Below are positions 1-64,000 of a stretch of 64,000 bases of DNA, piece by piece (positions within the stretch are counted from its first letter, which is position 1; each line of letters begins with the position of its first letter). The stretch covers positions 1 to 64,000 of the forward strand of contig JAHFUM010000005.1 of assembly GCA_023265135.1 (NCBI GenBank), given 5' to 3'. The DNA comes from Nitrosarchaeum sp. Its GTDB lineage: Archaea > Thermoproteota > Nitrososphaeria > Nitrososphaerales > Nitrosopumilaceae. A program made the translations under genes and the position numbers. The notes below the pieces were generated by a model. The model saw only the letters and a list, made by a program, of their open reading frames with translations. It was not told the DNA's origin and searched no databases.

Positions 1-177
1 ATTTGCAATTGCTCGGGCGACAGTCGTTTTTCCGCAGCCAGCGGAACCTGTAAAAAGGAATGATGGAACATTTCCACTCTTTATAAGACCTTTTATTTGG
101 TTTTTAGTGGATTCGGGAAGAATACACTCATCAATAGTTTTGGGGCGATATTGCTCTGCCCAGATCAGTTCACTCAT
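1..177 (-). CDS. 44: Clamp-loader large subunit gp44, N-terminal part (partial)
   Basis: ATPase subunit of the sliding-clamp loader, which opens gp45 and closes it around primed DNA. The visible 59 residues read MSELIWAEQYRPKTIDEC and then a Walker A motif, GSAGCGKTT; 'KYRP..IDECILP' followed by a P-loop is the start of T4 gp44 (AAA+). The ATG is preceded by GGAGATGAAAA, a good ribosome binding site. The gene leaves the window at the left edge, so Walker B and the arginine finger are not seen. It follows gp45 as in T4, but a tRNA, a small gene and a terminator-like hairpin lie between them. Confidence 0.93.
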   Translation of the reverse strand, partial: MSELIWAEQYRPKTIDECILPESTKNQIKGLIKSGNVPSFLFTGSAGCGKTTVARAIAN

Positions 178-192
178 TTTTCATCTCCAAAT

Positions 193-215
193 AAAAAAGC
201 AGATATTACATCTGC
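193..215 (-). terminator. Rho-independent terminator between the 53-aa gene and gene 44
   Basis: On the minus strand a perfect 6-bp stem GCAGAT/ATCTGC with a 5-nt loop is followed at once by TTTTTTATTT. It sits just upstream of the gp44 ribosome binding site, so it would reduce read-through from clamp gene 45 into 44. The stem is short and only partly GC, so termination may be partial. Confidence 0.6.
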
Positions 216-279
216 TCATTAAAATATTAACGGTTTTTCACCGGGTGAGGATGGCGGGGTAACCGAAAACCCTCGTACC

Positions 280-441
280 TTACTTACGCAATGATACAGA
301 AACTACCTTCTGACCATTCTTTGCAAACTCCGCACGCACTCCTTGTGCTGTCGCATGGCGACTCCGATAAATACCAGTGTCCTTTTGACCTTTTGCGTTG
401 ATTGTTGTTACAGACCACATTGTACGAATATCATGTTTCAT
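280..441 (-). CDS. Small basic protein, 53 aa, unknown
   Basis: Open frame of 53 codons starting MKHDIRTMWSVTTINAKGQK, with ribosome site AGGAG five bases before ATG. It is rich in Arg/Lys and lacks membrane segments. The pattern of short strands ('TMWSVTTIN', 'GIYRSRHA', 'QKVVSVSLRK') resembles small single-domain phage proteins, but I do not recognise the family. It lies between the tRNA and gene 44 and ends about 65 bases before the terminator hairpin. Confidence 0.7.
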   Translation of the reverse strand: MKHDIRTMWSVTTINAKGQKDTGIYRSRHATAQGVRAEFAKNGQKVVSVSLRK

Positions 442-510
442 TATTACTCCTAATTAAAATGAGCATTCAAGTCACATCACACATCTTGCTCAAGGATGTT
501 GTGAACTGGG

Positions 511-583
511 TTGCGGGAGTTGGGATCGAACCAACGATCTTCAGATAATGAGTCTGACGAGATACCATCTTCTCTATCCCGCT
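511..583 (-). tRNA. tRNA-Met (anticodon CAT)
   Basis: A 73-nt cloverleaf can be drawn by hand: acceptor AGCGGGA/TCCCGCA with an A-A mismatch at 1-72, U8-A9, D stem GAGA/TCTC with an 8-nt loop containing GG, anticodon stem TCAGA/TCTGA with loop CTCATTA, 5-nt variable loop, T stem GTTGG/CCAAC with loop TTCGATC. The anticodon CAT means elongator Met, or Ile if C34 is lysidine-modified. The anticodon stem lacks the three G-C pairs of initiators. U37 and the missing encoded CCA (ACCC instead) are unusual. It lies six bases downstream of gene 45. Confidence 0.82.
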
Positions 584-589
584 ATAAAT

Positions 590-1249
590 CTATTTGAAGG
601 TAGAATCACTTTCAACTGCAATGAACACAGTTAAATCTAATCCAGAATGTTTAAACTTGGAAATTTTCTTACTTGAAATCTCAACTTTATAGTCTCCATC
701 AACGAGTTTCAATTTATCAATCTTAAAGAAAATATTAAATGTTTCTTTTGTTAAAACACCTGTATCAATTTCAAATGAGTTTGCAGTAGGATTTTTCTTA
801 TCCATAACTTGCAATTTAATGGTATCATCTCCAACAACAGCCAAATCTTCAGCTGACAAAATAGATGCCATCTTTTGTAGCTTACTCAATGTTTCTGCGC
901 TCAGATCGAATAAAATTTCAGCTTTTGGAAAGGTGATATTTTTTGTAGGCACAGTTAAAAGAGACTCATCAGCATATACGTACTTTACTTTTGATTTTCC
1001 TTGCTTAATTGTAAGGAACTTTGTATCAAGAATTAACTCAGGAGCTTCAAATGCACTCAATACACCTAAGAACTCATTCAAATTGAAAATTGAAAGTTGC
1101 TCATCAAACTTATCTGAACCGTTAAATTCAGACATAATATCTTTTGATGGCGAGATTGTTGAAATTTTGTTCCCCTCTTTAATTACTAAATTAGAATTAA
1201 TAGACGAAAAATTCTTTAAAACTTCGATTGTATCTTTACACAGTTGCAT
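590..1249 (-). CDS. 45: Sliding clamp gp45 (DNA polymerase processivity factor)
   Basis: 219 aa, close to T4 gp45 (228 aa). It forms the ring-shaped trimer that tethers the polymerase to DNA and, in T4-like phages, also activates late transcription with gp33 and gp55. It starts MQLCKDTIEVLKNFSSIN and has the 'NLVIKEGN..STISPSK' and 'FDLSAETLSKLQKMASIL' strand-helix pattern of T4-type clamps. A 46-aa frame overlaps its first codons, so translation may be coupled. The tRNA-Met and clamp-loader gene 44 follow, matching the T4 45-44 linkage. Confidence 0.93.
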   Translation of the reverse strand: MQLCKDTIEVLKNFSSINSNLVIKEGNKISTISPSKDIMSEFNGSDKFDEQLSIFNLNEFLGVLSAFEAPELILDTKFLTIKQGKSKVKYVYADESLLTVPTKNITFPKAEILFDLSAETLSKLQKMASILSAEDLAVVGDDTIKLQVMDKKNPTANSFEIDTGVLTKETFNIFFKIDKLKLVDGDYKVEISSKKISKFKHSGLDLTVFIAVESDSTFK

Positions 1250-1376
1250 TCTTCACCTTTTGTTGCGAATTATTATGGAAAGGTGGTTTACTCCACCAAC
1301 TATTTTTCTTTGTTAAATTGCGGTGAGGAGCAACATTAAATGGTTGGCAACTCGGATAATCTCGTTCTTTACTCAT
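1236..1376 (-). CDS. Small protein upstream of and overlapping the clamp gene, 46 aa
   Basis: 46 codons starting MSKERDYPSCQPFNVAPHRN, with ribosome site AAGGA five bases before ATG. It is rich in Asn, Gln, Pro and Lys, probably disordered and basic. The last codons overlap the first 14 bases of gene 45, as expected for a translationally coupled leader. The reading frame contains a GGTGG/CCACC inverted repeat (about 1275-1290). I do not recognise it; T4 also has very small genes next to 45, but I see no proof of homology. Confidence 0.55.
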   Translation of the reverse strand: MSKERDYPSCQPFNVAPHRNLTKKNSWWSKPPFHNNSQQKVKNATV

Positions 1377-1388
1377 AGTAATCCTTTA

Positions 1389-1643
1389 TTAAGCAACAAG
1401 TTCAGCATCAGAAACATTTGATTCATTTTTAACATCCATGAACTTATTATGCATTGATTCAAACCAGTTGTCAAATACAGGTGTCTCAATTCCAGCTTGC
1501 TTCATTAAGTCAATGATAACTACTGAATGAGAATACTTTTTACCCATATCCATTCGACGCATAAATTCCTTGTATTTGCGCCCCATCCGCACAATCTGAC
1601 CATTGTTATCAGTAATACGACTCTGTTTTCTCCAAGCTTTCAT
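1389..1643 (-). CDS. Small conserved-looking phage protein, 84 aa, unknown
   Basis: The upstream ATG at 1685 gives a 14-residue extension without a ribosome site; the ATG at 1643 has AAAGGAGATATA directly before it, so MKAWRKQSRITDNNGQ is taken as the start. The N-terminal half is strongly basic (WRKQSR, RMGRKYKEFMRRMDMGKKY) and the C-terminal part is acidic. No domain is recognised. It lies between rIIB and the small frame ahead of gene 45. Confidence 0.7.
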   Translation of the reverse strand: MKAWRKQSRITDNNGQIVRMGRKYKEFMRRMDMGKKYSHSVVIIDLMKQAGIETPVFDNWFESMHNKFMDVKNESNVSDAELVA

Positions 1644-1656
1644 TATATCTCCTTTA

Positions 1657-2709
1657 TTATAGAAAACTATTTTGATAAGTATCAAGATCTATATACTGGC
1701 AACCTAGTTCAGTTTTTACAATTTTTCGACCAACGTAATATGAAGATGCATAATTATACCACTGTGAAGTACTAGATACATACTCAAATGAACTATCCTC
1801 AACAATTTTTTCAATTTCAGAAAGTGTCATTTTAGGTTTAGGGTAATCAGCAGGTGGAACCGTTGGTTTAACGGAGTCAAGTCCAGCCCAACCAGGCCCA
1901 CCATCATCTTTGGAAGTATATACAACAGCAGAATCTGTGTAATCTTTATTTGGCAACCAAGTTCTCCATTCACCTTTAACTTCTCCAATAACTTCATACG
2001 TCCAGGCTCTGCCTTTTGCATTATCATAATCTGATGGAATACTAACAACATTAGCTGGGTTCACTTTAACTAACATGCAACGAGAACCACCACTACCATA
2101 GTAACGCAAGTAAGATCTTGAACAAAAATGTAAACCGCTACTGCAAGTTTTGTTGCGGTCATCATCTACAAGTGCCCGCGGCATGAATGGAATTGCTCCC
2201 ACGCTATTATCTATAGTTCCAGAGTAGATATCTTTGTAATCATCACGAACAATTTTATATGCGATAAAATGACCATCTTCAGTGATTGGTAGTTCACATG
2301 CTTCTATAAATAAATAAAGTTCATCAATTGCCGACTTTCTTGGATTATCATACAGATTACTTAGAAAGTTTATCATAGGTCTGCAATCAAATCCTTGTGA
2401 TTGCATCTTAATTATGCGATTAATAATCTCTGGTTGCAACTCTATTCTTTCGGAATATCCACATAGTTTGATATACCCAACCCCATCTTTAATTGTAACT
2501 CTAGTGTCGAAAGAATCGTCAGTCATTTCAAAGAATGACTTAACAGCAACTTTAACATCTAATTTAAAAACTGCATCGTAATCATCCTCACTAATCAAGT
2601 TCAACGCTTGATTATAACGGTCATCATTGCTGAAAAACTTAACTTGTTCCCCATTTGATGTATCCAATACAGTGATAGAATCATTATTAATGAAGTGCAC
2701 ATATTCCAT
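1657..2709 (-). CDS. rIIB: rIIB-like protein
   Basis: 350 aa (T4 rIIB is 312 aa). In T4, rIIB acts with rIIA in lysis inhibition and protection against prophage exclusion; the molecular role is unresolved. The diagnostic block is at residues 136-220: FIEACELPITEDGHFIAYK, then 'DIYSGT.DN..G..P.MPR..VDDDR...CSSGLHFCS', shared by rIIB and related phage proteins. The C-terminal 80 residues (Pro- and Tyr-rich) look lineage-specific. It directly follows rIIA with 27 bases between, as in T4. Confidence 0.9.
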   Translation of the reverse strand: MEYVHFINNDSITVLDTSNGEQVKFFSNDDRYNQALNLISEDDYDAVFKLDVKVAVKSFFEMTDDSFDTRVTIKDGVGYIKLCGYSERIELQPEIINRIIKMQSQGFDCRPMINFLSNLYDNPRKSAIDELYLFIEACELPITEDGHFIAYKIVRDDYKDIYSGTIDNSVGAIPFMPRALVDDDRNKTCSSGLHFCSRSYLRYYGSGGSRCMLVKVNPANVVSIPSDYDNAKGRAWTYEVIGEVKGEWRTWLPNKDYTDSAVVYTSKDDGGPGWAGLDSVKPTVPPADYPKPKMTLSEIEKIVEDSSFEYVSSTSQWYNYASSYYVGRKIVKTELGCQYIDLDTYQNSFL

Positions 2710-2736
2710 TTACTTCTCCTTAGTTTATTTTAAAAA

Positions 2737-4815
2737 TTACCTCTCACACAAATTAATATACGTCAAAATCTTTTTATAATCATCTCCACTTAGATACTGT
2801 TCTACAAATTTCAACATTGGGTATGTGTCATGCAACTTACTTGAAAAATCTGCAATATTTAAAGTCGATAAAGTCGACAAAGGTTTGTTAAGAAGTACCT
2901 CACAGGTTTTTAGAAGATCCCATTGAGCCATTAGATATTTACCATCTGCAATATCAGATACACTCTTAATTATATTAACTATTCCATAGTATACAGAATC
3001 TTGTTTTATTGTCAAAGTCAATTTTGACTTATCTGTTTCGTTAATATAACCTATTAATCCATAACGATAGTTTTTATCTAATATGTCCTTAATCTTGGCC
3101 TTCTCAATATCATTTTTTTTAGTTAGTAGAAAGTTGTAAGTTTTTTCTAAATATTCTTTAGGTGACATTGCATAGGAAGGAATTGAATTCCTTTCATAAA
3201 CTGCAACAATTATAGCATGAGTATTAATGCGTGAATAAAACTCATATAACTCTTTAGATTCTTTATCCAAAGATCTGACAGTATTGGCTTTTTTAAATTT
3301 AAAGCATACAATATCTTTTGTTTTATCTAAATCATTCTCATCTATAGGACTAAAATGTTTTCCTTGAATATGATAGATCTCGGATTTTAGTTTATCTTTC
3401 TTTTTTCTAAAAATAATTGGTTTATCTAAAGAAGATGCGATAATTTTATTAAAATCATTGGGGATACTGTCAAATAATGCCTTATCAACAATTAATACTT
3501 CTTTTTTTTGATTAATGGGGTGAGTTAAGTATAGTTTAACTCTTGATGGTGCAGTTGTAGCATCACGCAATACAATAACCAAATCATCCCGGTTACTAAC
3601 TTTAAATAATAAAAAGTATAAGTATGTTTTTGAAGACCATTCTGATTTAATATGAGCATTAGAAATGCTATAGCCAAATCTATTTCTAACCTTTTTACAA
3701 CCATTTGAGTTTACGTAATGAATATATTCATCTGCGCTGACACTAAATTTAAAAAATTCATTTTCGTAATCAATATCAGTGAACTTATCTTTTGCATTAT
3801 CTGCAAGAATTTTAAATATATTTCTGTTATTGCTAGTATATTTTTTACAAAAATCTATCATCCTTAACTTATAATCAAATATGTTGGATGCTGGGGATAC
3901 TTCTTTTTCCCAATATTTAGTTAGTTCATCTACAACTGTTTTACATTTAGCATCAATTGCATCTATTGTCTTTTTGTCATATTGCAAATCTTCTCTAGAT
4001 AAACTTACACTAAGTTCGCCAATGTCGAATTTTAGATTAATTTTGAGAGATTTAATATAGTCATAGTATTCTTTATTGGGCCCTTCAATTTTTTCCCATT
4101 GTACAACATATTCTCTTCGATTAATTACAACTGAAGTTAATTTATGATCACTTTTTACATTTGAAAAGAAATTAATACCATTAAACAAAATATCAACTGG
4201 TATTGGCTGATTCTTTATACTTTTGCAAATAGGCATTGGTGAATAAAATTTGAACGTATTATATGCCTCATCATGCCAACGACTAATTTGACTCGGTTTA
4301 ATAGGTAAAACCACTTCCAAACCAGTTTCAGTTGTTGCCTTACTGAAAAGTTTATTAATAGCAGGAATACCATTTTCATTCACATGAATAAGATACTGAG
4401 TATGTAATCCGCCATGATGACTATTAATAGTCCATGTATCAGTTACAGCAGCAGGACTTTTTGAACCGATGCCAAAACCGCCAATTTGTTCATTTGTTCC
4501 TGTCTTAGACGATTCACCATACTTAGTAAGATAGCGATATACATTTTCTTCAGCCAAACCGAAACCGAAATCACGAATACGCAACTCGGGGCAAAGTTGA
4601 GTCGGAAATGTGACTTGAATAGGGTCTTGTGGATTCCCTGACTCAACATGTGCATCTAATGCATTAGAAGTCAACTCTGTTAAAACTGAGCGTTCCTTAT
4701 TTGTATATAGAAAGTTAGAAAGAAAACTAAAAATTTTTGCTGAGTTTTCAGAGACACCAAACTCAACTGAGTTTTTCAGATTGGTTTTAATATCATGTTT
4801 ATTCTCAATAATCAC
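2737..4815 (-). CDS. rIIA: rIIA-like protein with GHKL ATPase domain
   Basis: 692 aa (T4 rIIA is 725 aa). The N-terminal third is a GHKL (Hsp90/histidine-kinase/MutL-type) ATP-binding fold: N box ELTSNALDAHV at residues 47-57, G1 box RDFGFGL at 81-87 and G2 box GGFGIGSKSP at 112-121. The rest has no recognised domain. In T4 the protein is membrane-associated and works with rIIB. Its ATG overlaps the end of the preceding hydrolase gene, so the two are likely translated together. Confidence 0.92.
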   Translation of the reverse strand: MIIENKHDIKTNLKNSVEFGVSENSAKIFSFLSNFLYTNKERSVLTELTSNALDAHVESGNPQDPIQVTFPTQLCPELRIRDFGFGLAEENVYRYLTKYGESSKTGTNEQIGGFGIGSKSPAAVTDTWTINSHHGGLHTQYLIHVNENGIPAINKLFSKATTETGLEVVLPIKPSQISRWHDEAYNTFKFYSPMPICKSIKNQPIPVDILFNGINFFSNVKSDHKLTSVVINRREYVVQWEKIEGPNKEYYDYIKSLKINLKFDIGELSVSLSREDLQYDKKTIDAIDAKCKTVVDELTKYWEKEVSPASNIFDYKLRMIDFCKKYTSNNRNIFKILADNAKDKFTDIDYENEFFKFSVSADEYIHYVNSNGCKKVRNRFGYSISNAHIKSEWSSKTYLYFLLFKVSNRDDLVIVLRDATTAPSRVKLYLTHPINQKKEVLIVDKALFDSIPNDFNKIIASSLDKPIIFRKKKDKLKSEIYHIQGKHFSPIDENDLDKTKDIVCFKFKKANTVRSLDKESKELYEFYSRINTHAIIVAVYERNSIPSYAMSPKEYLEKTYNFLLTKKNDIEKAKIKDILDKNYRYGLIGYINETDKSKLTLTIKQDSVYYGIVNIIKSVSDIADGKYLMAQWDLLKTCEVLLNKPLSTLSTLNIADFSSKLHDTYPMLKFVEQYLSGDDYKKILTYINLCER

Positions 4816-5255
4816 TTTAAAGCCTCCGATAGTCTCAAATACATATTATGATATTTTTCCATGCGTTTAATATCTTTTGCAGTAACACCTTTTAACCTAC
4901 GGATATCACTGTTATGGCGCAAATCTGCAAGTTTGACTCTCATTGCATCTTTATTCCCTAGCAATCTGGCCATATAGCCATCGTCAGATTCACCATAAAC
5001 TTTGGTTAAGTCGTATACTGTATCAATCACTCTTTTAGTCATTCCTGCTAGCTTCAATTCATTTAATGAAGTATCAGTATCTTCTAGCAAATCATGGCCT
5101 AGAGCAATACATTGCAACTCTTCATCATCAGTTTTCAAGTAATGCATAACTGCAAGAGGATGTAAAATATAAGGCATTCCACCTTTGTCATACTGACTAG
5201 CATGTTTGTTAGTTGCCAGAACTAACATATTGTGAAGCATTTCACCTTTTCTCAT
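4812..5255 (-). CDS. HD-family (p)ppGpp hydrolase-like protein (MESH1/SpoT-type)
   Basis: 147 aa with the layout of small alarmone hydrolases: HASQYDKGGMPYILHPLAV (residues 18-36), the HD pair in ALGHDLLEDT (H54, D55, E58, D59), and KLADLRHNSD (108-117). These are the metal ligands and catalytic residues of the RelA/SpoT hydrolase domain; no synthetase domain is present. If active, it would remove (p)ppGpp and relieve the stringent response, or hydrolyse a related nucleotide. It is in one operon with rIIA and rIIB. Ribosome site GAAGGA precedes ATG. Confidence 0.85.
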   Translation of the reverse strand: MRKGEMLHNMLVLATNKHASQYDKGGMPYILHPLAVMHYLKTDDEELQCIALGHDLLEDTDTSLNELKLAGMTKRVIDTVYDLTKVYGESDDGYMARLLGNKDAMRVKLADLRHNSDIRRLKGVTAKDIKRMEKYHNMYLRLSEALK

Positions 5256-5257
5256 AA

Positions 5258-5452
5258 CTAATCCTTCTCTTGTAAAGGGAAATTTTTATCAGTAAATAAT
5301 ATAACATTTTGTAAAAAATCATACAGAATATCTGATAACGATTCACAACCCACCAATAACAACACTGGAATTACCATGAAGATCGCAATTAAAACTCTGA
5401 ACGTTTTATTTACGATGTTTTGCTTGAATCGTACAATCAATTTAGAGTTCAT
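5258..5452 (-). CDS. Small predicted lipoprotein or membrane protein, 64 aa
   Basis: Starts MNSKLIVRFKQNIVNKTF, then a hydrophobic segment VLIAIFMVIPVLLLVG ending in Cys, giving a lipobox LVGC followed by ESLSD. This fits a signal-peptidase-II lipoprotein with a short mature part of about 28 residues, or simply one membrane helix. The ATG at 5452 (AAGGTG before it) is preferred to the longer start at 5476. It is the first gene behind the sigma70 promoter at 5489-5516. It could be a lysis-control or exclusion factor given the rII context, but this is only inference. Confidence 0.65.
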   Translation of the reverse strand: MNSKLIVRFKQNIVNKTFRVLIAIFMVIPVLLLVGCESLSDILYDFLQNVILFTDKNFPLQEKD

Positions 5453-5488
5453 AATATTCACACCTTGTTTAATCATTCAATATAACGC

Positions 5489-5516
5489 ATTATACAGAAT
5501 TGCTAATTAAATGCAA
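5489..5516 (-). promoter_or_regulatory. Sigma70-type promoter for the lipoprotein-hydrolase-rIIA-rIIB operon
   Basis: Minus strand: TTGCAT (5511-5516), 16-base spacer, exact TATAAT (5489-5494), about 37 bases upstream of the lipoprotein start. It lies just past the end of gene 46, making this operon independent of the upstream recombination genes. It resembles a host-type early promoter; no MotA box was seen. Confidence 0.75.
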
Positions 5517-5525
5517 GCAGTTTAT

Positions 5526-7235
5526 CTAATCTATTGATATTTCAGTGAAATTGTTTTTTCGGATAAATTTGATAACAGAATCTACTTTATCTGCCATAGC
5601 ATCTTTATGGCTAATAATAAAAACATTCTCTGCTGAACAAATTTTTAGAAGTTGTTGCAACATTTCGGATCCAGCACCATCTAATGCAGCATCAAACTCA
5701 TCCAATATTAAAAGATTTGTACTAACTGAATTTTTGGCTTTGGCAATGTCACGCCATGTTAAAAGGAGCGCAGCGTCAATTCTTCTTTTCTGACCATCTG
5801 AGAAATTAGAATAAGTAAAGTTATCGCGATGCCTAGATTTAATTGTTTCTTCAAAATTCTCATTCAAATGAAAAGCACAGAAAAAATCTAACTCACCAAG
5901 ATACTTATTAATAAGTTTGTTGAAAGTTGGTATATACTGTTTGATAATTTTACTTTTAATACCCGTATCAGATAGCATAGTGAAAATCATATCTTGATAT
6001 TGTTGACTTTCCAACAACTTCTTTTTTTCTTTATCAAGCGATATGAATTTTTTTGCAAACTCTTTTAACTTGTTACTTTCTGCATCAATGGAAATTGTAT
6101 CGTTATGGTCATCTATCTGAGTTCTAGCTTTTTGAATCAGAACTTGATTACCATGTATTTCATTACTTATTCCACTCAATTCACTTTGAAGTGACGTTTT
6201 ATTCTCTAAAAGACTTTCATATTCCGCAAGATCGTGACTAAGTGAAGTAATAAGAGAATTACATTTTCCCAACTCATCTTCGTACTCTGCAAGATCAACA
6301 TTAACAGAAGATATTATAGAAATTTTATGAACATCAGATACATCTTGACTGCACGTAGGACAAACATCAACCGTTTGATAAAATTCTTTTCGTTCAATTA
6401 TTTTATTTCGTTCAATAGCAATATTTTTAAGTTTTAATTTTGCACCACGAACATCATCTTGAATATTAGAATGTGCAGTAACTTCAGAATCTAAATTCAG
6501 AATCTTAGTTTGAATTTTTTTCGTTTCACTAATAAGTCTATTATTAGATTCCTCACATTTGGAGATACCTGCCAGTAACTTATCAATTGACTCTCCTCGT
6601 TCCTGCTTAAGTTTTTTAACAAATGACTCTTGAAGATTAACTTTTTCTCTTGTGGATTTAATTTCAGCATCTATGTCCTTTAGCGCATCTTTAGTTAGTC
6701 TAATTTCATCTTTTAACAACAAATTCATAGTTGAGAAAATACGAATATCTAATAAATCTTCAACAAATTCTCTGCGTTCTTTTGCGGGCATGACCATGAA
6801 GGGGGTATATTCCCCCGAACCAACAACTACAACTTGAGTAAAGGAACGATAATTCATTTTAAGAATTTGATTTTCAAGAATTTTTTGATAATCCTTAACA
6901 TGCGGATCTTGTTTTACGAGTTCATTCTCTAAATAAATTTCAAACTTATTTGGCTTCATGCCACGAATAACTTTATATTTTTTCTTACCAATAGTGAACT
7001 CAATTTCAACTTCGAGTTGTTTTTGATTAATAGAATTTATTAAAGACGGTTTATTAACATTCCCAAAACCTTTGCCGAACAAAGCAAAGCACAGTGCATG
7101 AATGGTAGTAGACTTCCCATCACCATTTGTTCCACTGATAAGAGTTGTTTTTTTTCCATCTAATTTGAGTTCTATTGGAATATTTCCAACAGAACGAAAA
7201 TTTTTATACTTTATACTATTAAATATAATTTTCAA
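5526..7235 (-). CDS. 46: Recombination nuclease subunit gp46 (SbcC/Rad50-like ATPase)
   Basis: 569 aa (T4 gp46 is 560). Walker A GTNGDGKST at residues 35-43, zinc-hook CPTC at 292-295 between two coiled-coil arms, ABC signature FSDGQKRR at 478-485 and Walker B LLILDEFDAALD at 508-519. With gp47 it resects DNA ends for recombination-dependent replication and takes part in host DNA degradation. It ends the uvsY-uvsW-55-47-46 operon; its start follows the gp47 stop by one base. Confidence 0.95.
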   Translation of the reverse strand: MKIIFNSIKYKNFRSVGNIPIELKLDGKKTTLISGTNGDGKSTTIHALCFALFGKGFGNVNKPSLINSINQKQLEVEIEFTIGKKKYKVIRGMKPNKFEIYLENELVKQDPHVKDYQKILENQILKMNYRSFTQVVVVGSGEYTPFMVMPAKERREFVEDLLDIRIFSTMNLLLKDEIRLTKDALKDIDAEIKSTREKVNLQESFVKKLKQERGESIDKLLAGISKCEESNNRLISETKKIQTKILNLDSEVTAHSNIQDDVRGAKLKLKNIAIERNKIIERKEFYQTVDVCPTCSQDVSDVHKISIISSVNVDLAEYEDELGKCNSLITSLSHDLAEYESLLENKTSLQSELSGISNEIHGNQVLIQKARTQIDDHNDTISIDAESNKLKEFAKKFISLDKEKKKLLESQQYQDMIFTMLSDTGIKSKIIKQYIPTFNKLINKYLGELDFFCAFHLNENFEETIKSRHRDNFTYSNFSDGQKRRIDAALLLTWRDIAKAKNSVSTNLLILDEFDAALDGAGSEMLQQLLKICSAENVFIISHKDAMADKVDSVIKFIRKNNFTEISID

Positions 7236-7236
7236 A

Positions 7237-8289
7237 TCAATCTACCACTTCTAATGCTTTTATGTATAATCCATTTAATATATCATTTAACTTATCTTTT
7301 TTCAAGTCACATTCAATTTGAGTCACAAAAGACTCCATTAATGTTTTGGTATCACTAATATCTATTGTATCATCAACTTCAACATCATCAAAACCTATTT
7401 CTATATCAGTTATTTTTAAGTCTGCTGGACCGATCATAAGAATTCTATTTACAACTTTTTCAAATTTTGATGGATTTGTTTTATTAATAACTACAATCTT
7501 AACATATGTATCTTTTAATGAGCTAATAATATAGTTGGGTTCTTTATCCCTATCATCATATTCTATTCGATTAAATAGTGTTAAAGGATTTTCAATAAAT
7601 TTAATTTTGTGATTTTTACAATCAAAAACATGAAAACCCTTTTTATCACCATAATCTATCCAACTCATTTCAAATGGTGTTCCAAGGTACTGGATATTGC
7701 CACTTTTGCTTCTAGTATGATAATGACCAGAAAATACGGAATCAAATTTATTATATCCTTTAATTGAATCACCACCAACTGATTTCTGACCTTTATGCAT
7801 TTCAAATCCATCAAACTCAAAATGACCAGCGCAATAGATGCAATCAGTATTTTTAATAAATTCGGCAACCTTTTCCCTATTTTCACTACATATCCAGGGA
7901 ACTAAAAGAAAGTTAATATCTCCAATTTTAGATTCTGTTACTTCATTTATAATTTTAATATTGTTATATTCTTTTAAAAATAATTCGGGAGCATTTACTT
8001 CAAGTGAATTGCGTGCTGCTATGTCATGGTTACCTAGGATTGATATAATATTGATATTATTATCACGCATATAATCAAATACCCGTGTTTTCCATTTGTA
8101 TAATATTACATGATTTGAAAACTTTCTCGAATCAAACATATCACCAAATTGAAGAATTTTGGTTATATTATTTTCCAACATATAAGGAAATAAAACTTCT
8201 TCAAAAAATCTTATTTGAAAATCTGCAATAATAGGGGATGCAGTTCGAGCGCCAATATGAATATCACCTAAAAATATAATTTTACTCAT
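7237..8289 (-). CDS. 47: Recombination nuclease subunit gp47 (SbcD/Mre11-like)
   Basis: 350 aa, matching T4 gp47 (339). Metallophosphatase motifs: GDIHIG at residues 8-13, GDMFD at 49-53, GNHD at 86-89, AGHFEFDG and SGHYHTRS further on. It is the nuclease partner of gp46 in DNA end resection. Its ATG overlaps the stop of a 25-codon frame (ATGAGTAA), so translation is probably coupled. Confidence 0.95.
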   Translation of the reverse strand: MSKIIFLGDIHIGARTASPIIADFQIRFFEEVLFPYMLENNITKILQFGDMFDSRKFSNHVILYKWKTRVFDYMRDNNINIISILGNHDIAARNSLEVNAPELFLKEYNNIKIINEVTESKIGDINFLLVPWICSENREKVAEFIKNTDCIYCAGHFEFDGFEMHKGQKSVGGDSIKGYNKFDSVFSGHYHTRSKSGNIQYLGTPFEMSWIDYGDKKGFHVFDCKNHKIKFIENPLTLFNRIEYDDRDKEPNYIISSLKDTYVKIVVINKTNPSKFEKVVNRILMIGPADLKITDIEIGFDDVEVDDTIDISDTKTLMESFVTQIECDLKKDKLNDILNGLYIKALEVVD

Positions 8290-8359
8290 TGTCTAATTTA
8301 ATATTTCTGTGGGCCAACCTCATTGCCATTTCCCGTAACATTTTTAAAGTCGGTGCCAT
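8282..8359 (-). CDS. Very small ORF (25 aa) coupled to gene 47
   Basis: Codes for MAPTLKMLREMAMRLAHRNI plus five residues, with a strong ribosome site GAGGAG six bases before ATG; its TAA overlaps the gp47 start. It looks like one amphipathic helix. It may be a real microprotein or simply a leader that carries ribosomes to gene 47. Confidence 0.5.
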   Translation of the reverse strand: MAPTLKMLREMAMRLAHRNIKLDNE

Positions 8360-8550
8360 TATAGCTCCTCATTTTTTTGTAATTGAATTTCCGTATATAC
8401 ATCAATTGCGGTTTTTATTTGTTGCTCGATATTATGCATGTCTTGATTATTTTCTGGGTACAAATCTATAGTTAATTCTAAAATTATTTTTTGTTTGAAT
8501 GTATCATAATCAATTCCTATTTTCATATTTGTTATTTCTACATTATTCAT
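8359..8550 (-). CDS. Small acidic protein, 63 aa, unknown
   Basis: Starts MNNVEITNMKIGIDYDTFKQ and alternates strand-like stretches (KIILELTIDLY) with a helix (MHNIEQQIKTAIDVYTEI). The length and position, just after gene 55 and before 47, suggest a small accessory factor, but no family is recognised. It overlaps the end of gene 55 by eight bases, consistent with coupled translation. Confidence 0.65.
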   Translation of the reverse strand: MNNVEITNMKIGIDYDTFKQKIILELTIDLYPENNQDMHNIEQQIKTAIDVYTEIQLQKNEEL

Positions 8551-9184
8551 CTAGATTCTCCAGATTAACATCATTTTCATCAATTATTACAATAATTTCT
8601 TTCTTTTTCTGCCCTCTTTTGATGCTCATGGGCACAGAGTTATCAGAATAACTATTTTCTCTTAAAAATTCAATATATTGATTAATAAATTTAGTATCAT
8701 CTTCGTGTGATTGAGTATCTAAAAATTCATCTAGTGGAAAATCAGATACAATTTTTGACTTAATATACTTTTGTTTTTTTTCAGAATCAATTCTACGAAG
8801 AAATGCCCTAAAACAAATAGTTGTTAAATACGAGAACGGATTTGACTTTCTCTTACATCCTGTATTAAATTCACGTTTAGCACATTTAGATACTTTGCAA
8901 GCACCACATTCACTTTTAATAATTTCAGGATTAAATTTCTTTGCATATCTAACACAGTCATACAGTGCATCAGATATCATTTCATCTTTAAATGAATAAT
9001 TGATAAAATTACCAGCAAACGATAATTTTTTTGATATTTTTATCATAGATTCAACAATAAACGCAGGAATTTCGGGCTCTTCAATATCAGATTCTTGAGC
9101 AACTTTTATATTTGCATACCACTCAATATATTCAGCATATAATCTTATATTAGAAACATAAAATTCTTTTTCTTCTTTTGACAT
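8543..9184 (-). CDS. 55: Late-transcription sigma factor gp55, with a four-Cys insertion
   Basis: 213 aa (T4 gp55 is 185). gp55 binds host RNA polymerase core and recognises the late -10 element TATAAATA. The sigma region-2 core is visible as FKDEMISDALYDCVRYAKKF (residues 65-84) and NPFSYLTTICFRAFLRRI (115-132). Between them is a segment with C93-x2-C96-x4-C101-x8-C110, which fits a small zinc-binding knuckle; I do not recall it in T4 gp55. The acidic C-terminus (DENDVNLENLDE) is as expected for contact with other late factors. It overlaps its neighbours by 1 and 8 bases. Confidence 0.9.
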   Translation of the reverse strand: MSKEEKEFYVSNIRLYAEYIEWYANIKVAQESDIEEPEIPAFIVESMIKISKKLSFAGNFINYSFKDEMISDALYDCVRYAKKFNPEIIKSECGACKVSKCAKREFNTGCKRKSNPFSYLTTICFRAFLRRIDSEKKQKYIKSKIVSDFPLDEFLDTQSHEDDTKFINQYIEFLRENSYSDNSVPMSIKRGQKKKEIIVIIDENDVNLENLDE

Positions 9185-9675
9185 TAATGTAACACCCTTC
9201 TATCATTTTTAATAATCTCTTCAATATAATCTTCCCCATCCTCATCTTCATTCACATCTAAAAAACCAAATTTATTAGCAATTTCATCTTTTCTAATTTT
9301 TAACTGATCGTATAAAGTCTTTAAATTTTCTTTGGTTTCTCCATCAATACTCAATAATCTTTTGGCTCTTTGAACAGAAAACCTTAATAATGATGAACCA
9401 TAGAATCGTTTGAAAAACTCATCTAAAGGTGAATATGATAATATCTTATATAGTGGAATTGGGAAAGTATCTTGACTCGAGTATGGCATATAAGGTGAAG
9501 ATGTTGTAACTTCACCTTCTGGTGTCGCAAAATAATGAACTCTTATAGGATTTATAAGCATTATAACTTCACTCTCAAATGAAATATTAGATTCTGCAAA
9601 AATAACATCTCCATTATCAAGTATGATAGCGGATGGCCCAATATCTTCAAAATTTTTTAAAATATTATCAGTCAT
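9184..9675 (-). CDS. LSm-like conserved T4-like phage protein, unknown function
   Basis: 163 aa. The first 90 residues show a five-strand pattern (SAIILDNGDVIFAESN, EVIMLINPIRVHYFATPEGE, then MPYSSQDTFPIPLYKILSYS) resembling Sm/LSm-like domains of hypothetical proteins in T4-like marine phages. The C-terminal helix (ENLKTLYDQLKIRKDEIANK) ends in a very acidic stretch. Its place between uvsW and 55, overlapping both, suggests a transcription or replication accessory role. I considered late coactivator gp33, but see no clear gp33 signature. Confidence 0.6.
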   Translation of the reverse strand: MTDNILKNFEDIGPSAIILDNGDVIFAESNISFESEVIMLINPIRVHYFATPEGEVTTSSPYMPYSSQDTFPIPLYKILSYSPLDEFFKRFYGSSLLRFSVQRAKRLLSIDGETKENLKTLYDQLKIRKDEIANKFGFLDVNEDEDGEDYIEEIIKNDRRVLH

Positions 9676-11195
9676 TCAATATTAAGCTCAATAATTTTAT
9701 AATCGTGTTCTTCTTCTGTATAAATTCTCAATCTTTCTAAAAAATGTTTCATAGTATAATTAGTTTCTGTTTTAGTATTATATATTTTATCAGCAATATC
9801 AAAAACTTGCAAATAATCCTTATCACTCGACTTACGCAATCCGCGTCCTAATGATTGCATAACTCGAATAACACTTTTTGTTGGAGATGCAAAAATAATA
9901 GTATGAATGCGAGGTAAATTTATACCTGTCGAAAAAACTCCGACAGATGCGACGATTATATTATTATCTGTTGCTTGAACATATTTTCTTATTTCTTCTC
10001 TGATATCTGCTTCGACTTCTCCGCATACTAGATGAACTTCATGATTAGTTGATTTAGTTTTAATTAACTCATATAGGGGTTTGCCATGTTTTTCAACATA
10101 GTTAAATAATACAAGTGTATTACCACTTCTACTTAAAGCAAGATTTCTAATAAATTTATTTCTTTTTTGATGTTGACACAAAAAATCCATTTCAGCTTGG
10201 TAATTTGCCGTTTCCATAAGTTTTTTGGTATCATCGTTGTATTTTAAAATGGGACAAGTTATTTTTAATTCACTTAAATGTCCTTCTTCTATCAAATCAC
10301 GGGTGCTCTTAACTTTTGAAATATCACCAATCATCCCTTTTAATATTAGTTTATTAGTGAGTGATTTATCTAGAGAACCTGTTACACCAAAACGATACTT
10401 AACATCAGTCGCCTTCTCAAATATTCCCTTAATTGCATCTGCTTTATACTGGTGAGTTTCATCAGCTAATATAACATCAACATTATCATTGAACCATTTT
10501 GAAGGTTGTTTATAAATGCTTTGCCATGTACACACACATAACGACTTCTTAATTTCTTTAGATTCACCTTCTGCTATAATTTGAGTATTATGTTCAATAT
10601 CAAAACCATTCAAAGTGCTGTATTCAATGAAGTCAGATTTCATTTGACGTAGAAGTGATAAATTTGGAACAACTAACATAAATGTTCCAATATTTTTCTT
10701 TTCTAGATACCAACGGTATAAGCAATAAATGATTAAGCTCTTGCCACCGCCGGTGGGTGTTATTGATATTTGTCTCTGATTTTTTATGCAGTTATAAATG
10801 GATGCTATTTGATGCTCATGTGGGGTAATCTCAGTTATAACTCCTTGATTATATTTACAAATTTTAAGAGATTTTACGAAATTTTCGATGTCTGATACCT
10901 TGACATCATTTTGTTCATTTGGAACACCATATTGAGTGGAATTTTTTAATTCTACTACATATCCCAATTTTTCAGCATATTCTATTAGATCATTAGTCAA
11001 CCCAACAGGAAGGGTGCCAAACCTTAAATCAAGCAAACTAACTTTACCATCCCAAATTTTTGCTTTGAATTTTGGCATGAATTTATAACCCTCAACAAAA
11101 AATGTAAATTTTTCTTTGAGTTCATATAATATCCCTAGATCGCAATCTATATTGATAGAGGTTTCATTCTTCTTAGTTAAAATAATATCAGTCAT
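9672..11195 (-). CDS. uvsW: UvsW DNA/RNA helicase
   Basis: 507 aa, the length of T4 UvsW (503). Superfamily 2 motifs: I TPTGGGKSLI (about residue 145), II ADETHQ, III VTGSL, and VI QSLGRGLRKS near 450. The N-terminal domain (KAKIWDGKVSLLDLRFGTLP) matches the UvsW DNA-binding domain. In T4, UvsW unwinds R-loops and branched structures and shifts replication from origin- to recombination-dependent mode. It overlaps the 105-aa gene before it and the LSm-like gene after it. Confidence 0.93.
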   Translation of the reverse strand: MTDIILTKKNETSINIDCDLGILYELKEKFTFFVEGYKFMPKFKAKIWDGKVSLLDLRFGTLPVGLTNDLIEYAEKLGYVVELKNSTQYGVPNEQNDVKVSDIENFVKSLKICKYNQGVITEITPHEHQIASIYNCIKNQRQISITPTGGGKSLIIYCLYRWYLEKKNIGTFMLVVPNLSLLRQMKSDFIEYSTLNGFDIEHNTQIIAEGESKEIKKSLCVCTWQSIYKQPSKWFNDNVDVILADETHQYKADAIKGIFEKATDVKYRFGVTGSLDKSLTNKLILKGMIGDISKVKSTRDLIEEGHLSELKITCPILKYNDDTKKLMETANYQAEMDFLCQHQKRNKFIRNLALSRSGNTLVLFNYVEKHGKPLYELIKTKSTNHEVHLVCGEVEADIREEIRKYVQATDNNIIVASVGVFSTGINLPRIHTIIFASPTKSVIRVMQSLGRGLRKSSDKDYLQVFDIADKIYNTKTETNYTMKHFLERLRIYTEEEHDYKIIELNIE

Positions 11196-11505
11196 TTTTC
11201 ACAAATATACCTATTTGAATTAACACATTTCCAATGTATTGTCGCATATTTGATAAAAATTTTAATTTCTTTTTACTATTTAACTTGATCGCAGTTCGTA
11301 TAAACTCATGTTGAATATGACTAAAATAATTGTCAGATTTCCCACTGGCAGCACTTACCGGAGTCAAACCTATCATTTTGGTATCTGGTGAGTAAAAACA
11401 TCTATCCTTGATATATGATATTTTACCATATTCAGATGGGAGGGATTCTCCACCTTTTCCGTAAAAACGTACCTCAAATTCCTGCAAATTAGTTAAATTT
11501 ATCAT
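11188..11505 (-). CDS. Hypothetical protein between uvsY and uvsW, 105 aa
   Basis: Starts MINLTNLQEFEVRFYGKGGE; basic C-terminus with many lysines (KLNSKKKLKFLSNMRQYIGN). No domain recognised. It is tightly packed, one base after the uvsY stop and overlapping uvsW by eight bases, so it is part of the recombination operon. Confidence 0.65.
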   Translation of the reverse strand: MINLTNLQEFEVRFYGKGGESLPSEYGKISYIKDRCFYSPDTKMIGLTPVSAASGKSDNYFSHIQHEFIRTAIKLNSKKKLKFLSNMRQYIGNVLIQIGIFVKND

Positions 11506-11506
11506 T

Positions 11507-11953
11507 TTAGTTTCCGTTTACAAATTTCATGTAATCAACCATAGACTTCAATGAGTAGTCACGACCTTTTATTTGATTCATAATATATTCCAATCCAGCA
11601 ACAGATGTTTTGAGTTCAGCAACAACTCTACCCAAATCATTCATATCTGAGTCGAACTCTAATAATTGATTTAATTCTACACCAGAAGGTTTTAGCCCAT
11701 TCCATTGAGACCATCCATATCTATCGAGATCATTCTTATCACATTCACCACGAAAATATTTTCTCTTTATAAATCCCATTTTATTGCGTTTAGATTCAGC
11801 TAGTGCAAGTTTTTGTTTGAAGTGAATATAATATTTGAGATATTTTGAATGAAGTGATGGTGTACGGATTAACTCAAAATCCAACTTTGATTGGTCAATT
11901 TTAGAATCATCTTTCCATTCATCTACTACTTGTTCTATTGTAATAATACTCAT
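11507..11953 (-). CDS. uvsY: UvsY recombination mediator
   Basis: 148 aa (T4 UvsY is 137). UvsY loads the UvsX recombinase onto gp32-coated single-stranded DNA. The pattern 'IDQSKLDFE....PSLHSKYLKYYIHFKQKLALAESK' followed by 'YFRGECDK...DRYGWS' and a C-terminal helix LEYIMNQIKGRDYSLKSM parallels T4 UvsY. It is the first gene of the operon behind the consensus promoter at 11980-12008. Confidence 0.85.
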   Translation of the reverse strand: MSIITIEQVVDEWKDDSKIDQSKLDFELIRTPSLHSKYLKYYIHFKQKLALAESKRNKMGFIKRKYFRGECDKNDLDRYGWSQWNGLKPSGVELNQLLEFDSDMNDLGRVVAELKTSVAGLEYIMNQIKGRDYSLKSMVDYMKFVNGN

Positions 11954-11979
11954 TATTATCTCACTAAATCAATGTTATA

Positions 11980-12008
11980 ATAATACATTACAATAATAGA
12001 GTTGTCAA
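11980..12008 (-). promoter_or_regulatory. Consensus sigma70 promoter for the uvsY-uvsW-55-47-46 operon
   Basis: Minus strand: exact TTGACA (12003-12008), 17-base spacer, TATTAT (11980-11985), about 27 bases before the uvsY ATG. The -35 element lies inside a cluster of TTTTGAC/GTCAAAA repeats. This would make the recombination genes and gp55 expressed by unmodified host polymerase before late transcription. Confidence 0.8.
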
Positions 12009-12043
12009 AATGAGTCAAAATGATTTGACATTTGATTTTGACA
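12001..12043 (-). repeat. Direct and inverted TTTTGAC repeats overlapping the uvsY promoter
   Basis: On the minus strand the run reads TGTCAAAATCAAATGTCAAA and then TCATTTTGACTCATTTTGAC. There are two TGTCAAA units and two TCATTTTGAC units, forming a direct repeat and a palindrome arrangement around the -35 box. This could be an operator or a recombination/replication site; nothing else in this 189-base gap is evident. Confidence 0.55.
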
Positions 12044-12142
12044 TCTATAGTATTTGGACTGTAGCCTAGATGATAGATAAATTTAATAACAAATATATAA
12101 GAAATATTAGATAGTTATTTAATCGTATCTCCTGATGAATGA

Positions 12143-12682
12143 TTACTTATATGATGAATCTGTTGTAGAAAACATACCTATAAGATCAAAATAATCAAAG
12201 TTTAATGATAATGTAGATTTAACATACATAACTTCATTAACAGTTGAATCAAAAGAAAATCCCGATAGACTAGTAGGCCATGCACCATAGAATCTAATAG
12301 TTTCTTTACCATCAATCATAAGAACACAATCTGTTGAATTTCCAACATTGGATCCGCTGACAGTTATTTCTTTCATCCAATTATATACAGAACTCCAATT
12401 TCTACAATATTTGTCAACCATAAAAGTCACATTGAATGGACTAAATTCAACCTTTTCACCTATTTCATTGTAATCAACATATCTGGTAGGTATTTTAACT
12501 TGAGTTATTGAGATATCGGGTAACGTGAACGTTTGAAGAAAGAATTGAACATTTGGAAGTTTTGGAATAATTAAACTAAAACGATTATTAGGTAAACCAT
12601 CATAAGTCAAAAAATCACCATTAGCCATAACTGCATCACCAATAGCATTTATATCTTGTAAGTTGCTTAATATTGTACTCAT
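12143..12682 (-). CDS. gp19-like tail tube paralogue
   Basis: 179 aa with the tail-tube fold signature: NRFSLIIPKLPNVQFFLQTF, LPDISITQVKIPTRYVDYNE, 'F.PFNVTFMVDKY..NW..VYNWM'. It parallels the gp19 encoded at 19949-20536 but is clearly diverged. In T4-like phages gp19-like folds also occur in the baseplate tube-initiation proteins gp48 and gp54, so it may form a tube end or a second tube type. It lies alone between the capsid block and uvsY. Confidence 0.75.
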   Translation of the reverse strand: MSTILSNLQDINAIGDAVMANGDFLTYDGLPNNRFSLIIPKLPNVQFFLQTFTLPDISITQVKIPTRYVDYNEIGEKVEFSPFNVTFMVDKYCRNWSSVYNWMKEITVSGSNVGNSTDCVLMIDGKETIRFYGAWPTSLSGFSFDSTVNEVMYVKSTLSLNFDYFDLIGMFSTTDSSYK

Positions 12683-12706
12683 TATAATTTCCGAGGTTGT
12701 TTATGA

Positions 12707-12714
12707 TATTTATT
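12707..12714 (-). promoter_or_regulatory. Possible late promoter AATAAATA for the tube paralogue
   Basis: Minus strand AATAAATA, about 25 bases before the ATG of the tail-tube paralogue, at the same spacing as the TATAAATA sites elsewhere in the window. The first base differs from the T4 consensus. Confidence 0.45.
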
Positions 12715-12742
12715 TGACAGTAAAGTAGATTTAATAAATAAT
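12714..12742 (+). promoter_or_regulatory. Sigma70-like promoter for the plus-strand endonuclease gene
   Basis: Plus strand TTGACA (12714-12719), 17-base spacer, AATAAT (12737-12742), just upstream of the only plus-strand gene. It overlaps the late-promoter-like octamer on the other strand. Confidence 0.55.
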
Positions 12743-12764
12743 ATTGTTATTAATAAAACATATC

Positions 12765-14240
12765 ATGGTTACAATGAAAAATTTAGATAAATTCATAGAT
12801 ATTATATCCAGTAAAAATAGAATTATAGGTGCAAAATTCTGCAGACAATATTTTGAAAATCACAATATTGCAGATTTATGGAATGAGTTTGAAACGGCGA
12901 TAAATCATTTATCTCACTTAAAATCAAATTTAGAAAAATTAGAATTTTTAAAAATGAATTGGTTGAATGTAGATGGTATACCCAATTGTTATTGCGGTAA
13001 GAAAATTCGATTTTTAAATGGTAAAATATCAGAATATTGTTCCAAATCTTGCGCTTTGTCCTCTCCTAAAAGATGTAAAAGAATTTCTGAAACTAAGAAA
13101 AATGCTGATAATGTAAAAATTAATTCCAAACGTGAAGAGACAATGTTGCAAAAATATGGTGTTAAATTCAATTCTCAGAGAGAAGATATACATGATATAT
13201 GGATGAAACCTAAATTATCATCATTAATTTTTGATAAACTAAACGATATGAATTGGCTTAATATCGAGTATAACGTGAATAAACGTTCTGCTGTTGATAT
13301 TGCAAATGAACTCAATGCATATTATGGTACTGTGTTATGGTATTGTAGAAAGTTTGGATTTAATATTAGAAAACAATCTAATTATTCAATTTATGAGATG
13401 GAATTATTTGATTTTTTAAAATCTTTAAACGTTGTAGTTGTTCATAGTGATTGGTCTATACTTAAAACTAAAGAATTAGATATATTTTTACCTGATAACA
13501 ATCTGGCAATAGAAATTGATGGATTATATTATCATAGTTTAAGTAATGCAGATGAAATCATTAAAGAGAATAAACAAAGACATTTATTTAAAACTGTTAA
13601 ATGTAAAGAACAACATATACAGTTAATGCATTTTACCGATTATGAATGGAAATTTAAAAATTCGATTGTTAAATCAATGATAATGTCGAAATTAAATTTG
13701 ACAAAAAAAATACACGCTAGAAAATGTATTTTAGGAAAAGTTGATGCTAAAAATGCTAAAATTTTCATGGAAGAAAATCATATAAATGGGCATTCTTCGG
13801 CAAAAATATACAAAGGGTTATATTTTAATAATGAATTGGTTATGTTAATGACATTTTCAAAACCTAGATTCTCAAAAGAAACTACATGGGAATTGGTTAG
13901 AATGGCGACAAAATTAAACTATACTGTTATTGGTGGAATTGCTAAAATTTTAAAAGCCTTTAGAGATGAAAATGATGGTTCAATTTTAAGTTATTGTGAT
14001 CGTAGATTCGGTGAAGGTATGTCATATTTTAAAGTGGGCTTTAAATATATTAGATCTACTGACGTGGGGTATTTTTGGACTGACGGTAATATTCCAATAA
14101 AACGATTTAAAACTCAAAAATTAAATTTAGAGAAATGGTTACCATCATTTGATACTTCCAAATCTGAAAGTGAGAATATGTTTAACTCAAAATATAAAAG
14201 ATTTTGGGATTGCGGCAATAATGTTTATATTTTAAAATAA
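12765..14240 (+). CDS. EDxHD (Vsr-like) homing endonuclease with C-terminal acetyltransferase-like domain
   Basis: About 491 aa if the ATG at 12765 is used; no strong ribosome site, so nearby starts are possible. An N-terminal zinc-ribbon-like part (CYCGKKIR...EYCSKSC) and a 'TMLQKYGVKFNSQ' element precede a Vsr-like nuclease core: FDFLKSLNVVVVHSDWS, ELDIFLPDNNLAIEIDGLYYH. The C-terminal 180 residues (ARKCILGKVDAKNAKIFMEE...) match a domain often attached to such phage endonucleases. It is the only plus-strand gene, convergent with gene 23 and sharing a terminator, the usual look of a self-contained mobile gene. Confidence 0.82.
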   Translation: MVTMKNLDKFIDIISSKNRIIGAKFCRQYFENHNIADLWNEFETAINHLSHLKSNLEKLEFLKMNWLNVDGIPNCYCGKKIRFLNGKISEYCSKSCALSSPKRCKRISETKKNADNVKINSKREETMLQKYGVKFNSQREDIHDIWMKPKLSSLIFDKLNDMNWLNIEYNVNKRSAVDIANELNAYYGTVLWYCRKFGFNIRKQSNYSIYEMELFDFLKSLNVVVVHSDWSILKTKELDIFLPDNNLAIEIDGLYYHSLSNADEIIKENKQRHLFKTVKCKEQHIQLMHFTDYEWKFKNSIVKSMIMSKLNLTKKIHARKCILGKVDAKNAKIFMEENHINGHSSAKIYKGLYFNNELVMLMTFSKPRFSKETTWELVRMATKLNYTVIGGIAKILKAFRDENDGSILSYCDRRFGEGMSYFKVGFKYIRSTDVGYFWTDGNIPIKRFKTQKLNLEKWLPSFDTSKSESENMFNSKYKRFWDCGNNVYILK

Positions 14241-14264
14241 TATTTGTTTATATAAATTTTAGGC

Positions 14265-14296
14265 AAAATAAAACCCCAATTAAGGGGTTTTATTTT
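14265..14296. terminator. Bidirectional terminator between gene 23 and the plus-strand endonuclease
   Basis: Perfect 13-bp inverted repeat AAAATAAAACCCC (14265-14277) and GGGGTTTTATTTT (14284-14296) with a 6-base loop. The A/T-rich outer stem gives a U-run in both directions. It separates the convergent genes and closes the capsid transcription unit. Confidence 0.92.
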
Positions 14297-14321
14297 AATC
14301 ACATAATGTTATTACTACAGA

Positions 14322-15659
14322 CTATGCTATGTTGGTGACACGGAAGATCCTAAAAAATGCATTCGATTTAGCTGCCAACGTAAATGCTGCTTGTGTTGTT
14401 GGGTTAGCATCTTGATCTGCATAGTTGTAACCCATTAATGGGTTACCAGCAATAGCGTATCTTGTTTTGAAAGCTATTTTAGGCTGAAAAGTTGTAGGAT
14501 CAATTGCTTTGTACATTGTCAAAGGAACATATGGGCAATAGAACATACCAGCTTTACCTAAACCATTTCCTTTGTAACCTACTAAACAGAATTGATTACC
14601 GTCACCATTTGCAGCATATGGATCAACATAAACTTTATATTTACCATTCAATGTACCCGCAAAAGTAACTGATGCTTCATCAACGTTTAATGATTCTGCA
14701 CTGCCTAAGCCACCTACATCCAATTTGCCGGCCATTGCTAATGCTGAAGCTACGTCAGATGAACATAGAATCAAATTACCACGACCTACACGAGTTGTTT
14801 GGGCGATACGGTTAGCTTCACGTTCAATTTGGAACATCAATCCTTTGAAACGTTCAACAGACCAACGACCATTTGCATCAACATCAAGGTCAAATGTACC
14901 AGCGGTTGCTGTATTAACTTGAGCACCAGTCGATGCTACTTTGTAAAGTGTGCGTACAACTTCACGGTTAAGTTCAGCAATAACTTGATTACTTAATAAG
15001 TTGCTTAATTCAGACTCAGCATCTAATCCATGAACCGCTTTCAAGTCTTGCGCCAGTTCAACTGTATAACCTGCTTGTAAACCACGTTCAACCGCAGTAA
15101 CAGTATGTTTTTCGATTGTGAACGTCATTTGGTTTAGAGTTGTTGCACCACCAAAATCTTCACCAGCTGCAGTTGTTACTCCAGATTGAACACCATATGT
15201 TGGAGAAACATCCCATGGATCTAAACCGTTTGTTGCATCAACTGGGTTTGAACCCAACGGAGTTGATTGACCAGTTGAAAATGCTGAATCTGCTTCATTA
15301 AACAATGCTTCAGCGCCTGTTTTGCTTGTATAACGATTACGTGCAGCAAATACCAATCCTGTTGGCATAGTCATTGGCTGTACACCGCAGAAATCATATG
15401 CAATTAATTGAGGCATAGCACGGCGCAATAGACCAACAATAACTGGATCATAGTTGCTAACGTTAGCGGTTGAAGACGATGGAACAGCTTCATGCAAACC
15501 TTGCATTGATTGAGCATTAGCTGCTTGTTCTTGTACTGTATTTTCAAGAATAACAGCCATATCTGAACGCTTTTTAGCATCGGTAATTTTGCCTACCGAT
15601 TCGTCGTCCAATATTGGTGCCCATTTTTCTAAAATAGCTTGGTGTTTAGGAGTTGTCAT
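14322..15659 (-). CDS. 23: Major capsid protein gp23
   Basis: 445 aa precursor (T4 gp23 is 521). The HK97-fold capsid subunit is recognised by 'YDPVIVGLLRRAMPQLIAYD', 'CGVQPMTMPTGLVFAARNRY' and the C-terminal 'IAFKTRYAIAGNPL'. A prohead protease site L-x-E fits LHE-57|A-58, giving a mature chain of about 388 residues; ILE-39|N is another candidate. It is last in the 20-67-21-22-23 head block and is followed by a strong terminator. Confidence 0.96.
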   Translation of the reverse strand: MTTPKHQAILEKWAPILDDESVGKITDAKKRSDMAVILENTVQEQAANAQSMQGLHEAVPSSSTANVSNYDPVIVGLLRRAMPQLIAYDFCGVQPMTMPTGLVFAARNRYTSKTGAEALFNEADSAFSTGQSTPLGSNPVDATNGLDPWDVSPTYGVQSGVTTAAGEDFGGATTLNQMTFTIEKHTVTAVERGLQAGYTVELAQDLKAVHGLDAESELSNLLSNQVIAELNREVVRTLYKVASTGAQVNTATAGTFDLDVDANGRWSVERFKGLMFQIEREANRIAQTTRVGRGNLILCSSDVASALAMAGKLDVGGLGSAESLNVDEASVTFAGTLNGKYKVYVDPYAANGDGNQFCLVGYKGNGLGKAGMFYCPYVPLTMYKAIDPTTFQPKIAFKTRYAIAGNPLMGYNYADQDANPTTQAAFTLAAKSNAFFRIFRVTNIA

Positions 15660-15689
15660 TGTGTTACCTTTCTTTTTTGTATTGTCTAA

Positions 15690-15697
15690 AATTTATG
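15690..15697 (-). promoter_or_regulatory. Possible late promoter CATAAATT for gene 23
   Basis: Minus strand CATAAATT at the end of gene 22, about 31 bases before the gene 23 ATG. It deviates from TATAAATA at both ends, but a dedicated gene 23 promoter is expected from T4. Confidence 0.35.
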
Positions 15698-16925
15698 ATC
15701 TTACAATTCTGGTTTCACCAGAACGTAAAACTCTTAATACTGCTGCAACTGCAGGATCAATTTCTTTAGAATCCTGAGTTGACTCTGTTACTGTTTCTTG
15801 AGATTCATTTACGCCTGAGGTTTTACCCTTTCTAGGGAAATAAGATTCCTTTAAAGTTTTAACCTTAGTTGTAAATTCTTCATCAGTATCAAATTCGATA
15901 TTTTCTACAAGACTTTGAAACTTCTCTTGTTCAATAGCTGTCAATCCTGTTGAATGTTCAACTACTGCCGCCTCACATTTTAAAATTGTAGCTTCTGCTA
16001 AAGCAGCATCCTTTTCTTCTTGTAGTTCAGCTAGTTCATCTTGCATCGCTGCAATTTGTTCTGCTTGTTCTTCTACTATATCTAATTTATCTTCAGGAAC
16101 GTCAATATAATGTTCTGTGAAGACTTCTTTCATTTTATCCATGAAAGAAGATACCATTTCAACTTTAATACCACTCTCAAGGGCAACAGCATTGTCTTCT
16201 AACCACTGCTCGACAACATATTCGAGATATCCATCAATCTGTTCGACTAGCTCTCCCTTTACTTCTTCTACTGCCTCATCAAGTTTTACTTGATATTCTT
16301 CTGCTAACTGTTCAACTTTTGCATCAGCAACATGCTCAACAGCAGCTTCAAAAATTGATTGCGCTTTTGTTTTAAATTCTTCAGTTAATGTTTCACCATT
16401 AAATAAAGCATCCATATGTTCTTTCATTGCACCAGAAACTGTAGGATAGAAACATTTACCTGCAACTTCTAATTCACCCAAACCATCATCTTTTCCTAAA
16501 TCATTTCCGCCACTAGGGGGAGAAGATAATTTTCCAGCTTTGGTTACATCTTGACCTGCTCTAATTTTATTTGTTTCTTCTTTTGCTTTTTCATCACTCA
16601 TTGAGCCATCTGTTGGTTCAGACATTTTATATTTATTGGCTTCACCATCTTTCTTAGATGTTCCAGATTTGATCTTAGCAGTTTCAGAACCAGCTACGTT
16701 AGAATCAGTATCAGAACCAGATAGAGATTTACCTAAACCAGGAACAGATTTTTCTTCTTTAACTACAGCTTTATCTTTCTTTGGTGAATCCTTAGAAATA
16801 TCGGTATCACTATCTTGATCGTCATCCTGATCGTCATCTTGGTCATCATCAGAATCTTTTTTATTCTTTACTTCGTCATCTTTTGCTTCAAGAATCATGC
16901 GAATTTTTTCTTCTAAACTAGGCAT
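15693..16925 (-). CDS. 22: Prohead scaffold (core) protein gp22
   Basis: 410 aa, longer than T4 gp22 (269). It starts MPSLEEKIRMILEAKDDEVK with an L-x-E site (ILE-13|A), followed by a long Asp-rich low-complexity stretch (DDDQDDDQD, residues 26-60), then coiled-coil helices rich in Glu/Lys/Ala (residues 170-330). This is the internal scaffold removed by gp21 during maturation. Its position directly before gene 23 is the T4 order. The extended acidic N-terminal part is probably a lineage-specific addition. Confidence 0.9.
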   Translation of the reverse strand: MPSLEEKIRMILEAKDDEVKNKKDSDDDQDDDQDDDQDSDTDISKDSPKKDKAVVKEEKSVPGLGKSLSGSDTDSNVAGSETAKIKSGTSKKDGEANKYKMSEPTDGSMSDEKAKEETNKIRAGQDVTKAGKLSSPPSGGNDLGKDDGLGELEVAGKCFYPTVSGAMKEHMDALFNGETLTEEFKTKAQSIFEAAVEHVADAKVEQLAEEYQVKLDEAVEEVKGELVEQIDGYLEYVVEQWLEDNAVALESGIKVEMVSSFMDKMKEVFTEHYIDVPEDKLDIVEEQAEQIAAMQDELAELQEEKDAALAEATILKCEAAVVEHSTGLTAIEQEKFQSLVENIEFDTDEEFTTKVKTLKESYFPRKGKTSGVNESQETVTESTQDSKEIDPAVAAVLRVLRSGETRIVRS

Positions 16926-16945
16926 TATTGCTCCTTTATATCTTA

Positions 16946-16953
16946 TATTTATA
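16946..16953 (-). promoter_or_regulatory. Late promoter TATAAATA for gene 22
   Basis: Exact T4 late -10 octamer TATAAATA on the minus strand, about 21 bases before the gene 22 ATG (ribosome site AAAGGAG). It lies in the 59-base gap after the 69-aa gene. Confidence 0.82.
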
Positions 16954-16984
16954 TAATCTCAAACTTTCACCATTATCCATCTAA

Positions 16985-17194
16985 TCAAATTCTTATCAAT
17001 TCGTTATAATCATCCATATTTAGATGAGTTTTATTTTTAGATTTTTCAACTGCATTAGTTGTTACAAAATGTAAATCTTCATCAGACTTGGCATCTTCTC
17101 TAGCAAATTCAAGCATTCTAATAAACAAAGGAACATCCATTTTGATTACGTCAACTGAATCTTTTCCTTCTTTAAGTTGCCTTAAAGTTGTCAT
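16985..17194 (-). CDS. Small head-block protein, 69 aa, possible capsid-targeted protein
   Basis: Starts MTTLRQLKEGKDSVDVIKMD; the N-terminus ends in LKE, a possible gp21 site. The core 'MDVPLFIRMLEFAREDAKSDEDLHFVTTNAVE' is a pattern I recall from small proteins between genes 21 and 22 in T4-like marine phages. It is encoded with one-base overlap after gp21. The role is probably prohead core or internal protein. Confidence 0.7.
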   Translation of the reverse strand: MTTLRQLKEGKDSVDVIKMDVPLFIRMLEFAREDAKSDEDLHFVTTNAVEKSKNKTHLNMDDYNELIRI

Positions 17195-17847
17195 TATTTG
17201 CCAAATTTAAGCATGAGTTTAGAAAATTCTTGGATGAACTTCTGTTCGTTAATTTTCTTTTTAACAACTTTATCTACTACTAATTCGATAATACGACCAT
17301 CAGCTGTCATCTCATATGATATATTTTCATTAAAATAGTTAGAAAAACATCCATTTCCACTAGGATCTGACACACAATCTATTGCACTAAACATCAAATC
17401 TTTTTGAACATATTTAATACCATCGTGTTCTTGCAATGAACCTAAAGCTCTAGTAGAAACACCAAGACGACCACCAGCATCAAGGATACCGATAACAATT
17501 TGTCCCATCGGCGTGCCCTCTGTAATTCTTGCCTTTCCATTATAATGTATATCTTGCTTAGTTAATTTTTCTACAACCATACATACACGTTCAGGATTAA
17601 TTTGAGGTGAAGGAGGATGGTTTAATTCACCTAGTGATCTTTTATTTGAAACATAATCATTAATATACTTAGTAGCAGCACCTTCAAGTATTTCTGGGAG
17701 ATATATGCGTCCATTCTTATTCATATCTTCTCTAACACCTCTGCGGCCGGCTTGCATGAAGCGACCCTCCAGAAAATGTTTTCTACCAGAAGCAGTTTCT
17801 TCTGTTAAAAGTTCGACATCATCAAAAACTTCGGTAATTAATTTCAT
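17194..17847 (-). CDS. 21: Prohead protease gp21
   Basis: 217 aa (T4 gp21 is 212), serine protease of the herpes-assemblin-like S77/S78 type. Catalytic His77 in GELNHPPS and Ser131 in GVSTRALGS. It cleaves scaffold, capsid and internal proteins after L-x-E or I-x-E. Its own N-terminus MKLITEVFDDVELLTEE carries such a site (LLTE|E), fitting self-processing. The protein is in the standard position between the gp67-like protein and gp22. Confidence 0.95.
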   Translation of the reverse strand: MKLITEVFDDVELLTEETASGRKHFLEGRFMQAGRRGVREDMNKNGRIYLPEILEGAATKYINDYVSNKRSLGELNHPPSPQINPERVCMVVEKLTKQDIHYNGKARITEGTPMGQIVIGILDAGGRLGVSTRALGSLQEHDGIKYVQKDLMFSAIDCVSDPSGNGCFSNYFNENISYEMTADGRIIELVVDKVVKKKINEQKFIQEFSKLMLKFGK

Positions 17848-17856
17848 TAAACTTCC

Positions 17857-18189
17857 TTATAGTCCTGATGCTTTCTTAAATCTTTCAGCATCAAATCTTG
17901 GATTAGAAGCGGCAAATATTTTTGCATGGTGTGCGTGTAGAGTTTTGCGGATATCTAAATTTGGTTCAGATGCAATTTCTTTAGCTGCAGCCACCATATG
18001 TTTTCTTGTTAAAGTTGCCTCTTCTAAAGGCTCATTTTTTTCTAAAATGTTACTCATAACAGTTTTCTTAAATTCTTCAAGTTTGGTAGATACCTTTTCC
18101 ATAATAACCTGGTTAAATGATTGCTCTGCTTGAAGATGATCTTCAGAAATAATGTTAGAAACTAATGATTGTACTTGTTCATTTGGCAT
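17857..18189 (-). CDS. 67: Prohead core protein, gp67-like
   Basis: 110 aa. The N-terminal half 'VQSLVSNIISEDHLQAEQSF' plus 'NQVIMEKVSTKLEEFKKTVMSNIL' parallels T4 gp67 ('GLIEAIKSNDLVAARKLFAEAMAARTIDLIKEEK'), a small prohead core protein encoded between 20 and 21. The very acidic T4 tail is missing, replaced by a neutral helix (RKHMVAAAKEIASE) and a basic C-terminus. L-x-E sites (PLEE|A) suggest processing by gp21. It has its own late promoter. Confidence 0.7.
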   Translation of the reverse strand: MPNEQVQSLVSNIISEDHLQAEQSFNQVIMEKVSTKLEEFKKTVMSNILEKNEPLEEATLTRKHMVAAAKEIASEPNLDIRKTLHAHHAKIFAASNPRFDAERFKKASGL

Positions 18190-18219
18190 TGGTATTCCCT
18201 TTGTTGATTGTCATTGATA

Positions 18220-18227
18220 TATTTATA
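18220..18227 (-). promoter_or_regulatory. Late promoter TATAAATA for the gp67-like gene
   Basis: Exact TATAAATA on the minus strand, about 31 bases before the gp67-like ATG, just outside the end of gene 20. Confidence 0.82.
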
Positions 18228-18232
18228 TTTTA

Positions 18233-19936
18233 TTACTTCTGATAATTGGAAGGATTATATTCATCTTCTCCACCCGCTGCTTGAGATTGTGAACCTGATT
18301 GAGCTTGACCAGGTTGATTACCTTGTTGCTGCATCATTTGTTGCTGCTGTTCCATTTGATAATCTGCCTGTTGTTTCCATTGTGGTTGTGCAGTTGGGTC
18401 ATCTTTTTCTGATGTAATCTCTTTGTTCATTTGAGCGAGATCTTCATCATTAAACATTAATATATTCTTTTGTACCCATTCTTTACTATAATATGACTGT
18501 AAATATGGATCTATCATTTGCAACATTGTAATGCGTGATGTTAAAATTTCTTGATTTTTTAATTCAGTAAAGAAGTTATCTTTCTGAAAATCTATCTTAA
18601 TAAATGGTTTTAAATCTTCCCATTCCTCACTATTACAAATACCTTTAAGTATTAACTGAGTTTTAAGAGCATCAATCAATAATTGACCAAACTTATTTCT
18701 TAATCTATCAATAAACTTTTGAAATTTGACCTCATCTCTAGATATTTCTTCAGTTTTACCTAAACTAAAACCACTTTCTTGCTGAAGTCTACTTTTTGGA
18801 ATATCAAGAGCTTCATACATCTTTTCTTTAAACCATGCCAATGAATCTAAATAACCAGTAACATTTTGAGCACCAGGTAACGATGATACTTCTGTACCCT
18901 TCCCACCTTCTCTGCGTGGCATCCAAAAGTCTTCTAACATACTCATATACTTCTTATCATTTTTTACATCACCTGTTTTTGCATCATAAACCATTTTGTT
19001 TCGATAACGATTCATAATATCTTTTAAATATTGTTCTGCTTTTAACTTTGGAAGGTTACCCACATCAACGTAGAATATTCGTCTTTCAGGAGCACGTGCA
19101 ATGAAATAAACTATTGTAGCATCTTCCAACATTCGCAACTGATTAATAGGTCGAATTGCTTTATGTAGCGGACTTAACATCATATTAGTATTAGCATCTA
19201 TAAGTCCACTAGGAACAAATATGATTGCATCATTACTAATTTTTAGGTTTGTCGTTGGAGACTGTTGCGCAACAGTACTATTTTGTTGTTTAAATGTACC
19301 GAAACCCTGGTCATTATAAAGATAATATTCTTCAATAGAATCAACAACTGTTGCACCTTCAGATGTTTTTCTTGTTTTAACATCTTTAATCTTCCTAATA
19401 TTCATACCATCAAGAAGTACTAATTTTTGAATTCCATCAGATGTTTTATTTTTATCTACAATAATCTGAAACGGTAATCTACCGTCAACATACCATCTTC
19501 TGAAAAGTTCTGAACTTTTCTCATCATATTGTAATAATCTAAGAACCTCATCAAACTCAGCAATAAGTTTATTTTTTATATTATCTGATACATCTTCTAA
19601 TTTATCAAGATCAAGTTGTACCATTTTGGAATCTTGTTCTTGAGGTATAGCCTCATTTACAATTTCTTGGATAGCAATATCAACTTCAGCAAAAAGAGAA
19701 ATTTCACGATATTTTTTAATCGCTTCAAGTTCAGTTTTAACCTGACCATCTATATCAAGATAAGTTCCAAATGCAGTTGAAAAGTTTGATGATGATAGAA
19801 CCGTTGAGGAACCATCATCATCTAAACCTGTGGATAATGCACCTGATAATTCTTGGTTTTTGGATTCTTTTTGTTTAAATTGTAACCCAAAAAGTCCTAA
19901 AGTTGAATTTAAAGTATCTTCAAATAAACTACTCAT
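18233..19936 (-). CDS. 20: Portal protein gp20
   Basis: 567 aa (T4 gp20 is 524). Portal vertex subunit through which DNA is packaged and ejected. Recognised by 'YREISLFAEVDIAIQEIVNE', 'FRRWYVDGRLPFQIIVD', 'IDANTNMMLSPLHKAIRPIN' with 'LRMLEDATIVYFIARAPERR', and 'IPKSRLQQESGFSLGKTEEISRDEVKFQKFI'-type motifs. The C-terminal 60 residues are Gln-rich low complexity (EQQQQMMQQQGNQ), a lineage-specific tail. It follows tail-tube gene 19 as in T4. Confidence 0.95.
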   Translation of the reverse strand: MSSLFEDTLNSTLGLFGLQFKQKESKNQELSGALSTGLDDDGSSTVLSSSNFSTAFGTYLDIDGQVKTELEAIKKYREISLFAEVDIAIQEIVNEAIPQEQDSKMVQLDLDKLEDVSDNIKNKLIAEFDEVLRLLQYDEKSSELFRRWYVDGRLPFQIIVDKNKTSDGIQKLVLLDGMNIRKIKDVKTRKTSEGATVVDSIEEYYLYNDQGFGTFKQQNSTVAQQSPTTNLKISNDAIIFVPSGLIDANTNMMLSPLHKAIRPINQLRMLEDATIVYFIARAPERRIFYVDVGNLPKLKAEQYLKDIMNRYRNKMVYDAKTGDVKNDKKYMSMLEDFWMPRREGGKGTEVSSLPGAQNVTGYLDSLAWFKEKMYEALDIPKSRLQQESGFSLGKTEEISRDEVKFQKFIDRLRNKFGQLLIDALKTQLILKGICNSEEWEDLKPFIKIDFQKDNFFTELKNQEILTSRITMLQMIDPYLQSYYSKEWVQKNILMFNDEDLAQMNKEITSEKDDPTAQPQWKQQADYQMEQQQQMMQQQGNQPGQAQSGSQSQAAGGEDEYNPSNYQK

Positions 19937-19948
19937 TATGCTCTATAA

Positions 19949-20536
19949 TTAAATACCAACAGCGGCACCACCAAATGGTGAAGATATTCCAACATTAGCA
20001 GAAATTCCAGTAACATTTCCTGTAACATCAAACCAGCTGTATGCAATATCAACCTGAAAGCGTTCAACATTGTCATTATCACCAAAGTTCAACTGAATTG
20101 GTGATACTGCAGTCGGCCATGAATCAGCAAAAGTATAGGATTTTAGAGACACACCATTGCGATCTAGTTGTTCAACTTGTAAATCAATTGTATATGCTAA
20201 TGGATTAGTAAGACCTGTATTTTCTTTACGATTGTTGATTATATTCATCCATGACTCAAATGCATTATGAATTGCAAAGTCGTTGTCATTAATAACTGTA
20301 ATTTGCCAGTTATCAAATCTACGTTCACCGGCCAACTTTACTTCACGCCCGCGATACATAACCGGTGTAATATTCACTGTTTGACCTGGGAGTGATGCTG
20401 CTTCGCACAAAAATTGTGCTTTTTGTGCAGCAGATGTGCCACCTGAAACAAATGATGGAAAGTTCAAGGTTACACGGAACTGGTTTGCTCTGGCACCTCC
20501 AGATAACAATGACGCCTTAAATTCGAGAATTGACAT
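19949..20536 (-). CDS. 19: Tail tube protein gp19
   Basis: 195 aa (T4 gp19 is 163). It builds the inner tube of the contractile tail. Features: ANQFRVTLNFPSFVSG, CEAASLPGQTVNITPVMYRG, REVKLAGERRFDNWQITVIN, and FQVDIAYSWFDVTG near the C-terminus. Its start codon and ribosome site AAGGAG lie inside the last codons of the upstream HNH endonuclease gene (20-base overlap). It is in T4 order after sheath gene 18. Confidence 0.93.
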   Translation of the reverse strand: MSILEFKASLLSGGARANQFRVTLNFPSFVSGGTSAAQKAQFLCEAASLPGQTVNITPVMYRGREVKLAGERRFDNWQITVINDNDFAIHNAFESWMNIINNRKENTGLTNPLAYTIDLQVEQLDRNGVSLKSYTFADSWPTAVSPIQLNFGDNDNVERFQVDIAYSWFDVTGNVTGISANVGISSPFGGAAVGI

Positions 20537-21539
20537 TTTTACTCCTTAAAATTAATTGCTCTAACAAATATTTATGTTCATTTAATAACCGACCATTTTT
20601 AGATATATTATCTCTCCATGGTATAATCTTTAAATTTTCTAACGACGAACATAACTCTACTGAAATTTTATTTTTCCAACAAATATTAATTGGAATAATA
20701 TGATCTAAATGATAGTTATTATTTTTGCCCTGTTTACCTCTAGATAAATTATCAGGATTTATAGTATCTTTAAATTCTTTATATATTTTATTAGTTTTCC
20801 TAATAACTGCGGCATGATATCTTCTAAATTCTTTAATAAATCCTAAAGCTTTAACTTCTTTTTTAATTTTAGGTAATGCATTTGTTATCAATGCTCTAAT
20901 ACTTCCATATGAACTTTTAGTTAAGATAATTAATTTTGATCCGACTATTTTGGGTGATATTCCAATTTTATATGCAGTTTTTGGTGATATTTTGTAATGT
21001 ATTCCTTCACTTTTTTGTCTAACTAAATTTTGTTCTTTTATAGTTTTTAATCTTACTCTATTACATTGATAAAGATATAGTTTATATCCATCCTTTTTAA
21101 CCCATGCAGGATTATCTTCGCCGCATTGAGGTTTAGGCAAATTGCAAATTGAAGATTCTTTACATTTTAAAGACAATTTTCTAGATTTTGAAATATTTTC
21201 TCGATGTTCTTTAGACCTTGAGATTCCTTTTAATGCATTAGATATTTTTAATCTAGATTCAATTGTATATATTTTACCTGTTGATGTAAATTTAAGTGCA
21301 CATTTAGTGCAATATTTATCTCCACTTTGACGTTCTAATATCTGTCTTGCCTGACGTTCAAAAATGTTATTACATTCTTCACATACACATCCAACTTTAA
21401 TTGTGGATCCTATTTTGATTAAAGTTGAAACATCGACTCTTATTACATCTCCCAAATTGCAAACAAATCCCAACTTATTATATTTAAATCGTTGAGGATT
21501 TGTTGCAATCTTAACATAATATAATTTATCAATGAACAT
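20517..21539 (-). CDS. HNH homing endonuclease inserted between genes 18 and 19
   Basis: 340 aa. N-terminal zinc ribbon with two CxxC pairs (CVCEEC ... CTKC, residues 50-80), a middle part with NUMOD3-like repeats (SRLKISNALKGISRSKEH, GEDNPAW), and a C-terminal HNH core YHLDHIIPINICWKNK...SSLENLKIIPWRDN. It separates sheath and tube genes that are adjacent in T4. Lys- and Asn-rich composition and an AT-rich sequence set it apart from its neighbours. Its last six codons contain the gp19 ribosome site and start. Confidence 0.85.
   Translation of the reverse strand: MFIDKLYYVKIATNPQRFKYNKLGFVCNLGDVIRVDVSTLIKIGSTIKVGCVCEECNNIFERQARQILERQSGDKYCTKCALKFTSTGKIYTIESRLKISNALKGISRSKEHRENISKSRKLSLKCKESSICNLPKPQCGEDNPAWVKKDGYKLYLYQCNRVRLKTIKEQNLVRQKSEGIHYKISPKTAYKIGISPKIVGSKLIILTKSSYGSIRALITNALPKIKKEVKALGFIKEFRRYHAAVIRKTNKIYKEFKDTINPDNLSRGKQGKNNNYHLDHIIPINICWKNKISVELCSSLENLKIIPWRDNISKNGRLLNEHKYLLEQLILRSKNVNSRI
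20569..20576 (-). promoter_or_regulatory. Possible late promoter CATAAATA for gene 19
   Basis: Minus strand CATAAATA inside the 3' end of the HNH gene, about 33 bases before the gp19 ATG. The same CATAAATA variant lies before gene 18. It would let gene 19 be transcribed independently of the inserted endonuclease. Confidence 0.5.
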
Positions 21540-21546
21540 CTAAATC

Positions 21547-23346
21547 TTATCTTCCAATAACTGTAGAAAATGCAACATCACTGCGTGTTGCAACAAATTC
21601 TAAAGTAATGAAATTAATAGATTTTGCTGGCTTCACGTATATAGAAGCAACAAATTGGTTGCGATCAATCACGTCTCCTGGGTTATTGCTTGCATCGCAC
21701 TTTACTAAAAACTCTGTAATACCTCTGCGACCTTGAACACCACGCAAGAAGGGCTCAATCATATTCTTAAACTGTGCTCTTGTGAAATTATCATTAAACT
21801 CGAACAATGAATATTTAGCAGCAAGAGAAATGCTTTTTTCTAGTACAATGAATAATCTTCGTACATTGATTCTATCAAACGCTGATGGTTTAGATGTCAT
21901 AGTTCTATCACCAAACAATACTGGACCGGCAGATGCATCCATAATAACTGGATTAATGCCTTTTGGATACAGATAATCACGATCAGTTTGATCTGGATTG
22001 TAAGCAAACTTAATAACGTTCTTAATTCCACCACGATTAAATCCGCCAAATGACCACCATGGATCATTAGTTGAATCTGTGCGAGCTGCAAGACCTGCCA
22101 TATCACCGTTCAACGGAATGTAACGATACTTTTTGTTATATCTATCGTAAACATATTTCATACCTGAGTCCATGAACCCATATGAGGCATCAGTATCATT
22201 TAAAGCAACTGAAGTTTTGAATGCTGCTACTGTTGTATTGGCACTAGTACCATCCTTAATAGGTGCACCGTTTGTATGTGGAGATACGAAACCAACTGCA
22301 TCTTTTCTGTAGTTTACTATATTTTCAATAACATATTGTTCTAATTGACCTACTGAACCAACGCTAAATGCCCCGCACATAAACAAGTTAACATCATACA
22401 AATCTTTATTCTTTAATTTATCATAAGCTGTTTGAACTTCTGAAATTGTTGATGGTGTACCTTGAACGCCACCCTCCATTGTTGCTGTATAGAAATTTGG
22501 AGATGCTACAATATTGATTTGAGCAAATGTTTTATTAGTAGGAGCAACATCAAATGCAGTAGAACCTATTGCAATATCATTACCACCGGTTGTAGCAGTT
22601 GGATGTTTTGACCACCAAACATAACTAGAACCTTCATTAAGAACATTAACATAATAGATACTTAAACCTTGATAATTTACAGCATCAGATGCTTTTGATA
22701 ATCCTTCATATTTTTCAAGGATTGTGTACGGCACACCAGTTATATGACCATTAACATCTATAACTAATATATGAACCTCATCATTTTTTGCAGTAAGATC
22801 TTGTGCTTTACCTTGAACATATGAAGATGTTCCTGGTAGTACATTAAAATAATCACTTAGTGGTTTAGAATTTGGAAACAACCCAGCATTTGTCGAAGAC
22901 CATGCCGAAAAAGCAGTCCATGTTGATGCATCAACAACAATAATTCCTGTACCATTTCCATTTGTACCAGGCTCTTTAGAAATAAATTCACCCGCATTAT
23001 TGCGTTGAGTATTTGTGATTGCATCATATTCATCACGGTTAAGTATTGTAACTGAAGATACACCTGATGTAACAGCATTTGCAACACCAGAGTTTGCAGA
23101 ACGCACAACCCAGCAAGCATTAGTATACTTAAAAAATTCTGCTGCTGTGTGCCACTCATTGGCATTTAGATCAGTCGGTTCACCAAATACTGAAACAAGT
23201 TCATCTTCTGATGAAATTAGAACTGGAGTATTAATGGGACCTTTTGAGAACCTTCCAGCTATTCCACCTACACCTGTTGCTACATTTGGCACTATGGTGC
23301 TAAAATCTTTTTCGATAATTTCGATTCCTGGACTTAATAGAGTCAT
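21547..23346 (-). CDS. 18: Tail sheath protein gp18
   Basis: 599 aa (T4 gp18 is 659). Contractile sheath subunit. The N-terminus TLLSPGIEIIEKDFST, 'VATGVGGIAGRFSKGPINTP' and 'FFKYTNACWVVRS' are sheath signatures; the C-terminal block 'NVRRLFIVLEKSISLAAKYS' plus 'FEFNDNFTRAQFKNMIEPFL' is the conserved sheath core. It is followed by the inserted HNH gene and then gp19. Confidence 0.95.
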   Translation of the reverse strand: MTLLSPGIEIIEKDFSTIVPNVATGVGGIAGRFSKGPINTPVLISSEDELVSVFGEPTDLNANEWHTAAEFFKYTNACWVVRSANSGVANAVTSGVSSVTILNRDEYDAITNTQRNNAGEFISKEPGTNGNGTGIIVVDASTWTAFSAWSSTNAGLFPNSKPLSDYFNVLPGTSSYVQGKAQDLTAKNDEVHILVIDVNGHITGVPYTILEKYEGLSKASDAVNYQGLSIYYVNVLNEGSSYVWWSKHPTATTGGNDIAIGSTAFDVAPTNKTFAQINIVASPNFYTATMEGGVQGTPSTISEVQTAYDKLKNKDLYDVNLFMCGAFSVGSVGQLEQYVIENIVNYRKDAVGFVSPHTNGAPIKDGTSANTTVAAFKTSVALNDTDASYGFMDSGMKYVYDRYNKKYRYIPLNGDMAGLAARTDSTNDPWWSFGGFNRGGIKNVIKFAYNPDQTDRDYLYPKGINPVIMDASAGPVLFGDRTMTSKPSAFDRINVRRLFIVLEKSISLAAKYSLFEFNDNFTRAQFKNMIEPFLRGVQGRRGITEFLVKCDASNNPGDVIDRNQFVASIYVKPAKSINFITLEFVATRSDVAFSTVIGR

Positions 23347-23384
23347 TACTTAACCTTTCGTGTTATTACTTCTAATTCATCTTA

Positions 23385-23392
23385 TATTTATG
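23385..23392 (-). promoter_or_regulatory. Possible late promoter CATAAATA for gene 18
   Basis: Minus strand CATAAATA overlapping the end of the 60-aa gene, about 39 bases upstream of the gp18 ATG, with ribosome site GAAAGG in between. Confidence 0.5.
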
Positions 23393-23570
23393 ATTTTGAT
23401 ACATTTCTTAATCTTGCAAGCGACTTCTTCTTATTTTCTTCTTTATAGTTTTGCTTTTTTGGAGTATCTCCAATTGGTAGGATTGGATTTGCGACACTGG
23501 CAGTATTAGTTGCCGGAGGCATACCATCTTCAATCAAATTTTCCTTAAGTTCTCTATAAGTTTTTGACAT
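23388..23570 (-). CDS. Small protein before gp18, 60 aa, possible capsid/tail accessory
   Basis: Starts MSKTYRELKENLIEDGMPPA and ends in a basic KKSLARLRNVSKS. The N-terminus resembles the MKTFKE-type leader followed by L-K-E|N. The centre is rich in Pro, Ala and Thr. Similar short proteins sit upstream of the sheath gene in related phages by my recollection; no function is known to me. It overlaps the 121-aa gene by 37 bases. Confidence 0.6.
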   Translation of the reverse strand: MSKTYRELKENLIEDGMPPATNTASVANPILPIGDTPKKQNYKEENKKKSLARLRNVSKS

Positions 23571-23899
23571 AATTTTATCTCACTCTGATTTATTCCACTA
23601 ACTTGCTCGGGCATTCTATTTAAAAATACTAGTACAGTTTTTAATTTATCCCAATTTTCATTCTTTACTTTAAAAAACATCATCTGTACACATAATTCTG
23701 GTTCAAATATATTTAACAATGTAACTATATGATTTAAAAGAAGATTAGTTCTAGAAAAATCCATATTTTCTTTAGAGCATATCCTTGTCAAGAAAAGAAA
23801 TTTATCTACATCTTCCTTAAACTCTTCTATTGTTTTAATAGCAGGATTATCGTATGCTTTCATAGCAACCATAACAAAGTTAGAATTGTTTATAATCAC
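23534..23899 (-). CDS. Conserved T4-like phage protein, 121 aa, unknown
   Basis: The core 'MKAYDNPAIKTIEEFKEDVD', 'LLLNHIVTLLNIFEPELCVQ' and 'WDKLKTVLVFLNRMPEQ' is mostly helical and matches a hypothetical family I recall from T4-like marine phages near gene 18. An internal start (MVAMKAYDN) is equally likely. No catalytic motif is visible. Confidence 0.65.
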   Translation of the reverse strand: MIINNSNFVMVAMKAYDNPAIKTIEEFKEDVDKFLFLTRICSKENMDFSRTNLLLNHIVTLLNIFEPELCVQMMFFKVKNENWDKLKTVLVFLNRMPEQVSGINQSEIKLCQKLIENLRKI

Positions 23900-23908
23900 A
23901 ATAATTTA

Positions 23909-24553
23909 TTAGCTGTAAATAGCCCCATTGCCACCGACAACTACCCATTTAGAAATTGCTGAAACATATTGCAAAACTGTTGACTTACCAATTGCATTTA
24001 ATGTAATTGTTGTAAATCCTAGTCCTGTAATGGAAATAGATGCAGTTTTGCCACCATCTAATGTATTTACAAAAATTGTCTTAAATTGACCATTAGAACC
24101 AGAGGACAGTGAAAATAAACTATTTACACCAGTATTACAATCTAATTGAGTCAATTCTCGTAATGGAGAAATAATTTTTGTAACTATATTAGTTTGGTCA
24201 GCTGAGGTATATACCAAATTTTCCGACGACTGAACTGTAATACCATCTGTTGAAGATGACCCAATTTGTAAGTTTCCAACAATATGCAATTTGGAACTAG
24301 GATTATTTGTTCCAATACCAATTCTATCTATTGCACCTTTCAAAACTAACAAAGATGAATCGTTTTTAGACATTATTGTAGTATCAACTGCATTTTGCAA
24401 TGCATTAATTCTTATATTATCACTAGAATTAAGATTTTTCAAAAATGTAGTGATATTGATTTTCTTGTTAGTTCCATCTTGAATAATCATTAAATAGTCT
24501 GATGCAGTTAGCGCAACTGCATTTGACATACTTGTCACTTTAATCTCTGCCAT
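23909..24553 (-). CDS. Fibre-like structural protein, 214 aa
   Basis: The N-terminal MAEIKVTSMSNAVALTASDY plus 'LMIIQDGTNKKI' matches a short domain common at the start of phage tail-fibre and appendage proteins, then 'GIGTNNPSSKLHIVGNLQIG', typical of trimeric fibre shafts. The C-terminal 90 residues are beta-rich (FKTIFVNTLDGGKTASISIT). It is related to the next gene downstream-to-upstream (143 aa), suggesting duplication. It may be a neck or collar appendage given its place before the sheath gene. Confidence 0.65.
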   Translation of the reverse strand: MAEIKVTSMSNAVALTASDYLMIIQDGTNKKINITTFLKNLNSSDNIRINALQNAVDTTIMSKNDSSLLVLKGAIDRIGIGTNNPSSKLHIVGNLQIGSSSTDGITVQSSENLVYTSADQTNIVTKIISPLRELTQLDCNTGVNSLFSLSSGSNGQFKTIFVNTLDGGKTASISITGLGFTTITLNAIGKSTVLQYVSAISKWVVVGGNGAIYS

Positions 24554-24561
24554 TTTTATCC

Positions 24562-24993
24562 TTAAGCAATCACAACGCTATTATTTGCAAATACATACCA
24601 CAAACCATCAATATTTTTTAATGATACAGAATCACCTACAGCATTAAATGTAATAGTTGCAACTCCGGCACCTGATGTAACTGTAACTACACAAGTACCC
24701 CCACCAGATATAGACGATGCAACAATTTGCTTTTCCATACCATGAGTTCCTGATGCTAATGTATAATTTACAACACCGGATGTACTAGAAACCTTACTAA
24801 CTAAGAGGTTTGTTGCCAAAGCACCACTTGCTGGAGATTCAGATGCCTCATTAACAATAATTCTAGATGGCATTTTTAATGCAAAAGTTTGAACATCAAT
24901 TTTTAGAGATGATCCTGCCTGAGTTAAAAGTAGTAAGTCTCCTAAATTTAATGATGTTGCAGGATTTAAAGCAGATAATTTTGAGTCAGCCAT
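24562..24993 (-). CDS. Fibre-like structural protein, 143 aa
   Basis: N-terminal MADSKLSALNPATSLNLGDL plus 'LLLTQAGSSLKID' is the same domain as in the 214-aa neighbour, followed by a beta-rich C-terminal domain ending 'GDSVSLKNIDGLWYVFANNS', also parallel to the neighbour's 'GKSTVLQYVSAISKWVVVGG'. The two are likely paralogues. Structural role inferred. Confidence 0.6.
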   Translation of the reverse strand: MADSKLSALNPATSLNLGDLLLLTQAGSSLKIDVQTFALKMPSRIIVNEASESPASGALATNLLVSKVSSTSGVVNYTLASGTHGMEKQIVASSISGGGTCVVTVTSGAGVATITFNAVGDSVSLKNIDGLWYVFANNSVVIA

Positions 24994-25001
24994 TCACATC
25001 C

Positions 25002-26012
25002 TTAGTTAAATGAAATGCCACTTGCATCAGGTGCAGAGAATGTAACAGTTGATTTTTGACTCTTAGATTCTGGTAATATATCTGAAACATATCCACCAAC
25101 TGTAGCTGCACCAGTTGTTACCTGTCCTGCAGTTGCAACGTCACCTGCTACAGCAGTATACTTAAACTTTAGTGAGGTTGAGGTTGATGTTGCAGCATCA
25201 TATACTAGATTTCTAGCAGTTGCATTAACATTAAGGACAACTTTTGGTGAACCTTGAACTGAAACTGGTTCTGATGTTGCCAATGTAACCGTAACTATAT
25301 CTCCCGTAACCACATGCGCTGCGTTGCTATATGTAATAGAAGCTGTATATGTTGGAACAACAACAGCATCAGCATAAATAGAATTCAGTTCACCTAACGC
25401 CCACATAACCTCAAATGCCTTTGCAAACTCAGCATTAGTTCCCGTGATTGTACCAGTTTGTGAAGTAGGTCCATCCGCCGCGGTAAATTGGTTAGCCGTA
25501 ATTCTTGTAACAGAATTATAATATCCATTTAAAGTTGATTCTTTAATCATAACTGGAGTTCCTGTTAAAACAGCAGTCCCTTGAGTTTTTGATGTGATTG
25601 TAAATGCATTAGTAGCCGCGGTTGCAAGAACATATGTACCATTGTATTCAACCTGGCCTCTAATATCTTGAATAACAACAGTATCACCAGCAGAATAGTT
25701 ATGACTTCCTGTAGTTGTCCCTGAAACAGTTGTACCATTTCCGGAGATGCTTGCAACTGCCATAACAGCAGAAGCGGCGACTTCAGTGATTAATGCGCTT
25801 TGCCCAGTAACCAATCCATGAGCAGTTGAGTTAACTGTCACTAATCCAGCACCATCTGACGAAATTGATTGAATTGCTGTTGCACCCATACCAGCAGCAG
25901 GGGCAACCCAACCATGTTTAGAAGGATAAACAAAGAATCCAGGATATGTTTTTCTTGCTTTTGAACCATCAGCAGGCCAGTCGGGTTTAGAAATATAGTT
26001 TGGTGTAGACAT
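25002..26012 (-). CDS. Beta-rich virion structural protein, 336 aa
   Basis: Starts MSTPNYISKPDWPADGSKAR. Residues about 45-155 contain two copies of a small beta module of the 'HGL.TG..V.I..V.G' type (STAHGLVTGQSALITEV; TGSHNYSAGDTVVIQDIRGQ), seen in many phage virion proteins. The C-terminal part has Ig-like strands with many Val/Thr. No enzyme motif. A late-promoter-like AATAAATA lies just upstream. Confidence 0.6.
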   Translation of the reverse strand: MSTPNYISKPDWPADGSKARKTYPGFFVYPSKHGWVAPAAGMGATAIQSISSDGAGLVTVNSTAHGLVTGQSALITEVAASAVMAVASISGNGTTVSGTTTGSHNYSAGDTVVIQDIRGQVEYNGTYVLATAATNAFTITSKTQGTAVLTGTPVMIKESTLNGYYNSVTRITANQFTAADGPTSQTGTITGTNAEFAKAFEVMWALGELNSIYADAVVVPTYTASITYSNAAHVVTGDIVTVTLATSEPVSVQGSPKVVLNVNATARNLVYDAATSTSTSLKFKYTAVAGDVATAGQVTTGAATVGGYVSDILPESKSQKSTVTFSAPDASGISFN

Positions 26013-26036
26013 TTATTGCTCCTCGTTAATGTATTA

Positions 26037-26044
26037 TATTTATT
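26037..26044 (-). promoter_or_regulatory. Possible late promoter AATAAATA for the 25.0-26.0 kb structural gene
   Basis: Minus strand AATAAATA about 25 bases before the ATG, with ribosome site GAGGAG in between. The octamer differs from the T4 form at the first base only. Confidence 0.45.
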
Positions 26045-26049
26045 GGTGG

Positions 26050-26562
26050 TTAATCTTGGGTGGAGATGATATCTCCACCCAATTTCTTGGGCAGTCCGTG
26101 TGTAATATCCGTTGATGATGGGGTATTATAGAAAGTAGTAGTATATTTTCCCCTAGGTTTCCCATATAACTCTGTATGAGTTGATGGGGTTTTAGAATAA
26201 ACTACATGATGGATAATATATTTTCTATCACCGGTTGTTTTATTATGATGAGTTCTAAGATTTGATTTAATACTATGAATAGTTTGACCTTTTAAAGAAG
26301 GATGATCTCTAATTGCATCATCCAGTTCGGCCATTTTGCTTTCAAATAGGTTGAATTCAACAGAATCAGTTTCTTCCTTAATCTTATCAGGATCGTGTAA
26401 AAGTTTTCCCTGCATAGTCTTTTTAAAAGATGATTTTACAGAATCTTTTAATTTGCCTGAAACCTTCATAATATCTTTTACAGGAAAAAAGTCGTGAGCA
26501 ACATCTTTCAGTTTCTCCCCTTTTTGAGGTTTTACATCGTTATAGATATCTTTTAAACTCAT
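26050..26562 (-). CDS. Hypothetical basic protein, 170 aa
   Basis: Starts MSLKDIYNDVKPQKGEKLKD; Lys/His-rich with a C-terminal strand-rich part (HSIKSNLRTHHNKTTGDRKY, GKYTTTFYNTPSSTD). High basic content next to probable internal head proteins suggests it may be a DNA-associated virion protein, but no family is recognised. It overlaps the AT-hook gene by four bases. Confidence 0.55.
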   Translation of the reverse strand: MSLKDIYNDVKPQKGEKLKDVAHDFFPVKDIMKVSGKLKDSVKSSFKKTMQGKLLHDPDKIKEETDSVEFNLFESKMAELDDAIRDHPSLKGQTIHSIKSNLRTHHNKTTGDRKYIIHHVVYSKTPSTHTELYGKPRGKYTTTFYNTPSSTDITHGLPKKLGGDIISTQD

Positions 26563-27692
26563 TTTCTAGCAACCTTTTTAGCAATGTTGACAACCTTCTG
26601 CACTTTATCTTCCGACTCAGTAATTGATTCTTCAAGAGTATTTGTATATCTATTAGCAATTTGTAAAGCACCTTCAGCAGTCATAGATTTACCTGAAAAT
26701 AAAACTTGGTTATCTTCTGACATAACCGAATATTGATACATCAAACCATCTTTTTCAATTTCTACTGAATCATTGATAGGTCGCATACCTTCCTTTTTGA
26801 AATTTGGATTAGTCGGGTGCAGTTTAGAGAAATATCTCTTCTTGTTAGTTAAAGTGATGGTATGGCCACCTCTATTAGGATGCGCTTGAACTGATAAAAT
26901 TGACATTTCATTTAGATCAACATAGTGATGAGAATTTGCATCAACTTGGCGTGCACTTTCATCTAATTCAACAGACTCATGTTGCCATTTGCGAGAATTC
27001 TTGGCAAAGTTTGCCATTTTAACTACATGAGGTTCTTCTGAATTTAAACCTTTTTTAATATCATCTTGAGTAATAGCCTCATCTTCCCCTTTACCTAACC
27101 ATCTATGAAATGCACCTTTCTTAAGATGTAGTTCCATCGGTGCTCTTTCGTCTAACTCAACTTCTTCATATTCTTTAGTTGCGTCTGTTTCAGCTTCATC
27201 AATATCTTCTTTAAAATGCACTTTACGCAATTTTCCCTTCGGAAGAACCGCTTTCTTTCCACCAAATGACCATGTATTTAAAGCAGCATCATCAAACTTT
27301 TTGCCACCAAATTCAGTTTCCTTTGTTGGACGACCACGACCTCTTTTAACAGGTTGCTCACCCTGCTGACTACTACGATCTTCTGCTTTATCTATGCGTG
27401 TATCTAAATCATCGTCAATACCGGAAGTTGTAATTCCCATATTTTCACGATGAATTTCACCATGAGGATGTAGAGTATGTTTATACATCTGGCCTTTTTG
27501 GTCAACTGTTGTAAATGAGATTAAACCAGGTGAAAAGAATGGATCTTGAATGCGATACCCACGCATTTTATAACCTTGCATATATTGACTTCCATGCATA
27601 CGGAAATCTTCATCTAATTCTTCAACAGATTCTCTATAGTCTGTCGGTTTTTTTAATTTTGAAGATTCTACTAGTTCTTTAAATGTTTTCAT
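26559..27692 (-). CDS. Probable internal head protein with AT-hook and several protease sites
   Basis: 377 aa from MKTFKELVESSKLKKPTDYR (ATG at 27692 overlaps the previous stop as ATGA). The leader resembles T4 capsid-targeting sequences (MKTYQEFI-type) and ends in LVE|S. Further L-x-E sites occur in EELDE, VELDE (twice) and TLEE. Residues about 120-128 read KRGRGRPTK, an AT-hook for minor-groove DNA binding. The segment 'LKKGAFHRWLGKGEDE..T..DI' and 'MANFAKNSRKW' recurs in proteins of large phages. Likely packaged, processed by gp21 and DNA-bound. Confidence 0.7.
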   Translation of the reverse strand: MKTFKELVESSKLKKPTDYRESVEELDEDFRMHGSQYMQGYKMRGYRIQDPFFSPGLISFTTVDQKGQMYKHTLHPHGEIHRENMGITTSGIDDDLDTRIDKAEDRSSQQGEQPVKRGRGRPTKETEFGGKKFDDAALNTWSFGGKKAVLPKGKLRKVHFKEDIDEAETDATKEYEEVELDERAPMELHLKKGAFHRWLGKGEDEAITQDDIKKGLNSEEPHVVKMANFAKNSRKWQHESVELDESARQVDANSHHYVDLNEMSILSVQAHPNRGGHTITLTNKKRYFSKLHPTNPNFKKEGMRPINDSVEIEKDGLMYQYSVMSEDNQVLFSGKSMTAEGALQIANRYTNTLEESITESEDKVQKVVNIAKKVARK

Positions 27693-29029
27693 TTTAATCC
27701 CATCAATGTTTGTATTGAGTTTGAAAAAATATCTTTGTTCCACTTTATTCCTGCTTGAGTTGCCATATTAAACATTCTACCTAGCAATTCCCATCCAGGA
27801 TTTGTCAAATGCTCTTTTCTTAATGATGTAGCTGCATTATTAATTTCATTTTCTGGACTGGCACTAGTATTATTTATTATTCCTGCAGTTGAAGAAATAA
27901 CTCTAGCAATCATATTTCTATCAGTTGTGGTGAACTTCACATTTTCCATAACAGCATAGCGAAGTAAATCTTCTTCAATGACAGATATGAGAGCTTCCGT
28001 TAATTTAATAAGTCCAATTTTCTTTGAATATCTTCGAGCTCTTTCAGTTTGAATACGGACAACTGAAAAATTTTCAGTAATTGAGTTGTTATTACATCCT
28101 AAAAGATAATCAAGAGATTTAATATAGTTGAGTAAAGCATATGAATCATCAGTATTTTTGGCAATATCTTTAAATGATTCTGAAAGACTACGTGTAAAAT
28201 TCTTAGTTTTATATCCTTTAAATATAAAAGATTCTTTGTAGACTTGGTCTCTTTTTGGAGTGGCGTCAACTTCTTTTAATGTTTCTAACCAACACTTATG
28301 TTCAATTCCTTCAGAAACAATAGTTACATAATTAGAACCGCGCGCAATAATCTCCCCTTGTAACTCATCAGATTTTACAATATCTCCAATATTAAATATT
28401 TCTTCATCTAAATATTGTTCTCTAATAGTCTTTGGTTTAATGCGTGATTTAATTTTTTCCATAAGCTCATCAGCATCTTTATTAGAGATATTATGGTGAA
28501 GACCTTTTCTAAAATCTTGCTTTTTACCTGCAAGTGCTGCTTCACGCATTTTAGTGCCAGAAATTCCTTCTGCACCTTCTGCATCTGGATCTCTTACTCC
28601 AGCGGATTTTACATGAATTGATTTAAAGTTGTACCCATTGCCATTTTTATCAAATTTTCCATTATATGCATCTAACTTATCTTGAAATTCTTTAACTCTA
28701 TCTTCACCAGCAACTACTGTAAGATGTTTGATTCCCTCTCGGTGCATTCTAGCAGCTGCATGAAAGATAGTAGGTTCTTCTTTTGAAGATTGTCTGAAAA
28801 GTGCTTTGTGATTGGGATACATAGTATGAAGCATATGTATTTTTTCATCTGGTGTTAGCGGATTAGATTTGTTATCTTGAGTATGAGACACATACACCCT
28901 CTTGATACCTGGTTCCGCCAATGCTAAATCAACTACTTTGGCATGGCCTGAAGTTGGTGGATTTGCACGCATAAATGCTATAGTTCCTCTTTTTTCACTA
29001 ATTTCCATAAGTTGAGATACTTTTATCAT
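27689..29029 (-). CDS. Nucleotidyltransferase-like (NMNAT/cytidylyltransferase fold) protein, probably head-packaged
   Basis: 446 aa from MIKVSQLMEISEKRG; the start overlaps the stop of the upstream GIY-YIG gene (ATGA). The first 180 residues form a nucleotidylyltransferase Rossmann fold: GTIAFMRANPPTSGHAKVVD with TSGH in place of HxGH, 'VYVSHTQDNKSNPLTPDEKI' and GISGTKMREAAL (ISxTxxR motif). Substrate cannot be told from sequence. The remaining 265 residues have a KOW/SH3-like stretch (FNIGDIVKSDELQGEIIARG) and helices. The leader contains QLME|I, a possible gp21 site. Confidence 0.72.
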   Translation of the reverse strand: MIKVSQLMEISEKRGTIAFMRANPPTSGHAKVVDLALAEPGIKRVYVSHTQDNKSNPLTPDEKIHMLHTMYPNHKALFRQSSKEEPTIFHAAARMHREGIKHLTVVAGEDRVKEFQDKLDAYNGKFDKNGNGYNFKSIHVKSAGVRDPDAEGAEGISGTKMREAALAGKKQDFRKGLHHNISNKDADELMEKIKSRIKPKTIREQYLDEEIFNIGDIVKSDELQGEIIARGSNYVTIVSEGIEHKCWLETLKEVDATPKRDQVYKESFIFKGYKTKNFTRSLSESFKDIAKNTDDSYALLNYIKSLDYLLGCNNNSITENFSVVRIQTERARRYSKKIGLIKLTEALISVIEEDLLRYAVMENVKFTTTDRNMIARVISSTAGIINNTSASPENEINNAATSLRKEHLTNPGWELLGRMFNMATQAGIKWNKDIFSNSIQTLMGLK

Positions 29030-29850
29030 AAATAATACCACCCTAATTTTCTAGGAGTTTTTCCTATATCTAACCTCGAAAAAAGATTACATCTATCAGC
29101 ACGCATTCTTGTAATAATTATATCTGAATTTTTCAAAATATTATGAAGACCTTCAGGTGATATATTTAAATGAGTATTAGCAAAATTTTCAGCCGAACTA
29201 TATATGCCATGAGGTGTAACTATAGTTTTTCTGTTAGGATTGTTCAAACTAACTAATCTTTTTGTTTTATTACTGCATTTTTTCCCTAAACGATCTGTGT
29301 TACCTTTTTTATTTTTTGATTGTCTTTCCTTAAACTCACCAGTATGATGTTTACCATAAAATCCATTATCTTTTCCAAATCTTATATGAGTTTCGCCAAA
29401 ATTTGCTAGACAATTATATTTTTTTGGCACACCTTTTTGGCGTTTTGATTTTTTTTCACTCTGTTTTAATTTCCACTCATCACCTAAGTATGTATTTATA
29501 TATTCTCTTGTAATTCTAGGAGGCTGAGTTCCACCTTCACATCTATTAGTTAAAATGCCATTTTCATCTAATCTAATTCTGCCATAAGAACTTATAATTA
29601 TTTTTTCAAAATTTAATGCTTCATTATTAGTTAAATTTTTTGCATAATATACAATAGTAGGTTCAAGATCTTTACTATAAAGATTCTTAACTATAGCAGT
29701 TTTGAAACTATTTTCTTTACTGTTAGTGTTTAAATGAGTAGATGATCTTCTACCACATCCTTTTCCAACATAAAATGGTAAACATGTAATTGGATTAATT
29801 AATCCATACACATAAAATTTATCATTTTCTATAACTTTTGTTTTAATCAT
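29026..29850 (-). CDS. GIY-YIG homing endonuclease
   Basis: 274 aa. N-terminal GIY-YIG domain: KFYVYGLINPITCLPFYVGK, GCGRRSSTHL, and the catalytic Glu region NEALNFEKIIIS; then NUMOD3-type repeats (GKDNGFYGKHHTGEFKERQS) and a C-terminal NUMOD1-like DNA-binding part (GIYSSAENFANTHLNISPEG). It is inserted between the ligase-like and nucleotidyltransferase-like genes and overlaps the latter's start by four bases, so it supplies that gene's ribosome site (AGGGTGG). Confidence 0.85.
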   Translation of the reverse strand: MIKTKVIENDKFYVYGLINPITCLPFYVGKGCGRRSSTHLNTNSKENSFKTAIVKNLYSKDLEPTIVYYAKNLTNNEALNFEKIIISSYGRIRLDENGILTNRCEGGTQPPRITREYINTYLGDEWKLKQSEKKSKRQKGVPKKYNCLANFGETHIRFGKDNGFYGKHHTGEFKERQSKNKKGNTDRLGKKCSNKTKRLVSLNNPNRKTIVTPHGIYSSAENFANTHLNISPEGLHNILKNSDIIITRMRADRCNLFSRLDIGKTPRKLGWYYL

Positions 29851-31064
29851 TAATCTCTGGATTTCTCAAAATTTTTCTTACTAAATTCTTTTCTATCGAC
29901 TAACTTTACAGGTATACTTTTATGAGAGAATACATACCCCTCAGGATGTGATTTTTCACCTTTTATTGTATGCTCAAGAGGATGATCTGCTTTATCTAAA
30001 ACATGAACTAATGTATTTTTTGCTTGTTGTAGATGATGATGCATATTTAAATAATTATCAAAATGTTGCGAGTTATTCCAAACATGACTAGCTAAAGCAT
30101 GATGAGTATTAATTTTAACTTCCTTAGCTTTTTCAGTTTTTACTTTTGCCGCTAAATTTTGACCATGATTTATAATATGATGTTGTAAACCTTCCACAGT
30201 AGGTTTAGTATCTTCTCTAACTGTTTTATTTATATATGTTCCTAAATGATCTTTTACAGGTTCTACGGCATGATACATCTCATGCCCACCTTGCTTATGT
30301 ATCTTTTCTGCTTTTGCCATGTGTTCTTTAAAGTTATGTTTATCTTGTTCGTGATAATTTGCTTTACTAGTATCATTAGCAGTACTCAAATTATACGCAT
30401 CTTCATGATGTTTTAACTCCTCATGTTTAACAGGAGCAGAATGAATTCCCCCACTTGGATGTGGATGATATGCGGTATGAAATGAAATACCTAACTGAGC
30501 TTTTTCAATCTTCTTACCTTCTTGAGTATTTTTATTTGCTGCATATTTTATTGTATTAGGTGTAAATGATACTTTATTGCCTTCATCATGTTTTGAATGT
30601 TTATCAAAAAGCATATCACCTTGATATATTCCATGTTTAGGTAGAATTTTATGTGCATGATCTAAGACAGATTTCATCTTATCTTTAAGGTATGGTTTAT
30701 CTCCAAAATGTTTATCAATATCAGCATGAGAGTATGAAAGTTTTGTTTCTTTTTCTCCACCTATATGTTTGATTGCACCTTTATATCCAACAAAAAACTT
30801 ACCAGAATGTGGATGATGGCCTGCAACAATGCTAACTCCACCATCAATTTTAGTAGTTAAATTTGAATTATGTGCACCATGTTCAATATGAGATGCTGCA
30901 TCATGAAGTGCAGAAATTGCGTGTTCACCACCTGCATGGCCATATTCATGGCCTAGATCTTCTACGTGACTTAAATGAGTAATATGTTGAGTATTCTCAG
31001 CCATAGACTCATTTAATTGGGCTGGAAATAAAATATCAGATAAGAAAGTTTTGAATGACTTCAT
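29850..31064 (-). CDS. Ligase-like covalent nucleotidyltransferase, probably head-packaged
   Basis: 404 aa, His-rich. Motifs of the DNA/RNA ligase fold in order: I TKIDGG (K72, D74, G75), III GIYQGDMLF (145-153), IV EGYV (375-378) and V VKLVD (386-390). The spacing between III and IV is unusually long (about 220 residues) and contains a His/Lys-rich insertion. It resembles uncharacterised ligase-like proteins of T4-like phages (I believe DUF6267). The N-terminus MKSFKTFLSDILFPAQLNES looks like a capsid-targeting leader with LNE|S. Activity (nucleic-acid ligation or capping) is inferred only. Confidence 0.68.
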   Translation of the reverse strand: MKSFKTFLSDILFPAQLNESMAENTQHITHLSHVEDLGHEYGHAGGEHAISALHDAASHIEHGAHNSNLTTKIDGGVSIVAGHHPHSGKFFVGYKGAIKHIGGEKETKLSYSHADIDKHFGDKPYLKDKMKSVLDHAHKILPKHGIYQGDMLFDKHSKHDEGNKVSFTPNTIKYAANKNTQEGKKIEKAQLGISFHTAYHPHPSGGIHSAPVKHEELKHHEDAYNLSTANDTSKANYHEQDKHNFKEHMAKAEKIHKQGGHEMYHAVEPVKDHLGTYINKTVREDTKPTVEGLQHHIINHGQNLAAKVKTEKAKEVKINTHHALASHVWNNSQHFDNYLNMHHHLQQAKNTLVHVLDKADHPLEHTIKGEKSHPEGYVFSHKSIPVKLVDRKEFSKKNFEKSRD

Positions 31065-31080
31065 TTACTAGTTTTCAGTA

Positions 31081-32121
31081 TTATTTAATTATTGTCTCTG
31101 AGTTGGCGACTGGGCGTTTACTTCTTATTTCTAATAAATGTAGAGTTTTACCTTCATGATTTTTTATACGTAATAGATTGCCATTACCACTAGATTGCTC
31201 AAATTTAAGTTTTCCAGCGCCTTGCAATTGCTTTTTCATAGATTCATTTTCATTTTTAATCGTTGTTGTATTTTTTGAAGGTATTGTTGCGGCTTGATAT
31301 GTTGGATATGTATGTTTTGGTGCAACAAAATGCGAAATTCTTGCCTTTTGTTCTGAATCAGGTAAAGATTCAAGATGTTTTTTAATAACTTTAACTTTAT
31401 TTGCTGCATGTTTATAAGAAGATTTTCTAATTTTATTTGCCATAGTTTGGCCGGCTTCAGTTTTATGGTCTCTGCTAGCTTTAAATGCAATATGTTTTTG
31501 TGCTTCAGACATTTTATCTGCATCATGTCCATGTTTTTTTAAAATATCTGATACTTCTTTTTTATGATTCTCATCGTATTTAGCCATCATCCCATGTTTC
31601 AGACCTAATGCGTTTTCTGTTGTTGTAGAACCAGTTTGACCCGTTGTAATTTTATTATTAGCAATTTTCAGAGAATATCCTACTGCGTGATGCAATTCAC
31701 CAGTTTTTTTATCATTGCTGGAAATCATTATATCGGCGCCACCGGCGTGAGCTTCATCTTTTTTACCGGTTAATTTTTCATGGTCTGATTTAAGTGAAGT
31801 CCAAGAAACTCTAGTATGATGTTGTGGATTTAATATTTCTGGATGATGAGTTTTAAGATGTTCATGGATAACTTCGGCGGCCTGTTTTGCATGTGCATGA
31901 GCACGTTGATATTCTTGGTCTGATATATTTTTAACTAATTCATTATGTGCTTCATGCGGAGTTCTATTTTTCTCATCTCTAAAATGTTCTGCATGAGCTA
32001 ATTTACCATGAATTAATCTATTTAAATGAGCTGAGGTTAAGAGTTCATGAATTTTTCCTCTAGAATCATTATCTAAAGGAACCGTCTCCGATTCAGTTAA
32101 CCATTCTTTAAACGTAATCAT
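31081..32121 (-). CDS. Probable head-packaged protein, possible PD-(D/E)xK nuclease-like
   Basis: 346 aa, starting MITFKEWLTESETVPLDNDS, a capsid-targeting-like leader with LTE|S. Very rich in His and Lys. Residues about 125-165 read GGADIMISSND...AVGYSLKIANNK, a strand-D, strand-S-x-K pattern seen in some divergent restriction-like nucleases; this is suggestive, not proof. No other motif is recognised. It sits between the ligase-like gene and the 127-aa gene. Confidence 0.5.
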   Translation of the reverse strand: MITFKEWLTESETVPLDNDSRGKIHELLTSAHLNRLIHGKLAHAEHFRDEKNRTPHEAHNELVKNISDQEYQRAHAHAKQAAEVIHEHLKTHHPEILNPQHHTRVSWTSLKSDHEKLTGKKDEAHAGGADIMISSNDKKTGELHHAVGYSLKIANNKITTGQTGSTTTENALGLKHGMMAKYDENHKKEVSDILKKHGHDADKMSEAQKHIAFKASRDHKTEAGQTMANKIRKSSYKHAANKVKVIKKHLESLPDSEQKARISHFVAPKHTYPTYQAATIPSKNTTTIKNENESMKKQLQGAGKLKFEQSSGNGNLLRIKNHEGKTLHLLEIRSKRPVANSETIIK

Positions 32122-32131
32122 TTAGTAACTC

Positions 32132-32515
32132 CTATATCTTGCTATCTACATAATTATTAGTTAATTTTTTAGCTGCATGGTGAGGAATTCCAAATTCATC
32201 TGCAATTTTTGAATGTGCATTAGTTACATGAGTTCCTAAAGTATCAGCATCTATTTTACCAGCTTTATATGCTTTGATGTGTTTGTTTAAATGTTCACCT
32301 ATCGAGGCGTGAAGTTCAGACATCTTGCTTTCATCTAGTGATTTAGATGTCAAATATTCTTTAAATGACATAACCGATTCCTTGTGCATTCCATAATATG
32401 CACCTTGAGCCATTTTAATACGTTCTTCTTTAGATTTTCCAGCGAACTTTGGATTATCTGAGTGAACAAAATCATGAATTATTTGATCTATACTAGTTGC
32501 TTTAGTTATTGGCAT
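32132..32515 (-). CDS. Probable internal head protein, 127 aa
   Basis: Residues 7-45 contain 'IDQIIHDFVHSDNPKFAGKS' and KEERIKMAQGAYYG, a block found in several phage structural or internal proteins. It is followed by MSFKEYLTSKSLDESK, a second MKTFKE-like element with LDE|S, so the two parts may have been joined. The C-terminal half is helical with a His cluster (GIPHHAAKKL). Start codon and ribosome site GAAGGAGA lie inside the upstream GIY-YIG gene. Confidence 0.6.
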   Translation of the reverse strand: MPITKATSIDQIIHDFVHSDNPKFAGKSKEERIKMAQGAYYGMHKESVMSFKEYLTSKSLDESKMSELHASIGEHLNKHIKAYKAGKIDADTLGTHVTNAHSKIADEFGIPHHAAKKLTNNYVDSKI

Positions 32516-33272
32516 TACTTTCTCCTTCTATATGAGCTTTTCCTTTAATATGATTCGTCCAATTTGATTTTTGAATATGTCTATTACAACATTTACAAAA
32601 TATCTTTTCCTCATTTTTCTTTGAGTTGCTTAATTTACATTTTTGTTCGGCAGCCCAATTTTTACCTTTAAATCTCTTAGACATTTCAACTTTTCTGTCT
32701 GGTGAGTTATCCCATGATTTTTTAATTTTCATTTTACTAATTTCACTTACGCATTTTTCATAATTTGGGTTATCCTCACCTTTTAATCCAAACATGGGAT
32801 TATTTTTACCTGAAACATTAGCATGATTTAATATCATTTTTAATCTAATTTCAGATTTATTGGTATATTTACCTTTATAATTTGGGTTATTTTCTCCTGC
32901 AGATAGTCCTCGTTTTATTCTAGTTTCACTTAATTTATTTTTAATTTCGTCAGTCATGATAATATTTCTGAATGCACCGAATTTACTATTTAACCAGTAT
33001 ACCCTCTTGTCTTTGGGTATACTTAGTAACACATTATCTTCCCATGTTTTAGCTTTAAATGGTGTATTAAATATTTTTCTAACTTGTATTATATCAGGGT
33101 CACCATTAAGTTTTCTAAAATCATTAACTTTTGAAGAAGATGTAAAATATGTTGTCCATAAGTCATTTGGATTGCAACCTTTAGCATATCTAACTCCATA
33201 ATACCATTTATTTAATAACGACCATCCTATTAAGTATGTATAAGGTATATAATCTTCTGCATAAATATTCAT
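32502..33272 (-). CDS. GIY-YIG homing endonuclease downstream of terminase
   Basis: 256 aa from ATG at 33272, chosen for its AGGAG seven bases upstream; a longer open frame has no ribosome site. N-terminal 'YTYLIGWSLLNKWYYGVRYA' followed by 'DLWTTYFTSSSKV' is a GIY-YIG variant known from phage Seg-like enzymes. Then NUMOD3 repeats (GENNPNYKGK, SGKNNPMFGLKGEDNPNY) and a C-terminal C2H2-like element (CKCCNRHIQKSNWTNHIKGKAH). It overlaps the next gene by 14 bases. Confidence 0.85.
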   Translation of the reverse strand: MNIYAEDYIPYTYLIGWSLLNKWYYGVRYAKGCNPNDLWTTYFTSSSKVNDFRKLNGDPDIIQVRKIFNTPFKAKTWEDNVLLSIPKDKRVYWLNSKFGAFRNIIMTDEIKNKLSETRIKRGLSAGENNPNYKGKYTNKSEIRLKMILNHANVSGKNNPMFGLKGEDNPNYEKCVSEISKMKIKKSWDNSPDRKVEMSKRFKGKNWAAEQKCKLSNSKKNEEKIFCKCCNRHIQKSNWTNHIKGKAHIEGESNANN

Positions 33273-33342
33273 GCTGGTACTCCTGTTTGAGTTGTAAGTG
33301 CTAGAGATAGTGCAGACTGCGAATCTGGCGACTATCAAATAT

Positions 33343-35082
33343 TTATTGTAAACTCCATCCATACTCATCTACTGACGAGACTATAGTATCATCATAAAAC
33401 TCATTCCCATCAGAAAATCCAGGCATCAATAAACTCTCTTCCATTTGACGTATATGTTCCGCATGTAAAGTTGATCTAATATTTGTATCAGTTAAATCTC
33501 TAAACCATGGTTGGGATGCCATCCACGCATATAACCATAAAGTTGCCACTGTATCATCATGAAATCCTTCATCTGCTTCATATCCACCATTATCTTTTTG
33601 AATAAAAGTGCTTAACTCCTGTATCATATCATAATCATTAATTATAATTTGATTATTATCTATCATATCTTTAAGATTTGCACAACCTATTCTTTTTGTC
33701 TTTTTTGTCGTACGGATTCCGGGGTAAGGATCTGCACCTTTTTTACCTAACATATCACCTGATTTAGTCCAAAATATTTCCAAATATTCTAAGTCGTTCC
33801 ATAAAGTTTCTGCTACCTGCGCACCAATATCATTTATTTCAACTAGAATATATGCTTCATTATAGTTTCGAGAAATTTTGTGAACTAATGATGCATACAA
33901 CATAGGAGCTATTTCATTGTTTCTATAAGTAGCAACGATTCTATGAGGATAGTCTGTTATATCAAATACCGTAAATGCTGAATAATCTAAGTGTCGTCCT
34001 CTACTTACATCAACTGTTACAGTATATTTATGATTCTTCTCAGGGTATGCATAAATCTTCAAACCCTTCTCTTGATCCGCAAATTCCTTAATGGGTTTAT
34101 CAAATACTAGTCTAGCCAATGTTGCACCAGTTAACAATGTCTTGCTGGAACCAATAAACTCTGCATCCAATTCTTGAGCTGCCTTAAGTTCACCAAGAAC
34201 TGCTTTTTGTTCATTATACCATTTTTGATCTCTACCAGGAGTTTCATACCAATGAACTCTCAGAGGAAAGAAACCATTACCACCAGGTTCACCATTAAGT
34301 GTTTTATTTGCTTCAATCCAAAACTTATGGAAATGGTTATACCCATGAGGTGTAGAAGTCATAAATACTTTAGAATCTTTACCAGCAGTAATTGTTGGAT
34401 ATACTGATGTAAAGAACTCTTCCGCCTGATTATTTTCAACGAATGCAAATTCATCCAGATACAAAATATTAACAGATCCACCACGATTACCAGAACTTGA
34501 AGTTGCCTGACCGTAAACAGTTGACCCATTTTCAAGTTCAATAGTTCTTTTATTCCAAGTTTTCACACCCTGTTGCAACCATATTGGCAAATTTTCATAT
34601 GCTCTACGAACACGACTCATAATTTCATCAGCAGTTTTCTGCTTGTTTGCAAAGATTGCAACAGATTTATTATCACTAAATAAAATAAACCATACAAAAT
34701 ATGCAGCACTGACGGTAGTATTATGATGTAACAATCCTTCTGCATAGTAGGTGTGGTTTCCGGTCACCGATAAATCAAACATGGATTCTGGTTGTCTCTC
34801 GACCTCAACAGATATAACCTCTTCAAATCCGTATTGACCTATTATTTTTTGCCCAACGTGCAAATCTTTAACAAATATTTGATTGTGAAATTCATCGAAT
34901 ATTATATGATTATCAGCACATTCTATTGAGCATGTCGTTGTTTTTAAAGACCACACGGTGTACGGCACAGTGACATTTAGGTGGGTTATATCAACCCATC
35001 CATCTTCGGTTTCGATTTGTAAATCGCTTATGTTAAATGTTTCAATAAATTTACGATTTACTGAGTCAGAAAGTTCAGGCAT
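33343..35082 (-). CDS. 17: Large terminase gp17, C-terminal part, preceded by a C-terminal split-intein half
   Basis: 579 aa: 121 residues of intein, then 458 residues of terminase starting TTVSAAYFVW. Terminase parts: Walker B VNILYLDEFAF, coupling motif STPHGYNHF, and the RNase H-like nuclease residues in TVDVSRGRHLDYSAF, ILVEINDIGAQ and EEGFHDDTVATLW, matching T4 gp17 D401, E458 and D542. The Walker A lysine is encoded in the other fragment (35977-36393), so this chain alone cannot bind ATP normally. Trans-splicing would give a 554-aa terminase (T4: 610). The start lies inside the endonuclease gene with a weak ribosome site. Confidence 0.93.
   Translation of the reverse strand: MPELSDSVNRKFIETFNISDLQIETEDGWVDITHLNVTVPYTVWSLKTTTCSIECADNHIIFDEFHNQIFVKDLHVGQKIIGQYGFEEVISVEVERQPESMFDLSVTGNHTYYAEGLLHHNTTVSAAYFVWFILFSDNKSVAIFANKQKTADEIMSRVRRAYENLPIWLQQGVKTWNKRTIELENGSTVYGQATSSSGNRGGSVNILYLDEFAFVENNQAEEFFTSVYPTITAGKDSKVFMTSTPHGYNHFHKFWIEANKTLNGEPGGNGFFPLRVHWYETPGRDQKWYNEQKAVLGELKAAQELDAEFIGSSKTLLTGATLARLVFDKPIKEFADQEKGLKIYAYPEKNHKYTVTVDVSRGRHLDYSAFTVFDITDYPHRIVATYRNNEIAPMLYASLVHKISRNYNEAYILVEINDIGAQVAETLWNDLEYLEIFWTKSGDMLGKKGADPYPGIRTTKKTKRIGCANLKDMIDNNQIIINDYDMIQELSTFIQKDNGGYEADEGFHDDTVATLWLYAWMASQPWFRDLTDTNIRSTLHAEHIRQMEESLLMPGFSDGNEFYDDTIVSSVDEYGWSLQ
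34720..35082 (-). other. C-terminal half of an atypical split intein (121 aa)
   Basis: Residues 1-121 of the protein. Block B-like SIECADNHIIFDEF (His59), block F SVTGNHTYYAEG and block G LLHHN, with the conserved penultimate His, terminal Asn and +1 Thr. Block B sits in this half, whereas in usual split inteins it belongs to the N-terminal half. This is the early-split layout I know from the AceL-TerL intein. All residues needed for C-terminal cleavage and extein attack are present. Confidence 0.9.
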
Positions 35083-36026
35083 TTTTGTATAATGTTCTCT
35101 TTATTTTGTTTATAATCCGACTCCCAAATCACTAGAACCTCATATCCTCTATCTTTGGCAAATTGTATTTTCTCTAAATCTAATATCCACTTTTCTCCAG
35201 CAGTCATATGTAATCTAGTATTGTATTTAGTGGATTCCCATAATATTGGGTTGCAATGCCAAAAATCTCCATTGTATTCTATTATTTTATTTCCACGTTC
35301 AATGTCGTAAATATAATATTTCTTATTTCCGCGATTTAATTGAAACTGGTCATTTACATAAATTTCATTTTCTTTTAAAATCTGTATTATTTCTTTTTCT
35401 GCTTTAGATATTGCGCCATTGCGACTGACTTTCATACGATTTATTCGTCTCTTTTCATCCTCTGGCTTCAAATTTAACGTATTTTGCCATTTTTCAATTT
35501 TATTCGCATGTCGTATTGGGCCTTCAATTTCTCCAAATTTCTTTATGAACCATGCTAAATCCCGAGTTTGAGCTTTTGAGAATTCTTCGACGGATCCATA
35601 ATATTCTCGCGTAAATGGATTGCTTCCATTCCTCTTGCGCATTTCTCCTTGTTTCTTCAATATAGATTTTCTTGTCTCTTCATCCTTATAATGCACAAAC
35701 TTTTTACTAAACGGACTTAATTTACCACCATGACCGTATGCCGGATTGTTTTCGCCGCTACTATTGTCAATAAGTTTCTGGCATTTTAGCGGTCGTTGTA
35801 GTTCATTATCTGGGTGATACCTTCTATAATGACTACTTAAATCTTTTGCGTGGGTTCCACATATTTTACAGGACAAATAATCAATGCCTTCTATCCCATC
35901 TAAGATTCTATTTTTCCTGCGAATTTCAGACCAACATGACGGACTACATACCTTCGCAGATGAACCCATAAACTCTTTACTGCAATTCCCGCAAACTATC
36001 ACCTTCAAACGTTTTTTTCCACGCAT
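35058..36026 (-). CDS. EDxHD (Vsr-like) homing endonuclease between the two terminase halves
   Basis: 322 aa. Two N-terminal zinc-binding elements (VCGNCSKEF...VCSPSCW; CKICGTHAKDLSSHYRRYH), a middle NUMOD-like region (GENNPAYGHGGKLSPFSK), and a C-terminal Vsr-like core: KAEKEIIQILKENEIYVNDQ, YYIYDIERGNKIIEYNGDFW with HCNP, then YEVLVIWESDY. This is the endonuclease family described for fractured, split-intein genes. It overlaps the N-terminal terminase fragment by 50 bases and the C-terminal fragment by 25, so the three cistrons are interlocked. Confidence 0.88.
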   Translation of the reverse strand: MRGKKRLKVIVCGNCSKEFMGSSAKVCSPSCWSEIRRKNRILDGIEGIDYLSCKICGTHAKDLSSHYRRYHPDNELQRPLKCQKLIDNSSGENNPAYGHGGKLSPFSKKFVHYKDEETRKSILKKQGEMRKRNGSNPFTREYYGSVEEFSKAQTRDLAWFIKKFGEIEGPIRHANKIEKWQNTLNLKPEDEKRRINRMKVSRNGAISKAEKEIIQILKENEIYVNDQFQLNRGNKKYYIYDIERGNKIIEYNGDFWHCNPILWESTKYNTRLHMTAGEKWILDLEKIQFAKDRGYEVLVIWESDYKQNKENIIQKCLNFLTQ

Positions 36027-36393
36027 ATAATTCTCCTAAGGTACACTCAAAAATCTCTTGTGTGGATTTTTGTTTAAGTCTTACCTTAGTATTTATCGAA
36101 AGGCATTTTCCTTGTTGACGACTGGTAAGAAAGATTACACGTTTATTTTTATGATAAGCTTTAATCATCTTTTCCTGATACTTGTAAAGATCAAACTTCA
36201 CAATACCTTTATCAGGATGAACTACGTAAATGTACTTTTTAATGAAGTATACTGGATCATTTTTACACTTTTTATACTCATCAACCATTTCCTGAGTATA
36301 TTCGACAACTGCACCAGCTGGTCGCAGTTTCGTATTCCCTCTGAAAGAGAATGTATTTAAAAATTCTAAAATTGACTCAGGAATTTTAAACAT
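35977..36393 (-). CDS. 17: Large terminase gp17, N-terminal part, ending in an N-terminal split-intein half
   Basis: 138 aa. Residues 1-96 match the gp17 ATPase N-terminus, ending in the adenine-binding 'YKYQEKMIKAYHKNKRVIF' and the start of Walker A, SRQQGK. Residue 97 is Cys, where the intein begins; T4 has SRQLGKTT here, so the intein splits the P-loop exactly between GK and TT. With the other half this restores SRQQGKTTVSAAY. It is preceded by the 83-aa gene and small terminase gene 16. Confidence 0.93.
   Translation of the reverse strand: MFKIPESILEFLNTFSFRGNTKLRPAGAVVEYTQEMVDEYKKCKNDPVYFIKKYIYVVHPDKGIVKFDLYKYQEKMIKAYHKNKRVIFLTSRQQGKCLSINTKVRLKQKSTQEIFECTLGELYAWKKTFEGDSLRELQ
35980..36105 (-). 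other. N-terminal half of an atypical split intein (42 aa)
   Basis: Residues 97-138: CLSINTKVRLKQKSTQEIFE is a clear intein block A with catalytic Cys1. The half stops before block B, which is instead found in the other protein. The last dozen residues are read from DNA shared with the endonuclease start in another frame, so some of the tail may be dispensable. Confidence 0.9.
36090..36097 (-). promoter_or_regulatory. Late-promoter-like GATAAATA inside the terminase N-fragment
   Basis: Minus strand GATAAATA within codons of intein block A, 64 bases before the endonuclease start. The first base departs from the consensus and it lies in coding sequence, so this may be chance; it could serve the endonuclease and gp17-C cistrons. 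Confidence 0.25.
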
Positions 36394-36401
36394 TATTTAA
36401 T

Positions 36402-36653
36402 CTATTCACCACCCAAACGTTTAACCATATAATCGTGATGACGATATTTAATCATGGCAGGATGAGAGGAATCAAAAGTTTCACCTGACGATTTCAATTG
36501 ATTAATCTCATCTCGAGCCATTTTTCTACCTTTGATATGAAATTCTAGATCATTTTTAACTATTTTTGGTCTTCTTGCAAATTGAGTTCTTGATCCTATC
36601 ACCGGATCAGTTTCATCTTCCCAATTTTCTCTTAGTTGTTTTAGTGTAGTCAT
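36402..36653 (-). CDS. Small protein between genes 16 and 17, 83 aa
   Basis: Taken from ATG 36653, which has AGAGGAG six bases upstream, although the frame stays open further upstream. Starts MTTLKQLRENWEDETDPVIG; the leader ends LRE|N, a possible gp21 site. The rest is basic (RPKIVKNDLEFHIKGRKMAR) with a His/Tyr-rich C-terminus. No family recognised. Upstream DNA carries a frameshifted relative of the same leader. Confidence 0.6.
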   Translation of the reverse strand: MTTLKQLRENWEDETDPVIGSRTQFARRPKIVKNDLEFHIKGRKMARDEINQLKSSGETFDSSHPAMIKYRHHDYMVKRLGGE

Positions 36654-36680
36654 TATTTCTCCTCTTAGTTGTTTTAATGT
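36629..36680 (-). repeat. Imperfect 19-bp direct repeat coding for TLKQLR
   Basis: Two copies, 36629-36647 and 36662-36680, identical at 18 of 19 bases (minus strand ACA[C/T]TAAAACAACTAAGAG). A third, weaker copy (ACACTTAAAGTTTTAAGAG) follows the ATG at 36856. The copies encode the MTTLKxLRE leader, suggesting tandem gene duplication and decay. Confidence 0.8.
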
Positions 36681-36856
36681 GGGCTTCTTTTTAATGTTGT
36701 TATCTACATTTTCTTTCATTGCATTGGGATGATCGGTAGCTACCATACGAACCTCTTCATCTTTATCCTTTAATGCAGTACTTATGTGATCTTTAGTTGC
36801 GTTTAGTTCGGAACTAACTGATTTTTATTTTCTCTTAAAACTTTAAGTGTTGTCAT
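36654..36856 (-). pseudogene. Frameshifted remnant of a leader plus LRV/HEAT-like repeat protein
   Basis: From ATG 36856 (overlapping the gene 16 stop as TAATG) the frame reads MTTLKVLRENKNQLVPN and stops. In the -1 frame it continues as SVSSELNATKDHISTALKDK then DEEVRMVATDHPNAMKENVD, two units of the 'NATKEHI..AL.D.D..VR..A..HPNA' repeat known from phage LRV/HEAT-like proteins, and runs in frame into the 83-aa gene. A one-base change explains this; a programmed -1 shift at AATAAAAAT is a less likely alternative. Confidence 0.6.
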
Positions 36857-37272
36857 TATATCTTTCCTGATATTAATTTATTTAAATCTGCAGAATTGCC
36901 AGCAAATACTACATTCTGTGTACCTATTTGTGTCTGAGGTGTAACTTGACCTTTCCCAGAACGGGCAGTTTTTGCATCTGCTTTATCTTTATTTAGTACA
37001 ACTAAAGTTTTAGATATATCTGATACAGTTTTCATTAAACCACCCAATACTTCTATAGCTCTTGGGTTCTCTGATTCTCTACAAATTCTCATTGCAATAT
37101 CTAATGCCTCTGAACTCCTTTGCAAGATTTCGTAATTCTTTAAACGAGCATATTGATGGTCTACGGTTTCATCCCCATCTGGCACTACAGTAGTAGAAGC
37201 ACCGTCAATATGCACTACATCGACACAAGTTACAGGCTCGACATTAAATACTTTAGCTAATTCTTCACTCAT
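36856..37272 (-). CDS. 16: Small terminase subunit gp16
   Basis: 138 aa (T4 gp16 is 164). Ring-forming protein that regulates gp17 ATPase during packaging. The central helical domain 'DHQYARLKNYEILQRSSEAL' with 'ENPRAIEVLGGLMKTVSDIS' and 'LVVLNKDKADA' follows T4 gp16 ('YDYARNNQIQAIELIMTVGQ', 'DPKSIELLTKII..TS'). The C-terminus TQNVVFAGNSADLNKLISGK matches the T4 'NVTTFIGSTEELVKQ' tail. It overlaps gene 15 by four bases. Confidence 0.9.
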   Translation of the reverse strand: MSEELAKVFNVEPVTCVDVVHIDGASTTVVPDGDETVDHQYARLKNYEILQRSSEALDIAMRICRESENPRAIEVLGGLMKTVSDISKTLVVLNKDKADAKTARSGKGQVTPQTQIGTQNVVFAGNSADLNKLISGKI

Positions 37273-38033
37273 ATCATTTCCTTAATATTTTCTACTATTA
37301 TATATGTATCATTTTTATTAGCTGTAATAGGGTCAACTTTAATTTCTATCTCAACTGTATCAGTATTAAATGTTTTATCTTCACTAAGTGAAATGATAAT
37401 ATCTTTAATAATTCCAGTAGAACCAATGAGTGGTCCAAAGAAGTCCATTTGAGCTGAAAATGTAAAAGTTTGTTGAACTATGCGAAGTTCTTCTGGTGAA
37501 GTATCATAAGTATCTACTTGTTCATATGATTGAAGTAAGATTGGAACATCTTTAAATATCTTAAATTCAGGCAGAATTTCAAAATTTAAAGATAAATACG
37601 GTTGAAAAAATGGGACAATTTGTTCCATTATTTGTTGTGAATGTTGTTGATCTTTTGTATAACTACGCAACTGTATGATAACATCATAAGGCACCGGATT
37701 GAAGATTTTACTCCTCATATTACCAATGGAACCAACAGCATATGAACCATTAACTCCAACTTTTCTGGTTGGGTCATATTGAATATCTACAATTTCGTAA
37801 GACATACGTGGTAATGTAATTTGAACTTGTTGAGCAGTTAAATCTGGTTGCTCTCGTTGACGAGATATCCACTTATTTTTAGGACCATATTCAATTTCTA
37901 CCGGATAATCTTGTAGTCTGTTACCATTCTCATCTCTTTTTATTATTGAGAGACCTTCGAATAGTTCACCAAATGCTACTAAAAACCTCTTTATTGTTGA
38001 ATGATAAAAATGATGTTTAAATAGAGATGACAT
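37269..38033 (-). CDS. 15: Tail terminator / sheath stabiliser gp15
   Basis: 254 aa (T4 gp15 is 272). It caps the tail and joins it to the head. 'FKHHFYHSTIKRFLVAFGEL' parallels T4 'FGYFYNSSFRRYATLMGDLF'; 'QVQITLPRMSYEIVDIQYDP' and 'MEQIVPFFQPYLSLNFEILP' are further matches. Its start codon lies within the end of the upstream HNH gene (17-base overlap), and no good ribosome site is visible, so translation may depend on that gene. Confidence 0.92.
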   Translation of the reverse strand: MSSLFKHHFYHSTIKRFLVAFGELFEGLSIIKRDENGNRLQDYPVEIEYGPKNKWISRQREQPDLTAQQVQITLPRMSYEIVDIQYDPTRKVGVNGSYAVGSIGNMRSKIFNPVPYDVIIQLRSYTKDQQHSQQIMEQIVPFFQPYLSLNFEILPEFKIFKDVPILLQSYEQVDTYDTSPEELRIVQQTFTFSAQMDFFGPLIGSTGIIKDIIISLSEDKTFNTDTVEIEIKVDPITANKNDTYIIVENIKEMI

Positions 38034-38829
38034 TTAACTGAATTATTTCGTTAATTTTAGCGTTTATCCATTCATTTGAGCGAAGATGCCAACCTTTTCC
38101 TAATTTAACTTTACTTTTTGAACTACTGAATAAATTTTTCAATACTTTTACATTTTCACGTAAAGATAGTTTTAAAGTTTGGCCCGGATTACTGTTCTTC
38201 ATTCTATTAATATTTTTATCAGATTGAAAATTATGCATACCATTTTTTGATAAACTTATTTGTCTGTTAGATTGTTTTTCTTTATTTTCTTTTTTAAATA
38301 ATGGGTTATTTTTCTTAAATTTTTCTCTGAGAATAGATTTACCTAAGTCACTTTTAGCCCAAAATAAATTATTATCAATTAAATATTGTTGCCTAATTTT
38401 CATTCTCTTACTATTAGCTCGTCTTAATTTAACATCTTGAAAAGAATGTTCATTATTTTTAACCATTATTTTTATCATATTTAATTGATCTGATCTAACA
38501 TTTTCATATACTTTGCTAGATTTTATCCTTCCTTTACACATTCTAAAAAATGCTGTGGATTGACTACCTTTATATATTTTCCATAACATCCAATGAGCAA
38601 TATAATGTTGTCTTCTGGTTAAAATTGCAATATTCCAAGGATTATATTTAAAAGAATTATACTCAGAAAATAAATCTTTAGCTTTAGGGCAGATATGATG
38701 CTTTTCTACATTTTCTAAATCTAATCGGTTGTTTTTAATGCAATATTCAATAAACTTAATATATCTATTAAGATAGTGCGAGTTAAGAGATTTACTGGAA
38801 AGTATTGAATAAATATCTATGCTGGTCAT
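38017..38829 (-). CDS. HNH homing endonuclease between genes 14 and 15
   Basis: 270 aa. The HNH core is near the N-terminus: LNRYIKFIEYCIKNN, then VEKHHICPKAKDLF and NPWNIAILTRRQHYIAHWML, the layout of T4 Mob-type enzymes. The rest is Lys/Asn/Ser-rich with short repeats (KKNNPLFKKENKEKQSNR, GMHNFQSDKNINR) resembling NUMOD3. Ribosome site AGGAG precedes ATG. It breaks the 14-15 gene pair. Confidence 0.88.
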   Translation of the reverse strand: MTSIDIYSILSSKSLNSHYLNRYIKFIEYCIKNNRLDLENVEKHHICPKAKDLFSEYNSFKYNPWNIAILTRRQHYIAHWMLWKIYKGSQSTAFFRMCKGRIKSSKVYENVRSDQLNMIKIMVKNNEHSFQDVKLRRANSKRMKIRQQYLIDNNLFWAKSDLGKSILREKFKKNNPLFKKENKEKQSNRQISLSKNGMHNFQSDKNINRMKNSNPGQTLKLSLRENVKVLKNLFSSSKSKVKLGKGWHLRSNEWINAKINEIIQLNVISI

Positions 38830-38861
38830 TGTAGACTCCTGTTTACTGTTGAATGATTAGG

Positions 38862-38892
38862 GCCCTTAGGAATTAGTAGTTCCGTGAAGGGC
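38862..38892 (-). other. Hairpin in the leader of the HNH endonuclease gene
   Basis: GCCCTT (38862-38867) pairs with AAGGGC (38887-38892); inside, GGAA pairs with TTCC, with a small internal loop and a 7-base top loop. No U-run follows, so it is not a classic terminator. It lies between gene 14 and the endonuclease ribosome site and might control its expression or be part of the homing target. Confidence 0.5.
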
Positions 38893-38913
38893 ATTAGTTT
38901 TAATGCATAGTTA

Positions 38914-38921
38914 TATTTATT
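38914..38921 (-). promoter_or_regulatory. Possible late promoter AATAAATA for the HNH gene
   Basis: Minus strand AATAAATA nine bases after the end of gene 14 and about 85 bases before the endonuclease ATG, upstream of the hairpin. Confidence 0.35.
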
Positions 38922-38929
38922 AATGCACA

Positions 38930-39679
38930 TTAGATATCAAATGGATTATTTACTGTAAATTTAATTTGTTCTGCAGGAGGATTAAACTCTGTACCATAAT
39001 CTCTAATAGGTGCAGGTGTATTTCCATCTTCTTTAACTAAATATCCACCTTGTTCAAATTCCAATGAATTATTATTTTGTAGTATAATTTGGTTTTCCAA
39101 TATATCTTTAGAGTTGAGACTAAATAAGTCAATAACTGCATTACCTGTTTCGATAACTTCATTTTGATATTGGAATGCTTCGCATGATAGATAATATTGA
39201 TAGTTTCTACCTAACGAGTAAAATTCAATATCATGATCTACAAACTTCACCTCCACCAAATATTTAGTTAAAGGATCATATATAAGATCACCTTCTCTAG
39301 GTCTAATATAGTTATTAATGGTAAAATTTGCTTCACCATTTAAAAGATTACTATCAAATTGCGATTTTATTTCCTCTTCCCAGCGTTCCTTATGCACAAC
39401 TAGTTTAAAACTATTTCGTATTTCTAAACCAAATTTGGCAAACATTTCACGATCACCAGTAAAACCGGTAGCATCGACTAAGTACATTTCAATAGGTATA
39501 GCAATACTAAACTTTGATATAATATCTTCACCCAAAATTAAATCTTCAATCTGAACATCTCTTGGAAGATAAAAATATTCATGTCCTTTTATCTGAATAG
39601 TTTCTTTAATAAAACCACTCATCATATTTTGTTCTAAAATATTAGATTTATGAAAATATTTATTTACTATACTAGTCAT
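38930..39679 (-). CDS. 14: Neck protein gp14
   Basis: 249 aa (T4 gp14 is 256). Head-completion/neck protein joining portal and tail. 'MMSGFIKETIQIKGHEYFYL' with PRDVQIEDLILGEDIISKF parallels T4 'VAESIQMRGVELYYVPREYV..DLIFGEDLKNKF'; 'REGDLIYDPLTKYLVEVKFV' and 'FYSLGRNYQYYLSCEAFQY' match further on. It follows the GNAT-like gene with an eight-base overlap. Confidence 0.93.
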   Translation of the reverse strand: MTSIVNKYFHKSNILEQNMMSGFIKETIQIKGHEYFYLPRDVQIEDLILGEDIISKFSIAIPIEMYLVDATGFTGDREMFAKFGLEIRNSFKLVVHKERWEEEIKSQFDSNLLNGEANFTINNYIRPREGDLIYDPLTKYLVEVKFVDHDIEFYSLGRNYQYYLSCEAFQYQNEVIETGNAVIDLFSLNSKDILENQIILQNNNSLEFEQGGYLVKEDGNTPAPIRDYGTEFNPPAEQIKFTVNNPFDI

Positions 39680-40256
39680 TTTTACTAAATACTAATCTGT
39701 GATGTTGAATTCCAGTTTTTAAATATTTGCCTTCTGGTTTTATTGCATACTTTTTTTGATTTTCTGGTGATGTTATATCACCTTCATGCGGTATTATTTT
39801 GCCATCATCTTCTATATGTGTTTTTACTCCTGGTTTTTTTGCCAGATTTTGCAACATTTTATGTGCACCATGTTCTGTATTCGACGTATCTGATTCCAGT
39901 GTATGACCATGTTGTATTAGATGGTGTAGGACATCTACCATCAATCCTTTATGTTCTATTGGAGTTCCCTCAGAATCATGTTTATCCCTGGCAATATAAG
40001 TAATGGACAATCTGCCAGATTTTGTTGGTTTTTCATGTTCAATCGAACCCACAGTGCCACCGTGTTCATCTTTCACAAAAGTATAATGATTACCTTTTTT
40101 CTTATGTTTGTAATGAGTTATAGTATACTTTCCAACTTTTCCTAATTCAGTTTTATTAAAATCTTCATGCTCTATGTCACCTTCGTGTATTCTTGGTGGA
40201 GTGTGAGTATCCTTTGTTATTTTATACTCCAAAAGATATTCTTTAAATGTTTTCAT
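39672..40256 (-). CDS. GNAT-like protein with capsid-targeting-like leader
   Basis: 194 aa, starting MKTFKEYLLEYKITKDTHTP; leader ends LLE|Y, a gp21-type site. The core has an acetyltransferase-like order of strands and helices: SGRLSITYIARDKH, GLMVDVLHHLIQHGHTLESD, then TEHGAHKMLQNLAKKPGVKT, resembling small phage GNAT-like proteins ('SD....GG.KMW..L.K'). The acetyl-CoA Q/RxxGxG/A loop is not clear, so activity is uncertain. His/Lys-rich, like the probable packaged proteins at 26-32 kb. It lies between the lysis genes and gene 14. Confidence 0.6.
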   Translation of the reverse strand: MKTFKEYLLEYKITKDTHTPPRIHEGDIEHEDFNKTELGKVGKYTITHYKHKKKGNHYTFVKDEHGGTVGSIEHEKPTKSGRLSITYIARDKHDSEGTPIEHKGLMVDVLHHLIQHGHTLESDTSNTEHGAHKMLQNLAKKPGVKTHIEDDGKIIPHEGDITSPENQKKYAIKPEGKYLKTGIQHHRLVFSKND

Positions 40257-40762
40257 TTTTGGATATCTTGATATGCTCTAACAGTTTTCTGTAATGTTTC
40301 TAACTTCTTCATTTCATAGTTGCAGATTCTGTAGTTTTCGGCAACTGTTTCTGCAACGTCAGAGAGTTTAAATTCTGATGGGGCATCATTAGAAGAGGAT
40401 CTACTGTCAAGGGGATCACCACTGGCGGATTGGTTGTGCATGAGCACAAAACCATTATTGATAATACATTTACTATTAGCAGTTTCTGAAACATATACTG
40501 TTACCTCCTTAGTTTTAATTGCTGGATGATTTAGTCGATAACTAATCAAGTCAGAAACTAAATCTTGCGATTCTTTAGTAAAAATTTCTTTTTGTTTAGC
40601 TGCAAGTTCTAGTGCAGCTACTTTTTCTTTATTTAATTTAGCTTCCCATGAATTATTATTATTATGAATTGCTAAACCATAAGTTCCTAATAGAAGGGAG
40701 ATTAATAGAACCCACTTCCAATTACCTTTAATAAATTGAACTAATATTGAAAACCATACCAT
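40253..40762 (-). CDS. Rz-like i-spanin
   Basis: 169 aa. N-terminal membrane anchor WKWVLLISLLLGTYGLAI, then a periplasmic coiled coil (NKEKVAALELAAKQKEIFTK) and the typical Rz C-terminal part KCIINNGFVLMHNQSASG, DAPSEFKLSDVAETVAENYR and ICNYEMKKLETLQ. It would bridge the cell envelope with an o-spanin and fuse inner and outer membrane at lysis. An o-spanin frame is fully embedded in it. The gene follows the holin-like gene. Confidence 0.85.
   Translation of the reverse strand: MVWFSILVQFIKGNWKWVLLISLLLGTYGLAIHNNNNSWEAKLNKEKVAALELAAKQKEIFTKESQDLVSDLISYRLNHPAIKTKEVTVYVSETANSKCIINNGFVLMHNQSASGDPLDSRSSSNDAPSEFKLSDVAETVAENYRICNYEMKKLETLQKTVRAYQDIQK
40309..40494 (-). CDS. Rz1-like o-spanin lipoprotein nested within the i-spanin gene
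   Basis: 61 aa in another frame: MFQKLLIVNVLSIMVLCSCT then TNPPVVIPLTVDP. The hydrophobic signal ends in lipobox LCSC, and the mature part is short and Pro-rich as in Rz1. The ATG is preceded by AAGGAGGTAACAGTAT, an almost perfect Shine-Dalgarno, although this DNA also codes for KEVTV of the i-spanin. The nested Rz/Rz1 layout is known from lambda. Confidence 0.82.
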   Translation of the reverse strand: MFQKLLIVNVLSIMVLCSCTTNPPVVIPLTVDPLLMMPHQNLNSLTLQKQLPKTTESATMK

Positions 40763-40989
40763 TATTTTGTTTCCTGTTTTTCTACAAAATGTTTAGCAGC
40801 TAATGCAGCAATGATAAGACTTATTCCAGTTCCATATCCAACATAATCGGGAGCAGTTGGAACAACTACCGTGACAAACCTATAAGTCATAGCAACCGCA
40901 GCACTAAAACCAATCATCTTAGTACCAGAATAATTTTGACCGGTGCTATCTGTAAACCAGTCTTTAAAAATTTTTATTAGTTTCATCAT
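40762..40989 (-). CDS. Holin-like small membrane protein, 75 aa
   Basis: MMKLIKIFKDWFTDSTGQNY, then two predicted membrane helices (GTKMIGFSAAVAMTYRFVTV; GYGTGISLIIAALAAKHFV) and a charged C-terminus. The start at 40989 avoids the long overlap with gene 13. Size, two helices and position directly before the spanin gene fit a class II holin that permeabilises the inner membrane, but holins share little sequence and this is inferred from context. Confidence 0.65.
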   Translation of the reverse strand: MMKLIKIFKDWFTDSTGQNYSGTKMIGFSAAVAMTYRFVTVVVPTAPDYVGYGTGISLIIAALAAKHFVEKQETK

Positions 40990-41017
40990 TTGTTTTATCT
41001 TATTAATTTTAAAGTAT

Positions 41018-41971
41018 TTAACCTGTTTGAAACTCGAGTGGGGCCATCTCAAAGATAGCTTGATCTTCTAATTTAGTTATATCCTCAATAGCATCTTCAT
41101 AAATTTGTCTGCCGTTGTATGTTATTCCACCAGGAAGCTGCACATTTTGGTACTTTGATACGTTAATTCCCCACTGCTTTTTAATCAATGCTGTAGTATA
41201 TTTTTTTAGCCAAATATCATCTAAAACTTCTGGAAATTCCTCAGGATCTACTGTTCTATATATTTCAGCAACCATAATGTCACCTACTCTGACGTCATTT
41301 ACCCAGTCAATTTCTAAGTAAAGACGATTCATACGACGATTAAATCTGAAGTTCTTCTCTTTCTTCATAATAAAGTCAATATGACCTAAGTAATTTTGAA
41401 ATCCATAAAAATATGATGTACCTGCTTTAGTCAAATTTTGAATTTCAGACATCATAATTTGATATTGTACGTTAAACATGAAATCACTAGAACCAAGAAT
41501 ATTAGTAATGTTAAGTATTTTTTTAACACCTACAATATTTTCTCCTGCGGGAATATATCCATTATCTACATCACCTAACGTTATACTTAAGATAGATGTT
41601 TGTTGACTGATTCCTATTCCTAAATTAATAATTGCTTGACCAACTTCAAATTTACTGTTACCTAATTGATGTTGAATGACAACTGTATTTCCATGAATAT
41701 CTGCTATCTGTGCTCGTGTATCACCATTAAGTGATGTGATAATACTACCGTTTCCGAATATAGAAGCATCAGCAACTACCAATGTCGTTCCAGTTAATTT
41801 ATGAACTAAATAATCACGTTCAATACCATCTGCATGGCATTCATGGTAATATTGAATAGCTAGTTCAATTGCATCTGCTAGTTGGTCGTTGGTTACTTCA
41901 ATGTTAATCGCTCCAGCTCCCAACTGTCGCAATGCGAAATTTGCCAAAGACTGGCGATCAGTTATAGCCAT
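41018..41971 (-). CDS. 13: Neck protein gp13
   Basis: 317 aa (T4 gp13 is 309). Head-completion protein. The start 'SLANFALRQLGAGAINIEVT' with 'NDQLADAIELAIQYYHECHA' is the gp13 signature; 'WLKKYTTALIKKQWGINVSK' and 'LPGGITYNGRQIYEDAIEDI' near the C-terminus are conserved too. Normally followed by gene 14; here holin, spanins and the GNAT-like gene intervene. Confidence 0.94.
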   Translation of the reverse strand: MAITDRQSLANFALRQLGAGAINIEVTNDQLADAIELAIQYYHECHADGIERDYLVHKLTGTTLVVADASIFGNGSIITSLNGDTRAQIADIHGNTVVIQHQLGNSKFEVGQAIINLGIGISQQTSILSITLGDVDNGYIPAGENIVGVKKILNITNILGSSDFMFNVQYQIMMSEIQNLTKAGTSYFYGFQNYLGHIDFIMKKEKNFRFNRRMNRLYLEIDWVNDVRVGDIMVAEIYRTVDPEEFPEVLDDIWLKKYTTALIKKQWGINVSKYQNVQLPGGITYNGRQIYEDAIEDITKLEDQAIFEMAPLEFQTG

Positions 41972-42106
41972 TTAAATATTTCCTTCATTTTCTTGTTCGG
42001 GTTTATCTTCTTTATTTGTATCATCTGCAGATGATGGTATAATTACAATCCATTTGCCATTTTCATCCATCTTACAAGTACATATCAAAAATCCATCATC
42101 TTCCAA
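41972..42106 (-). CDS. Small acidic protein, 44 aa, TTG start
   Basis: Reads (M)EDDGFLICTCKMDENGKW then IVIIPSSADDT and an acidic tail. TTG is preceded by GGAG six bases away, and the stop TAA directly precedes the gp13 ATG. An internal ATG (MDENGKW) is possible. No family recognised. Confidence 0.5.
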   Translation of the reverse strand: MEDDGFLICTCKMDENGKWIVIIPSSADDTNKEDKPEQENEGNI

Positions 42107-42107
42107 A

Positions 42108-42482
42108 TTATTCTCCAAATATTTTAGGCCAACCAGCATATACATCAAATATTACTGGATTTCCAGCATTTTGTAAATTACTGTATAATATTGAAGAATA
42201 AGCAAATATGGTAGAATCAGAAGTTGCAGCTGCCTGAAATACTTGAGCGGCTAATGATTGTGTCATTGTAATAAAAGTTCCATCCATTGTCTTCCATTGA
42301 AGACCTGCAGGAATATTTGCACCTAGCAATAATAGACCTATTTGTTGTATTCTCGATAAATTATCGGAATGAAACCATTTTCCAACACTAGAGACATAAT
42401 ATCCACCAGTTTGAGTTCTGCGATCTCGTTCAGTTTTGATTAATTCAAATTTATCATGGATTACATGTATGTATGGATTCAT
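42108..42482 (-). CDS. Fibre-accessory protein, DUF4376-like
   Basis: 124 aa. 'IKTERDRRTQTGGYYVSSVG' with KWFHSDNLSRIQQIGLLLL and 'LQWKTMDGTFITMTQSLAAQ' follows the pattern of DUF4376 proteins, which accompany phage tail-fibre genes ('RDRR....G......Y..D......I', then 'W.T.DG....LT...L'). It is next to the fibre cluster and ahead of gene 13. Probably assembles with or on the fibres. Confidence 0.65.
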   Translation of the reverse strand: MNPYIHVIHDKFELIKTERDRRTQTGGYYVSSVGKWFHSDNLSRIQQIGLLLLGANIPAGLQWKTMDGTFITMTQSLAAQVFQAAATSDSTIFAYSSILYSNLQNAGNPVIFDVYAGWPKIFGE

Positions 42483-42490
42483 TTATTATC

Positions 42491-42847
42491 TTATGCAATA
42501 GGTTTAAGTGTACTTTTTAATGCTTCAATACTATCATCAACTGCCTTAACTTTTTTATATTCCGGAGTATTGACATCCATTACTGAAAGTAAATATCCTC
42601 TCAATGCACGAGGCATAAGATTAGATTGTTCTATTTCATTAATTTCATTCTTAATGCGAATATTATGCGCTCTATCTATGTCAGTATCAGAAAATGAGGT
42701 ATCTCTAGGAAGATCTTCTTTTTCGCTAATACCGAGAGTCTCCCATTCATCTTTTCGCATGAGCAAAGTTCCACGAGGATAGATTGTATCACCAATAGTA
42801 ATCTCACTATTAATGTTTATTAGGTTGTCGTTCAGAAAATATCTCAT
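42491..42847 (-). CDS. Small fibre-associated protein, 118 aa
   Basis: Starts MRYFLNDNLININSEITIGD; the C-terminal half is helical (LPRDTSFSDTDIDRAHNIRI, MPRALRGYLLSVMD). The layout of a short beta part plus helices, directly following the fibre genes, resembles tail-fibre assembly chaperones, but no specific family is certain. A CATAAATA late-promoter-like octamer lies upstream. Confidence 0.55.
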   Translation of the reverse strand: MRYFLNDNLININSEITIGDTIYPRGTLLMRKDEWETLGISEKEDLPRDTSFSDTDIDRAHNIRIKNEINEIEQSNLMPRALRGYLLSVMDVNTPEYKKVKAVDDSIEALKSTLKPIA

Positions 42848-42877
42848 ATAAAGTTCCCTATGTAATGCTTTAATAAT

Positions 42878-42885
42878 TATTTATG
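42878..42885 (-). promoter_or_regulatory. Possible late promoter CATAAATA before the 118-aa gene
   Basis: Minus strand CATAAATA overlapping the end of the 589-aa gene, about 31 bases before the ATG at 42847; same variant as before genes 18 and 19. Confidence 0.45.
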
Positions 42886-44650
42886 TGAAGCTTAATCCAG
42901 TGTTTGAACCACCGTCCGTGCTGTGTGCACCTACATACCAGACATTTGGTGTTGGTGTAGCGTTTGCGTATGAGATGCTGAGGTAATCCATGTTGACCGT
43001 ACCGCCACCGGTCTTATCCAGTTTATAGGCTGTTGCTGCTGTAAAAGGGGCGAACACATTCAGATTCCCGGCGGTTCCGCCGCATAACCATGTTGTCGCG
43101 TTTACTTTTAATGTGGACGTCTGTCTAAATTTAAGTGTACGGGCGGTCCCGGTTATCTCCAGCGTGTCACAACTAAATCCAGACGCAACCTCAATATACC
43201 CATTGCCTGTAGTGCCTATCTTGACCTTGCCTAATTTTCTTGTCCCGGTGCTGGTGTAGTCGTACCCTAAAAGAACTCCTCCCGCGTCGCTACACGTAAT
43301 ATTGATGACCGAATTACTAGGTGTTGCGGGGAGATAAAAATTGACGGTATAGCCTAATTGCCCAAGGTTCCAAGGTGGAAGCGCGACTCCACCGATAATG
43401 TTCCAAGTGCATGCACCGAAATGTATGCTCCGATTAAAAACCTGATTAAAGGTGACGCAGTAAACTGTTAGGTCAAAACCACCATCGTTAAAGTCCCCTT
43501 TTGAAAGGGCGAATTCCCCCCCATACAAAGGATCGAGTAACGTGACTGAGGTCTCCATCCAGAACTGAGTGACGTATCCCAGAAAAACTCCATTTGTTTT
43601 TAACGTTGAGGGAGCGGTAGCCAACATCACAAAATGGTCCCATTTATATCCGGGTTGGTCTCCTGTAAAAACTGTTCCGGAATATAAATCGACATTCCCA
43701 TAAATGGATAAAATTGTGCGGCCAGTTGATTGAAAAGTTACATTTCCACTCGCTGGTGCCGTGGTTGTGAAATGCAAACAAGGACACTGCCAGCTAGCAG
43801 GCGTAGACGCGCTAACCGTATAATTTCCTGAACTTGATCCACTATCGAAAAATACCGGGTTGGTGTTTGTTGGAACTGAAGCCCCTCCTGCACCTCCTGA
43901 AGTTGCAGACCAATTAGCAGTATTCGTTTCTGTCCAGCTTGCAGTTCCGCCTACCCAATACCGATTTTTAACTCTATCAGGAGTTAAACCAGCCGGGCAA
44001 ATGAGAACAATCGCTCCGATCCGTGCCGTTGTATTGCTCGCCCATGTGCCTGTGACGGTGCCTGTCGCTGCCGTGCTGGTTAATGTTTTGCTCGTATTGT
44101 GAGATGTCCACGCCGCTGCGGTATTCTCTACGTCGATGATCATTCCGTTATCGACCGATGATAATGCAGCCGTGCCGTTCGATGCGAACATGGTCAGCAT
44201 TAATGCTTTGTCTACTGAAGGGGTAACCCCGGTAATAGCAAGAGTTGATGCGGAGGTATTGTTGTACGCCCAATTCGTTTCTGCTATCGGCGCAACAGAA
44301 TTGTGTCCGGTAATGCGATATGTTGAAGCGTGATAGGTTGCCGTGCCTGAGAACGTCATTGTTGGCAACGTGCTCCCAGTAGCAATCATGAAACATATGT
44401 GCTGGTTTCTAATCCAGTTTAAAAGGTTGTCCTGATCGAGTTCGTTCCAGCCATTCAGATAGAGTATTGTTCTTCCGCTGGTTAAGGCGAGATTACACAC
44501 GATCAGATCCCCTGCGGTAGTACCGCTCGGTGCGGTAGGCGTAAACGTGGTGCTGCTTGAAGTCGAATTCGTGGTGAACGATTGAATGACAGGAGCAGTT
44601 ATTGAAGCTGCACCAAAGCTTAAAAATGCTGAATTGAAATTAACAGACAT
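42881..44650 (-). CDS. Adhesin-like virion protein, GC-rich and probably acquired
   Basis: 589 aa. N-terminal beta-sandwich-like domain (SFTTNSTSSSTTFTPTAPSG...), then NRYWVGGTASWTETNTANWS, a motif common in beta-helical surface proteins of bacteria and phages, and a C-terminal beta-helix-like region ending GAHSTDGGSNTGLSF. Local GC exceeds 50% (32 of 60 bases in 43021-43080, 33 of 60 in 44041-44100), far above the neighbours. It begins one base after the large fibre gene stop. Probably a fibre-tip or receptor-binding partner. Confidence 0.65.
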   Translation of the reverse strand: MSVNFNSAFLSFGAASITAPVIQSFTTNSTSSSTTFTPTAPSGTTAGDLIVCNLALTSGRTILYLNGWNELDQDNLLNWIRNQHICFMIATGSTLPTMTFSGTATYHASTYRITGHNSVAPIAETNWAYNNTSASTLAITGVTPSVDKALMLTMFASNGTAALSSVDNGMIIDVENTAAAWTSHNTSKTLTSTAATGTVTGTWASNTTARIGAIVLICPAGLTPDRVKNRYWVGGTASWTETNTANWSATSGGAGGASVPTNTNPVFFDSGSSSGNYTVSASTPASWQCPCLHFTTTAPASGNVTFQSTGRTILSIYGNVDLYSGTVFTGDQPGYKWDHFVMLATAPSTLKTNGVFLGYVTQFWMETSVTLLDPLYGGEFALSKGDFNDGGFDLTVYCVTFNQVFNRSIHFGACTWNIIGGVALPPWNLGQLGYTVNFYLPATPSNSVINITCSDAGGVLLGYDYTSTGTRKLGKVKIGTTGNGYIEVASGFSCDTLEITGTARTLKFRQTSTLKVNATTWLCGGTAGNLNVFAPFTAATAYKLDKTGGGTVNMDYLSISYANATPTPNVWYVGAHSTDGGSNTGLSFT

Positions 44651-44651
44651 A

Positions 44652-47600
44652 TTACGTCACTCCATAATTCTCAAAACCATACCCGATATTGCCATCTGAC
44701 CTAACGGTACAAGTCATCGTGTTGACCGCGCCCAATGTCGTTGACATTACACCGGCTAGCCCCCCTTTTGGTTTCCATGCCGTATTGAACGCCCACGTTT
44801 TTGCGGCGGATGCGTGCTGCGTCAGGTCAATCGTAAAAGTAGTTCCTGCAGGTGGTACGCTCGTAGGTGCACCTAACGTAGTATTTTCTGTTAAAGCAGC
44901 TGTGTAAAAATTACCACCATCTAAAGAAATTGCGGTAGTTCCACCTGATGATGTTAATACAGTTGTATTAGGTGATTGAGTTTTAGTCCATGTGTTCCCA
45001 ATGTTTAAATTTGCTCTCAGTTCATTATCCCATACACCAGCTGCCGATGAAATATCTGTTACCGTAATCAATGCAACAGTATTAGCTGGAACGGCAACAA
45101 GTAAAGAACCACCATTCTTATTAATAGTCACCAATCCTGTTGAGTTGTTATTTATTAAGAATGAACGACCTAATGCAAGAGTAGTTGAATCAGGTGTAAC
45201 TACCGTTTGAGTTGTTGTCCCAGTGAAATATTGTAGAAGATTTGAACTGACAGTTAAAGTTGTAGTTCCAGCCGCAGTTGCTGTTGTTGTATAACCAAGA
45301 GATGCGTCAGTAACAAATCTTTTATCGACAGAATCAGTTATATTAGCCGCAGTGCTTGTATCTAAGTTTGCAACATTCCCTAATCCAACATCTCCTTTAG
45401 TTACGGTTACGTTGGCACTTAAAGCATGTCCGTTAACGGTCGTTGATGTAGGAACAAATGTGGTGCTTGTAAAGGCATTTGTTCCAAGCGTTCCACCACC
45501 GGCAATATCTAAAGAGGTACCATCCCCAATGCTTGATAATATCGTTACTGAGTTATTTACTGTCAGGGTTTTGCCTGACCCAAAGGTTAATCCTGTAACA
45601 TGTCCGGAAGTAAAGCTTGCACCAGTTCCTGTTATATTAGTACCAGCAAAAGTTGGTGTAGATGACCATGATGGTTTTGAACCTATACCATTAGATATTA
45701 ATACTGATCCAACTGCAACTGATGATAATTTATCCCAAGTGTTAGCAGATGTTCCTCCTACCAGCATATCACCTGTTGCGCTAGTTGTCTGTCCGGTACC
45801 ACCAGATGTTGCTATCAGTGCTGTTGATAATCCAGCCGCAGTACCAGTTGTATTTTGATTTAATGTTGGGAATGTGCAGTTAGTTAAATTGCCACTTGCT
45901 GGTGTTCCTAAAGGGCCTGCATTATATAATAACGTTGCATTAGAATCTGGCAATGTAAATGTTTTTTCTGCTGTTGTAGGGCCTGAAAATTTAGTAAATC
46001 CATTTCCGGTACCACCATAAGTAGATGCAATTACTTGAGTTAAATCAGCCGAACCGTTAAAACTATTACCGTATATACTACGTGAAGTTGTCAATGTTGC
46101 CGCACTTCCACTCACGCTACCAGAAATTGTAGCAGTTACAGTTAGCGATCCTAATGTTCCTACTGTTGTTATACTGCTAGAACCTGCCCAAGTACTCAAC
46201 GCAGTATTTTCTACATTATTCAATGAAAGTATAGTTTTTACAGTTGCTGCACTCAAATATTCAGGTGCACCGAGGCCGGTTGTATTTCTACCTAAGAAAT
46301 ACTGAGACAACATATCATCCATTTTAGCCAACGTGATAGCTTTATTAGCTATTGTAGTTGTTATAGATGTTGTTCCTGTGCCAGTTACGTTCCCTGATAA
46401 TGTAATACTTTGATTACCTGAGATATAACCAGCTGGATTTGTTGCATTATATGGGGTAAATCCTAGTGCAGATTGCTTGTTGTTAAAGGTTGACCAATCA
46501 GTTTGGGTTAGATAACCGTCATTGCCACTTGTAGCAGCACCTAATTTAGATTTTAAAGTTGCATTTGTTTCATCGCCAGTATTTGTCCCCGAAGTATTTC
46601 CTAGAACTACAACCATCGCATCTGTTACAAATCTCTTATTAGTGGACTCTGTTATGTTGGCCGAAGTGCTTGTATCTAAGTTTGCAACATTCCCTAATCC
46701 AACATCTCCTTTAGTTACGGTTACGTTGGCACTTAAAGCATGTCCATTAACAGTTGTAGTTGTTGGTGTGTATCCGGTTATTGAAGCACCAGAAATTGAA
46801 CCACCGGTGATACTAACGCTGTTAGAATTTTGCGTTGCAATTGTTCCTAAACCACCCACATCTGATGAAATTAATGTTGTCCACTCAGTTGAAGTTCCCG
46901 CTGAATTTACTCTTAATATTTGTAAACTAGTACCTATTGCACCAGGTAAAATTCCGATAGCAGCATTTTGTGCTGCGGTTACGTGATACCTTTGGCCCGA
47001 TATACCACCTTGAATACCAGACAAATCGTTGTGGACTGTTACACCTCCTCCGCCACTATTAACACCTGCAGCCATCGTTGGTTTAATAGATACGATACTA
47101 TCATAAGAAGTAGCTCCCGCAAGAAACACAATTTGAGAAATCCAGAATCCATGTTCTACCATTTCATCTGGCAGATTGATAGGTGGAGTGGCAGCTTTCG
47201 CTAATACGGCACTTGCATATTGCGCCTGACCATATACAATATATACTGCACCAGTAATACCTCTTAGTACCCAGTGATTACCATAATTTCCACCTGTTAT
47301 CGCAACAGGAATCCCACTCCCATTATCATAGTTAGCGTTATCCCATTGAGTTATACCATCGACAATTGCCCAACCTGAAATTGTCATAGCTTCAGATCCA
47401 ACAGTCTGAGAATTGCTTATGCTATATGTACCTGTTTGACCGGTTGTTCCAGTTAATTGGGATAAAATAACAGTATTTGCAGTTATTCCCGCACCTAGTA
47501 TTGTTTGGAAATTTGATAATTGACCAGATGAAACCGCTGATACTGTAAGTGTAGTACCCGATATTGAACCGGTAAATGCACATGCACTACGGTAATAATG

Positions 47601-50360
47601 GTCAAATATAAAATTAATAGTTCCACCGGAAGTATAAGTTCCAAATGCAGTTGTATCAATATCAACTAAAAAGTGATCCGGATCTCCTGGTATTAATTCC
47701 ACAAAAGCATCAAATCCGTTAATCTGTGTCATACCAGATACGCTGGAAAACTTGATATTTTCCCTACCTGATAATCCATGAGCTACACAAGTAACTTGAG
47801 CACGAGAAGCGTTGGTTATCCCAGTTATTGATTTTGTAGCGGAAGTATTAATAGTTGGAGTAGTATATTCAGAGAAGAATCTATCAAATAAATCACCACC
47901 CGATATTTCAAGATATCTACTAGACGGTGTAGGATCACTTACATTTTCACCAGATATAACTTTTGTTCCGATAAGTTTTTCAGCCCAAGTTGTGATTCTG
48001 TTTAGAACGTCTCCTGCACCTCGAGGTGCTATATGAAATAGCAATTCTTCAGTTAAGTTATGCACGTCACCAATATAAGCATATTCATTATAATTAGGTG
48101 GAAGTGTAGTTGAAACCTGAATTATTGGAGAGCCACCATTATAGAATACATATATTTCTCTTGTTTCTCCAGATGGGCAATTTGCTGATGCTAAGGTTGG
48201 AAAGAAACAATATTTTAATGGTAGACCAGAATCATTTCCAGCTCTCAAGAATGCTTCACCACCCAAAATTGAAAAATTGCCACCACCTAAGATTGTTGGG
48301 TCTCCACCGGAAATATATCCAGCTGATGCAATATCTGAAATCATATCACCTAGATCAGTTGCGCCGGTACCAACAACCGGAGCAAGAATATCAGTTACAT
48401 TATAATCATATTGATTAGCTATAACATTACCGGCACGTCCAAATACTGAAGTTACCGGAAATGGTACTAAACTACCAGAAATAGCTCTACCTTGTGCATC
48501 AAATGTAATGTTATTATATGGAGTAGCAGGTGTTATGGAAGTATTTGCAAGATTTAAATAATTACCAGAATATAAAAGCCCGATTCCAGCAAGAACCGGT
48601 TTACTAACATTATTCCAAATATCAAGATTCATTTCGTAGGTGAATACACTTCCGAATAGATATGCGTTTATATTGTCAACTAAAACTGTTGCATTATCAT
48701 TTGGGAAATCATAGAAGAAAGTCCATGCACCCGGTGTCCCACCATTTATCGTAGCAATCTGATTCTTGAATCCAGCCCAAGCAATAGTTGGGGTTCCTAC
48801 AAATGCTACACCGAAACGCAGACCGATAGCACCTGTTATAATTTTTACCCAAGATGCACCTTGCCATTGGACAACATCACCAGCAAAAAATCCAGACCAT
48901 GCACCAATATTGCCACCAGTTGTGATAATATAAGCATCTCTTAAAGTTGGACTAACTGGAGGAGAACCCGCTTCACCTAGCAAATTCACAATTTCAACGT
49001 GGTTTACCCAAGGTTGTTTAGCGGCGATCTCTGCATCGACAAAACTTAAAGTTGCAGCATCTAATATATTATAGCCTGCAACTGTTGTTGGAGTTCCTGT
49101 TACACCTGACCAAGGAGTACTTGATGCATTTGTTGCACTTGCCACTGAACCAGTAATTTTGCTACCAGCCAAAGATGTTATCCATCCCGGATTCGCATAT
49201 GATCCTGTTGTATAAACTCCGTTAGTTACAGTGCCAGCATTTCCACTTATATTTGTTTGATCGCCAGAATTTACACCTGAAGTATTATTTAATACTGTAT
49301 ATAAAGCATCTGTAATAAATCTTTTGTTTAATGAATCGGCGATATTTGCTGTTGTACTCGTATCTAGATTAGGAACACTCCCTAATCCAACATCACCTTT
49401 GGATATTGAGAAATTGTCAGTTAATGAGTGACCATTAATTTGTAAAGTTGTATTAACTTTGCCACTCAATGCTGTTGAAGTTGCAGTTGAAATAGGTTTG
49501 TTCAAATCTGACGTATTATCAACGTTACTCAATCCAATTTGCGATTTTGTTACATTATGAGGATTTGATGTAGATGCTATATGTGCTTGAATATTGATAC
49601 TAGCTGGTTCATATACACCATTATGATTATGACTAAGTGATGCAAAAGAAGATGTACTGAATCCGGAATCACTTAAAATTTTACCAGATCCAGATGCAAA
49701 TATAGGAATATTCCCTGAAATTGAACTATTAGGACCAACAACATCGCCAGATCCTGCTCCACCAATCAATTCGATTGTGACAGCACCACCAATGTGAGAC
49801 ATTGTTCCACCAACAAAGTTAATAGAAGATGCATTTGCAGTTATTTGCGTAGATGCATCTAAAATTGCTAAAGGAGCATCACCAGTATTAATACCGGAGA
49901 TAGTAGCCAATACTGCCGATTCAGCTGGTGTAATGTGAACAGATGCATTATTTACATGAGTATTTAATGTAGTTGTTAAAGATGCTACTAATGCAGATGA
50001 TTCTGCAGGAGTTAACGGCCTACCATTAGTTAAAAAATCTGACCAAGATAGCGTACCGGTACCAGATCTAAGAGAAGCTACAAAGTCCTCTGAACCTTCG
50101 TAATCAATATGTACTAAGTATTCAGTTTGAGTTGTTCCTCTATCGTTAGGCCATAAAGGAATTGTAAATTCACCGTTGCTATTAGTAGTAACCTCAGCAG
50201 TTCCAATAACCATCTCATTGGAGATAGCATCCCACATAGTAGTAAGAAGATCATCTGCATTTATCAATGAAAATGTTATTTTTACATTTGCTAATAGAAC
50301 TGCTCCAGGACCGTATAGCGGTGCACCAACATTTGATACTTGTCTGGTTACTAATGCCAT
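44652..50360 (-). CDS. Large tail fibre protein, 1902 aa
   Basis: N-terminal domain ([20 protein letters not shown]...[18 protein letters not shown]) attaches to the tail; a long Thr/Ser/Gly-rich shaft follows. Three modules of the type [18 protein letters not shown] plus 'NKRFVTDA' occur (near residues 310, 1210 and 1650), two with an identical 81-bp DNA core. '[17 protein letters not shown]', '[14 protein letters not shown]' and '[20 protein letters not shown]' repeats are typical of fibre shafts. The last 75 or so residues are encoded in GC-richer DNA shared with the next gene, suggesting tip exchange. Confidence 0.8.
45351..45431 (-). repeat. 81-bp exact direct repeat, copy 1
   Basis: Identical base for base to 46665-46745. 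It encodes the [20 protein letters not shown] and VANLDTST shaft module of the large fibre. Exact identity 1.3 kb apart in one gene points to recent duplication or gene conversion. Confidence 0.9.
46665..46745 (-). repeat. 81-bp exact direct repeat, copy 2
   Basis: Second copy of the sequence at 45351-45431, in the same frame of the large fibre gene. Recombination between the two would delete 1314 bases, a multiple of three, leaving a shortened in-frame fibre. Confidence 0.9.
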
Positions 50361-50369
50361 TTTAATGCC

Positions 50370-50609
50370 TTATTTTATGTTGTATATATGATATTGTGAT
50401 TTATGCAAAACAGTGAGATTTGGGTCAAATTTATGTGTATTAATCAAGTGGTTGTAAGCCTCACCTTTGGAACTATGAGAAGATAATATGTTTTTATTTT
50501 TCTTATCGTAAATAACGTGCTGCTCTTTATCTTGTGGTGTTTTATTAAGAGACTCGAAGGATTCACCGAGAATCTTGGCTTTTATATAGTTCTTAAGATT
50601 TTCACTCAT
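50370..50609 (-). CDS. Small protein, 79 aa, unknown
   Basis: Starts MSENLKNYIKAKILGESFES; basic and His-rich toward the C-terminus (SHSSKGEAYNHLINTHKFDP). Overlaps the preceding gene by four bases. The element L-G-E|S at residues 14-17 resembles a gp21 site, but the leader differs from the MKTFKE type. No family recognised. Confidence 0.6.
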   Translation of the reverse strand: MSENLKNYIKAKILGESFESLNKTPQDKEQHVIYDKKNKNILSSHSSKGEAYNHLINTHKFDPNLTVLHKSQYHIYNIK

Positions 50610-50941
50610 TTGCTTTCTACATCTTTCTTTTGTGTATCCAATCCCTCTAAATCACGCTTGTACTTATCAAGAATTGCTTGATCTACTGTCGTCCATTGCT
50701 TAGGCTTAGAGGATTTACGTAGTTCCATCTCAAACACTTTACTGTCAACATTGTCATGCTGCATCTGAATAAGTTGTTTTTGTACTGATTTTTGATATGT
50801 TTGAACGTCACCAGCATGAGCGTATCTAGCATCTAACGCAAAAAGAGCACCAACTAGAGTAGCTATGCTACCCACAACTGAAAGTGTAGATTTTACAGGA
50901 TTATCTTTTAATATCTGCTTTGTCGAGTCTACTATAGTCAT
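50606..50941 (-). CDS. Membrane-anchored coiled-coil protein, 111 aa
   Basis: MTIVDSTKQILKDNPVKSTL, then one membrane helix (LSVVGSIATLVGALFALDA) and a charged helical part (QTYQKSVQKQLIQMQHDNVD, KYKRDLEGLDTQKKDVES). The single N-terminal anchor plus coiled coil resembles i-spanins or holin-associated proteins. It follows the possible NlpC/P60-like gene with overlapping start and stop, so a lysis link is conceivable. Confidence 0.6.
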   Translation of the reverse strand: MTIVDSTKQILKDNPVKSTLSVVGSIATLVGALFALDARYAHAGDVQTYQKSVQKQLIQMQHDNVDSKVFEMELRKSSKPKQWTTVDQAILDKYKRDLEGLDTQKKDVESK

Positions 50942-51372
50942 TTATTTAACCATCTTTCTATATCTGCAGGTGATGGAGGTGCATCTTCAGGAAGCCAGGG
51001 TGTTTCATATCCACAAGCTCTTAAATCATTATTGCACGCCTCAGAACATATTTCGCCATTATGATTCCTAGAAGATTTGCCAATCAAATGGTAAAATGGT
51101 CTTAATGCAAAGAGTAGATAATCAATAAAACCATATATGTTTGCATCGTCGGTTAACTGTTCTTCCAAGTATTTATCAGTTACACCAGGAAAATTAAATT
51201 CAATTTTTACTTTATCGTCGTACTGAGATCTCTGTCTTCTAACCCTCAGGAGATGCATCTCATAGATATAAGTATCGGTTTGCCAATAAACATGGTATGC
51301 TTTGGAACCTGTAAAGAACTGAGTTAGTTTAGAAGAAAAACTATTACCGTAAAGAATGCAAAGTTTAGCCAT
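50938..51372 (-). CDS. Possible NlpC/P60-like (YiiX-type) cysteine peptidase or amidase
   Basis: 144 aa from MAKLCILYGNSFSSKLTQFF; the ATG overlaps the previous stop (TAATG). 'GSKAYHVYWQTDTYIYEMHL' holds a candidate catalytic His and 'SRNHNGEICSEACNNDLRAC' a candidate catalytic Cys in the CSE context typical of permuted papain-like NlpC/P60 enzymes. Such proteins can cleave peptidoglycan peptides or lipid amides. It may be the endolysin or a virion-associated enzyme; no other lysin is visible in the window. Confidence 0.5.
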   Translation of the reverse strand: MAKLCILYGNSFSSKLTQFFTGSKAYHVYWQTDTYIYEMHLLRVRRQRSQYDDKVKIEFNFPGVTDKYLEEQLTDDANIYGFIDYLLFALRPFYHLIGKSSRNHNGEICSEACNNDLRACGYETPWLPEDAPPSPADIERWLNK

Positions 51373-52973
51373 TATCGAAGTTCCAACCAAGCTAATGCTG
51401 AACTAATATTGACAGTGCCTGTAAATGCCTTACATAATACAGAAACGTTTATTGGATTTGCACCTGCCAAATCCAATCCAATTGGCAACTTAGATTCTAT
51501 TACATTTTCCACCGTTCTTCCCGTAGTAGAAGACATGAATCCAGATGCAATAATTTCTCCACCAGTAATTGTAGTTCCTGCAACGTCAAACTCCATGCAA
51601 CTATTTGCACCTACACTATTCCATACAGGAGTTCCACCGATAGTTCCACCCAGTATAATTTCAAAATATGCGTCACCTGAAGTTATATATAGGTCAGCAT
51701 GATTTAATAAAATTTTAACTCGATTAACAATGCTATTGAAAGTTGCTTTATGACGTATACTCAAAACAGGCACTCCTGCAGTTCCAACACTACGAGTATT
51801 TATTTCGTTAGATGCTTCTTGAGGAATACCCTTTGTTTCTTCATAGCCGCCTTCAGAAATTATCGTTGAGCAGACAACTTTTAATGATGTTGGACTAGCA
51901 GCCGTTCCAGTATTTTCAATTTCATTTCTCAGTGGAAGATTTGCTGTAGTAGTTTCTGGAGTAGATAGAATATTGGAATTATTGAATTGATGGCAATATA
52001 TTATTGCACCATTCATAAACACTCCATAACGTACTCTACCGGTACCCAACCACTGCAAATCTATTATATATAGGTTGTTTTTAGTTACATCTAGAGTAAT
52101 ACCAGAGGGTCCTGTTCCATCTAATTTATCCAAGTTCCATGCAGTCTGAGGTATGCGATTTGCACCGGTATCAACTACTGAACCTGATGTATAGGTTCTC
52201 TGCACTACTGCAAAATCGGTGCCAGTCTGTTCAAAAAACCATCCGTTATGACTATCAAAATATCCGCAACGTTTTCTTACATTTGTTTTAGCTGCACCAT
52301 ACACTCTAGTGAAATTAATCAATAGTGATTTTCCTGCTTGATATTTAAAATATTCTCTTGTCTGTCTAATTACTATCTCACCTGAAACTGTACCAACAGT
52401 CATCAAAACCGCTGATTCATTTGGAAGATGTGTTGATGATGCACCAACACCAGTTATAACTCCAGTAAACCAAAGAGGATTTAAGTCATATTCCAGTTGA
52501 TTATCAAACAAAGTATATGGTTCTGCTATTCGCAGTCTTCCGAATGCATCTAATTGATCGGTATCAGCAAGTTTTATATTCTGATTATCTGAAGGTTTAG
52601 TACGAGTTGAAAGAGCTACATCTAAACTAGCATTTGTTATTGCAACTGAGTTAGTTATGCTAGTGACTGCTCCTACTAATGTAACTCCAGCCAACGTATC
52701 AGCTGGCTTTAATCGGGTTGAAAGAGCTACATCTAAATTTGCATGACTGATAGGAACTGCAGTAGCTCTTAATTGAGTATCAGTTAACGGTCCTGTAACA
52801 GTAACCGTGTTAGTTATGCTAGTTAATGATCCAACCGTTGTAATACCAGCCAGAGTATCTGCTGGCTTCAATCGGGTAGAGAGCGCAACATCAATATTGG
52901 AATTAGATGTAGGTACAGGATTTCCTATATCATTTTTAATTTCTAATTCAGATGGTAGTGGAATAAATGTCAT
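51372..52973 (-). CDS. Virion structural protein with N-terminal repeats, 533 aa
   Basis: The first 130 residues contain a three-fold repeat of DVALSTRLKPADTLAG plus 'TVGSLTSITN', a linker module common in phage fibre/appendage proteins. The remaining domain (FDNQLEYDLNPLWFTGVITG, 'FKYQAGKSLLINFTRVYGAA', 'IDLQWLGTGRVRYGVFMNGA') matches a beta-sandwich structural protein family seen in many tailed phages. Likely an appendage or fibre component. Confidence 0.65.
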   Translation of the reverse strand: MTFIPLPSELEIKNDIGNPVPTSNSNIDVALSTRLKPADTLAGITTVGSLTSITNTVTVTGPLTDTQLRATAVPISHANLDVALSTRLKPADTLAGVTLVGAVTSITNSVAITNASLDVALSTRTKPSDNQNIKLADTDQLDAFGRLRIAEPYTLFDNQLEYDLNPLWFTGVITGVGASSTHLPNESAVLMTVGTVSGEIVIRQTREYFKYQAGKSLLINFTRVYGAAKTNVRKRCGYFDSHNGWFFEQTGTDFAVVQRTYTSGSVVDTGANRIPQTAWNLDKLDGTGPSGITLDVTKNNLYIIDLQWLGTGRVRYGVFMNGAIIYCHQFNNSNILSTPETTTANLPLRNEIENTGTAASPTSLKVVCSTIISEGGYEETKGIPQEASNEINTRSVGTAGVPVLSIRHKATFNSIVNRVKILLNHADLYITSGDAYFEIILGGTIGGTPVWNSVGANSCMEFDVAGTTITGGEIIASGFMSSTTGRTVENVIESKLPIGLDLAGANPINVSVLCKAFTGTVNISSALAWLELR

Positions 52974-52983
52974 TTACTTCTCC

Positions 52984-53685
52984 TTAAACTACAAACCAAT
53001 TTCCTGAGTGGCAAACTAACGTTAGCGACATCCAGGGTACGGTTACTGTTATACTTGCTTGACCTTCGACTGTACCTGTTGATGGTGTTATCGTAATTTT
53101 ATGAGTTGTATCATTTGCTGCGCCGCTCTCATCTTTGATAATTGTGCGATGACCTGTAACTGTATTCAATGTTAACGCAACAGTTCCTGCAAAATTAACA
53201 CCGACATAATCTTCATCTAGCGTTATTGTATGAGATCCTGATGTAACTGCAACACATTTTATTAAGTCAGAGCCCGATGATACAACTGTAGTATCAGGAA
53301 ATGTTATTGTTGTTAAATGTGCATCAGGAGTCCATATTGGTGGTGATCCGTTAGTTTGTTGCAATATTCCAGTGCCAGCTCCTATCTGCGCCAAGAATGC
53401 TGTATTACTAGGAGAGGATTGGTACGGTAAAGAATTTGTAGTACCATTTAATAAGTTGGCAGAACCTGCTGCTGGGGGTGCAGCAATTACACCCCAAGAT
53501 GCGTCTAATGTTGAATCTAATGCTTGTAGAATATAGTAGGTAGTGCTATTAACATATGCAATATCACCTAAAATCAAATTAGGAAGAGCATTTCTCGCTG
53601 CTGTACTAGCAACTATGTAAACAACCGGTTCTCTATCAACTCTAGAACCAACAGCATTGCTATTATTATAAAGTACTGTTGACAT
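52984..53685 (-). CDS. Fibre-type structural protein, 233 aa
   Basis: N-terminal 'REPVVYIVASTAARNALPNL' with GDIAYVNSTTYYILQALDST is a common phage fibre module; the C-terminal part (KCVAVTSGSHTITLDEDYVG...ASITVTVPWMSLTLVCHSGN) resembles fibre tip domains ending in 'WFVV'. A structural role in host adsorption is inferred. It starts four bases after the 182-aa gene. Confidence 0.6.
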   Translation of the reverse strand: MSTVLYNNSNAVGSRVDREPVVYIVASTAARNALPNLILGDIAYVNSTTYYILQALDSTLDASWGVIAAPPAAGSANLLNGTTNSLPYQSSPSNTAFLAQIGAGTGILQQTNGSPPIWTPDAHLTTITFPDTTVVSSGSDLIKCVAVTSGSHTITLDEDYVGVNFAGTVALTLNTVTGHRTIIKDESGAANDTTHKITITPSTGTVEGQASITVTVPWMSLTLVCHSGNWFVV

Positions 53686-53689
53686 TTAA

Positions 53690-54238
53690 TTATACGCTTA
53701 ATAGAATAGTTAATTGAGTGGCAGCTCCAATGGCAGATGGATTTATGCGAGCATAAGCCCATGCGGGATCTACGGTAATAAATGCTGTATCACCCGAAGT
53801 TCCTGAGTGAGTAACCGTTGCAACTGCAGTGATCCAATGAACTGCATCTAGCGATAATTCCAGAGTATATGTTGCTCCCCCTGTTCCAGTTACATAAGAC
53901 TGAATGACTAAGTTACCAGAACCTTGACCACGTGGAATTGTAAATGCTTCTTGAACACCAGTTTGAGATGGACCGTAAAAATCTATTACAACTTTACCAA
54001 CTGCCTGCACTCTAGTTGCTTCGATAGCAGTTAATGGTATCGTAAATGTTGTTGAACTTGTTACTGTTGCAGTAACATTATTTAATTCTTGAGGTGCATC
54101 AGCAAAGTATAAACGAACTTTATTAGTGCTTGTAAGATAATGGGTTGCTGTTGTTACGGTAAGAAGGCCAGTCCCCGATGAATATGTGGCTGTATAATCT
54201 AACTCTCTCGTTATTTTCTTTACTCTGCGTGATGACAT
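53690..54238 (-). CDS. Beta-rich structural protein, 182 aa
   Basis: Starts MSSRRVKKITRELDYTATYS. 'GTGLLTVTTATHYLTSTNKV' is again a small module of the 'H.L.tG..V' type, followed by a jelly-roll-like domain (YVTGTGGATYTLELSLDAVH, 'AYARINPSAIGAATQLTILL'). Probably a minor fibre or appendage protein. Confidence 0.55.
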   Translation of the reverse strand: MSSRRVKKITRELDYTATYSSGTGLLTVTTATHYLTSTNKVRLYFADAPQELNNVTATVTSSTTFTIPLTAIEATRVQAVGKVVIDFYGPSQTGVQEAFTIPRGQGSGNLVIQSYVTGTGGATYTLELSLDAVHWITAVATVTHSGTSGDTAFITVDPAWAYARINPSAIGAATQLTILLSV

Positions 54239-54260
54239 TTTTAACTCCTCGTAATTCTAA

Positions 54261-54268
54261 TATTTATT
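54261..54268 (-). promoter_or_regulatory. Possible late promoter AATAAATA before the 182-aa gene
   Basis: Minus strand AATAAATA, about 23 bases before the ATG at 54238, with ribosome site GAGGAG between. Confidence 0.4.
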
Positions 54269-54743
54269 GAACCCAAAAGCATGATGGTGAAGTTGTAATA
54301 CTATGATCCACCAATGATAGGAATGGTCTCCATGATATTGTTGTTTCCATACACCAGTTTCCGTTAGGGATATGACTAACGAAATATAATCTATCTACTC
54401 TTACATTTCCAGGCTCTTTAACTGAGATATTTGCTTCTTGTAATTGCATACGTAGATTAGTATCTCTCATATGAATCTCACCAGTTATTTTGGCATCGTA
54501 TGGTTTATTAGCAACTAATATACGAGTTAATTTAATTTCTTTAGCTTCATCGTCACTAGGTAAAGCCTTAGAAACTACAACATCTGGTTCTGCTAAAGAC
54601 ATTGGAGGATTCACTTCAGTAAAAGTGTTCCATATTACTATGAGCGATATCAAAGATATAGTAAATGCCAAAAATTCCATGAATATAAGAAAACTTTTTC
54701 TTGCAGCGCCCTCTAATGTTTCTAATTTATCTAAAAAACTCAT
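54264..54743 (-). CDS. Single-pass membrane protein, 159 aa
   Basis: Start MSFLDKLETLEGAARKSFLI chosen because its ATG overlaps the upstream stop (ATGA); four residues more are possible. One membrane helix (FMEFLAFTISLISLIVIW) and an exported-looking C-terminal domain of about 110 residues (SVKEPGNVRVDRLYFVSHIP, NGNWCMETTISWRPF) with two late cysteines. No family recognised. It is the last of three small membrane genes inside the fibre cluster. Confidence 0.6.
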   Translation of the reverse strand: MSFLDKLETLEGAARKSFLIFMEFLAFTISLISLIVIWNTFTEVNPPMSLAEPDVVVSKALPSDDEAKEIKLTRILVANKPYDAKITGEIHMRDTNLRMQLQEANISVKEPGNVRVDRLYFVSHIPNGNWCMETTISWRPFLSLVDHSITTSPSCFWVQ

Positions 54744-55183
54744 TTCATTATCCATCCTTTAAAATACTCTTTACATGCTATAAAAATACCGACAACTGCT
54801 GCCCATCCTATACCTTTTATAAAATAACTAATAGCATCCTTTTTGATTGTTCTCATGTCACCTTCACGACGATTCATTTCTAGATGTTCACTTTTATGTC
54901 TACCTAGATCTCCATCTGGAAATCCATCAATTTTCATTTTATCAAGGACTCTCAGACCTTCTACAAGATGCGTATCAAACTCATCATTTAATGTCTTAGT
55001 TCTATGATCTAGAACTAAGTATTGAGTATTTAATGTATCTAGTTGAATTGATCTTTTTTCTAGTTCCTCTTTAATTTGGTCAATGTTTGCATTTATTACA
55101 GCTATCTCCGCTTTTATATGTGAAACATCTTTCCTAAGATTTTCTATTCCATCTAGTATCAATTGGTCTATTTGTAAAGTCAT
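54740..55183 (-). CDS. Coiled-coil protein with C-terminal membrane anchor, 147 aa
   Basis: Long heptad-type helix (IENLRKDVSHIKAEIAVINA, IDQIKEELEKRSIQLDTLNT) and a C-terminal membrane helix (FIKGIGWAAVVGIFIACKEY). This topology resembles XhlA-like hemolysin/holin-associated proteins, which act with a holin. Its neighbours on both sides are also membrane proteins. Function uncertain. Confidence 0.6.
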   Translation of the reverse strand: MTLQIDQLILDGIENLRKDVSHIKAEIAVINANIDQIKEELEKRSIQLDTLNTQYLVLDHRTKTLNDEFDTHLVEGLRVLDKMKIDGFPDGDLGRHKSEHLEMNRREGDMRTIKKDAISYFIKGIGWAAVVGIFIACKEYFKGWIMK

Positions 55184-55464
55184 TTTTGATTCTTTATTAC
55201 TTTGATGTTATTAACAACTACCCAAGTATACAGTGCAATCAACCCAACTAGAACAGGCGATATGTACTCAGTATCCAATATATTATATGTCAGATAAATT
55301 AAAATGCTTTTTACTACTATTAGTGCAGGCAACGCGTTAGTAACATGAAATAACTCATCTAATATTGGATTAGATTCAACTGCACCTTTCTTTAAAGCTA
55401 CTGAAGTTGTGTAAATGTCTAAAAGTTGAAGAGCAACAAATGTTATAAAAAGATAAGTTGCCAT
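55180..55464 (-). CDS. Three-helix membrane protein, DUF5658-like
   Basis: 94 aa from MATYLFITFVALQLLDIYTT; the ATG overlaps the previous stop (TAATG, ribosome site GGGTGG). 'LDIYTTSVALKKGAVESNPI' is the D-x-x-[T/S]...E.NP motif of the DUF5658-type membrane family, followed by two more hydrophobic helices. Could be a holin-like or envelope-modifying protein. Confidence 0.65.
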   Translation of the reverse strand: MATYLFITFVALQLLDIYTTSVALKKGAVESNPILDELFHVTNALPALIVVKSILIYLTYNILDTEYISPVLVGLIALYTWVVVNNIKVIKNQK

Positions 55465-56306
55465 TACCACCCTCTCGTATGAATCATTCTATAGTTCCAG
55501 TTTGCTATTGTTAAAGCTGCTTGTGCACCGGTTGTTTTATTTTGACCGTACAGAGAAAAGTTTGCACCAGTTGTGAATCCACATTGCTTACTGGTATGCC
55601 AAAGTTGTAATGGTGTAACGAATCCTGACGATGGTGAAGTAAACGGAATCATAATATCTCCAACTGCCCATCCCGCCTCAGTTATGGTACATATTGCTTC
55701 AATAATAGGTTCTATAGTGGCAGTTATTCCAATATTACTATTCTGACTTATTGCGGTTGAAAGTGCTGGCCAAGCGGAAAATGTACTTACGTACCTGCCC
55801 ATCAAGGCATACCACGTAATAGCAGTTACAACTCCACCAGCGATTGTCACTTCACCAACAAATACTCTATATACTTGCGTTACAGTTGACCCATTACCAA
55901 CTTTCATGGTCATTTCCTGAATATTGAAAGTGTTCTGGCCAGCTGTAATGCTATAAGTTCCTCCCCACTGATAAACTGGCGCAAGAGGTGTAGATCCAGT
56001 AGTGCATGTACCGTTAGCAGCAATATCTAAGTATAAGTATGTCGTACCGTTAGTTGATAGTCCATTCCATACAGGATTGGTGATAGACCCTGTACGATTT
56101 GATACTCCGGATGAGGCGGTTGCTACTAAGATACCTGAACTTGCATTAGCTGTAACTGTTGTACCACCAGTCGATCCCCCAAATGCAGATTGACCGTTAA
56201 TATCAACTGTACCAGATAAAATTGTTTGTCTTACTGGAACTGATGCATAAGTTTGAGCATTGCCATCAGCGAATGTTATACCTAAATCTGAGATTGATGT
56301 TGTCAT
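55464..56306 (-). CDS. Fibre tip / receptor-binding-like protein, 280 aa
   Basis: Starts MTTSISDLGITFADGNAQTY, a frequent opening of phage fibre proteins; Thr/Ser/Gly-rich; the C-terminus NWNYRMIHTRGW ends with the aromatic 'RGW' often seen in phage tip adhesins. No enzyme motif. It overlaps the next gene by one base. Confidence 0.6.
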   Translation of the reverse strand: MTTSISDLGITFADGNAQTYASVPVRQTILSGTVDINGQSAFGGSTGGTTVTANASSGILVATASSGVSNRTGSITNPVWNGLSTNGTTYLYLDIAANGTCTTGSTPLAPVYQWGGTYSITAGQNTFNIQEMTMKVGNGSTVTQVYRVFVGEVTIAGGVVTAITWYALMGRYVSTFSAWPALSTAISQNSNIGITATIEPIIEAICTITEAGWAVGDIMIPFTSPSSGFVTPLQLWHTSKQCGFTTGANFSLYGQNKTTGAQAALTIANWNYRMIHTRGW

Positions 56307-56902
56307 TATGCAACCCTTGTTATAGTGAATAATACCGGATCAGTTCCTCCATATGCAACACCATCAGTCTTTGCATTTATTACTGAACCAGCTGGTAAAT
56401 AAACAGTTGTTGCTACATTACCAGGCCAGTTCGCCGCCGGTGTATGATTAATGGTTAATACATTAGCAATCGTGCTGCTTTGAATATTTGTCGCACCTTG
56501 ATTGTCATTTAAAGTAATACCAAGGTAACCAGATATTCCTCCAAAGACATCTGAATAGCTAATGGAATATATACCAGAAGTATTAATAGTAAAAGATGAA
56601 CTGAGAGTAGCTGAATCGGCATAAGTAATATCAGATCCCTGATTAATTACTGTATTGAGGAATCTTCTGTATTTAGTATTTGTTGAACCGTACCCATTGG
56701 CAGTATTTAACCTAATCATACTTGGAACTCCGATAAATTGCGGTTGCTTAACAAATGTTGGAGTTCCATCTGCCGCCAGAGATAATCCATTTACCTGACC
56801 GCCACTAGGTCCAACAACAATAGCTAGAGTACCATCGTTACCTGCTTGAGTAGTAAGAGCACCAGATACAGAATTTCCTGCTGTTATAATATTTTGTGGC
56901 AT
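56306..56902 (-). CDS. C1q/TNF-like jelly-roll fibre protein, 198 aa
   Basis: The C-terminal 130 residues have C1q-like strands: 'SSSFTINTSGIYSISYSDVF', GYLGITLNDNQGAT and 'YLPAGSVINAKTDGVAYGGT', typical of trimeric adhesin heads. N-terminal part (GNSVSGALTTQAGNDGTLAI) is a short collar. Likely binds a receptor or another fibre. Confidence 0.6.
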   Translation of the reverse strand: MPQNIITAGNSVSGALTTQAGNDGTLAIVVGPSGGQVNGLSLAADGTPTFVKQPQFIGVPSMIRLNTANGYGSTNTKYRRFLNTVINQGSDITYADSATLSSSFTINTSGIYSISYSDVFGGISGYLGITLNDNQGATNIQSSTIANVLTINHTPAANWPGNVATTVYLPAGSVINAKTDGVAYGGTDPVLFTITRVA

Positions 56903-56914
56903 TTAAGTCCTTAA

Positions 56915-57379
56915 TTATAAAAAAGTCACTCTAACTTTAAAATTCGATGCAGCAACCGCTATTGGCTGACCAGTAGTTTTTATAGGGATAGCTAAAGTAG
57001 TACTTGCAAATGCAACTAAGATATTTGTTGAATCGCATCCAACAAATAACAGATTTTCAGCTACTCCACTCACTGAGGTATGCCAATATATTTCATCGTT
57101 AATGGCCCATCCATTAACACTGACTACAACGATTAACGATACAATGATAAAATTTGGTTTTCGACCTAGACTATGTGCAAGATTCTGAACTCCAGCTGAT
57201 AATACTGCTGGAGTTATCAAACTATTAAATAGAGGTCGGGGGGCACTTATCCAGTTTGTGCCATCCGATGTTAAAACGTTATTAGCATTACCGGGAGTCG
57301 ATAGGCCTGTACCACCATTAGCTGTTGATACTGGAACTGCAGGCGTTATACCTGTTGAACCATCTATTACTGTTGTCAT
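56915..57379 (-). CDS. Small fibre protein, 154 aa
   Basis: 'STANGGTGLSTPGNANNVLT' plus SDGTNWISAP is a linker module common to fibres; the C-terminal half (LAHSLGRKPNFIIVSLIVVV, NGWAINDEIYWHTSV) is a beta domain seen at ends of phage fibre proteins. One-base overlap with the 715-aa fibre gene upstream. Confidence 0.6.
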   Translation of the reverse strand: MTTVIDGSTGITPAVPVSTANGGTGLSTPGNANNVLTSDGTNWISAPRPLFNSLITPAVLSAGVQNLAHSLGRKPNFIIVSLIVVVSVNGWAINDEIYWHTSVSGVAENLLFVGCDSTNILVAFASTTLAIPIKTTGQPIAVAASNFKVRVTFL

Positions 57380-59526
57380 TATAGAACCACCAATCTAGCA
57401 CCAGTTGGTACCGTTAAAGTTATGCCTGTATTTATTGTCAGAGGGCCAACTGTACTTGCATTCTTGCCTGTAGTTAATGTATAGTTAGTTGTCATTACCG
57501 TACTATTTTCTTGAAATATACCAGTTCCACCTCCACCAGTTGCTCCGCCTCCAACTGATCCCCAGGCCGTCCCATCATATCCTTCAAATTTTACAAGATC
57601 AGTATTAAATCTAAAATATCCAGCACCTGGTGCAACATCTCGATTGGCTGTTGTGCTTGATGGTAAAACAGCTGATCCGGTTGCAGCTGTTCTAGGTACA
57701 GCAAATGCAGTAGTTGCCAGTTTTGTTGAATTATCAGTTGCTACTTGAGTAGTGGCAGTAGTACCGTTAGGTAATGCAGGTGTACCAGATAAATTTGATG
57801 CAGTAGCTGAATTTCCTGTACATGATGCCGATGACCCATCTATGCTTGTTATACCGGTTAATACTAATGGAGCAGATGCTCTATTTAACGCAACTGCAGT
57901 TGTTCCAATATAAGTGGTGCTAGAATTTGCTGCATTATCTCCGGTATTAACTCCGGAAAGATTTGATCCTAAAATTGAACCAGATGTAGTTAAGCTACCG
58001 GTAATTATAAGACCGGCAGTAGTAAAATCACCGATAACGGCGCCATTCAATGATACTCTAATATTAGTTCCACCTGTACCAGCACTATTTGCGTATGCTC
58101 TAATATATCCCATTCCAGGTGAGTTATTAGTATCAATGCAAACACCTCCACCTGTACCGTACGATGCCACCGCACCAATTGCTTCTAGTTGTTGTGCCGA
58201 TGATTTTAAATTTACAGCAAAACCTGTTGTAGACCATTGAGCAATTGTAGATCCGGATATTGCTAAGCTTCCACTAGTAACTGAATTAATTGCACCAGCA
58301 ACAGAACCTGCTGCACCATTCAGCCCTAAACCAAGCGTGCCTGATATCTGACCAGTTATAGCAATTCCATTTGATGCGGTTATTGTAGTTGCAGAGATTG
58401 TTGATGGGGTTGTTGCACCTATTGTACCATTAAATGCAGATAAGGTTATTGTCTTATTACTTAGGGCTTCAACTCCAGCTAACGTAGCTAAGGTGCCAGT
58501 TGTTGGTAAAGTCAAGGTTGTTATACCGGTGGCAGTAAATGTTTTGGCAAATGCTCCCGCAAAAGTTAAATTTGCTGCAGATGTTAAAGTTGCTGCTCCA
58601 TTATTAACACCTGTGCCACCGTATGTTGGAGATATAACAGTACCTTGCCAGATGCCTGTGCCAATCGTACCTAGACTAGTAAGAGAAGAAGATATAACAC
58701 TAGTACCTAATGTTGTAGCATTTAATATACTTACATTGTTTATCTTATATGCAAGACCAGAAGATAAATTCAATGACTGATTTGATGTCCAATTAGAATT
58801 AGTATTATCCCAAATGATAGTTTTGTCGGTTGTACCATGTAATGTTATACCACCACCATTTGCTGTAACATCAGTAGGAACTGCAACTGATCCTAATTCA
58901 ATATTAGTATCAGCGGTAATAAAATTTCCTGCAAACGTCATGTTACCACTTTTATCAACATTAAATTTGCTGACGCCCCCAACCTGCAGATCAATCAGTT
59001 TTGAATTTGCGGAAGATGCAGTATCAGTTATATTAGAAAGTATACCAGAGAATGTTGTAGGTGCGTTATTCCACGTTTGAGTAATACTTACCGGTGGAGT
59101 ATTAGCTGCAACAGTTCCACCGGTAATTGTTATCTGAGTAGAAAATGTAGGTGACGCCTTAGGGGCAAGAGTTGTATCTGTTGGGTGAATATGATCTTGT
59201 TTAGAAAATAGTAATGAGATTCCTGCATTTGCTAAACCGTTCATCAATGGGGAGGCAACACCTGCTTGACCTACGTAATATGCAGTAGTTGCTAGTTTTG
59301 TGGAGTTATCATTCTGCGCTGGGGTTGCGGCAGTTGGACTTAAAGTAAATGCGGTAGCACCGGTAACTGACAATGATGTAGCATTTATTGCGGCCAATGT
59401 ACTAGTGCCAGATGCACCTAAAGTTCCAGTAGTACTGATATTACCTGATGCGTCAACTATTGATGTAGGAGTTGTACCAACTGAAAGACCATGTCTTGCA
59501 TTAAACTGAATTTTGTTAATTGCCAT
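57379..59526 (-). CDS. Tail fibre protein, 715 aa
   Basis: Thr/Ser/Gly/Ala-rich shaft with modules shared with the 769-aa neighbour: HIHPTDTTLAPKASPTFSTQ, then 'SITQTWNNAPTTFSGI' and a Ser/Ala-rich turn. 'LSNKTITLSAFNGTIGATTP' and VLTGITSIDGSSASCTGNS are typical shaft repeats; the C-terminus (LTINTGITLTVPTGARLVVL) is a compact cap. A paralogue of the adjacent fibre by duplication. Late promoter TATAAATA upstream. Confidence 0.7.
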   Translation of the reverse strand: MAINKIQFNARHGLSVGTTPTSIVDASGNISTTGTLGASGTSTLAAINATSLSVTGATAFTLSPTAATPAQNDNSTKLATTAYYVGQAGVASPLMNGLANAGISLLFSKQDHIHPTDTTLAPKASPTFSTQITITGGTVAANTPPVSITQTWNNAPTTFSGILSNITDTASSANSKLIDLQVGGVSKFNVDKSGNMTFAGNFITADTNIELGSVAVPTDVTANGGGITLHGTTDKTIIWDNTNSNWTSNQSLNLSSGLAYKINNVSILNATTLGTSVISSSLTSLGTIGTGIWQGTVISPTYGGTGVNNGAATLTSAANLTFAGAFAKTFTATGITTLTLPTTGTLATLAGVEALSNKTITLSAFNGTIGATTPSTISATTITASNGIAITGQISGTLGLGLNGAAGSVAGAINSVTSGSLAISGSTIAQWSTTGFAVNLKSSAQQLEAIGAVASYGTGGGVCIDTNNSPGMGYIRAYANSAGTGGTNIRVSLNGAVIGDFTTAGLIITGSLTTSGSILGSNLSGVNTGDNAANSSTTYIGTTAVALNRASAPLVLTGITSIDGSSASCTGNSATASNLSGTPALPNGTTATTQVATDNSTKLATTAFAVPRTAATGSAVLPSSTTANRDVAPGAGYFRFNTDLVKFEGYDGTAWGSVGGGATGGGGTGIFQENSTVMTTNYTLTTGKNASTVGPLTINTGITLTVPTGARLVVL

Positions 59527-59561
59527 TGGTTCACTATCCCCAAAGTTTATTAATTGTTATA

Positions 59562-59569
59562 TATTTATA
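59562..59569 (-). promoter_or_regulatory. Late promoter TATAAATA for the 715-aa fibre gene
   Basis: Exact TATAAATA on the minus strand, overlapping the end of the previous fibre gene and about 36 bases before the ATG at 59526. Confidence 0.78.
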
Positions 59570-61874
59570 TCTTTGTAGCTTGGACATAAACCTTAAATGT
59601 TGTCGAGTTTGCAGATGATGGAGTTGCCAACAATCTTAAATTGCCACCAGAAATATCAAAGTCAAAGGTAGCACATGCACTGCCTAATATAACTCCACCA
59701 TATTCGGCTGAGTTTATGTTAGTACCGTCATGTATCGCATTAATTGATACTTTGTGCCATTTGCTTCCAGTAGTATCTGTTGCCTGAACTTGAAATTCAG
59801 CACTGCGATATGTTGCAATAGCAACTGTTGCAACTGGAACTTGCGTTACTGCAGTTGTAGTTGTTATGGTAGTACTTGATGACACTTCACCATTATTGAT
59901 AATGGGAGTTGTTAAACTCGTAGTAGCGGTGAATGCGGTAGAAGAAGCAGTTGCCAACGTTGACGATCCTGCAACGCTTAAAGTGCCTGCAATTGTAGTA
60001 TTACCGGATGCCGCAGTTACGTTGAATTTATTGGTGTTTACATTTACATCTCCAACTACATTCAATATACCAGAACCAGGAGTTGATGGGTTACCAATTG
60101 TAGTATTACCTGTTGCAACAAGAACTTGAAATGTATTACCATGAATTGTATCGTTTAATATAAGATCACCACGACCTGTGAATGTACCAGGTGCAACGCC
60201 AGATGTCTTAAGATCTATTGTACCGGCTGTATGTATAATTGTCATAGTACCATCAGATGAGGTGAATGACTTCCATTCAGTAGTAGCAGCGGCATTATTC
60301 ATACCAGGAATTTGGTTTGCAGAACCGGCCGTTAGTCCTGTTCCACCTTTTGCTATGCTTATAGGTGTTGCATTCCATGTACCAGTTGCGATAGTGCCTA
60401 AAGTTGTTATATTAGATGAACCAGCCCATGTACTCAAAGCTGTATTTTCTACTAAACTTAAACCAACTTTTGATTTTGCTAAAGATGTTATCCAAGCTGG
60501 GTCTGCATATGATCCCGTTGTATAAACACCATTAGTTACAGTACCAGAATTTCCACTTAGATTGCCTGTTATTAATCCAGTAACACTAAGAGTTGAACTC
60601 ATCGTAACAGCATTTGTAACACCTAAAGTTCCTAGAATTGTTGTATTACCATTAGATGCAGTTACATTAAACTTACTCGAACCGATAGAAAAGTCTCTTT
60701 TAATATTAGTCGTTAAATCGAGCATTGCAGTGCTATTTGGTAAATCAAAACTTATCTTCTTTGTCCATGCGATTGGTGAAGAAGGTGTAGTTCCATCAGA
60801 GAACCACCACTCTTGTGTAAATGCCTCAGTAATTCTAGACATCATTGCATGTTCACCAGCTAACGCACTATCTTTAACATATGTCAGTGAACCGGTATCC
60901 CATCTTGCATTGTACGCAAAATTGAATTCTGATATTGAGTTGATATCTAATCCTTGAGTGCCACCTGCAAGACCATCATTTAGATCCTGATATTCTCTTA
61001 GATGTTTTAATTCACCTGTTGCAGGTTGCATATCTCTAGCTAAACTGACGCCTGGTGTAATTTTTTGCACAATACCACCGTTTACATCAACACCGAAACG
61101 TTGAGCACCGGCTAATTGAAAATCTAATAATAATGAATTTGCAGCTGATGCAGTATTAGTAACGTTGACCTTAATCCCACTAAATGCAGTTGATGCATTG
61201 TTCCATGTCTGAGTAATACTTATTGTTGGTTGGTTGACAGTGACAGTTCCACCATTAATTATGATGTAATCTGTAAAAGTTGGTCTTAACTTAGGTGCAA
61301 GAGTTGTATCTGTTGGGTGAATATGGTTATCTCGAGAGAATCTAGTCCCCGTACCAAAAGATGCTCCTCCATCCATCAAAGGATTGGTAGAACTTGCTTG
61401 AGCTAAAACAAATGCGGTAGATGCAGCCTGAGTTGTATTTGTATCAACCGCTGCCGTAGGTACCGTTGGTCCTACAGAAAATGCGGCGGCCCCGGAGACG
61501 CTGAGAATACCTAAGCCTGTTGATCCTGCAACGCTTAAAGTTCCTGCAATTGTAGTATTACCATTAGATGCTGTAACATTGAATTTATTAGTATTAATAG
61601 TAAAGTCAGATGTAGAACCTAACAGACCAAGAGTACCAGTTATTGATGTTGCACCGGTTATACCGAAAGTACCAGCAAATGTTGAGTTGCCTGTTACATT
61701 ATCACCGGTTGTCTTATCAAATTTCTTGGTATTTAAATCGTTGGCAGCTGCAACTAGATTAGTAAAACTTCCATATAATGGCGTAGCTAGATCACCGATA
61801 CTACTAGCAATAGAGTTGGTTATCAATCTCCAGTCATTGAAGGAGTTAAATGTTGTTACTTGAGGTATACTCAT
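59565..61874 (-). CDS. Tail fibre protein, 769 aa
   Basis: Starts MSIPQVTTFNSFNDWRLITN, an N-terminal attachment domain, followed by repeated shaft units such as NTNKFNVTASNGNTTIAGTL (three copies) and HIHPTDTTLAPKLRPTFTDY, 'SITQTWNNASTAFSG' shared with the 715-aa fibre. The C-terminal 130 residues (VATVAIATYRSAEFQVQATD, 'LRLLATPSSANSTTFKVYVQ') form a cap domain common in cyanophage-type fibres. Likely side or tail fibre. Confidence 0.7.
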   Translation of the reverse strand: MSIPQVTTFNSFNDWRLITNSIASSIGDLATPLYGSFTNLVAAANDLNTKKFDKTTGDNVTGNSTFAGTFGITGATSITGTLGLLGSTSDFTINTNKFNVTASNGNTTIAGTLSVAGSTGLGILSVSGAAAFSVGPTVPTAAVDTNTTQAASTAFVLAQASSTNPLMDGGASFGTGTRFSRDNHIHPTDTTLAPKLRPTFTDYIIINGGTVTVNQPTISITQTWNNASTAFSGIKVNVTNTASAANSLLLDFQLAGAQRFGVDVNGGIVQKITPGVSLARDMQPATGELKHLREYQDLNDGLAGGTQGLDINSISEFNFAYNARWDTGSLTYVKDSALAGEHAMMSRITEAFTQEWWFSDGTTPSSPIAWTKKISFDLPNSTAMLDLTTNIKRDFSIGSSKFNVTASNGNTTILGTLGVTNAVTMSSTLSVTGLITGNLSGNSGTVTNGVYTTGSYADPAWITSLAKSKVGLSLVENTALSTWAGSSNITTLGTIATGTWNATPISIAKGGTGLTAGSANQIPGMNNAAATTEWKSFTSSDGTMTIIHTAGTIDLKTSGVAPGTFTGRGDLILNDTIHGNTFQVLVATGNTTIGNPSTPGSGILNVVGDVNVNTNKFNVTAASGNTTIAGTLSVAGSSTLATASSTAFTATTSLTTPIINNGEVSSSTTITTTTAVTQVPVATVAIATYRSAEFQVQATDTTGSKWHKVSINAIHDGTNINSAEYGGVILGSACATFDFDISGGNLRLLATPSSANSTTFKVYVQATKI

Positions 61875-61876
61875 CG

Positions 61877-61948
61877 TTATCTACTTTCTGAAGAATCTTT
61901 TAGTTTATTCATATCACTTTCAATTTTATTTATTCTACTATCATGCAT
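61877..61948 (-). CDS. Tiny coiled-coil ORF, 23 aa
   Basis: Reads MHDSRINKIESDMNKLKDSS plus three residues; overlaps the 71-aa gene end by eight bases and stops just before the 769-aa fibre ATG. The heptad-like pattern is similar to the C-terminal helix of the preceding protein. Ribosome site is weak (AAGAA), so it may be only a translational bridge. A late-promoter-like AATAAATA (61927-61934) lies within it. Confidence 0.35.
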   Translation of the reverse strand: MHDSRINKIESDMNKLKDSSESR

Positions 61949-62156
61949 ATGCATTTCTTACTAATCTTTTTATATCTTCTATTTCTAATCTTAGTTTGGT
62001 TACTTCCGACTGCAGTTCATTAATTTCTGAATCTTTGCCTCTGTTGATATTTCTTCTTTTTACATAGTTTTCGTACTCAGTTTTATTAGTATTTACAACT
62101 AATCCAGGCTGATTCATGTAGGCTAAATCTTCATCTTGTGTACGAATTAATGCCAT
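61941..62156 (-). CDS. Small structural or chaperone-like protein, 71 aa
   Basis: MALIRTQDEDLAYMNQPGLV then VNTNKTEYENYVKRRNINRG and a C-terminal coiled coil (INELQSEVTKLRLEIEDIKR). The 'MALI.T.D..L......LV.T....Y..Y...R' opening occurs in small proteins next to tail genes of T4-like marine phages, as I recall. It starts directly at the stop of the large structural gene. Confidence 0.6.
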   Translation of the reverse strand: MALIRTQDEDLAYMNQPGLVVNTNKTEYENYVKRRNINRGKDSEINELQSEVTKLRLEIEDIKRLVRNAYA

Positions 62157-64000
62157 TTATGCCAGAGCGATAACTCTAAGATCTTTAATTCTTGGGACAA
62201 TAGAAGTATTAGTGCTTCGTTGTACTAACTTGACTTGGAATGTGTTAAATGAGTGAATGCCATTAACCTCATAATCTAAATCAATAAATTCATCTTCATG
62301 AGTTTTCTTATAATTAGGAGAAACTAAAACCCATTTAGTTTCTGATAATGGAACTCCGGAACTTACTGTAGTAGATCTATAATATAAATCTATATCTGTA
62401 GTAGATGGAATACATGCAGCAAATAATATCTTAAGAGCGGTAGCCGGGCTCTGCAATACTATAGGTAAATGCTGATACTTAGATTCTGCGGTGCCATTAA
62501 TAGGTGATATTTCGTCAATGAATGTTTCATATTGAACTATGGTGCTAGAAACTGTTTCGTTAACCAAAGCTTTGCTTACATATATTACTGGTGTAGCACT
62601 CAATAAGTCAATATCAATGACCATGCAGTCAAAGCCGGCGGTATTATTACTAGTTGTCCCAGTTATTGTAACGTACGATCCAATTATAAATTTCGATAAA
62701 TCCGCAGTCGCACATGATATAGTATTAACTGTCTGAGTAAATACGCAAGATGCTGCACTAATTATGGTATTAGCATCTATTGCCGTAACAATATCAGCTG
62801 AACTTGGAGCATTTATTTTATTTTGATTTGTAAATAACATTAGTTGTGTTAAATCAATAACAGGTGACATTGCAGAATCTAATGACGATAAATTAATATC
62901 AACACTCAAAGATTTAGAATTAGAAAATAAAACATTCTCATTAAGATCTGAATGTATATACTTAGGTGCAGATAATTCAAATGTTCTTTCATGTGTTATT
63001 TGAGTTGGAATTATATCTTTAACTGTATCATCAGTAAATTTTGCAGAGCTAGTAAGAATTGTATTAGGTCTTACAGATAGTGATGGTCCTGTAACTAATA
63101 TACCGCTATCAAATTTTATTGATTTAGAAACTCTAACTGCAGCTCCACCAACGTTATCAGTTAAGTTTGCCGCAGCACCTAAAGTTATTGTGTAATGATC
63201 TGAATCAGTTACAGTACCAACTACAAAAGTATTATTGAGGCTGGCAGTACCTGTATCTGCAGAACCTGAGTATGTAACACGAGCACCCACAAATAATCCA
63301 TGGTTTTTATGAGTAACTTTAACTGCAGTATTACCGTTGGTTAATTTGAATGGATTTGGTTCCATCAATTCTAGAGAACCAATTTGTGATTGATTATTTA
63401 GACTCAAAGTTCCAGATCTAGATATATCAAATTTGGCGTAATTTAGTTCAAACATCAGATCCTGCAGTTGGTCTGGTACCCATGTACTATTATTTTGCGA
63501 CTTAAATAACACACCAGTTGATGGCTGTTTAGAGATGATATTAGTAGGATCTTGGATAGATTTTTCACCTAATTGAGATATCCATACTTTATAAGTAAGT
63601 GAATTAGATAGAACTTTTATGCAGTACTCTTTTTGAGGTGACAGATATACGGGCCCTGCGAACTTACATCTCGTTGGAGCAGTGCCATTTGAGCTTAAAT
63701 TCATTTGAGAAGGATATATAACCGATATTGCATTAGTTAAGACAGTTTCTGTAGGTTGACCATTTACCATTTCACCGATCTGCACAACTACTGGCAATAA
63801 ATCGAAAGCACCCTTTTCGGCAAAAAATAAATCGACACTGGTTATCCAAGTACCAGCTGTAAACACTTCAGGTATTCTGAATGATTGTGCAAGAGGATCT
63901 GGTCTATAAGTTTTTAACTGAGTAAGAGTATTGCGATTAACATTATTAATAATAATCGTATTTTCATAGATATCCTGTTTAACTTTTAAAAGTTCTTTAG
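62157..64000 (-). CDS. Tail/baseplate-associated structural protein, C-terminal 613 aa (partial)
   Basis: The frame is open to the right edge: upstream of the first in-window GTG it continues KTYRPDPLAQSFRIPEVFTA, so the true start lies beyond the window. 'DPLAQ[S/T]F' followed by TWITSVDLFFAEKG and 'PVVVQIGEMVNGQPTETVLT' is a signature of large virion proteins in T4-like cyanophages and other marine phages (some annotated DUF4815). A beta module 'VTHKNHGLFVGARVTYSG' follows, then a repeat-containing C-terminal region. Probably links baseplate and fibres. Confidence 0.75.
   Translation of the reverse strand, partial: KELLKVKQDIYENTIIINNVNRNTLTQLKTYRPDPLAQSFRIPEVFTAGTWITSVDLFFAEKGAFDLLPVVVQIGEMVNGQPTETVLTNAISVIYPSQMNLSSNGTAPTRCKFAGPVYLSPQKEYCIKVLSNSLTYKVWISQLGEKSIQDPTNIISKQPSTGVLFKSQNNSTWVPDQLQDLMFELNYAKFDISRSGTLSLNNQSQIGSLELMEPNPFKLTNGNTAVKVTHKNHGLFVGARVTYSGSADTGTASLNNTFVVGTVTDSDHYTITLGAAANLTDNVGGAAVRVSKSIKFDSGILVTGPSLSVRPNTILTSSAKFTDDTVKDIIPTQITHERTFELSAPKYIHSDLNENVLFSNSKSLSVDINLSSLDSAMSPVIDLTQLMLFTNQNKINAPSSADIVTAIDANTIISAASCVFTQTVNTISCATADLSKFIIGSYVTITGTTSNNTAGFDCMVIDIDLLSATPVIYVSKALVNETVSSTIVQYETFIDEISPINGTAESKYQHLPIVLQSPATALKILFAACIPSTTDIDLYYRSTTVSSGVPLSETKWVLVSPNYKKTHEDEFIDLDYEVNGIHSFNTFQVKLVQRSTNTSIVPRIKDLRVIALA

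What the first reader, a model, noticed from the sequence alone, without database searches (positions are those of the whole stretch)
29850..31064. Ligase-like protein with a large His-rich insertion and a capsid leader
Motifs I (KIDG), III (GIYQGDMLF), IV (EGYV) and V (VKLVD) appear in order, but about 220 mostly His/Lys-rich residues separate III from IV, much more than in standard ligases. This could be a nucleic-acid ligase, a capping-type enzyme or an AMPylating enzyme delivered with the DNA.
Basis: partly seen in the sequence, partly recalled or inferred. Interest (0 to 1): 0.68.

Follow-up and report, generated by a model that had tools for sequence, protein, structure and literature searches.

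The report
Phage ligase-fold enzyme with packaging tag
A widespread but unexplained family of virus proteins (DUF6267) looks like a very divergent relative of the enzymes that seal breaks in RNA and DNA, and in this phage it carries a tag like the one T4 phage uses to load proteins into its head for injection, so it may be an enzyme delivered to the host with the viral DNA.

Summary
The ORF is real: 29850-31064, minus strand, 404 aa, full-length Pfam DUF6267 (E 1.9e-70), an unassigned family of T4-like phages (243 phage records; >=586 IMG/VR stretches). KxDG (K72), QGD (D150), EGxV (E375) and K387 are invariant in 62 relatives. Two AlphaFold2 models (pLDDT 91-92) rank ligases and capping enzymes at the top of the PDB (short member: ranks 1-13), although no single hit is significant (best E 0.044). 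Profile comparison with T4 Rnl1 aligns motifs IV-V, above 60/60 shuffles but at only 4% HHalign probability. I infer a divergent covalent nucleotidyltransferase.

The long III-IV spacing is family-wide. The His-richness is not in an insertion: it covers the whole protein and marks the leader-bearing proteins of this phage. The leader MKSFKTFLSD resembles T4's capsid-targeting sequence; the same contig has it on an Alt-like ADP-ribosyltransferase. It recurs on 29/80 relatives and on 21/55 of a neighbouring HIGH-family nucleotidyltransferase, a gene fused or downstream in 57/80 loci. That partner's homologues are in cyanophage virions by mass spectrometry; DUF6267 itself was not listed.

Most likely: a head-packaged nucleic-acid-sealing enzyme used at infection onset. 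Substrate, catalysis and packaging are untested.

The parts
29850..31064 (-). DUF6267 gene, 404 aa, predicted divergent ligase-fold (covalent nucleotidyltransferase) protein
   Evidence: Pfam PF19782 E 1.9e-70 over 2-375/376; AF2 pLDDT 91.4, pTM 0.88; PDB fold search
31008..31064 (-). Capsid-targeting-like leader, residues 1-19: MKSFKTFLSDILFPAQLNE (possible prohead-protease site after LNE, by analogy only)
   Evidence: Same pattern in 29/80 relatives; near-identical MKSFKEFIKSE on Alt-like ART at C3:76526-77293 of the same contig
30840..30851 (-). Motif I KIDG, residues 72-75; predicted nucleophile K72 at the end of a beta-strand
   Evidence: Invariant K, D, G in 62/62; strand 68-72 in the model
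30606..30632 (-). Motif III-like GIYQGDMLF, residues 145-153
   Evidence: Q148 and D150 invariant; strand 145-154
29994..30350 (-). Helical insertion, residues 239-357, between the motif IIIa-like and motif IV strands
   Evidence: Four helices in the model; shorter in short members
29931..29942 (-). Motif IV EGYV, residues 375-378
   Evidence: E375, G376, V378 invariant; aligns with T4 Rnl1 E227
29895..29909 (-). Motif V-like VKLVD, residues 386-390 (K387 aligned with T4 Rnl1 K240; V389 in place of K242)
   Evidence: K387 and R391 invariant; profile alignment
27689..29041 (-). Partner gene: HIGH-superfamily ('cytidyltransferase'/NMNAT-like) nucleotidyltransferase
   Evidence: phrog_395 E 1.5e-54; fused or downstream of DUF6267 in 57/80 loci
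29026..29850 (-). GIY-YIG homing-endonuclease-like gene sitting between DUF6267 and its partner in this phage
   Evidence: PF22945 3.5e-6; phrog_314 homing endonuclease
31081..32121 (-). Neighbouring leader-bearing, His-rich (9.0%) protein MITFKEWLTE..., family unknown
39672..40256 (-). Second leader-bearing, His-rich (10.3%) protein MKTFKEYLLE..., family unknown
17194..17847 (-). gp21-type prohead protease, the type of protease that in T4 trims packaged proteins
   Evidence: phrog_207 head maturation protease 5.5e-48

Best explanation
The protein is a highly divergent member of the covalent nucleotidyltransferase (ligase and capping enzyme) fold. A capsid-targeting-type leader loads it into the phage head, and it enters the host with the DNA. 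There it most likely becomes adenylylated on K72 and uses the AMP to seal or otherwise join nucleic-acid 5' ends at the very start of infection, together with the neighbouring HIGH-family nucleotidyltransferase and, in related phages, packaged kinases and a HAD phosphatase-like protein. Shown by computation here: family membership (DUF6267), invariant motifs, fold resemblance, leader recurrence, gene linkage and natural fusions. Inferred: catalysis, AMP as the donor, packaging of this particular protein, and nucleic acid as substrate. My component estimates: ligase fold about 0.85; leader is a packaging signal about 0.8; nucleic-acid joining about 0.45.
For: Fold: model of the full protein gives ligases in nine of the top eleven PDB hits. 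Model of a 291-aa relative gives covalent nucleotidyltransferases (Naegleria RNA ligase, T4 Rnl2, DNA ligases, tRNA ligase, mRNA capping enzyme) in ranks 1-13. In the viral library a phage RNA ligase follows the family's own members at prob 0.99, E 3.1e-3. Motifs invariant and in ligase order, IV-V spacing 12 against 13 in Rnl1. Core-profile comparison with T4 Rnl1 and with Rnl1 and Rnl2 sets beats all 60 column shuffles and aligns motifs IV-V with T4 Rnl1, and motif I with Rnl1-like proteins. Packaging: leader on 29/80 DUF6267 and 21/55 partners; on an Alt-like ADP-ribosyltransferase of the same contig. T4 uses such a leader to load internal proteins (PMC3012670). In S-SZBM1 the only one of 117 scanned CDSs with the leader is the partner enzyme, and it is in the virion by mass spectrometry (PMC9146016). 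The partner family is in S-SM1 and S-CREM2 virions (PMC3037559, PMC10665884). Nucleic-acid role: leader-bearing neighbours in relatives include P-loop kinases (AAA_33; phrog_505 polynucleotide kinase) and HAD proteins (phrog_415 polynucleotide kinase, E 3.6e-5), the enzyme types of RNA end healing.
Against: No single PDB fold hit reaches significance (best E 0.044, prob 0.60, TM about 0.3); HHalign probability is only 3-4%; sequence search of the PDB finds no ligase. Motif III has QGD instead of GE, and motif V lacks the second lysine (V389). This phage also encodes an ordinary RNA ligase (C3:96382-97422), so a generic sealing role is partly redundant. DUF6267 was not listed in the S-SZBM1 virion proteome, though that copy has no leader; no protein directly before the partner is listed for S-CREM2 either, but I did not locate its DUF6267 copy. 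Many cyanophage members have no leader. The kinase and HAD hits are weak and could mean nucleotide or NAD metabolism instead.
Confidence: 0.45

Rival explanations
1. NAD+-coupled adenylylating enzyme: the protein takes AMP from NAD+ and releases NMN, which the fused or adjacent NMNAT-like partner turns back into NAD+. The pair would be a self-recycling, head-delivered unit.
For: Partner fused or downstream in 57/80 loci, two natural one-ORF fusions plus the S-PM2 arrangement. Partner's weak PDB hits include NadR and NMN adenylyltransferases. Motif V has a single lysine, which from general knowledge resembles NAD+-dependent LigA more than ATP ligases.
Against: No detectable LigA domain Ia; LigA comparison gives nothing. 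The phage already has NadV and NadM elsewhere. The best partner hit in the PDB is UPF0348 MJ0951, not an NMNAT, and all those hits are marginal (E 0.002-0.9). In 14 loci with at least 2 kb downstream no partner is found.
Confidence: 0.15
2. Capping-type or protein/small-molecule-modifying enzyme: it transfers NMP from K72 to RNA 5' ends or to a host protein without joining strands, as an Alt-like takeover factor.
For: Capping enzymes are among the fold hits (8p4a, 3rtx). The packaged company includes an Alt-like ADP-ribosyltransferase, a host-takeover enzyme. Motif V is not of the standard ligase form.
Against: RNA and DNA ligases outrank capping enzymes. No OB-fold C-terminal domain typical of cellular capping enzymes follows motif V, only a helix.
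Confidence: 0.2
3. Non-catalytic descendant: a ligase-fold internal head protein that only binds DNA or helps ejection.
For: Short cyanophage members and split ORFs exist; the His-rich composition is shared by leader-bearing proteins of unrelated sequence in this phage.
Against: K72, D74, G75, K95, D150, H196, E375, K387 and R391 are invariant in 62 of 62 relatives, which is what catalysis, not mere binding, usually preserves.
Confidence: 0.1
4. The leader is a chance or assembly-unrelated N-terminus and the protein acts only inside infected cells.
For: Leader-less members are common (51/80) and the gene lies among replication genes in cyanophages. DUF6267 not listed in the S-SZBM1 virion proteome.
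Against: Recurrence across divergent relatives, partners and kinases, and on an Alt-like enzyme in the same contig; of 106 ORFs of 90 aa or more in this contig only four matched the leader pattern.
Confidence: 0.15

Closest known systems
Pfam DUF6267 (PF19782) / phrog_455 / T4-like gene cluster 71
   Same: Full-length match, all invariant residues, same linkage to the cytidyltransferase gene (T4-GC190)
   Different: Family has no assigned function; cyanophage members have low His and usually no leader, whereas this branch is His-rich with a leader
T4 RNA ligase 1 (Rnl1, PF09511) and T4 RNA ligase 2 (Rnl2, PF09414)
   Same: Motif I KxDG as in Rnl1, motif IV EGYV in both, motif V first lysine, motif order, IV-V spacing close to Rnl1; fold search hits Rnl2
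   Different: No significant sequence similarity; QGD for motif III; second motif V lysine absent; 120-residue helical insert; unusual conserved N-terminal HxxHxED
Naegleria gruberi RNA ligase (5cou, 6vte)
   Same: Top PDB fold hit of the short member (prob 0.60, E 0.044)
   Different: Not significant alone; from general knowledge it has an N-terminal OB domain that DUF6267 lacks
T4 Alt and internal proteins IPI-IPIII (capsid-targeting-sequence proteins)
   Same: N-terminal M-x-x-F/Y-x-x-F/Y-I/L-x-E type leader, prohead protease in the same phage; the Alt-like protein on this contig has it too
   Different: The known T4 packaged proteins are ADP-ribosyltransferases and restriction inhibitors, not ligase-fold enzymes (PMC3012670 and general knowledge)
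Virion-associated NMNAT/cytidylyltransferase of cyanophages (S-SM1, S-SZBM1, S-CREM2, S-SCSM1)
   Same: The partner gene here is of the same kind (phrog_395); reported in virions
   Different: Those reports name only the partner; I found no report linking it to DUF6267 or to the leader

Membership tests
DUF6267 (PF19782) | Match above the curated cut-off over the whole profile | tested here: met
   238.5 bits against a cut-off of 27, positions 2-375 of 376
Covalent nucleotidyltransferase superfamily (ligases, capping enzymes) | Motif I KxDG with invariant lysine | tested here: met
   K72, D74, G75 in 62/62; also invariant in 12 members, 11 of them from named phages
Covalent nucleotidyltransferase superfamily (ligases, capping enzymes) | Motif IV (D/E)Gxh and lysine of motif V, in order after motif III | tested here: met
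   E375, G376, V378, K387 invariant
Covalent nucleotidyltransferase superfamily (ligases, capping enzymes) | Motif III acidic residue in (F/Y)xGE | tested here: inconclusive
   QGD with invariant D150 instead of GE
Covalent nucleotidyltransferase superfamily (ligases, capping enzymes) | Motif V KxK (second lysine) | tested here: not met
   V389 (55/62), I or N otherwise, aligned with T4 Rnl1 K242
Covalent nucleotidyltransferase superfamily (ligases, capping enzymes) | Same fold | tested here: inconclusive
   Top PDB hits of two models are this superfamily, but no single hit is significant and coordinates could not be superposed
T4 Rnl1 (PF09511) or Rnl2 (PF09414) family proper | Significant profile match | tested here: not met
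   No such Pfam hit at E 10 for 12 members; HHalign probability 0.3-4%
NAD+-dependent DNA ligase (LigA) | Domain Ia and significant profile match | tested here: not met
   HHalign probability 0.1% with E. coli LigA
T4-type capsid-targeting-sequence protein | Leader sequence | tested here: met
   MKSFKTFLSD; near-identical to the Alt-like protein of the same contig
T4-type capsid-targeting-sequence protein | Presence of the trimmed protein in the virion | not testable with these tools
   No virion of this phage is available; in S-SZBM1 the leader-less copy is not listed

The most novel reading that the evidence does not exclude
A head-packaged, NAD+-consuming nucleic-acid-joining enzyme whose fused or neighbouring NMNAT-like partner regenerates its cofactor, forming an injected, self-recharging repair unit that is widespread in T4-like marine and freshwater phages.
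Probability: 0.1. Interest if true: 0.85.

Novelty: new variant of a known kind. Interest (0 to 1): 0.56.

Why it matters
DUF6267 is present in at least 243 sequenced phage records and hundreds of environmental contigs, usually next to a gene whose product is repeatedly found in virions without explanation. If both are injected enzymes, these phages deliver a ready-made nucleotidyl-transfer kit before any phage gene is expressed, as T4 does with Alt. That would give a testable function to one of the commonest 'hypothetical' proteins of ocean phages, and a very divergent ligase branch with possible biotechnological use.

Tried and rejected
1) Close-relative scan with the single protein in IMG/VR: no hits; the alignment query worked. 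2) PDB sequence searches for DUF6267: only chance matches on the helical insert. 4) The first partner profile contained the S-PM2 row, which begins with a DUF6267 C-terminus, so its 96% HHalign match to DUF6267 is an artefact, and the first linkage count (56/80) was repeated with a clean profile (57/80; shuffled control 0). 5) Arfaptin and other weak Pfam hits judged chance. 6) LigA homology: none. 7) HAD neighbour against PDB: none. 8) Literature: no paper in the library names DUF6267; the NAD+/ADPr survey (PMC9503650) does not mention the pair in the passages read. 9) Leader versus virion presence in S-SZBM1: right direction but a single positive, Fisher p 0.06. 10) The idea that the His-rich stretch is a domain inserted in a ligase: rejected by composition.

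Full report
What is there. The feature is a single open frame on the minus strand, 29850-31064, 404 aa. Its neighbours show a T4-like phage: gp23-type major head protein (14322-15659, phrog_138), gp21-type head protease (17194-17847, phrog_207), and terminase, portal and tail genes by eye. The contig (C3, 104,347 bases) is binned in a 1.8 Mb genome that carries archaeal AmoA, so the bin is an ammonia-oxidising archaeon and the phage contig is probably misbinned; only this one of 300 genomes of the phylum has a DUF6267 gene, and in 84,980 genomes a scan found the family on only 38 scattered contigs of unrelated taxa, most of them metagenome bins, as expected for phage DNA.

Family. The protein is a full-length DUF6267 (PF19782, E 1.9e-70) and phrog_455. 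tblastn finds relatives in 243 phage records, nearly all T4-like cyanophages, annotated almost throughout as hypothetical. At least 586 IMG/VR stretches encode relatives, the nearest at about 40% identity. In an alignment of 62 proteins the invariant residues include H30, H33, E35, K72, D74, G75, K95, Q148, D150, P169, H196, N279, K349, E375, G376, V378, K387, R391, F394 and N398. The spacing between motifs III and IV is a family trait (224-251 residues in long members, 157-171 in short ones; T4 Rnl1 68, T4 Rnl2 105).

Fold. AlphaFold2 with 62 natural sequences gave pLDDT 91.4, pTM 0.88: K72 ends a strand, motifs III, IV and V lie on or beside strands, and residues 239-357 form a helical block. 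Foldseek against the PDB puts DNA and RNA ligases in nine of the first eleven places, though with E 0.17-1.2. To reduce the disturbance from the helical block I modelled a natural 291-aa member (pLDDT 92.4): ranks 1-13 are all ligases or a capping enzyme, best Naegleria RNA ligase (E 0.044, prob 0.60). No single hit is significant, and the hits are related to each other, so this is one observation made twice, not thirteen. In the viral library a phage RNA ligase is the first named outsider (E 3.1e-3, prob 0.99). Profile comparison places 'PEGFVAvd..G.avKLV' on T4 Rnl1 'iegyvavmkdgshfkik' and 'TtKWDGAPAI...GkFFVgTKSvF' on Rnl1-like 'eKyDGtli...gevv..TrgtF'; scores of the core profile against T4 Rnl1 and the Rnl1 and Rnl2 sets exceed all 60 column-shuffled controls, but T4 Rnl2 alone does not, and HHalign's own probability is only 3-4%. 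Taken together I put the fold at about 0.85. The second lysine of motif V is replaced (V389), so catalysis cannot be taken for granted.

Leader. The N-terminus MKSFKTFLSDILFPAQLNE fits the T4 capsid-targeting type (the T4 consensus itself is from general knowledge); T4 uses that leader to load internal proteins (PMC3012670). The internal control is strong: on the same contig, C3:76526-77293 encodes an ADP-ribosyltransferase (PF03496 2.6e-20, phrog_802 Alt-like) with MKSFKEFIKSE. Alt is the classical injected enzyme of T4. Among IMG/VR relatives the pattern is on 29 of 80 DUF6267 proteins, 21 of 55 partner proteins and on some neighbouring kinases and HAD proteins. In S-SZBM1 only one of 117 scanned genes has the pattern, the cytidylyltransferase, and it is in the virion; the adjacent DUF6267 (SSZBM1_141) has no leader and is not listed. 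That is one case, but it points the same way.

His-richness. His is 12.4% over the whole protein and not concentrated in the insert. In the window the four most His-rich minus-strand ORFs are three leader-bearing proteins and a fourth with a leader-like sequence at an internal Met (29853 12.4%, 39675 10.3%, 31084 9.0%, 32135 7.9%; median 1.6%), and the Alt-like protein has 9.4%. In the relatives leader-bearing ORFs have more His (median 3.1 against 1.7%, p 4e-7; members of one family are not independent). So His-richness goes with the putative packaged set in this lineage; why is unexplained.

Partner. A HIGH-superfamily nucleotidyltransferase gene (window 27689-29041) is fused to, or lies downstream of, DUF6267 in 57 of 80 loci; 14 loci with at least 2 kb downstream lack it. 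L030 and L082 are single-ORF fusions, and S-PM2 has a split arrangement in which the DUF6267 C-terminus runs into the partner. In this window a GIY-YIG endonuclease gene separates them (29026-29850). Members of the partner family are reported in virions of S-SM1, S-SZBM1, S-CREM2 and S-SCSM1, with some authors' own caution about carry-over. The phage also has NadV and NadM, so the partner is probably not its only NAD-type enzyme.

Mechanism. I favour a head-packaged enzyme that becomes adenylylated on K72 and joins nucleic-acid ends early in infection. Steps shown by computation: motifs, fold resemblance, leader, linkage. Steps inferred: adenylylation, joining, substrate, injection. Against it: non-canonical motif V, an ordinary RNA ligase elsewhere on the contig, and absence from the published proteome checked. 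Rivals are an NAD+-coupled unit, a capping or protein-modifying enzyme, a non-catalytic internal protein, and a leader without packaging role.

Novelty. The family is catalogued but unexplained; no paper in the searched library uses its name. I rate it a new variant of a known kind: ligase-like in fold and motifs, not a member of Rnl1, Rnl2 or LigA by profile tests, and with a packaging leader not, to my knowledge, described on such an enzyme.

Noticed in passing
C3:76526-77293 minus (beyond the window; L259:12526-13293): Alt-like ADP-ribosyltransferase with leader MKSFKEFIKSE and 9.4% His, likely a packaged host-takeover enzyme.
   Followed up: partly
window 31084-32121, 39675-40256, 32135-32515, 26053-26562: Several unrelated proteins of unknown family that are unusually His-rich; two carry the leader at their first Met, one at an internal Met. 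His-richness seems to mark the packaged set of this phage lineage; reason unknown.
   Followed up: partly
G000:C3 (104,347 bases) in a 1.8 Mb bin with AmoA: A T4-like phage contig lies in the bin of an ammonia-oxidising archaeon; probably misbinned. C17 has an Rnl1-like ligase and a second ATP ligase hit and may belong to the same or another phage.
   Followed up: partly
C3:100896-102278, 102368-103414, 96382-97422: NadV, NadM (NMNAT-Nudix) and a canonical RNA ligase in the same phage.
   Followed up: partly
window 33343-36393: Large terminase gene interrupted by intein-like and homing-endonuclease-like sequence; further homing-type endonuclease-like genes by eye at 12744-14240, 20517-21539, 29026-29850, 32502-33368 and 38017-38829.
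   Followed up: no
L014, L015, L021, L022, L026, L027, L048: In relatives the partner is a fusion of HIGH-nucleotidyltransferase with a P-loop (AAA_33 or zeta-toxin-like) kinase, similar in layout to NadR.
   Followed up: partly
L057:1261-1860, L063:4464-5045: Adenylate kinases with the packaging-type leader next to DUF6267.
   Followed up: partly
L028:3031-3513, L029:6784-7248: Small leader-bearing proteins MKNYFDFLKES... of unknown function next to the partner gene.
   Followed up: no
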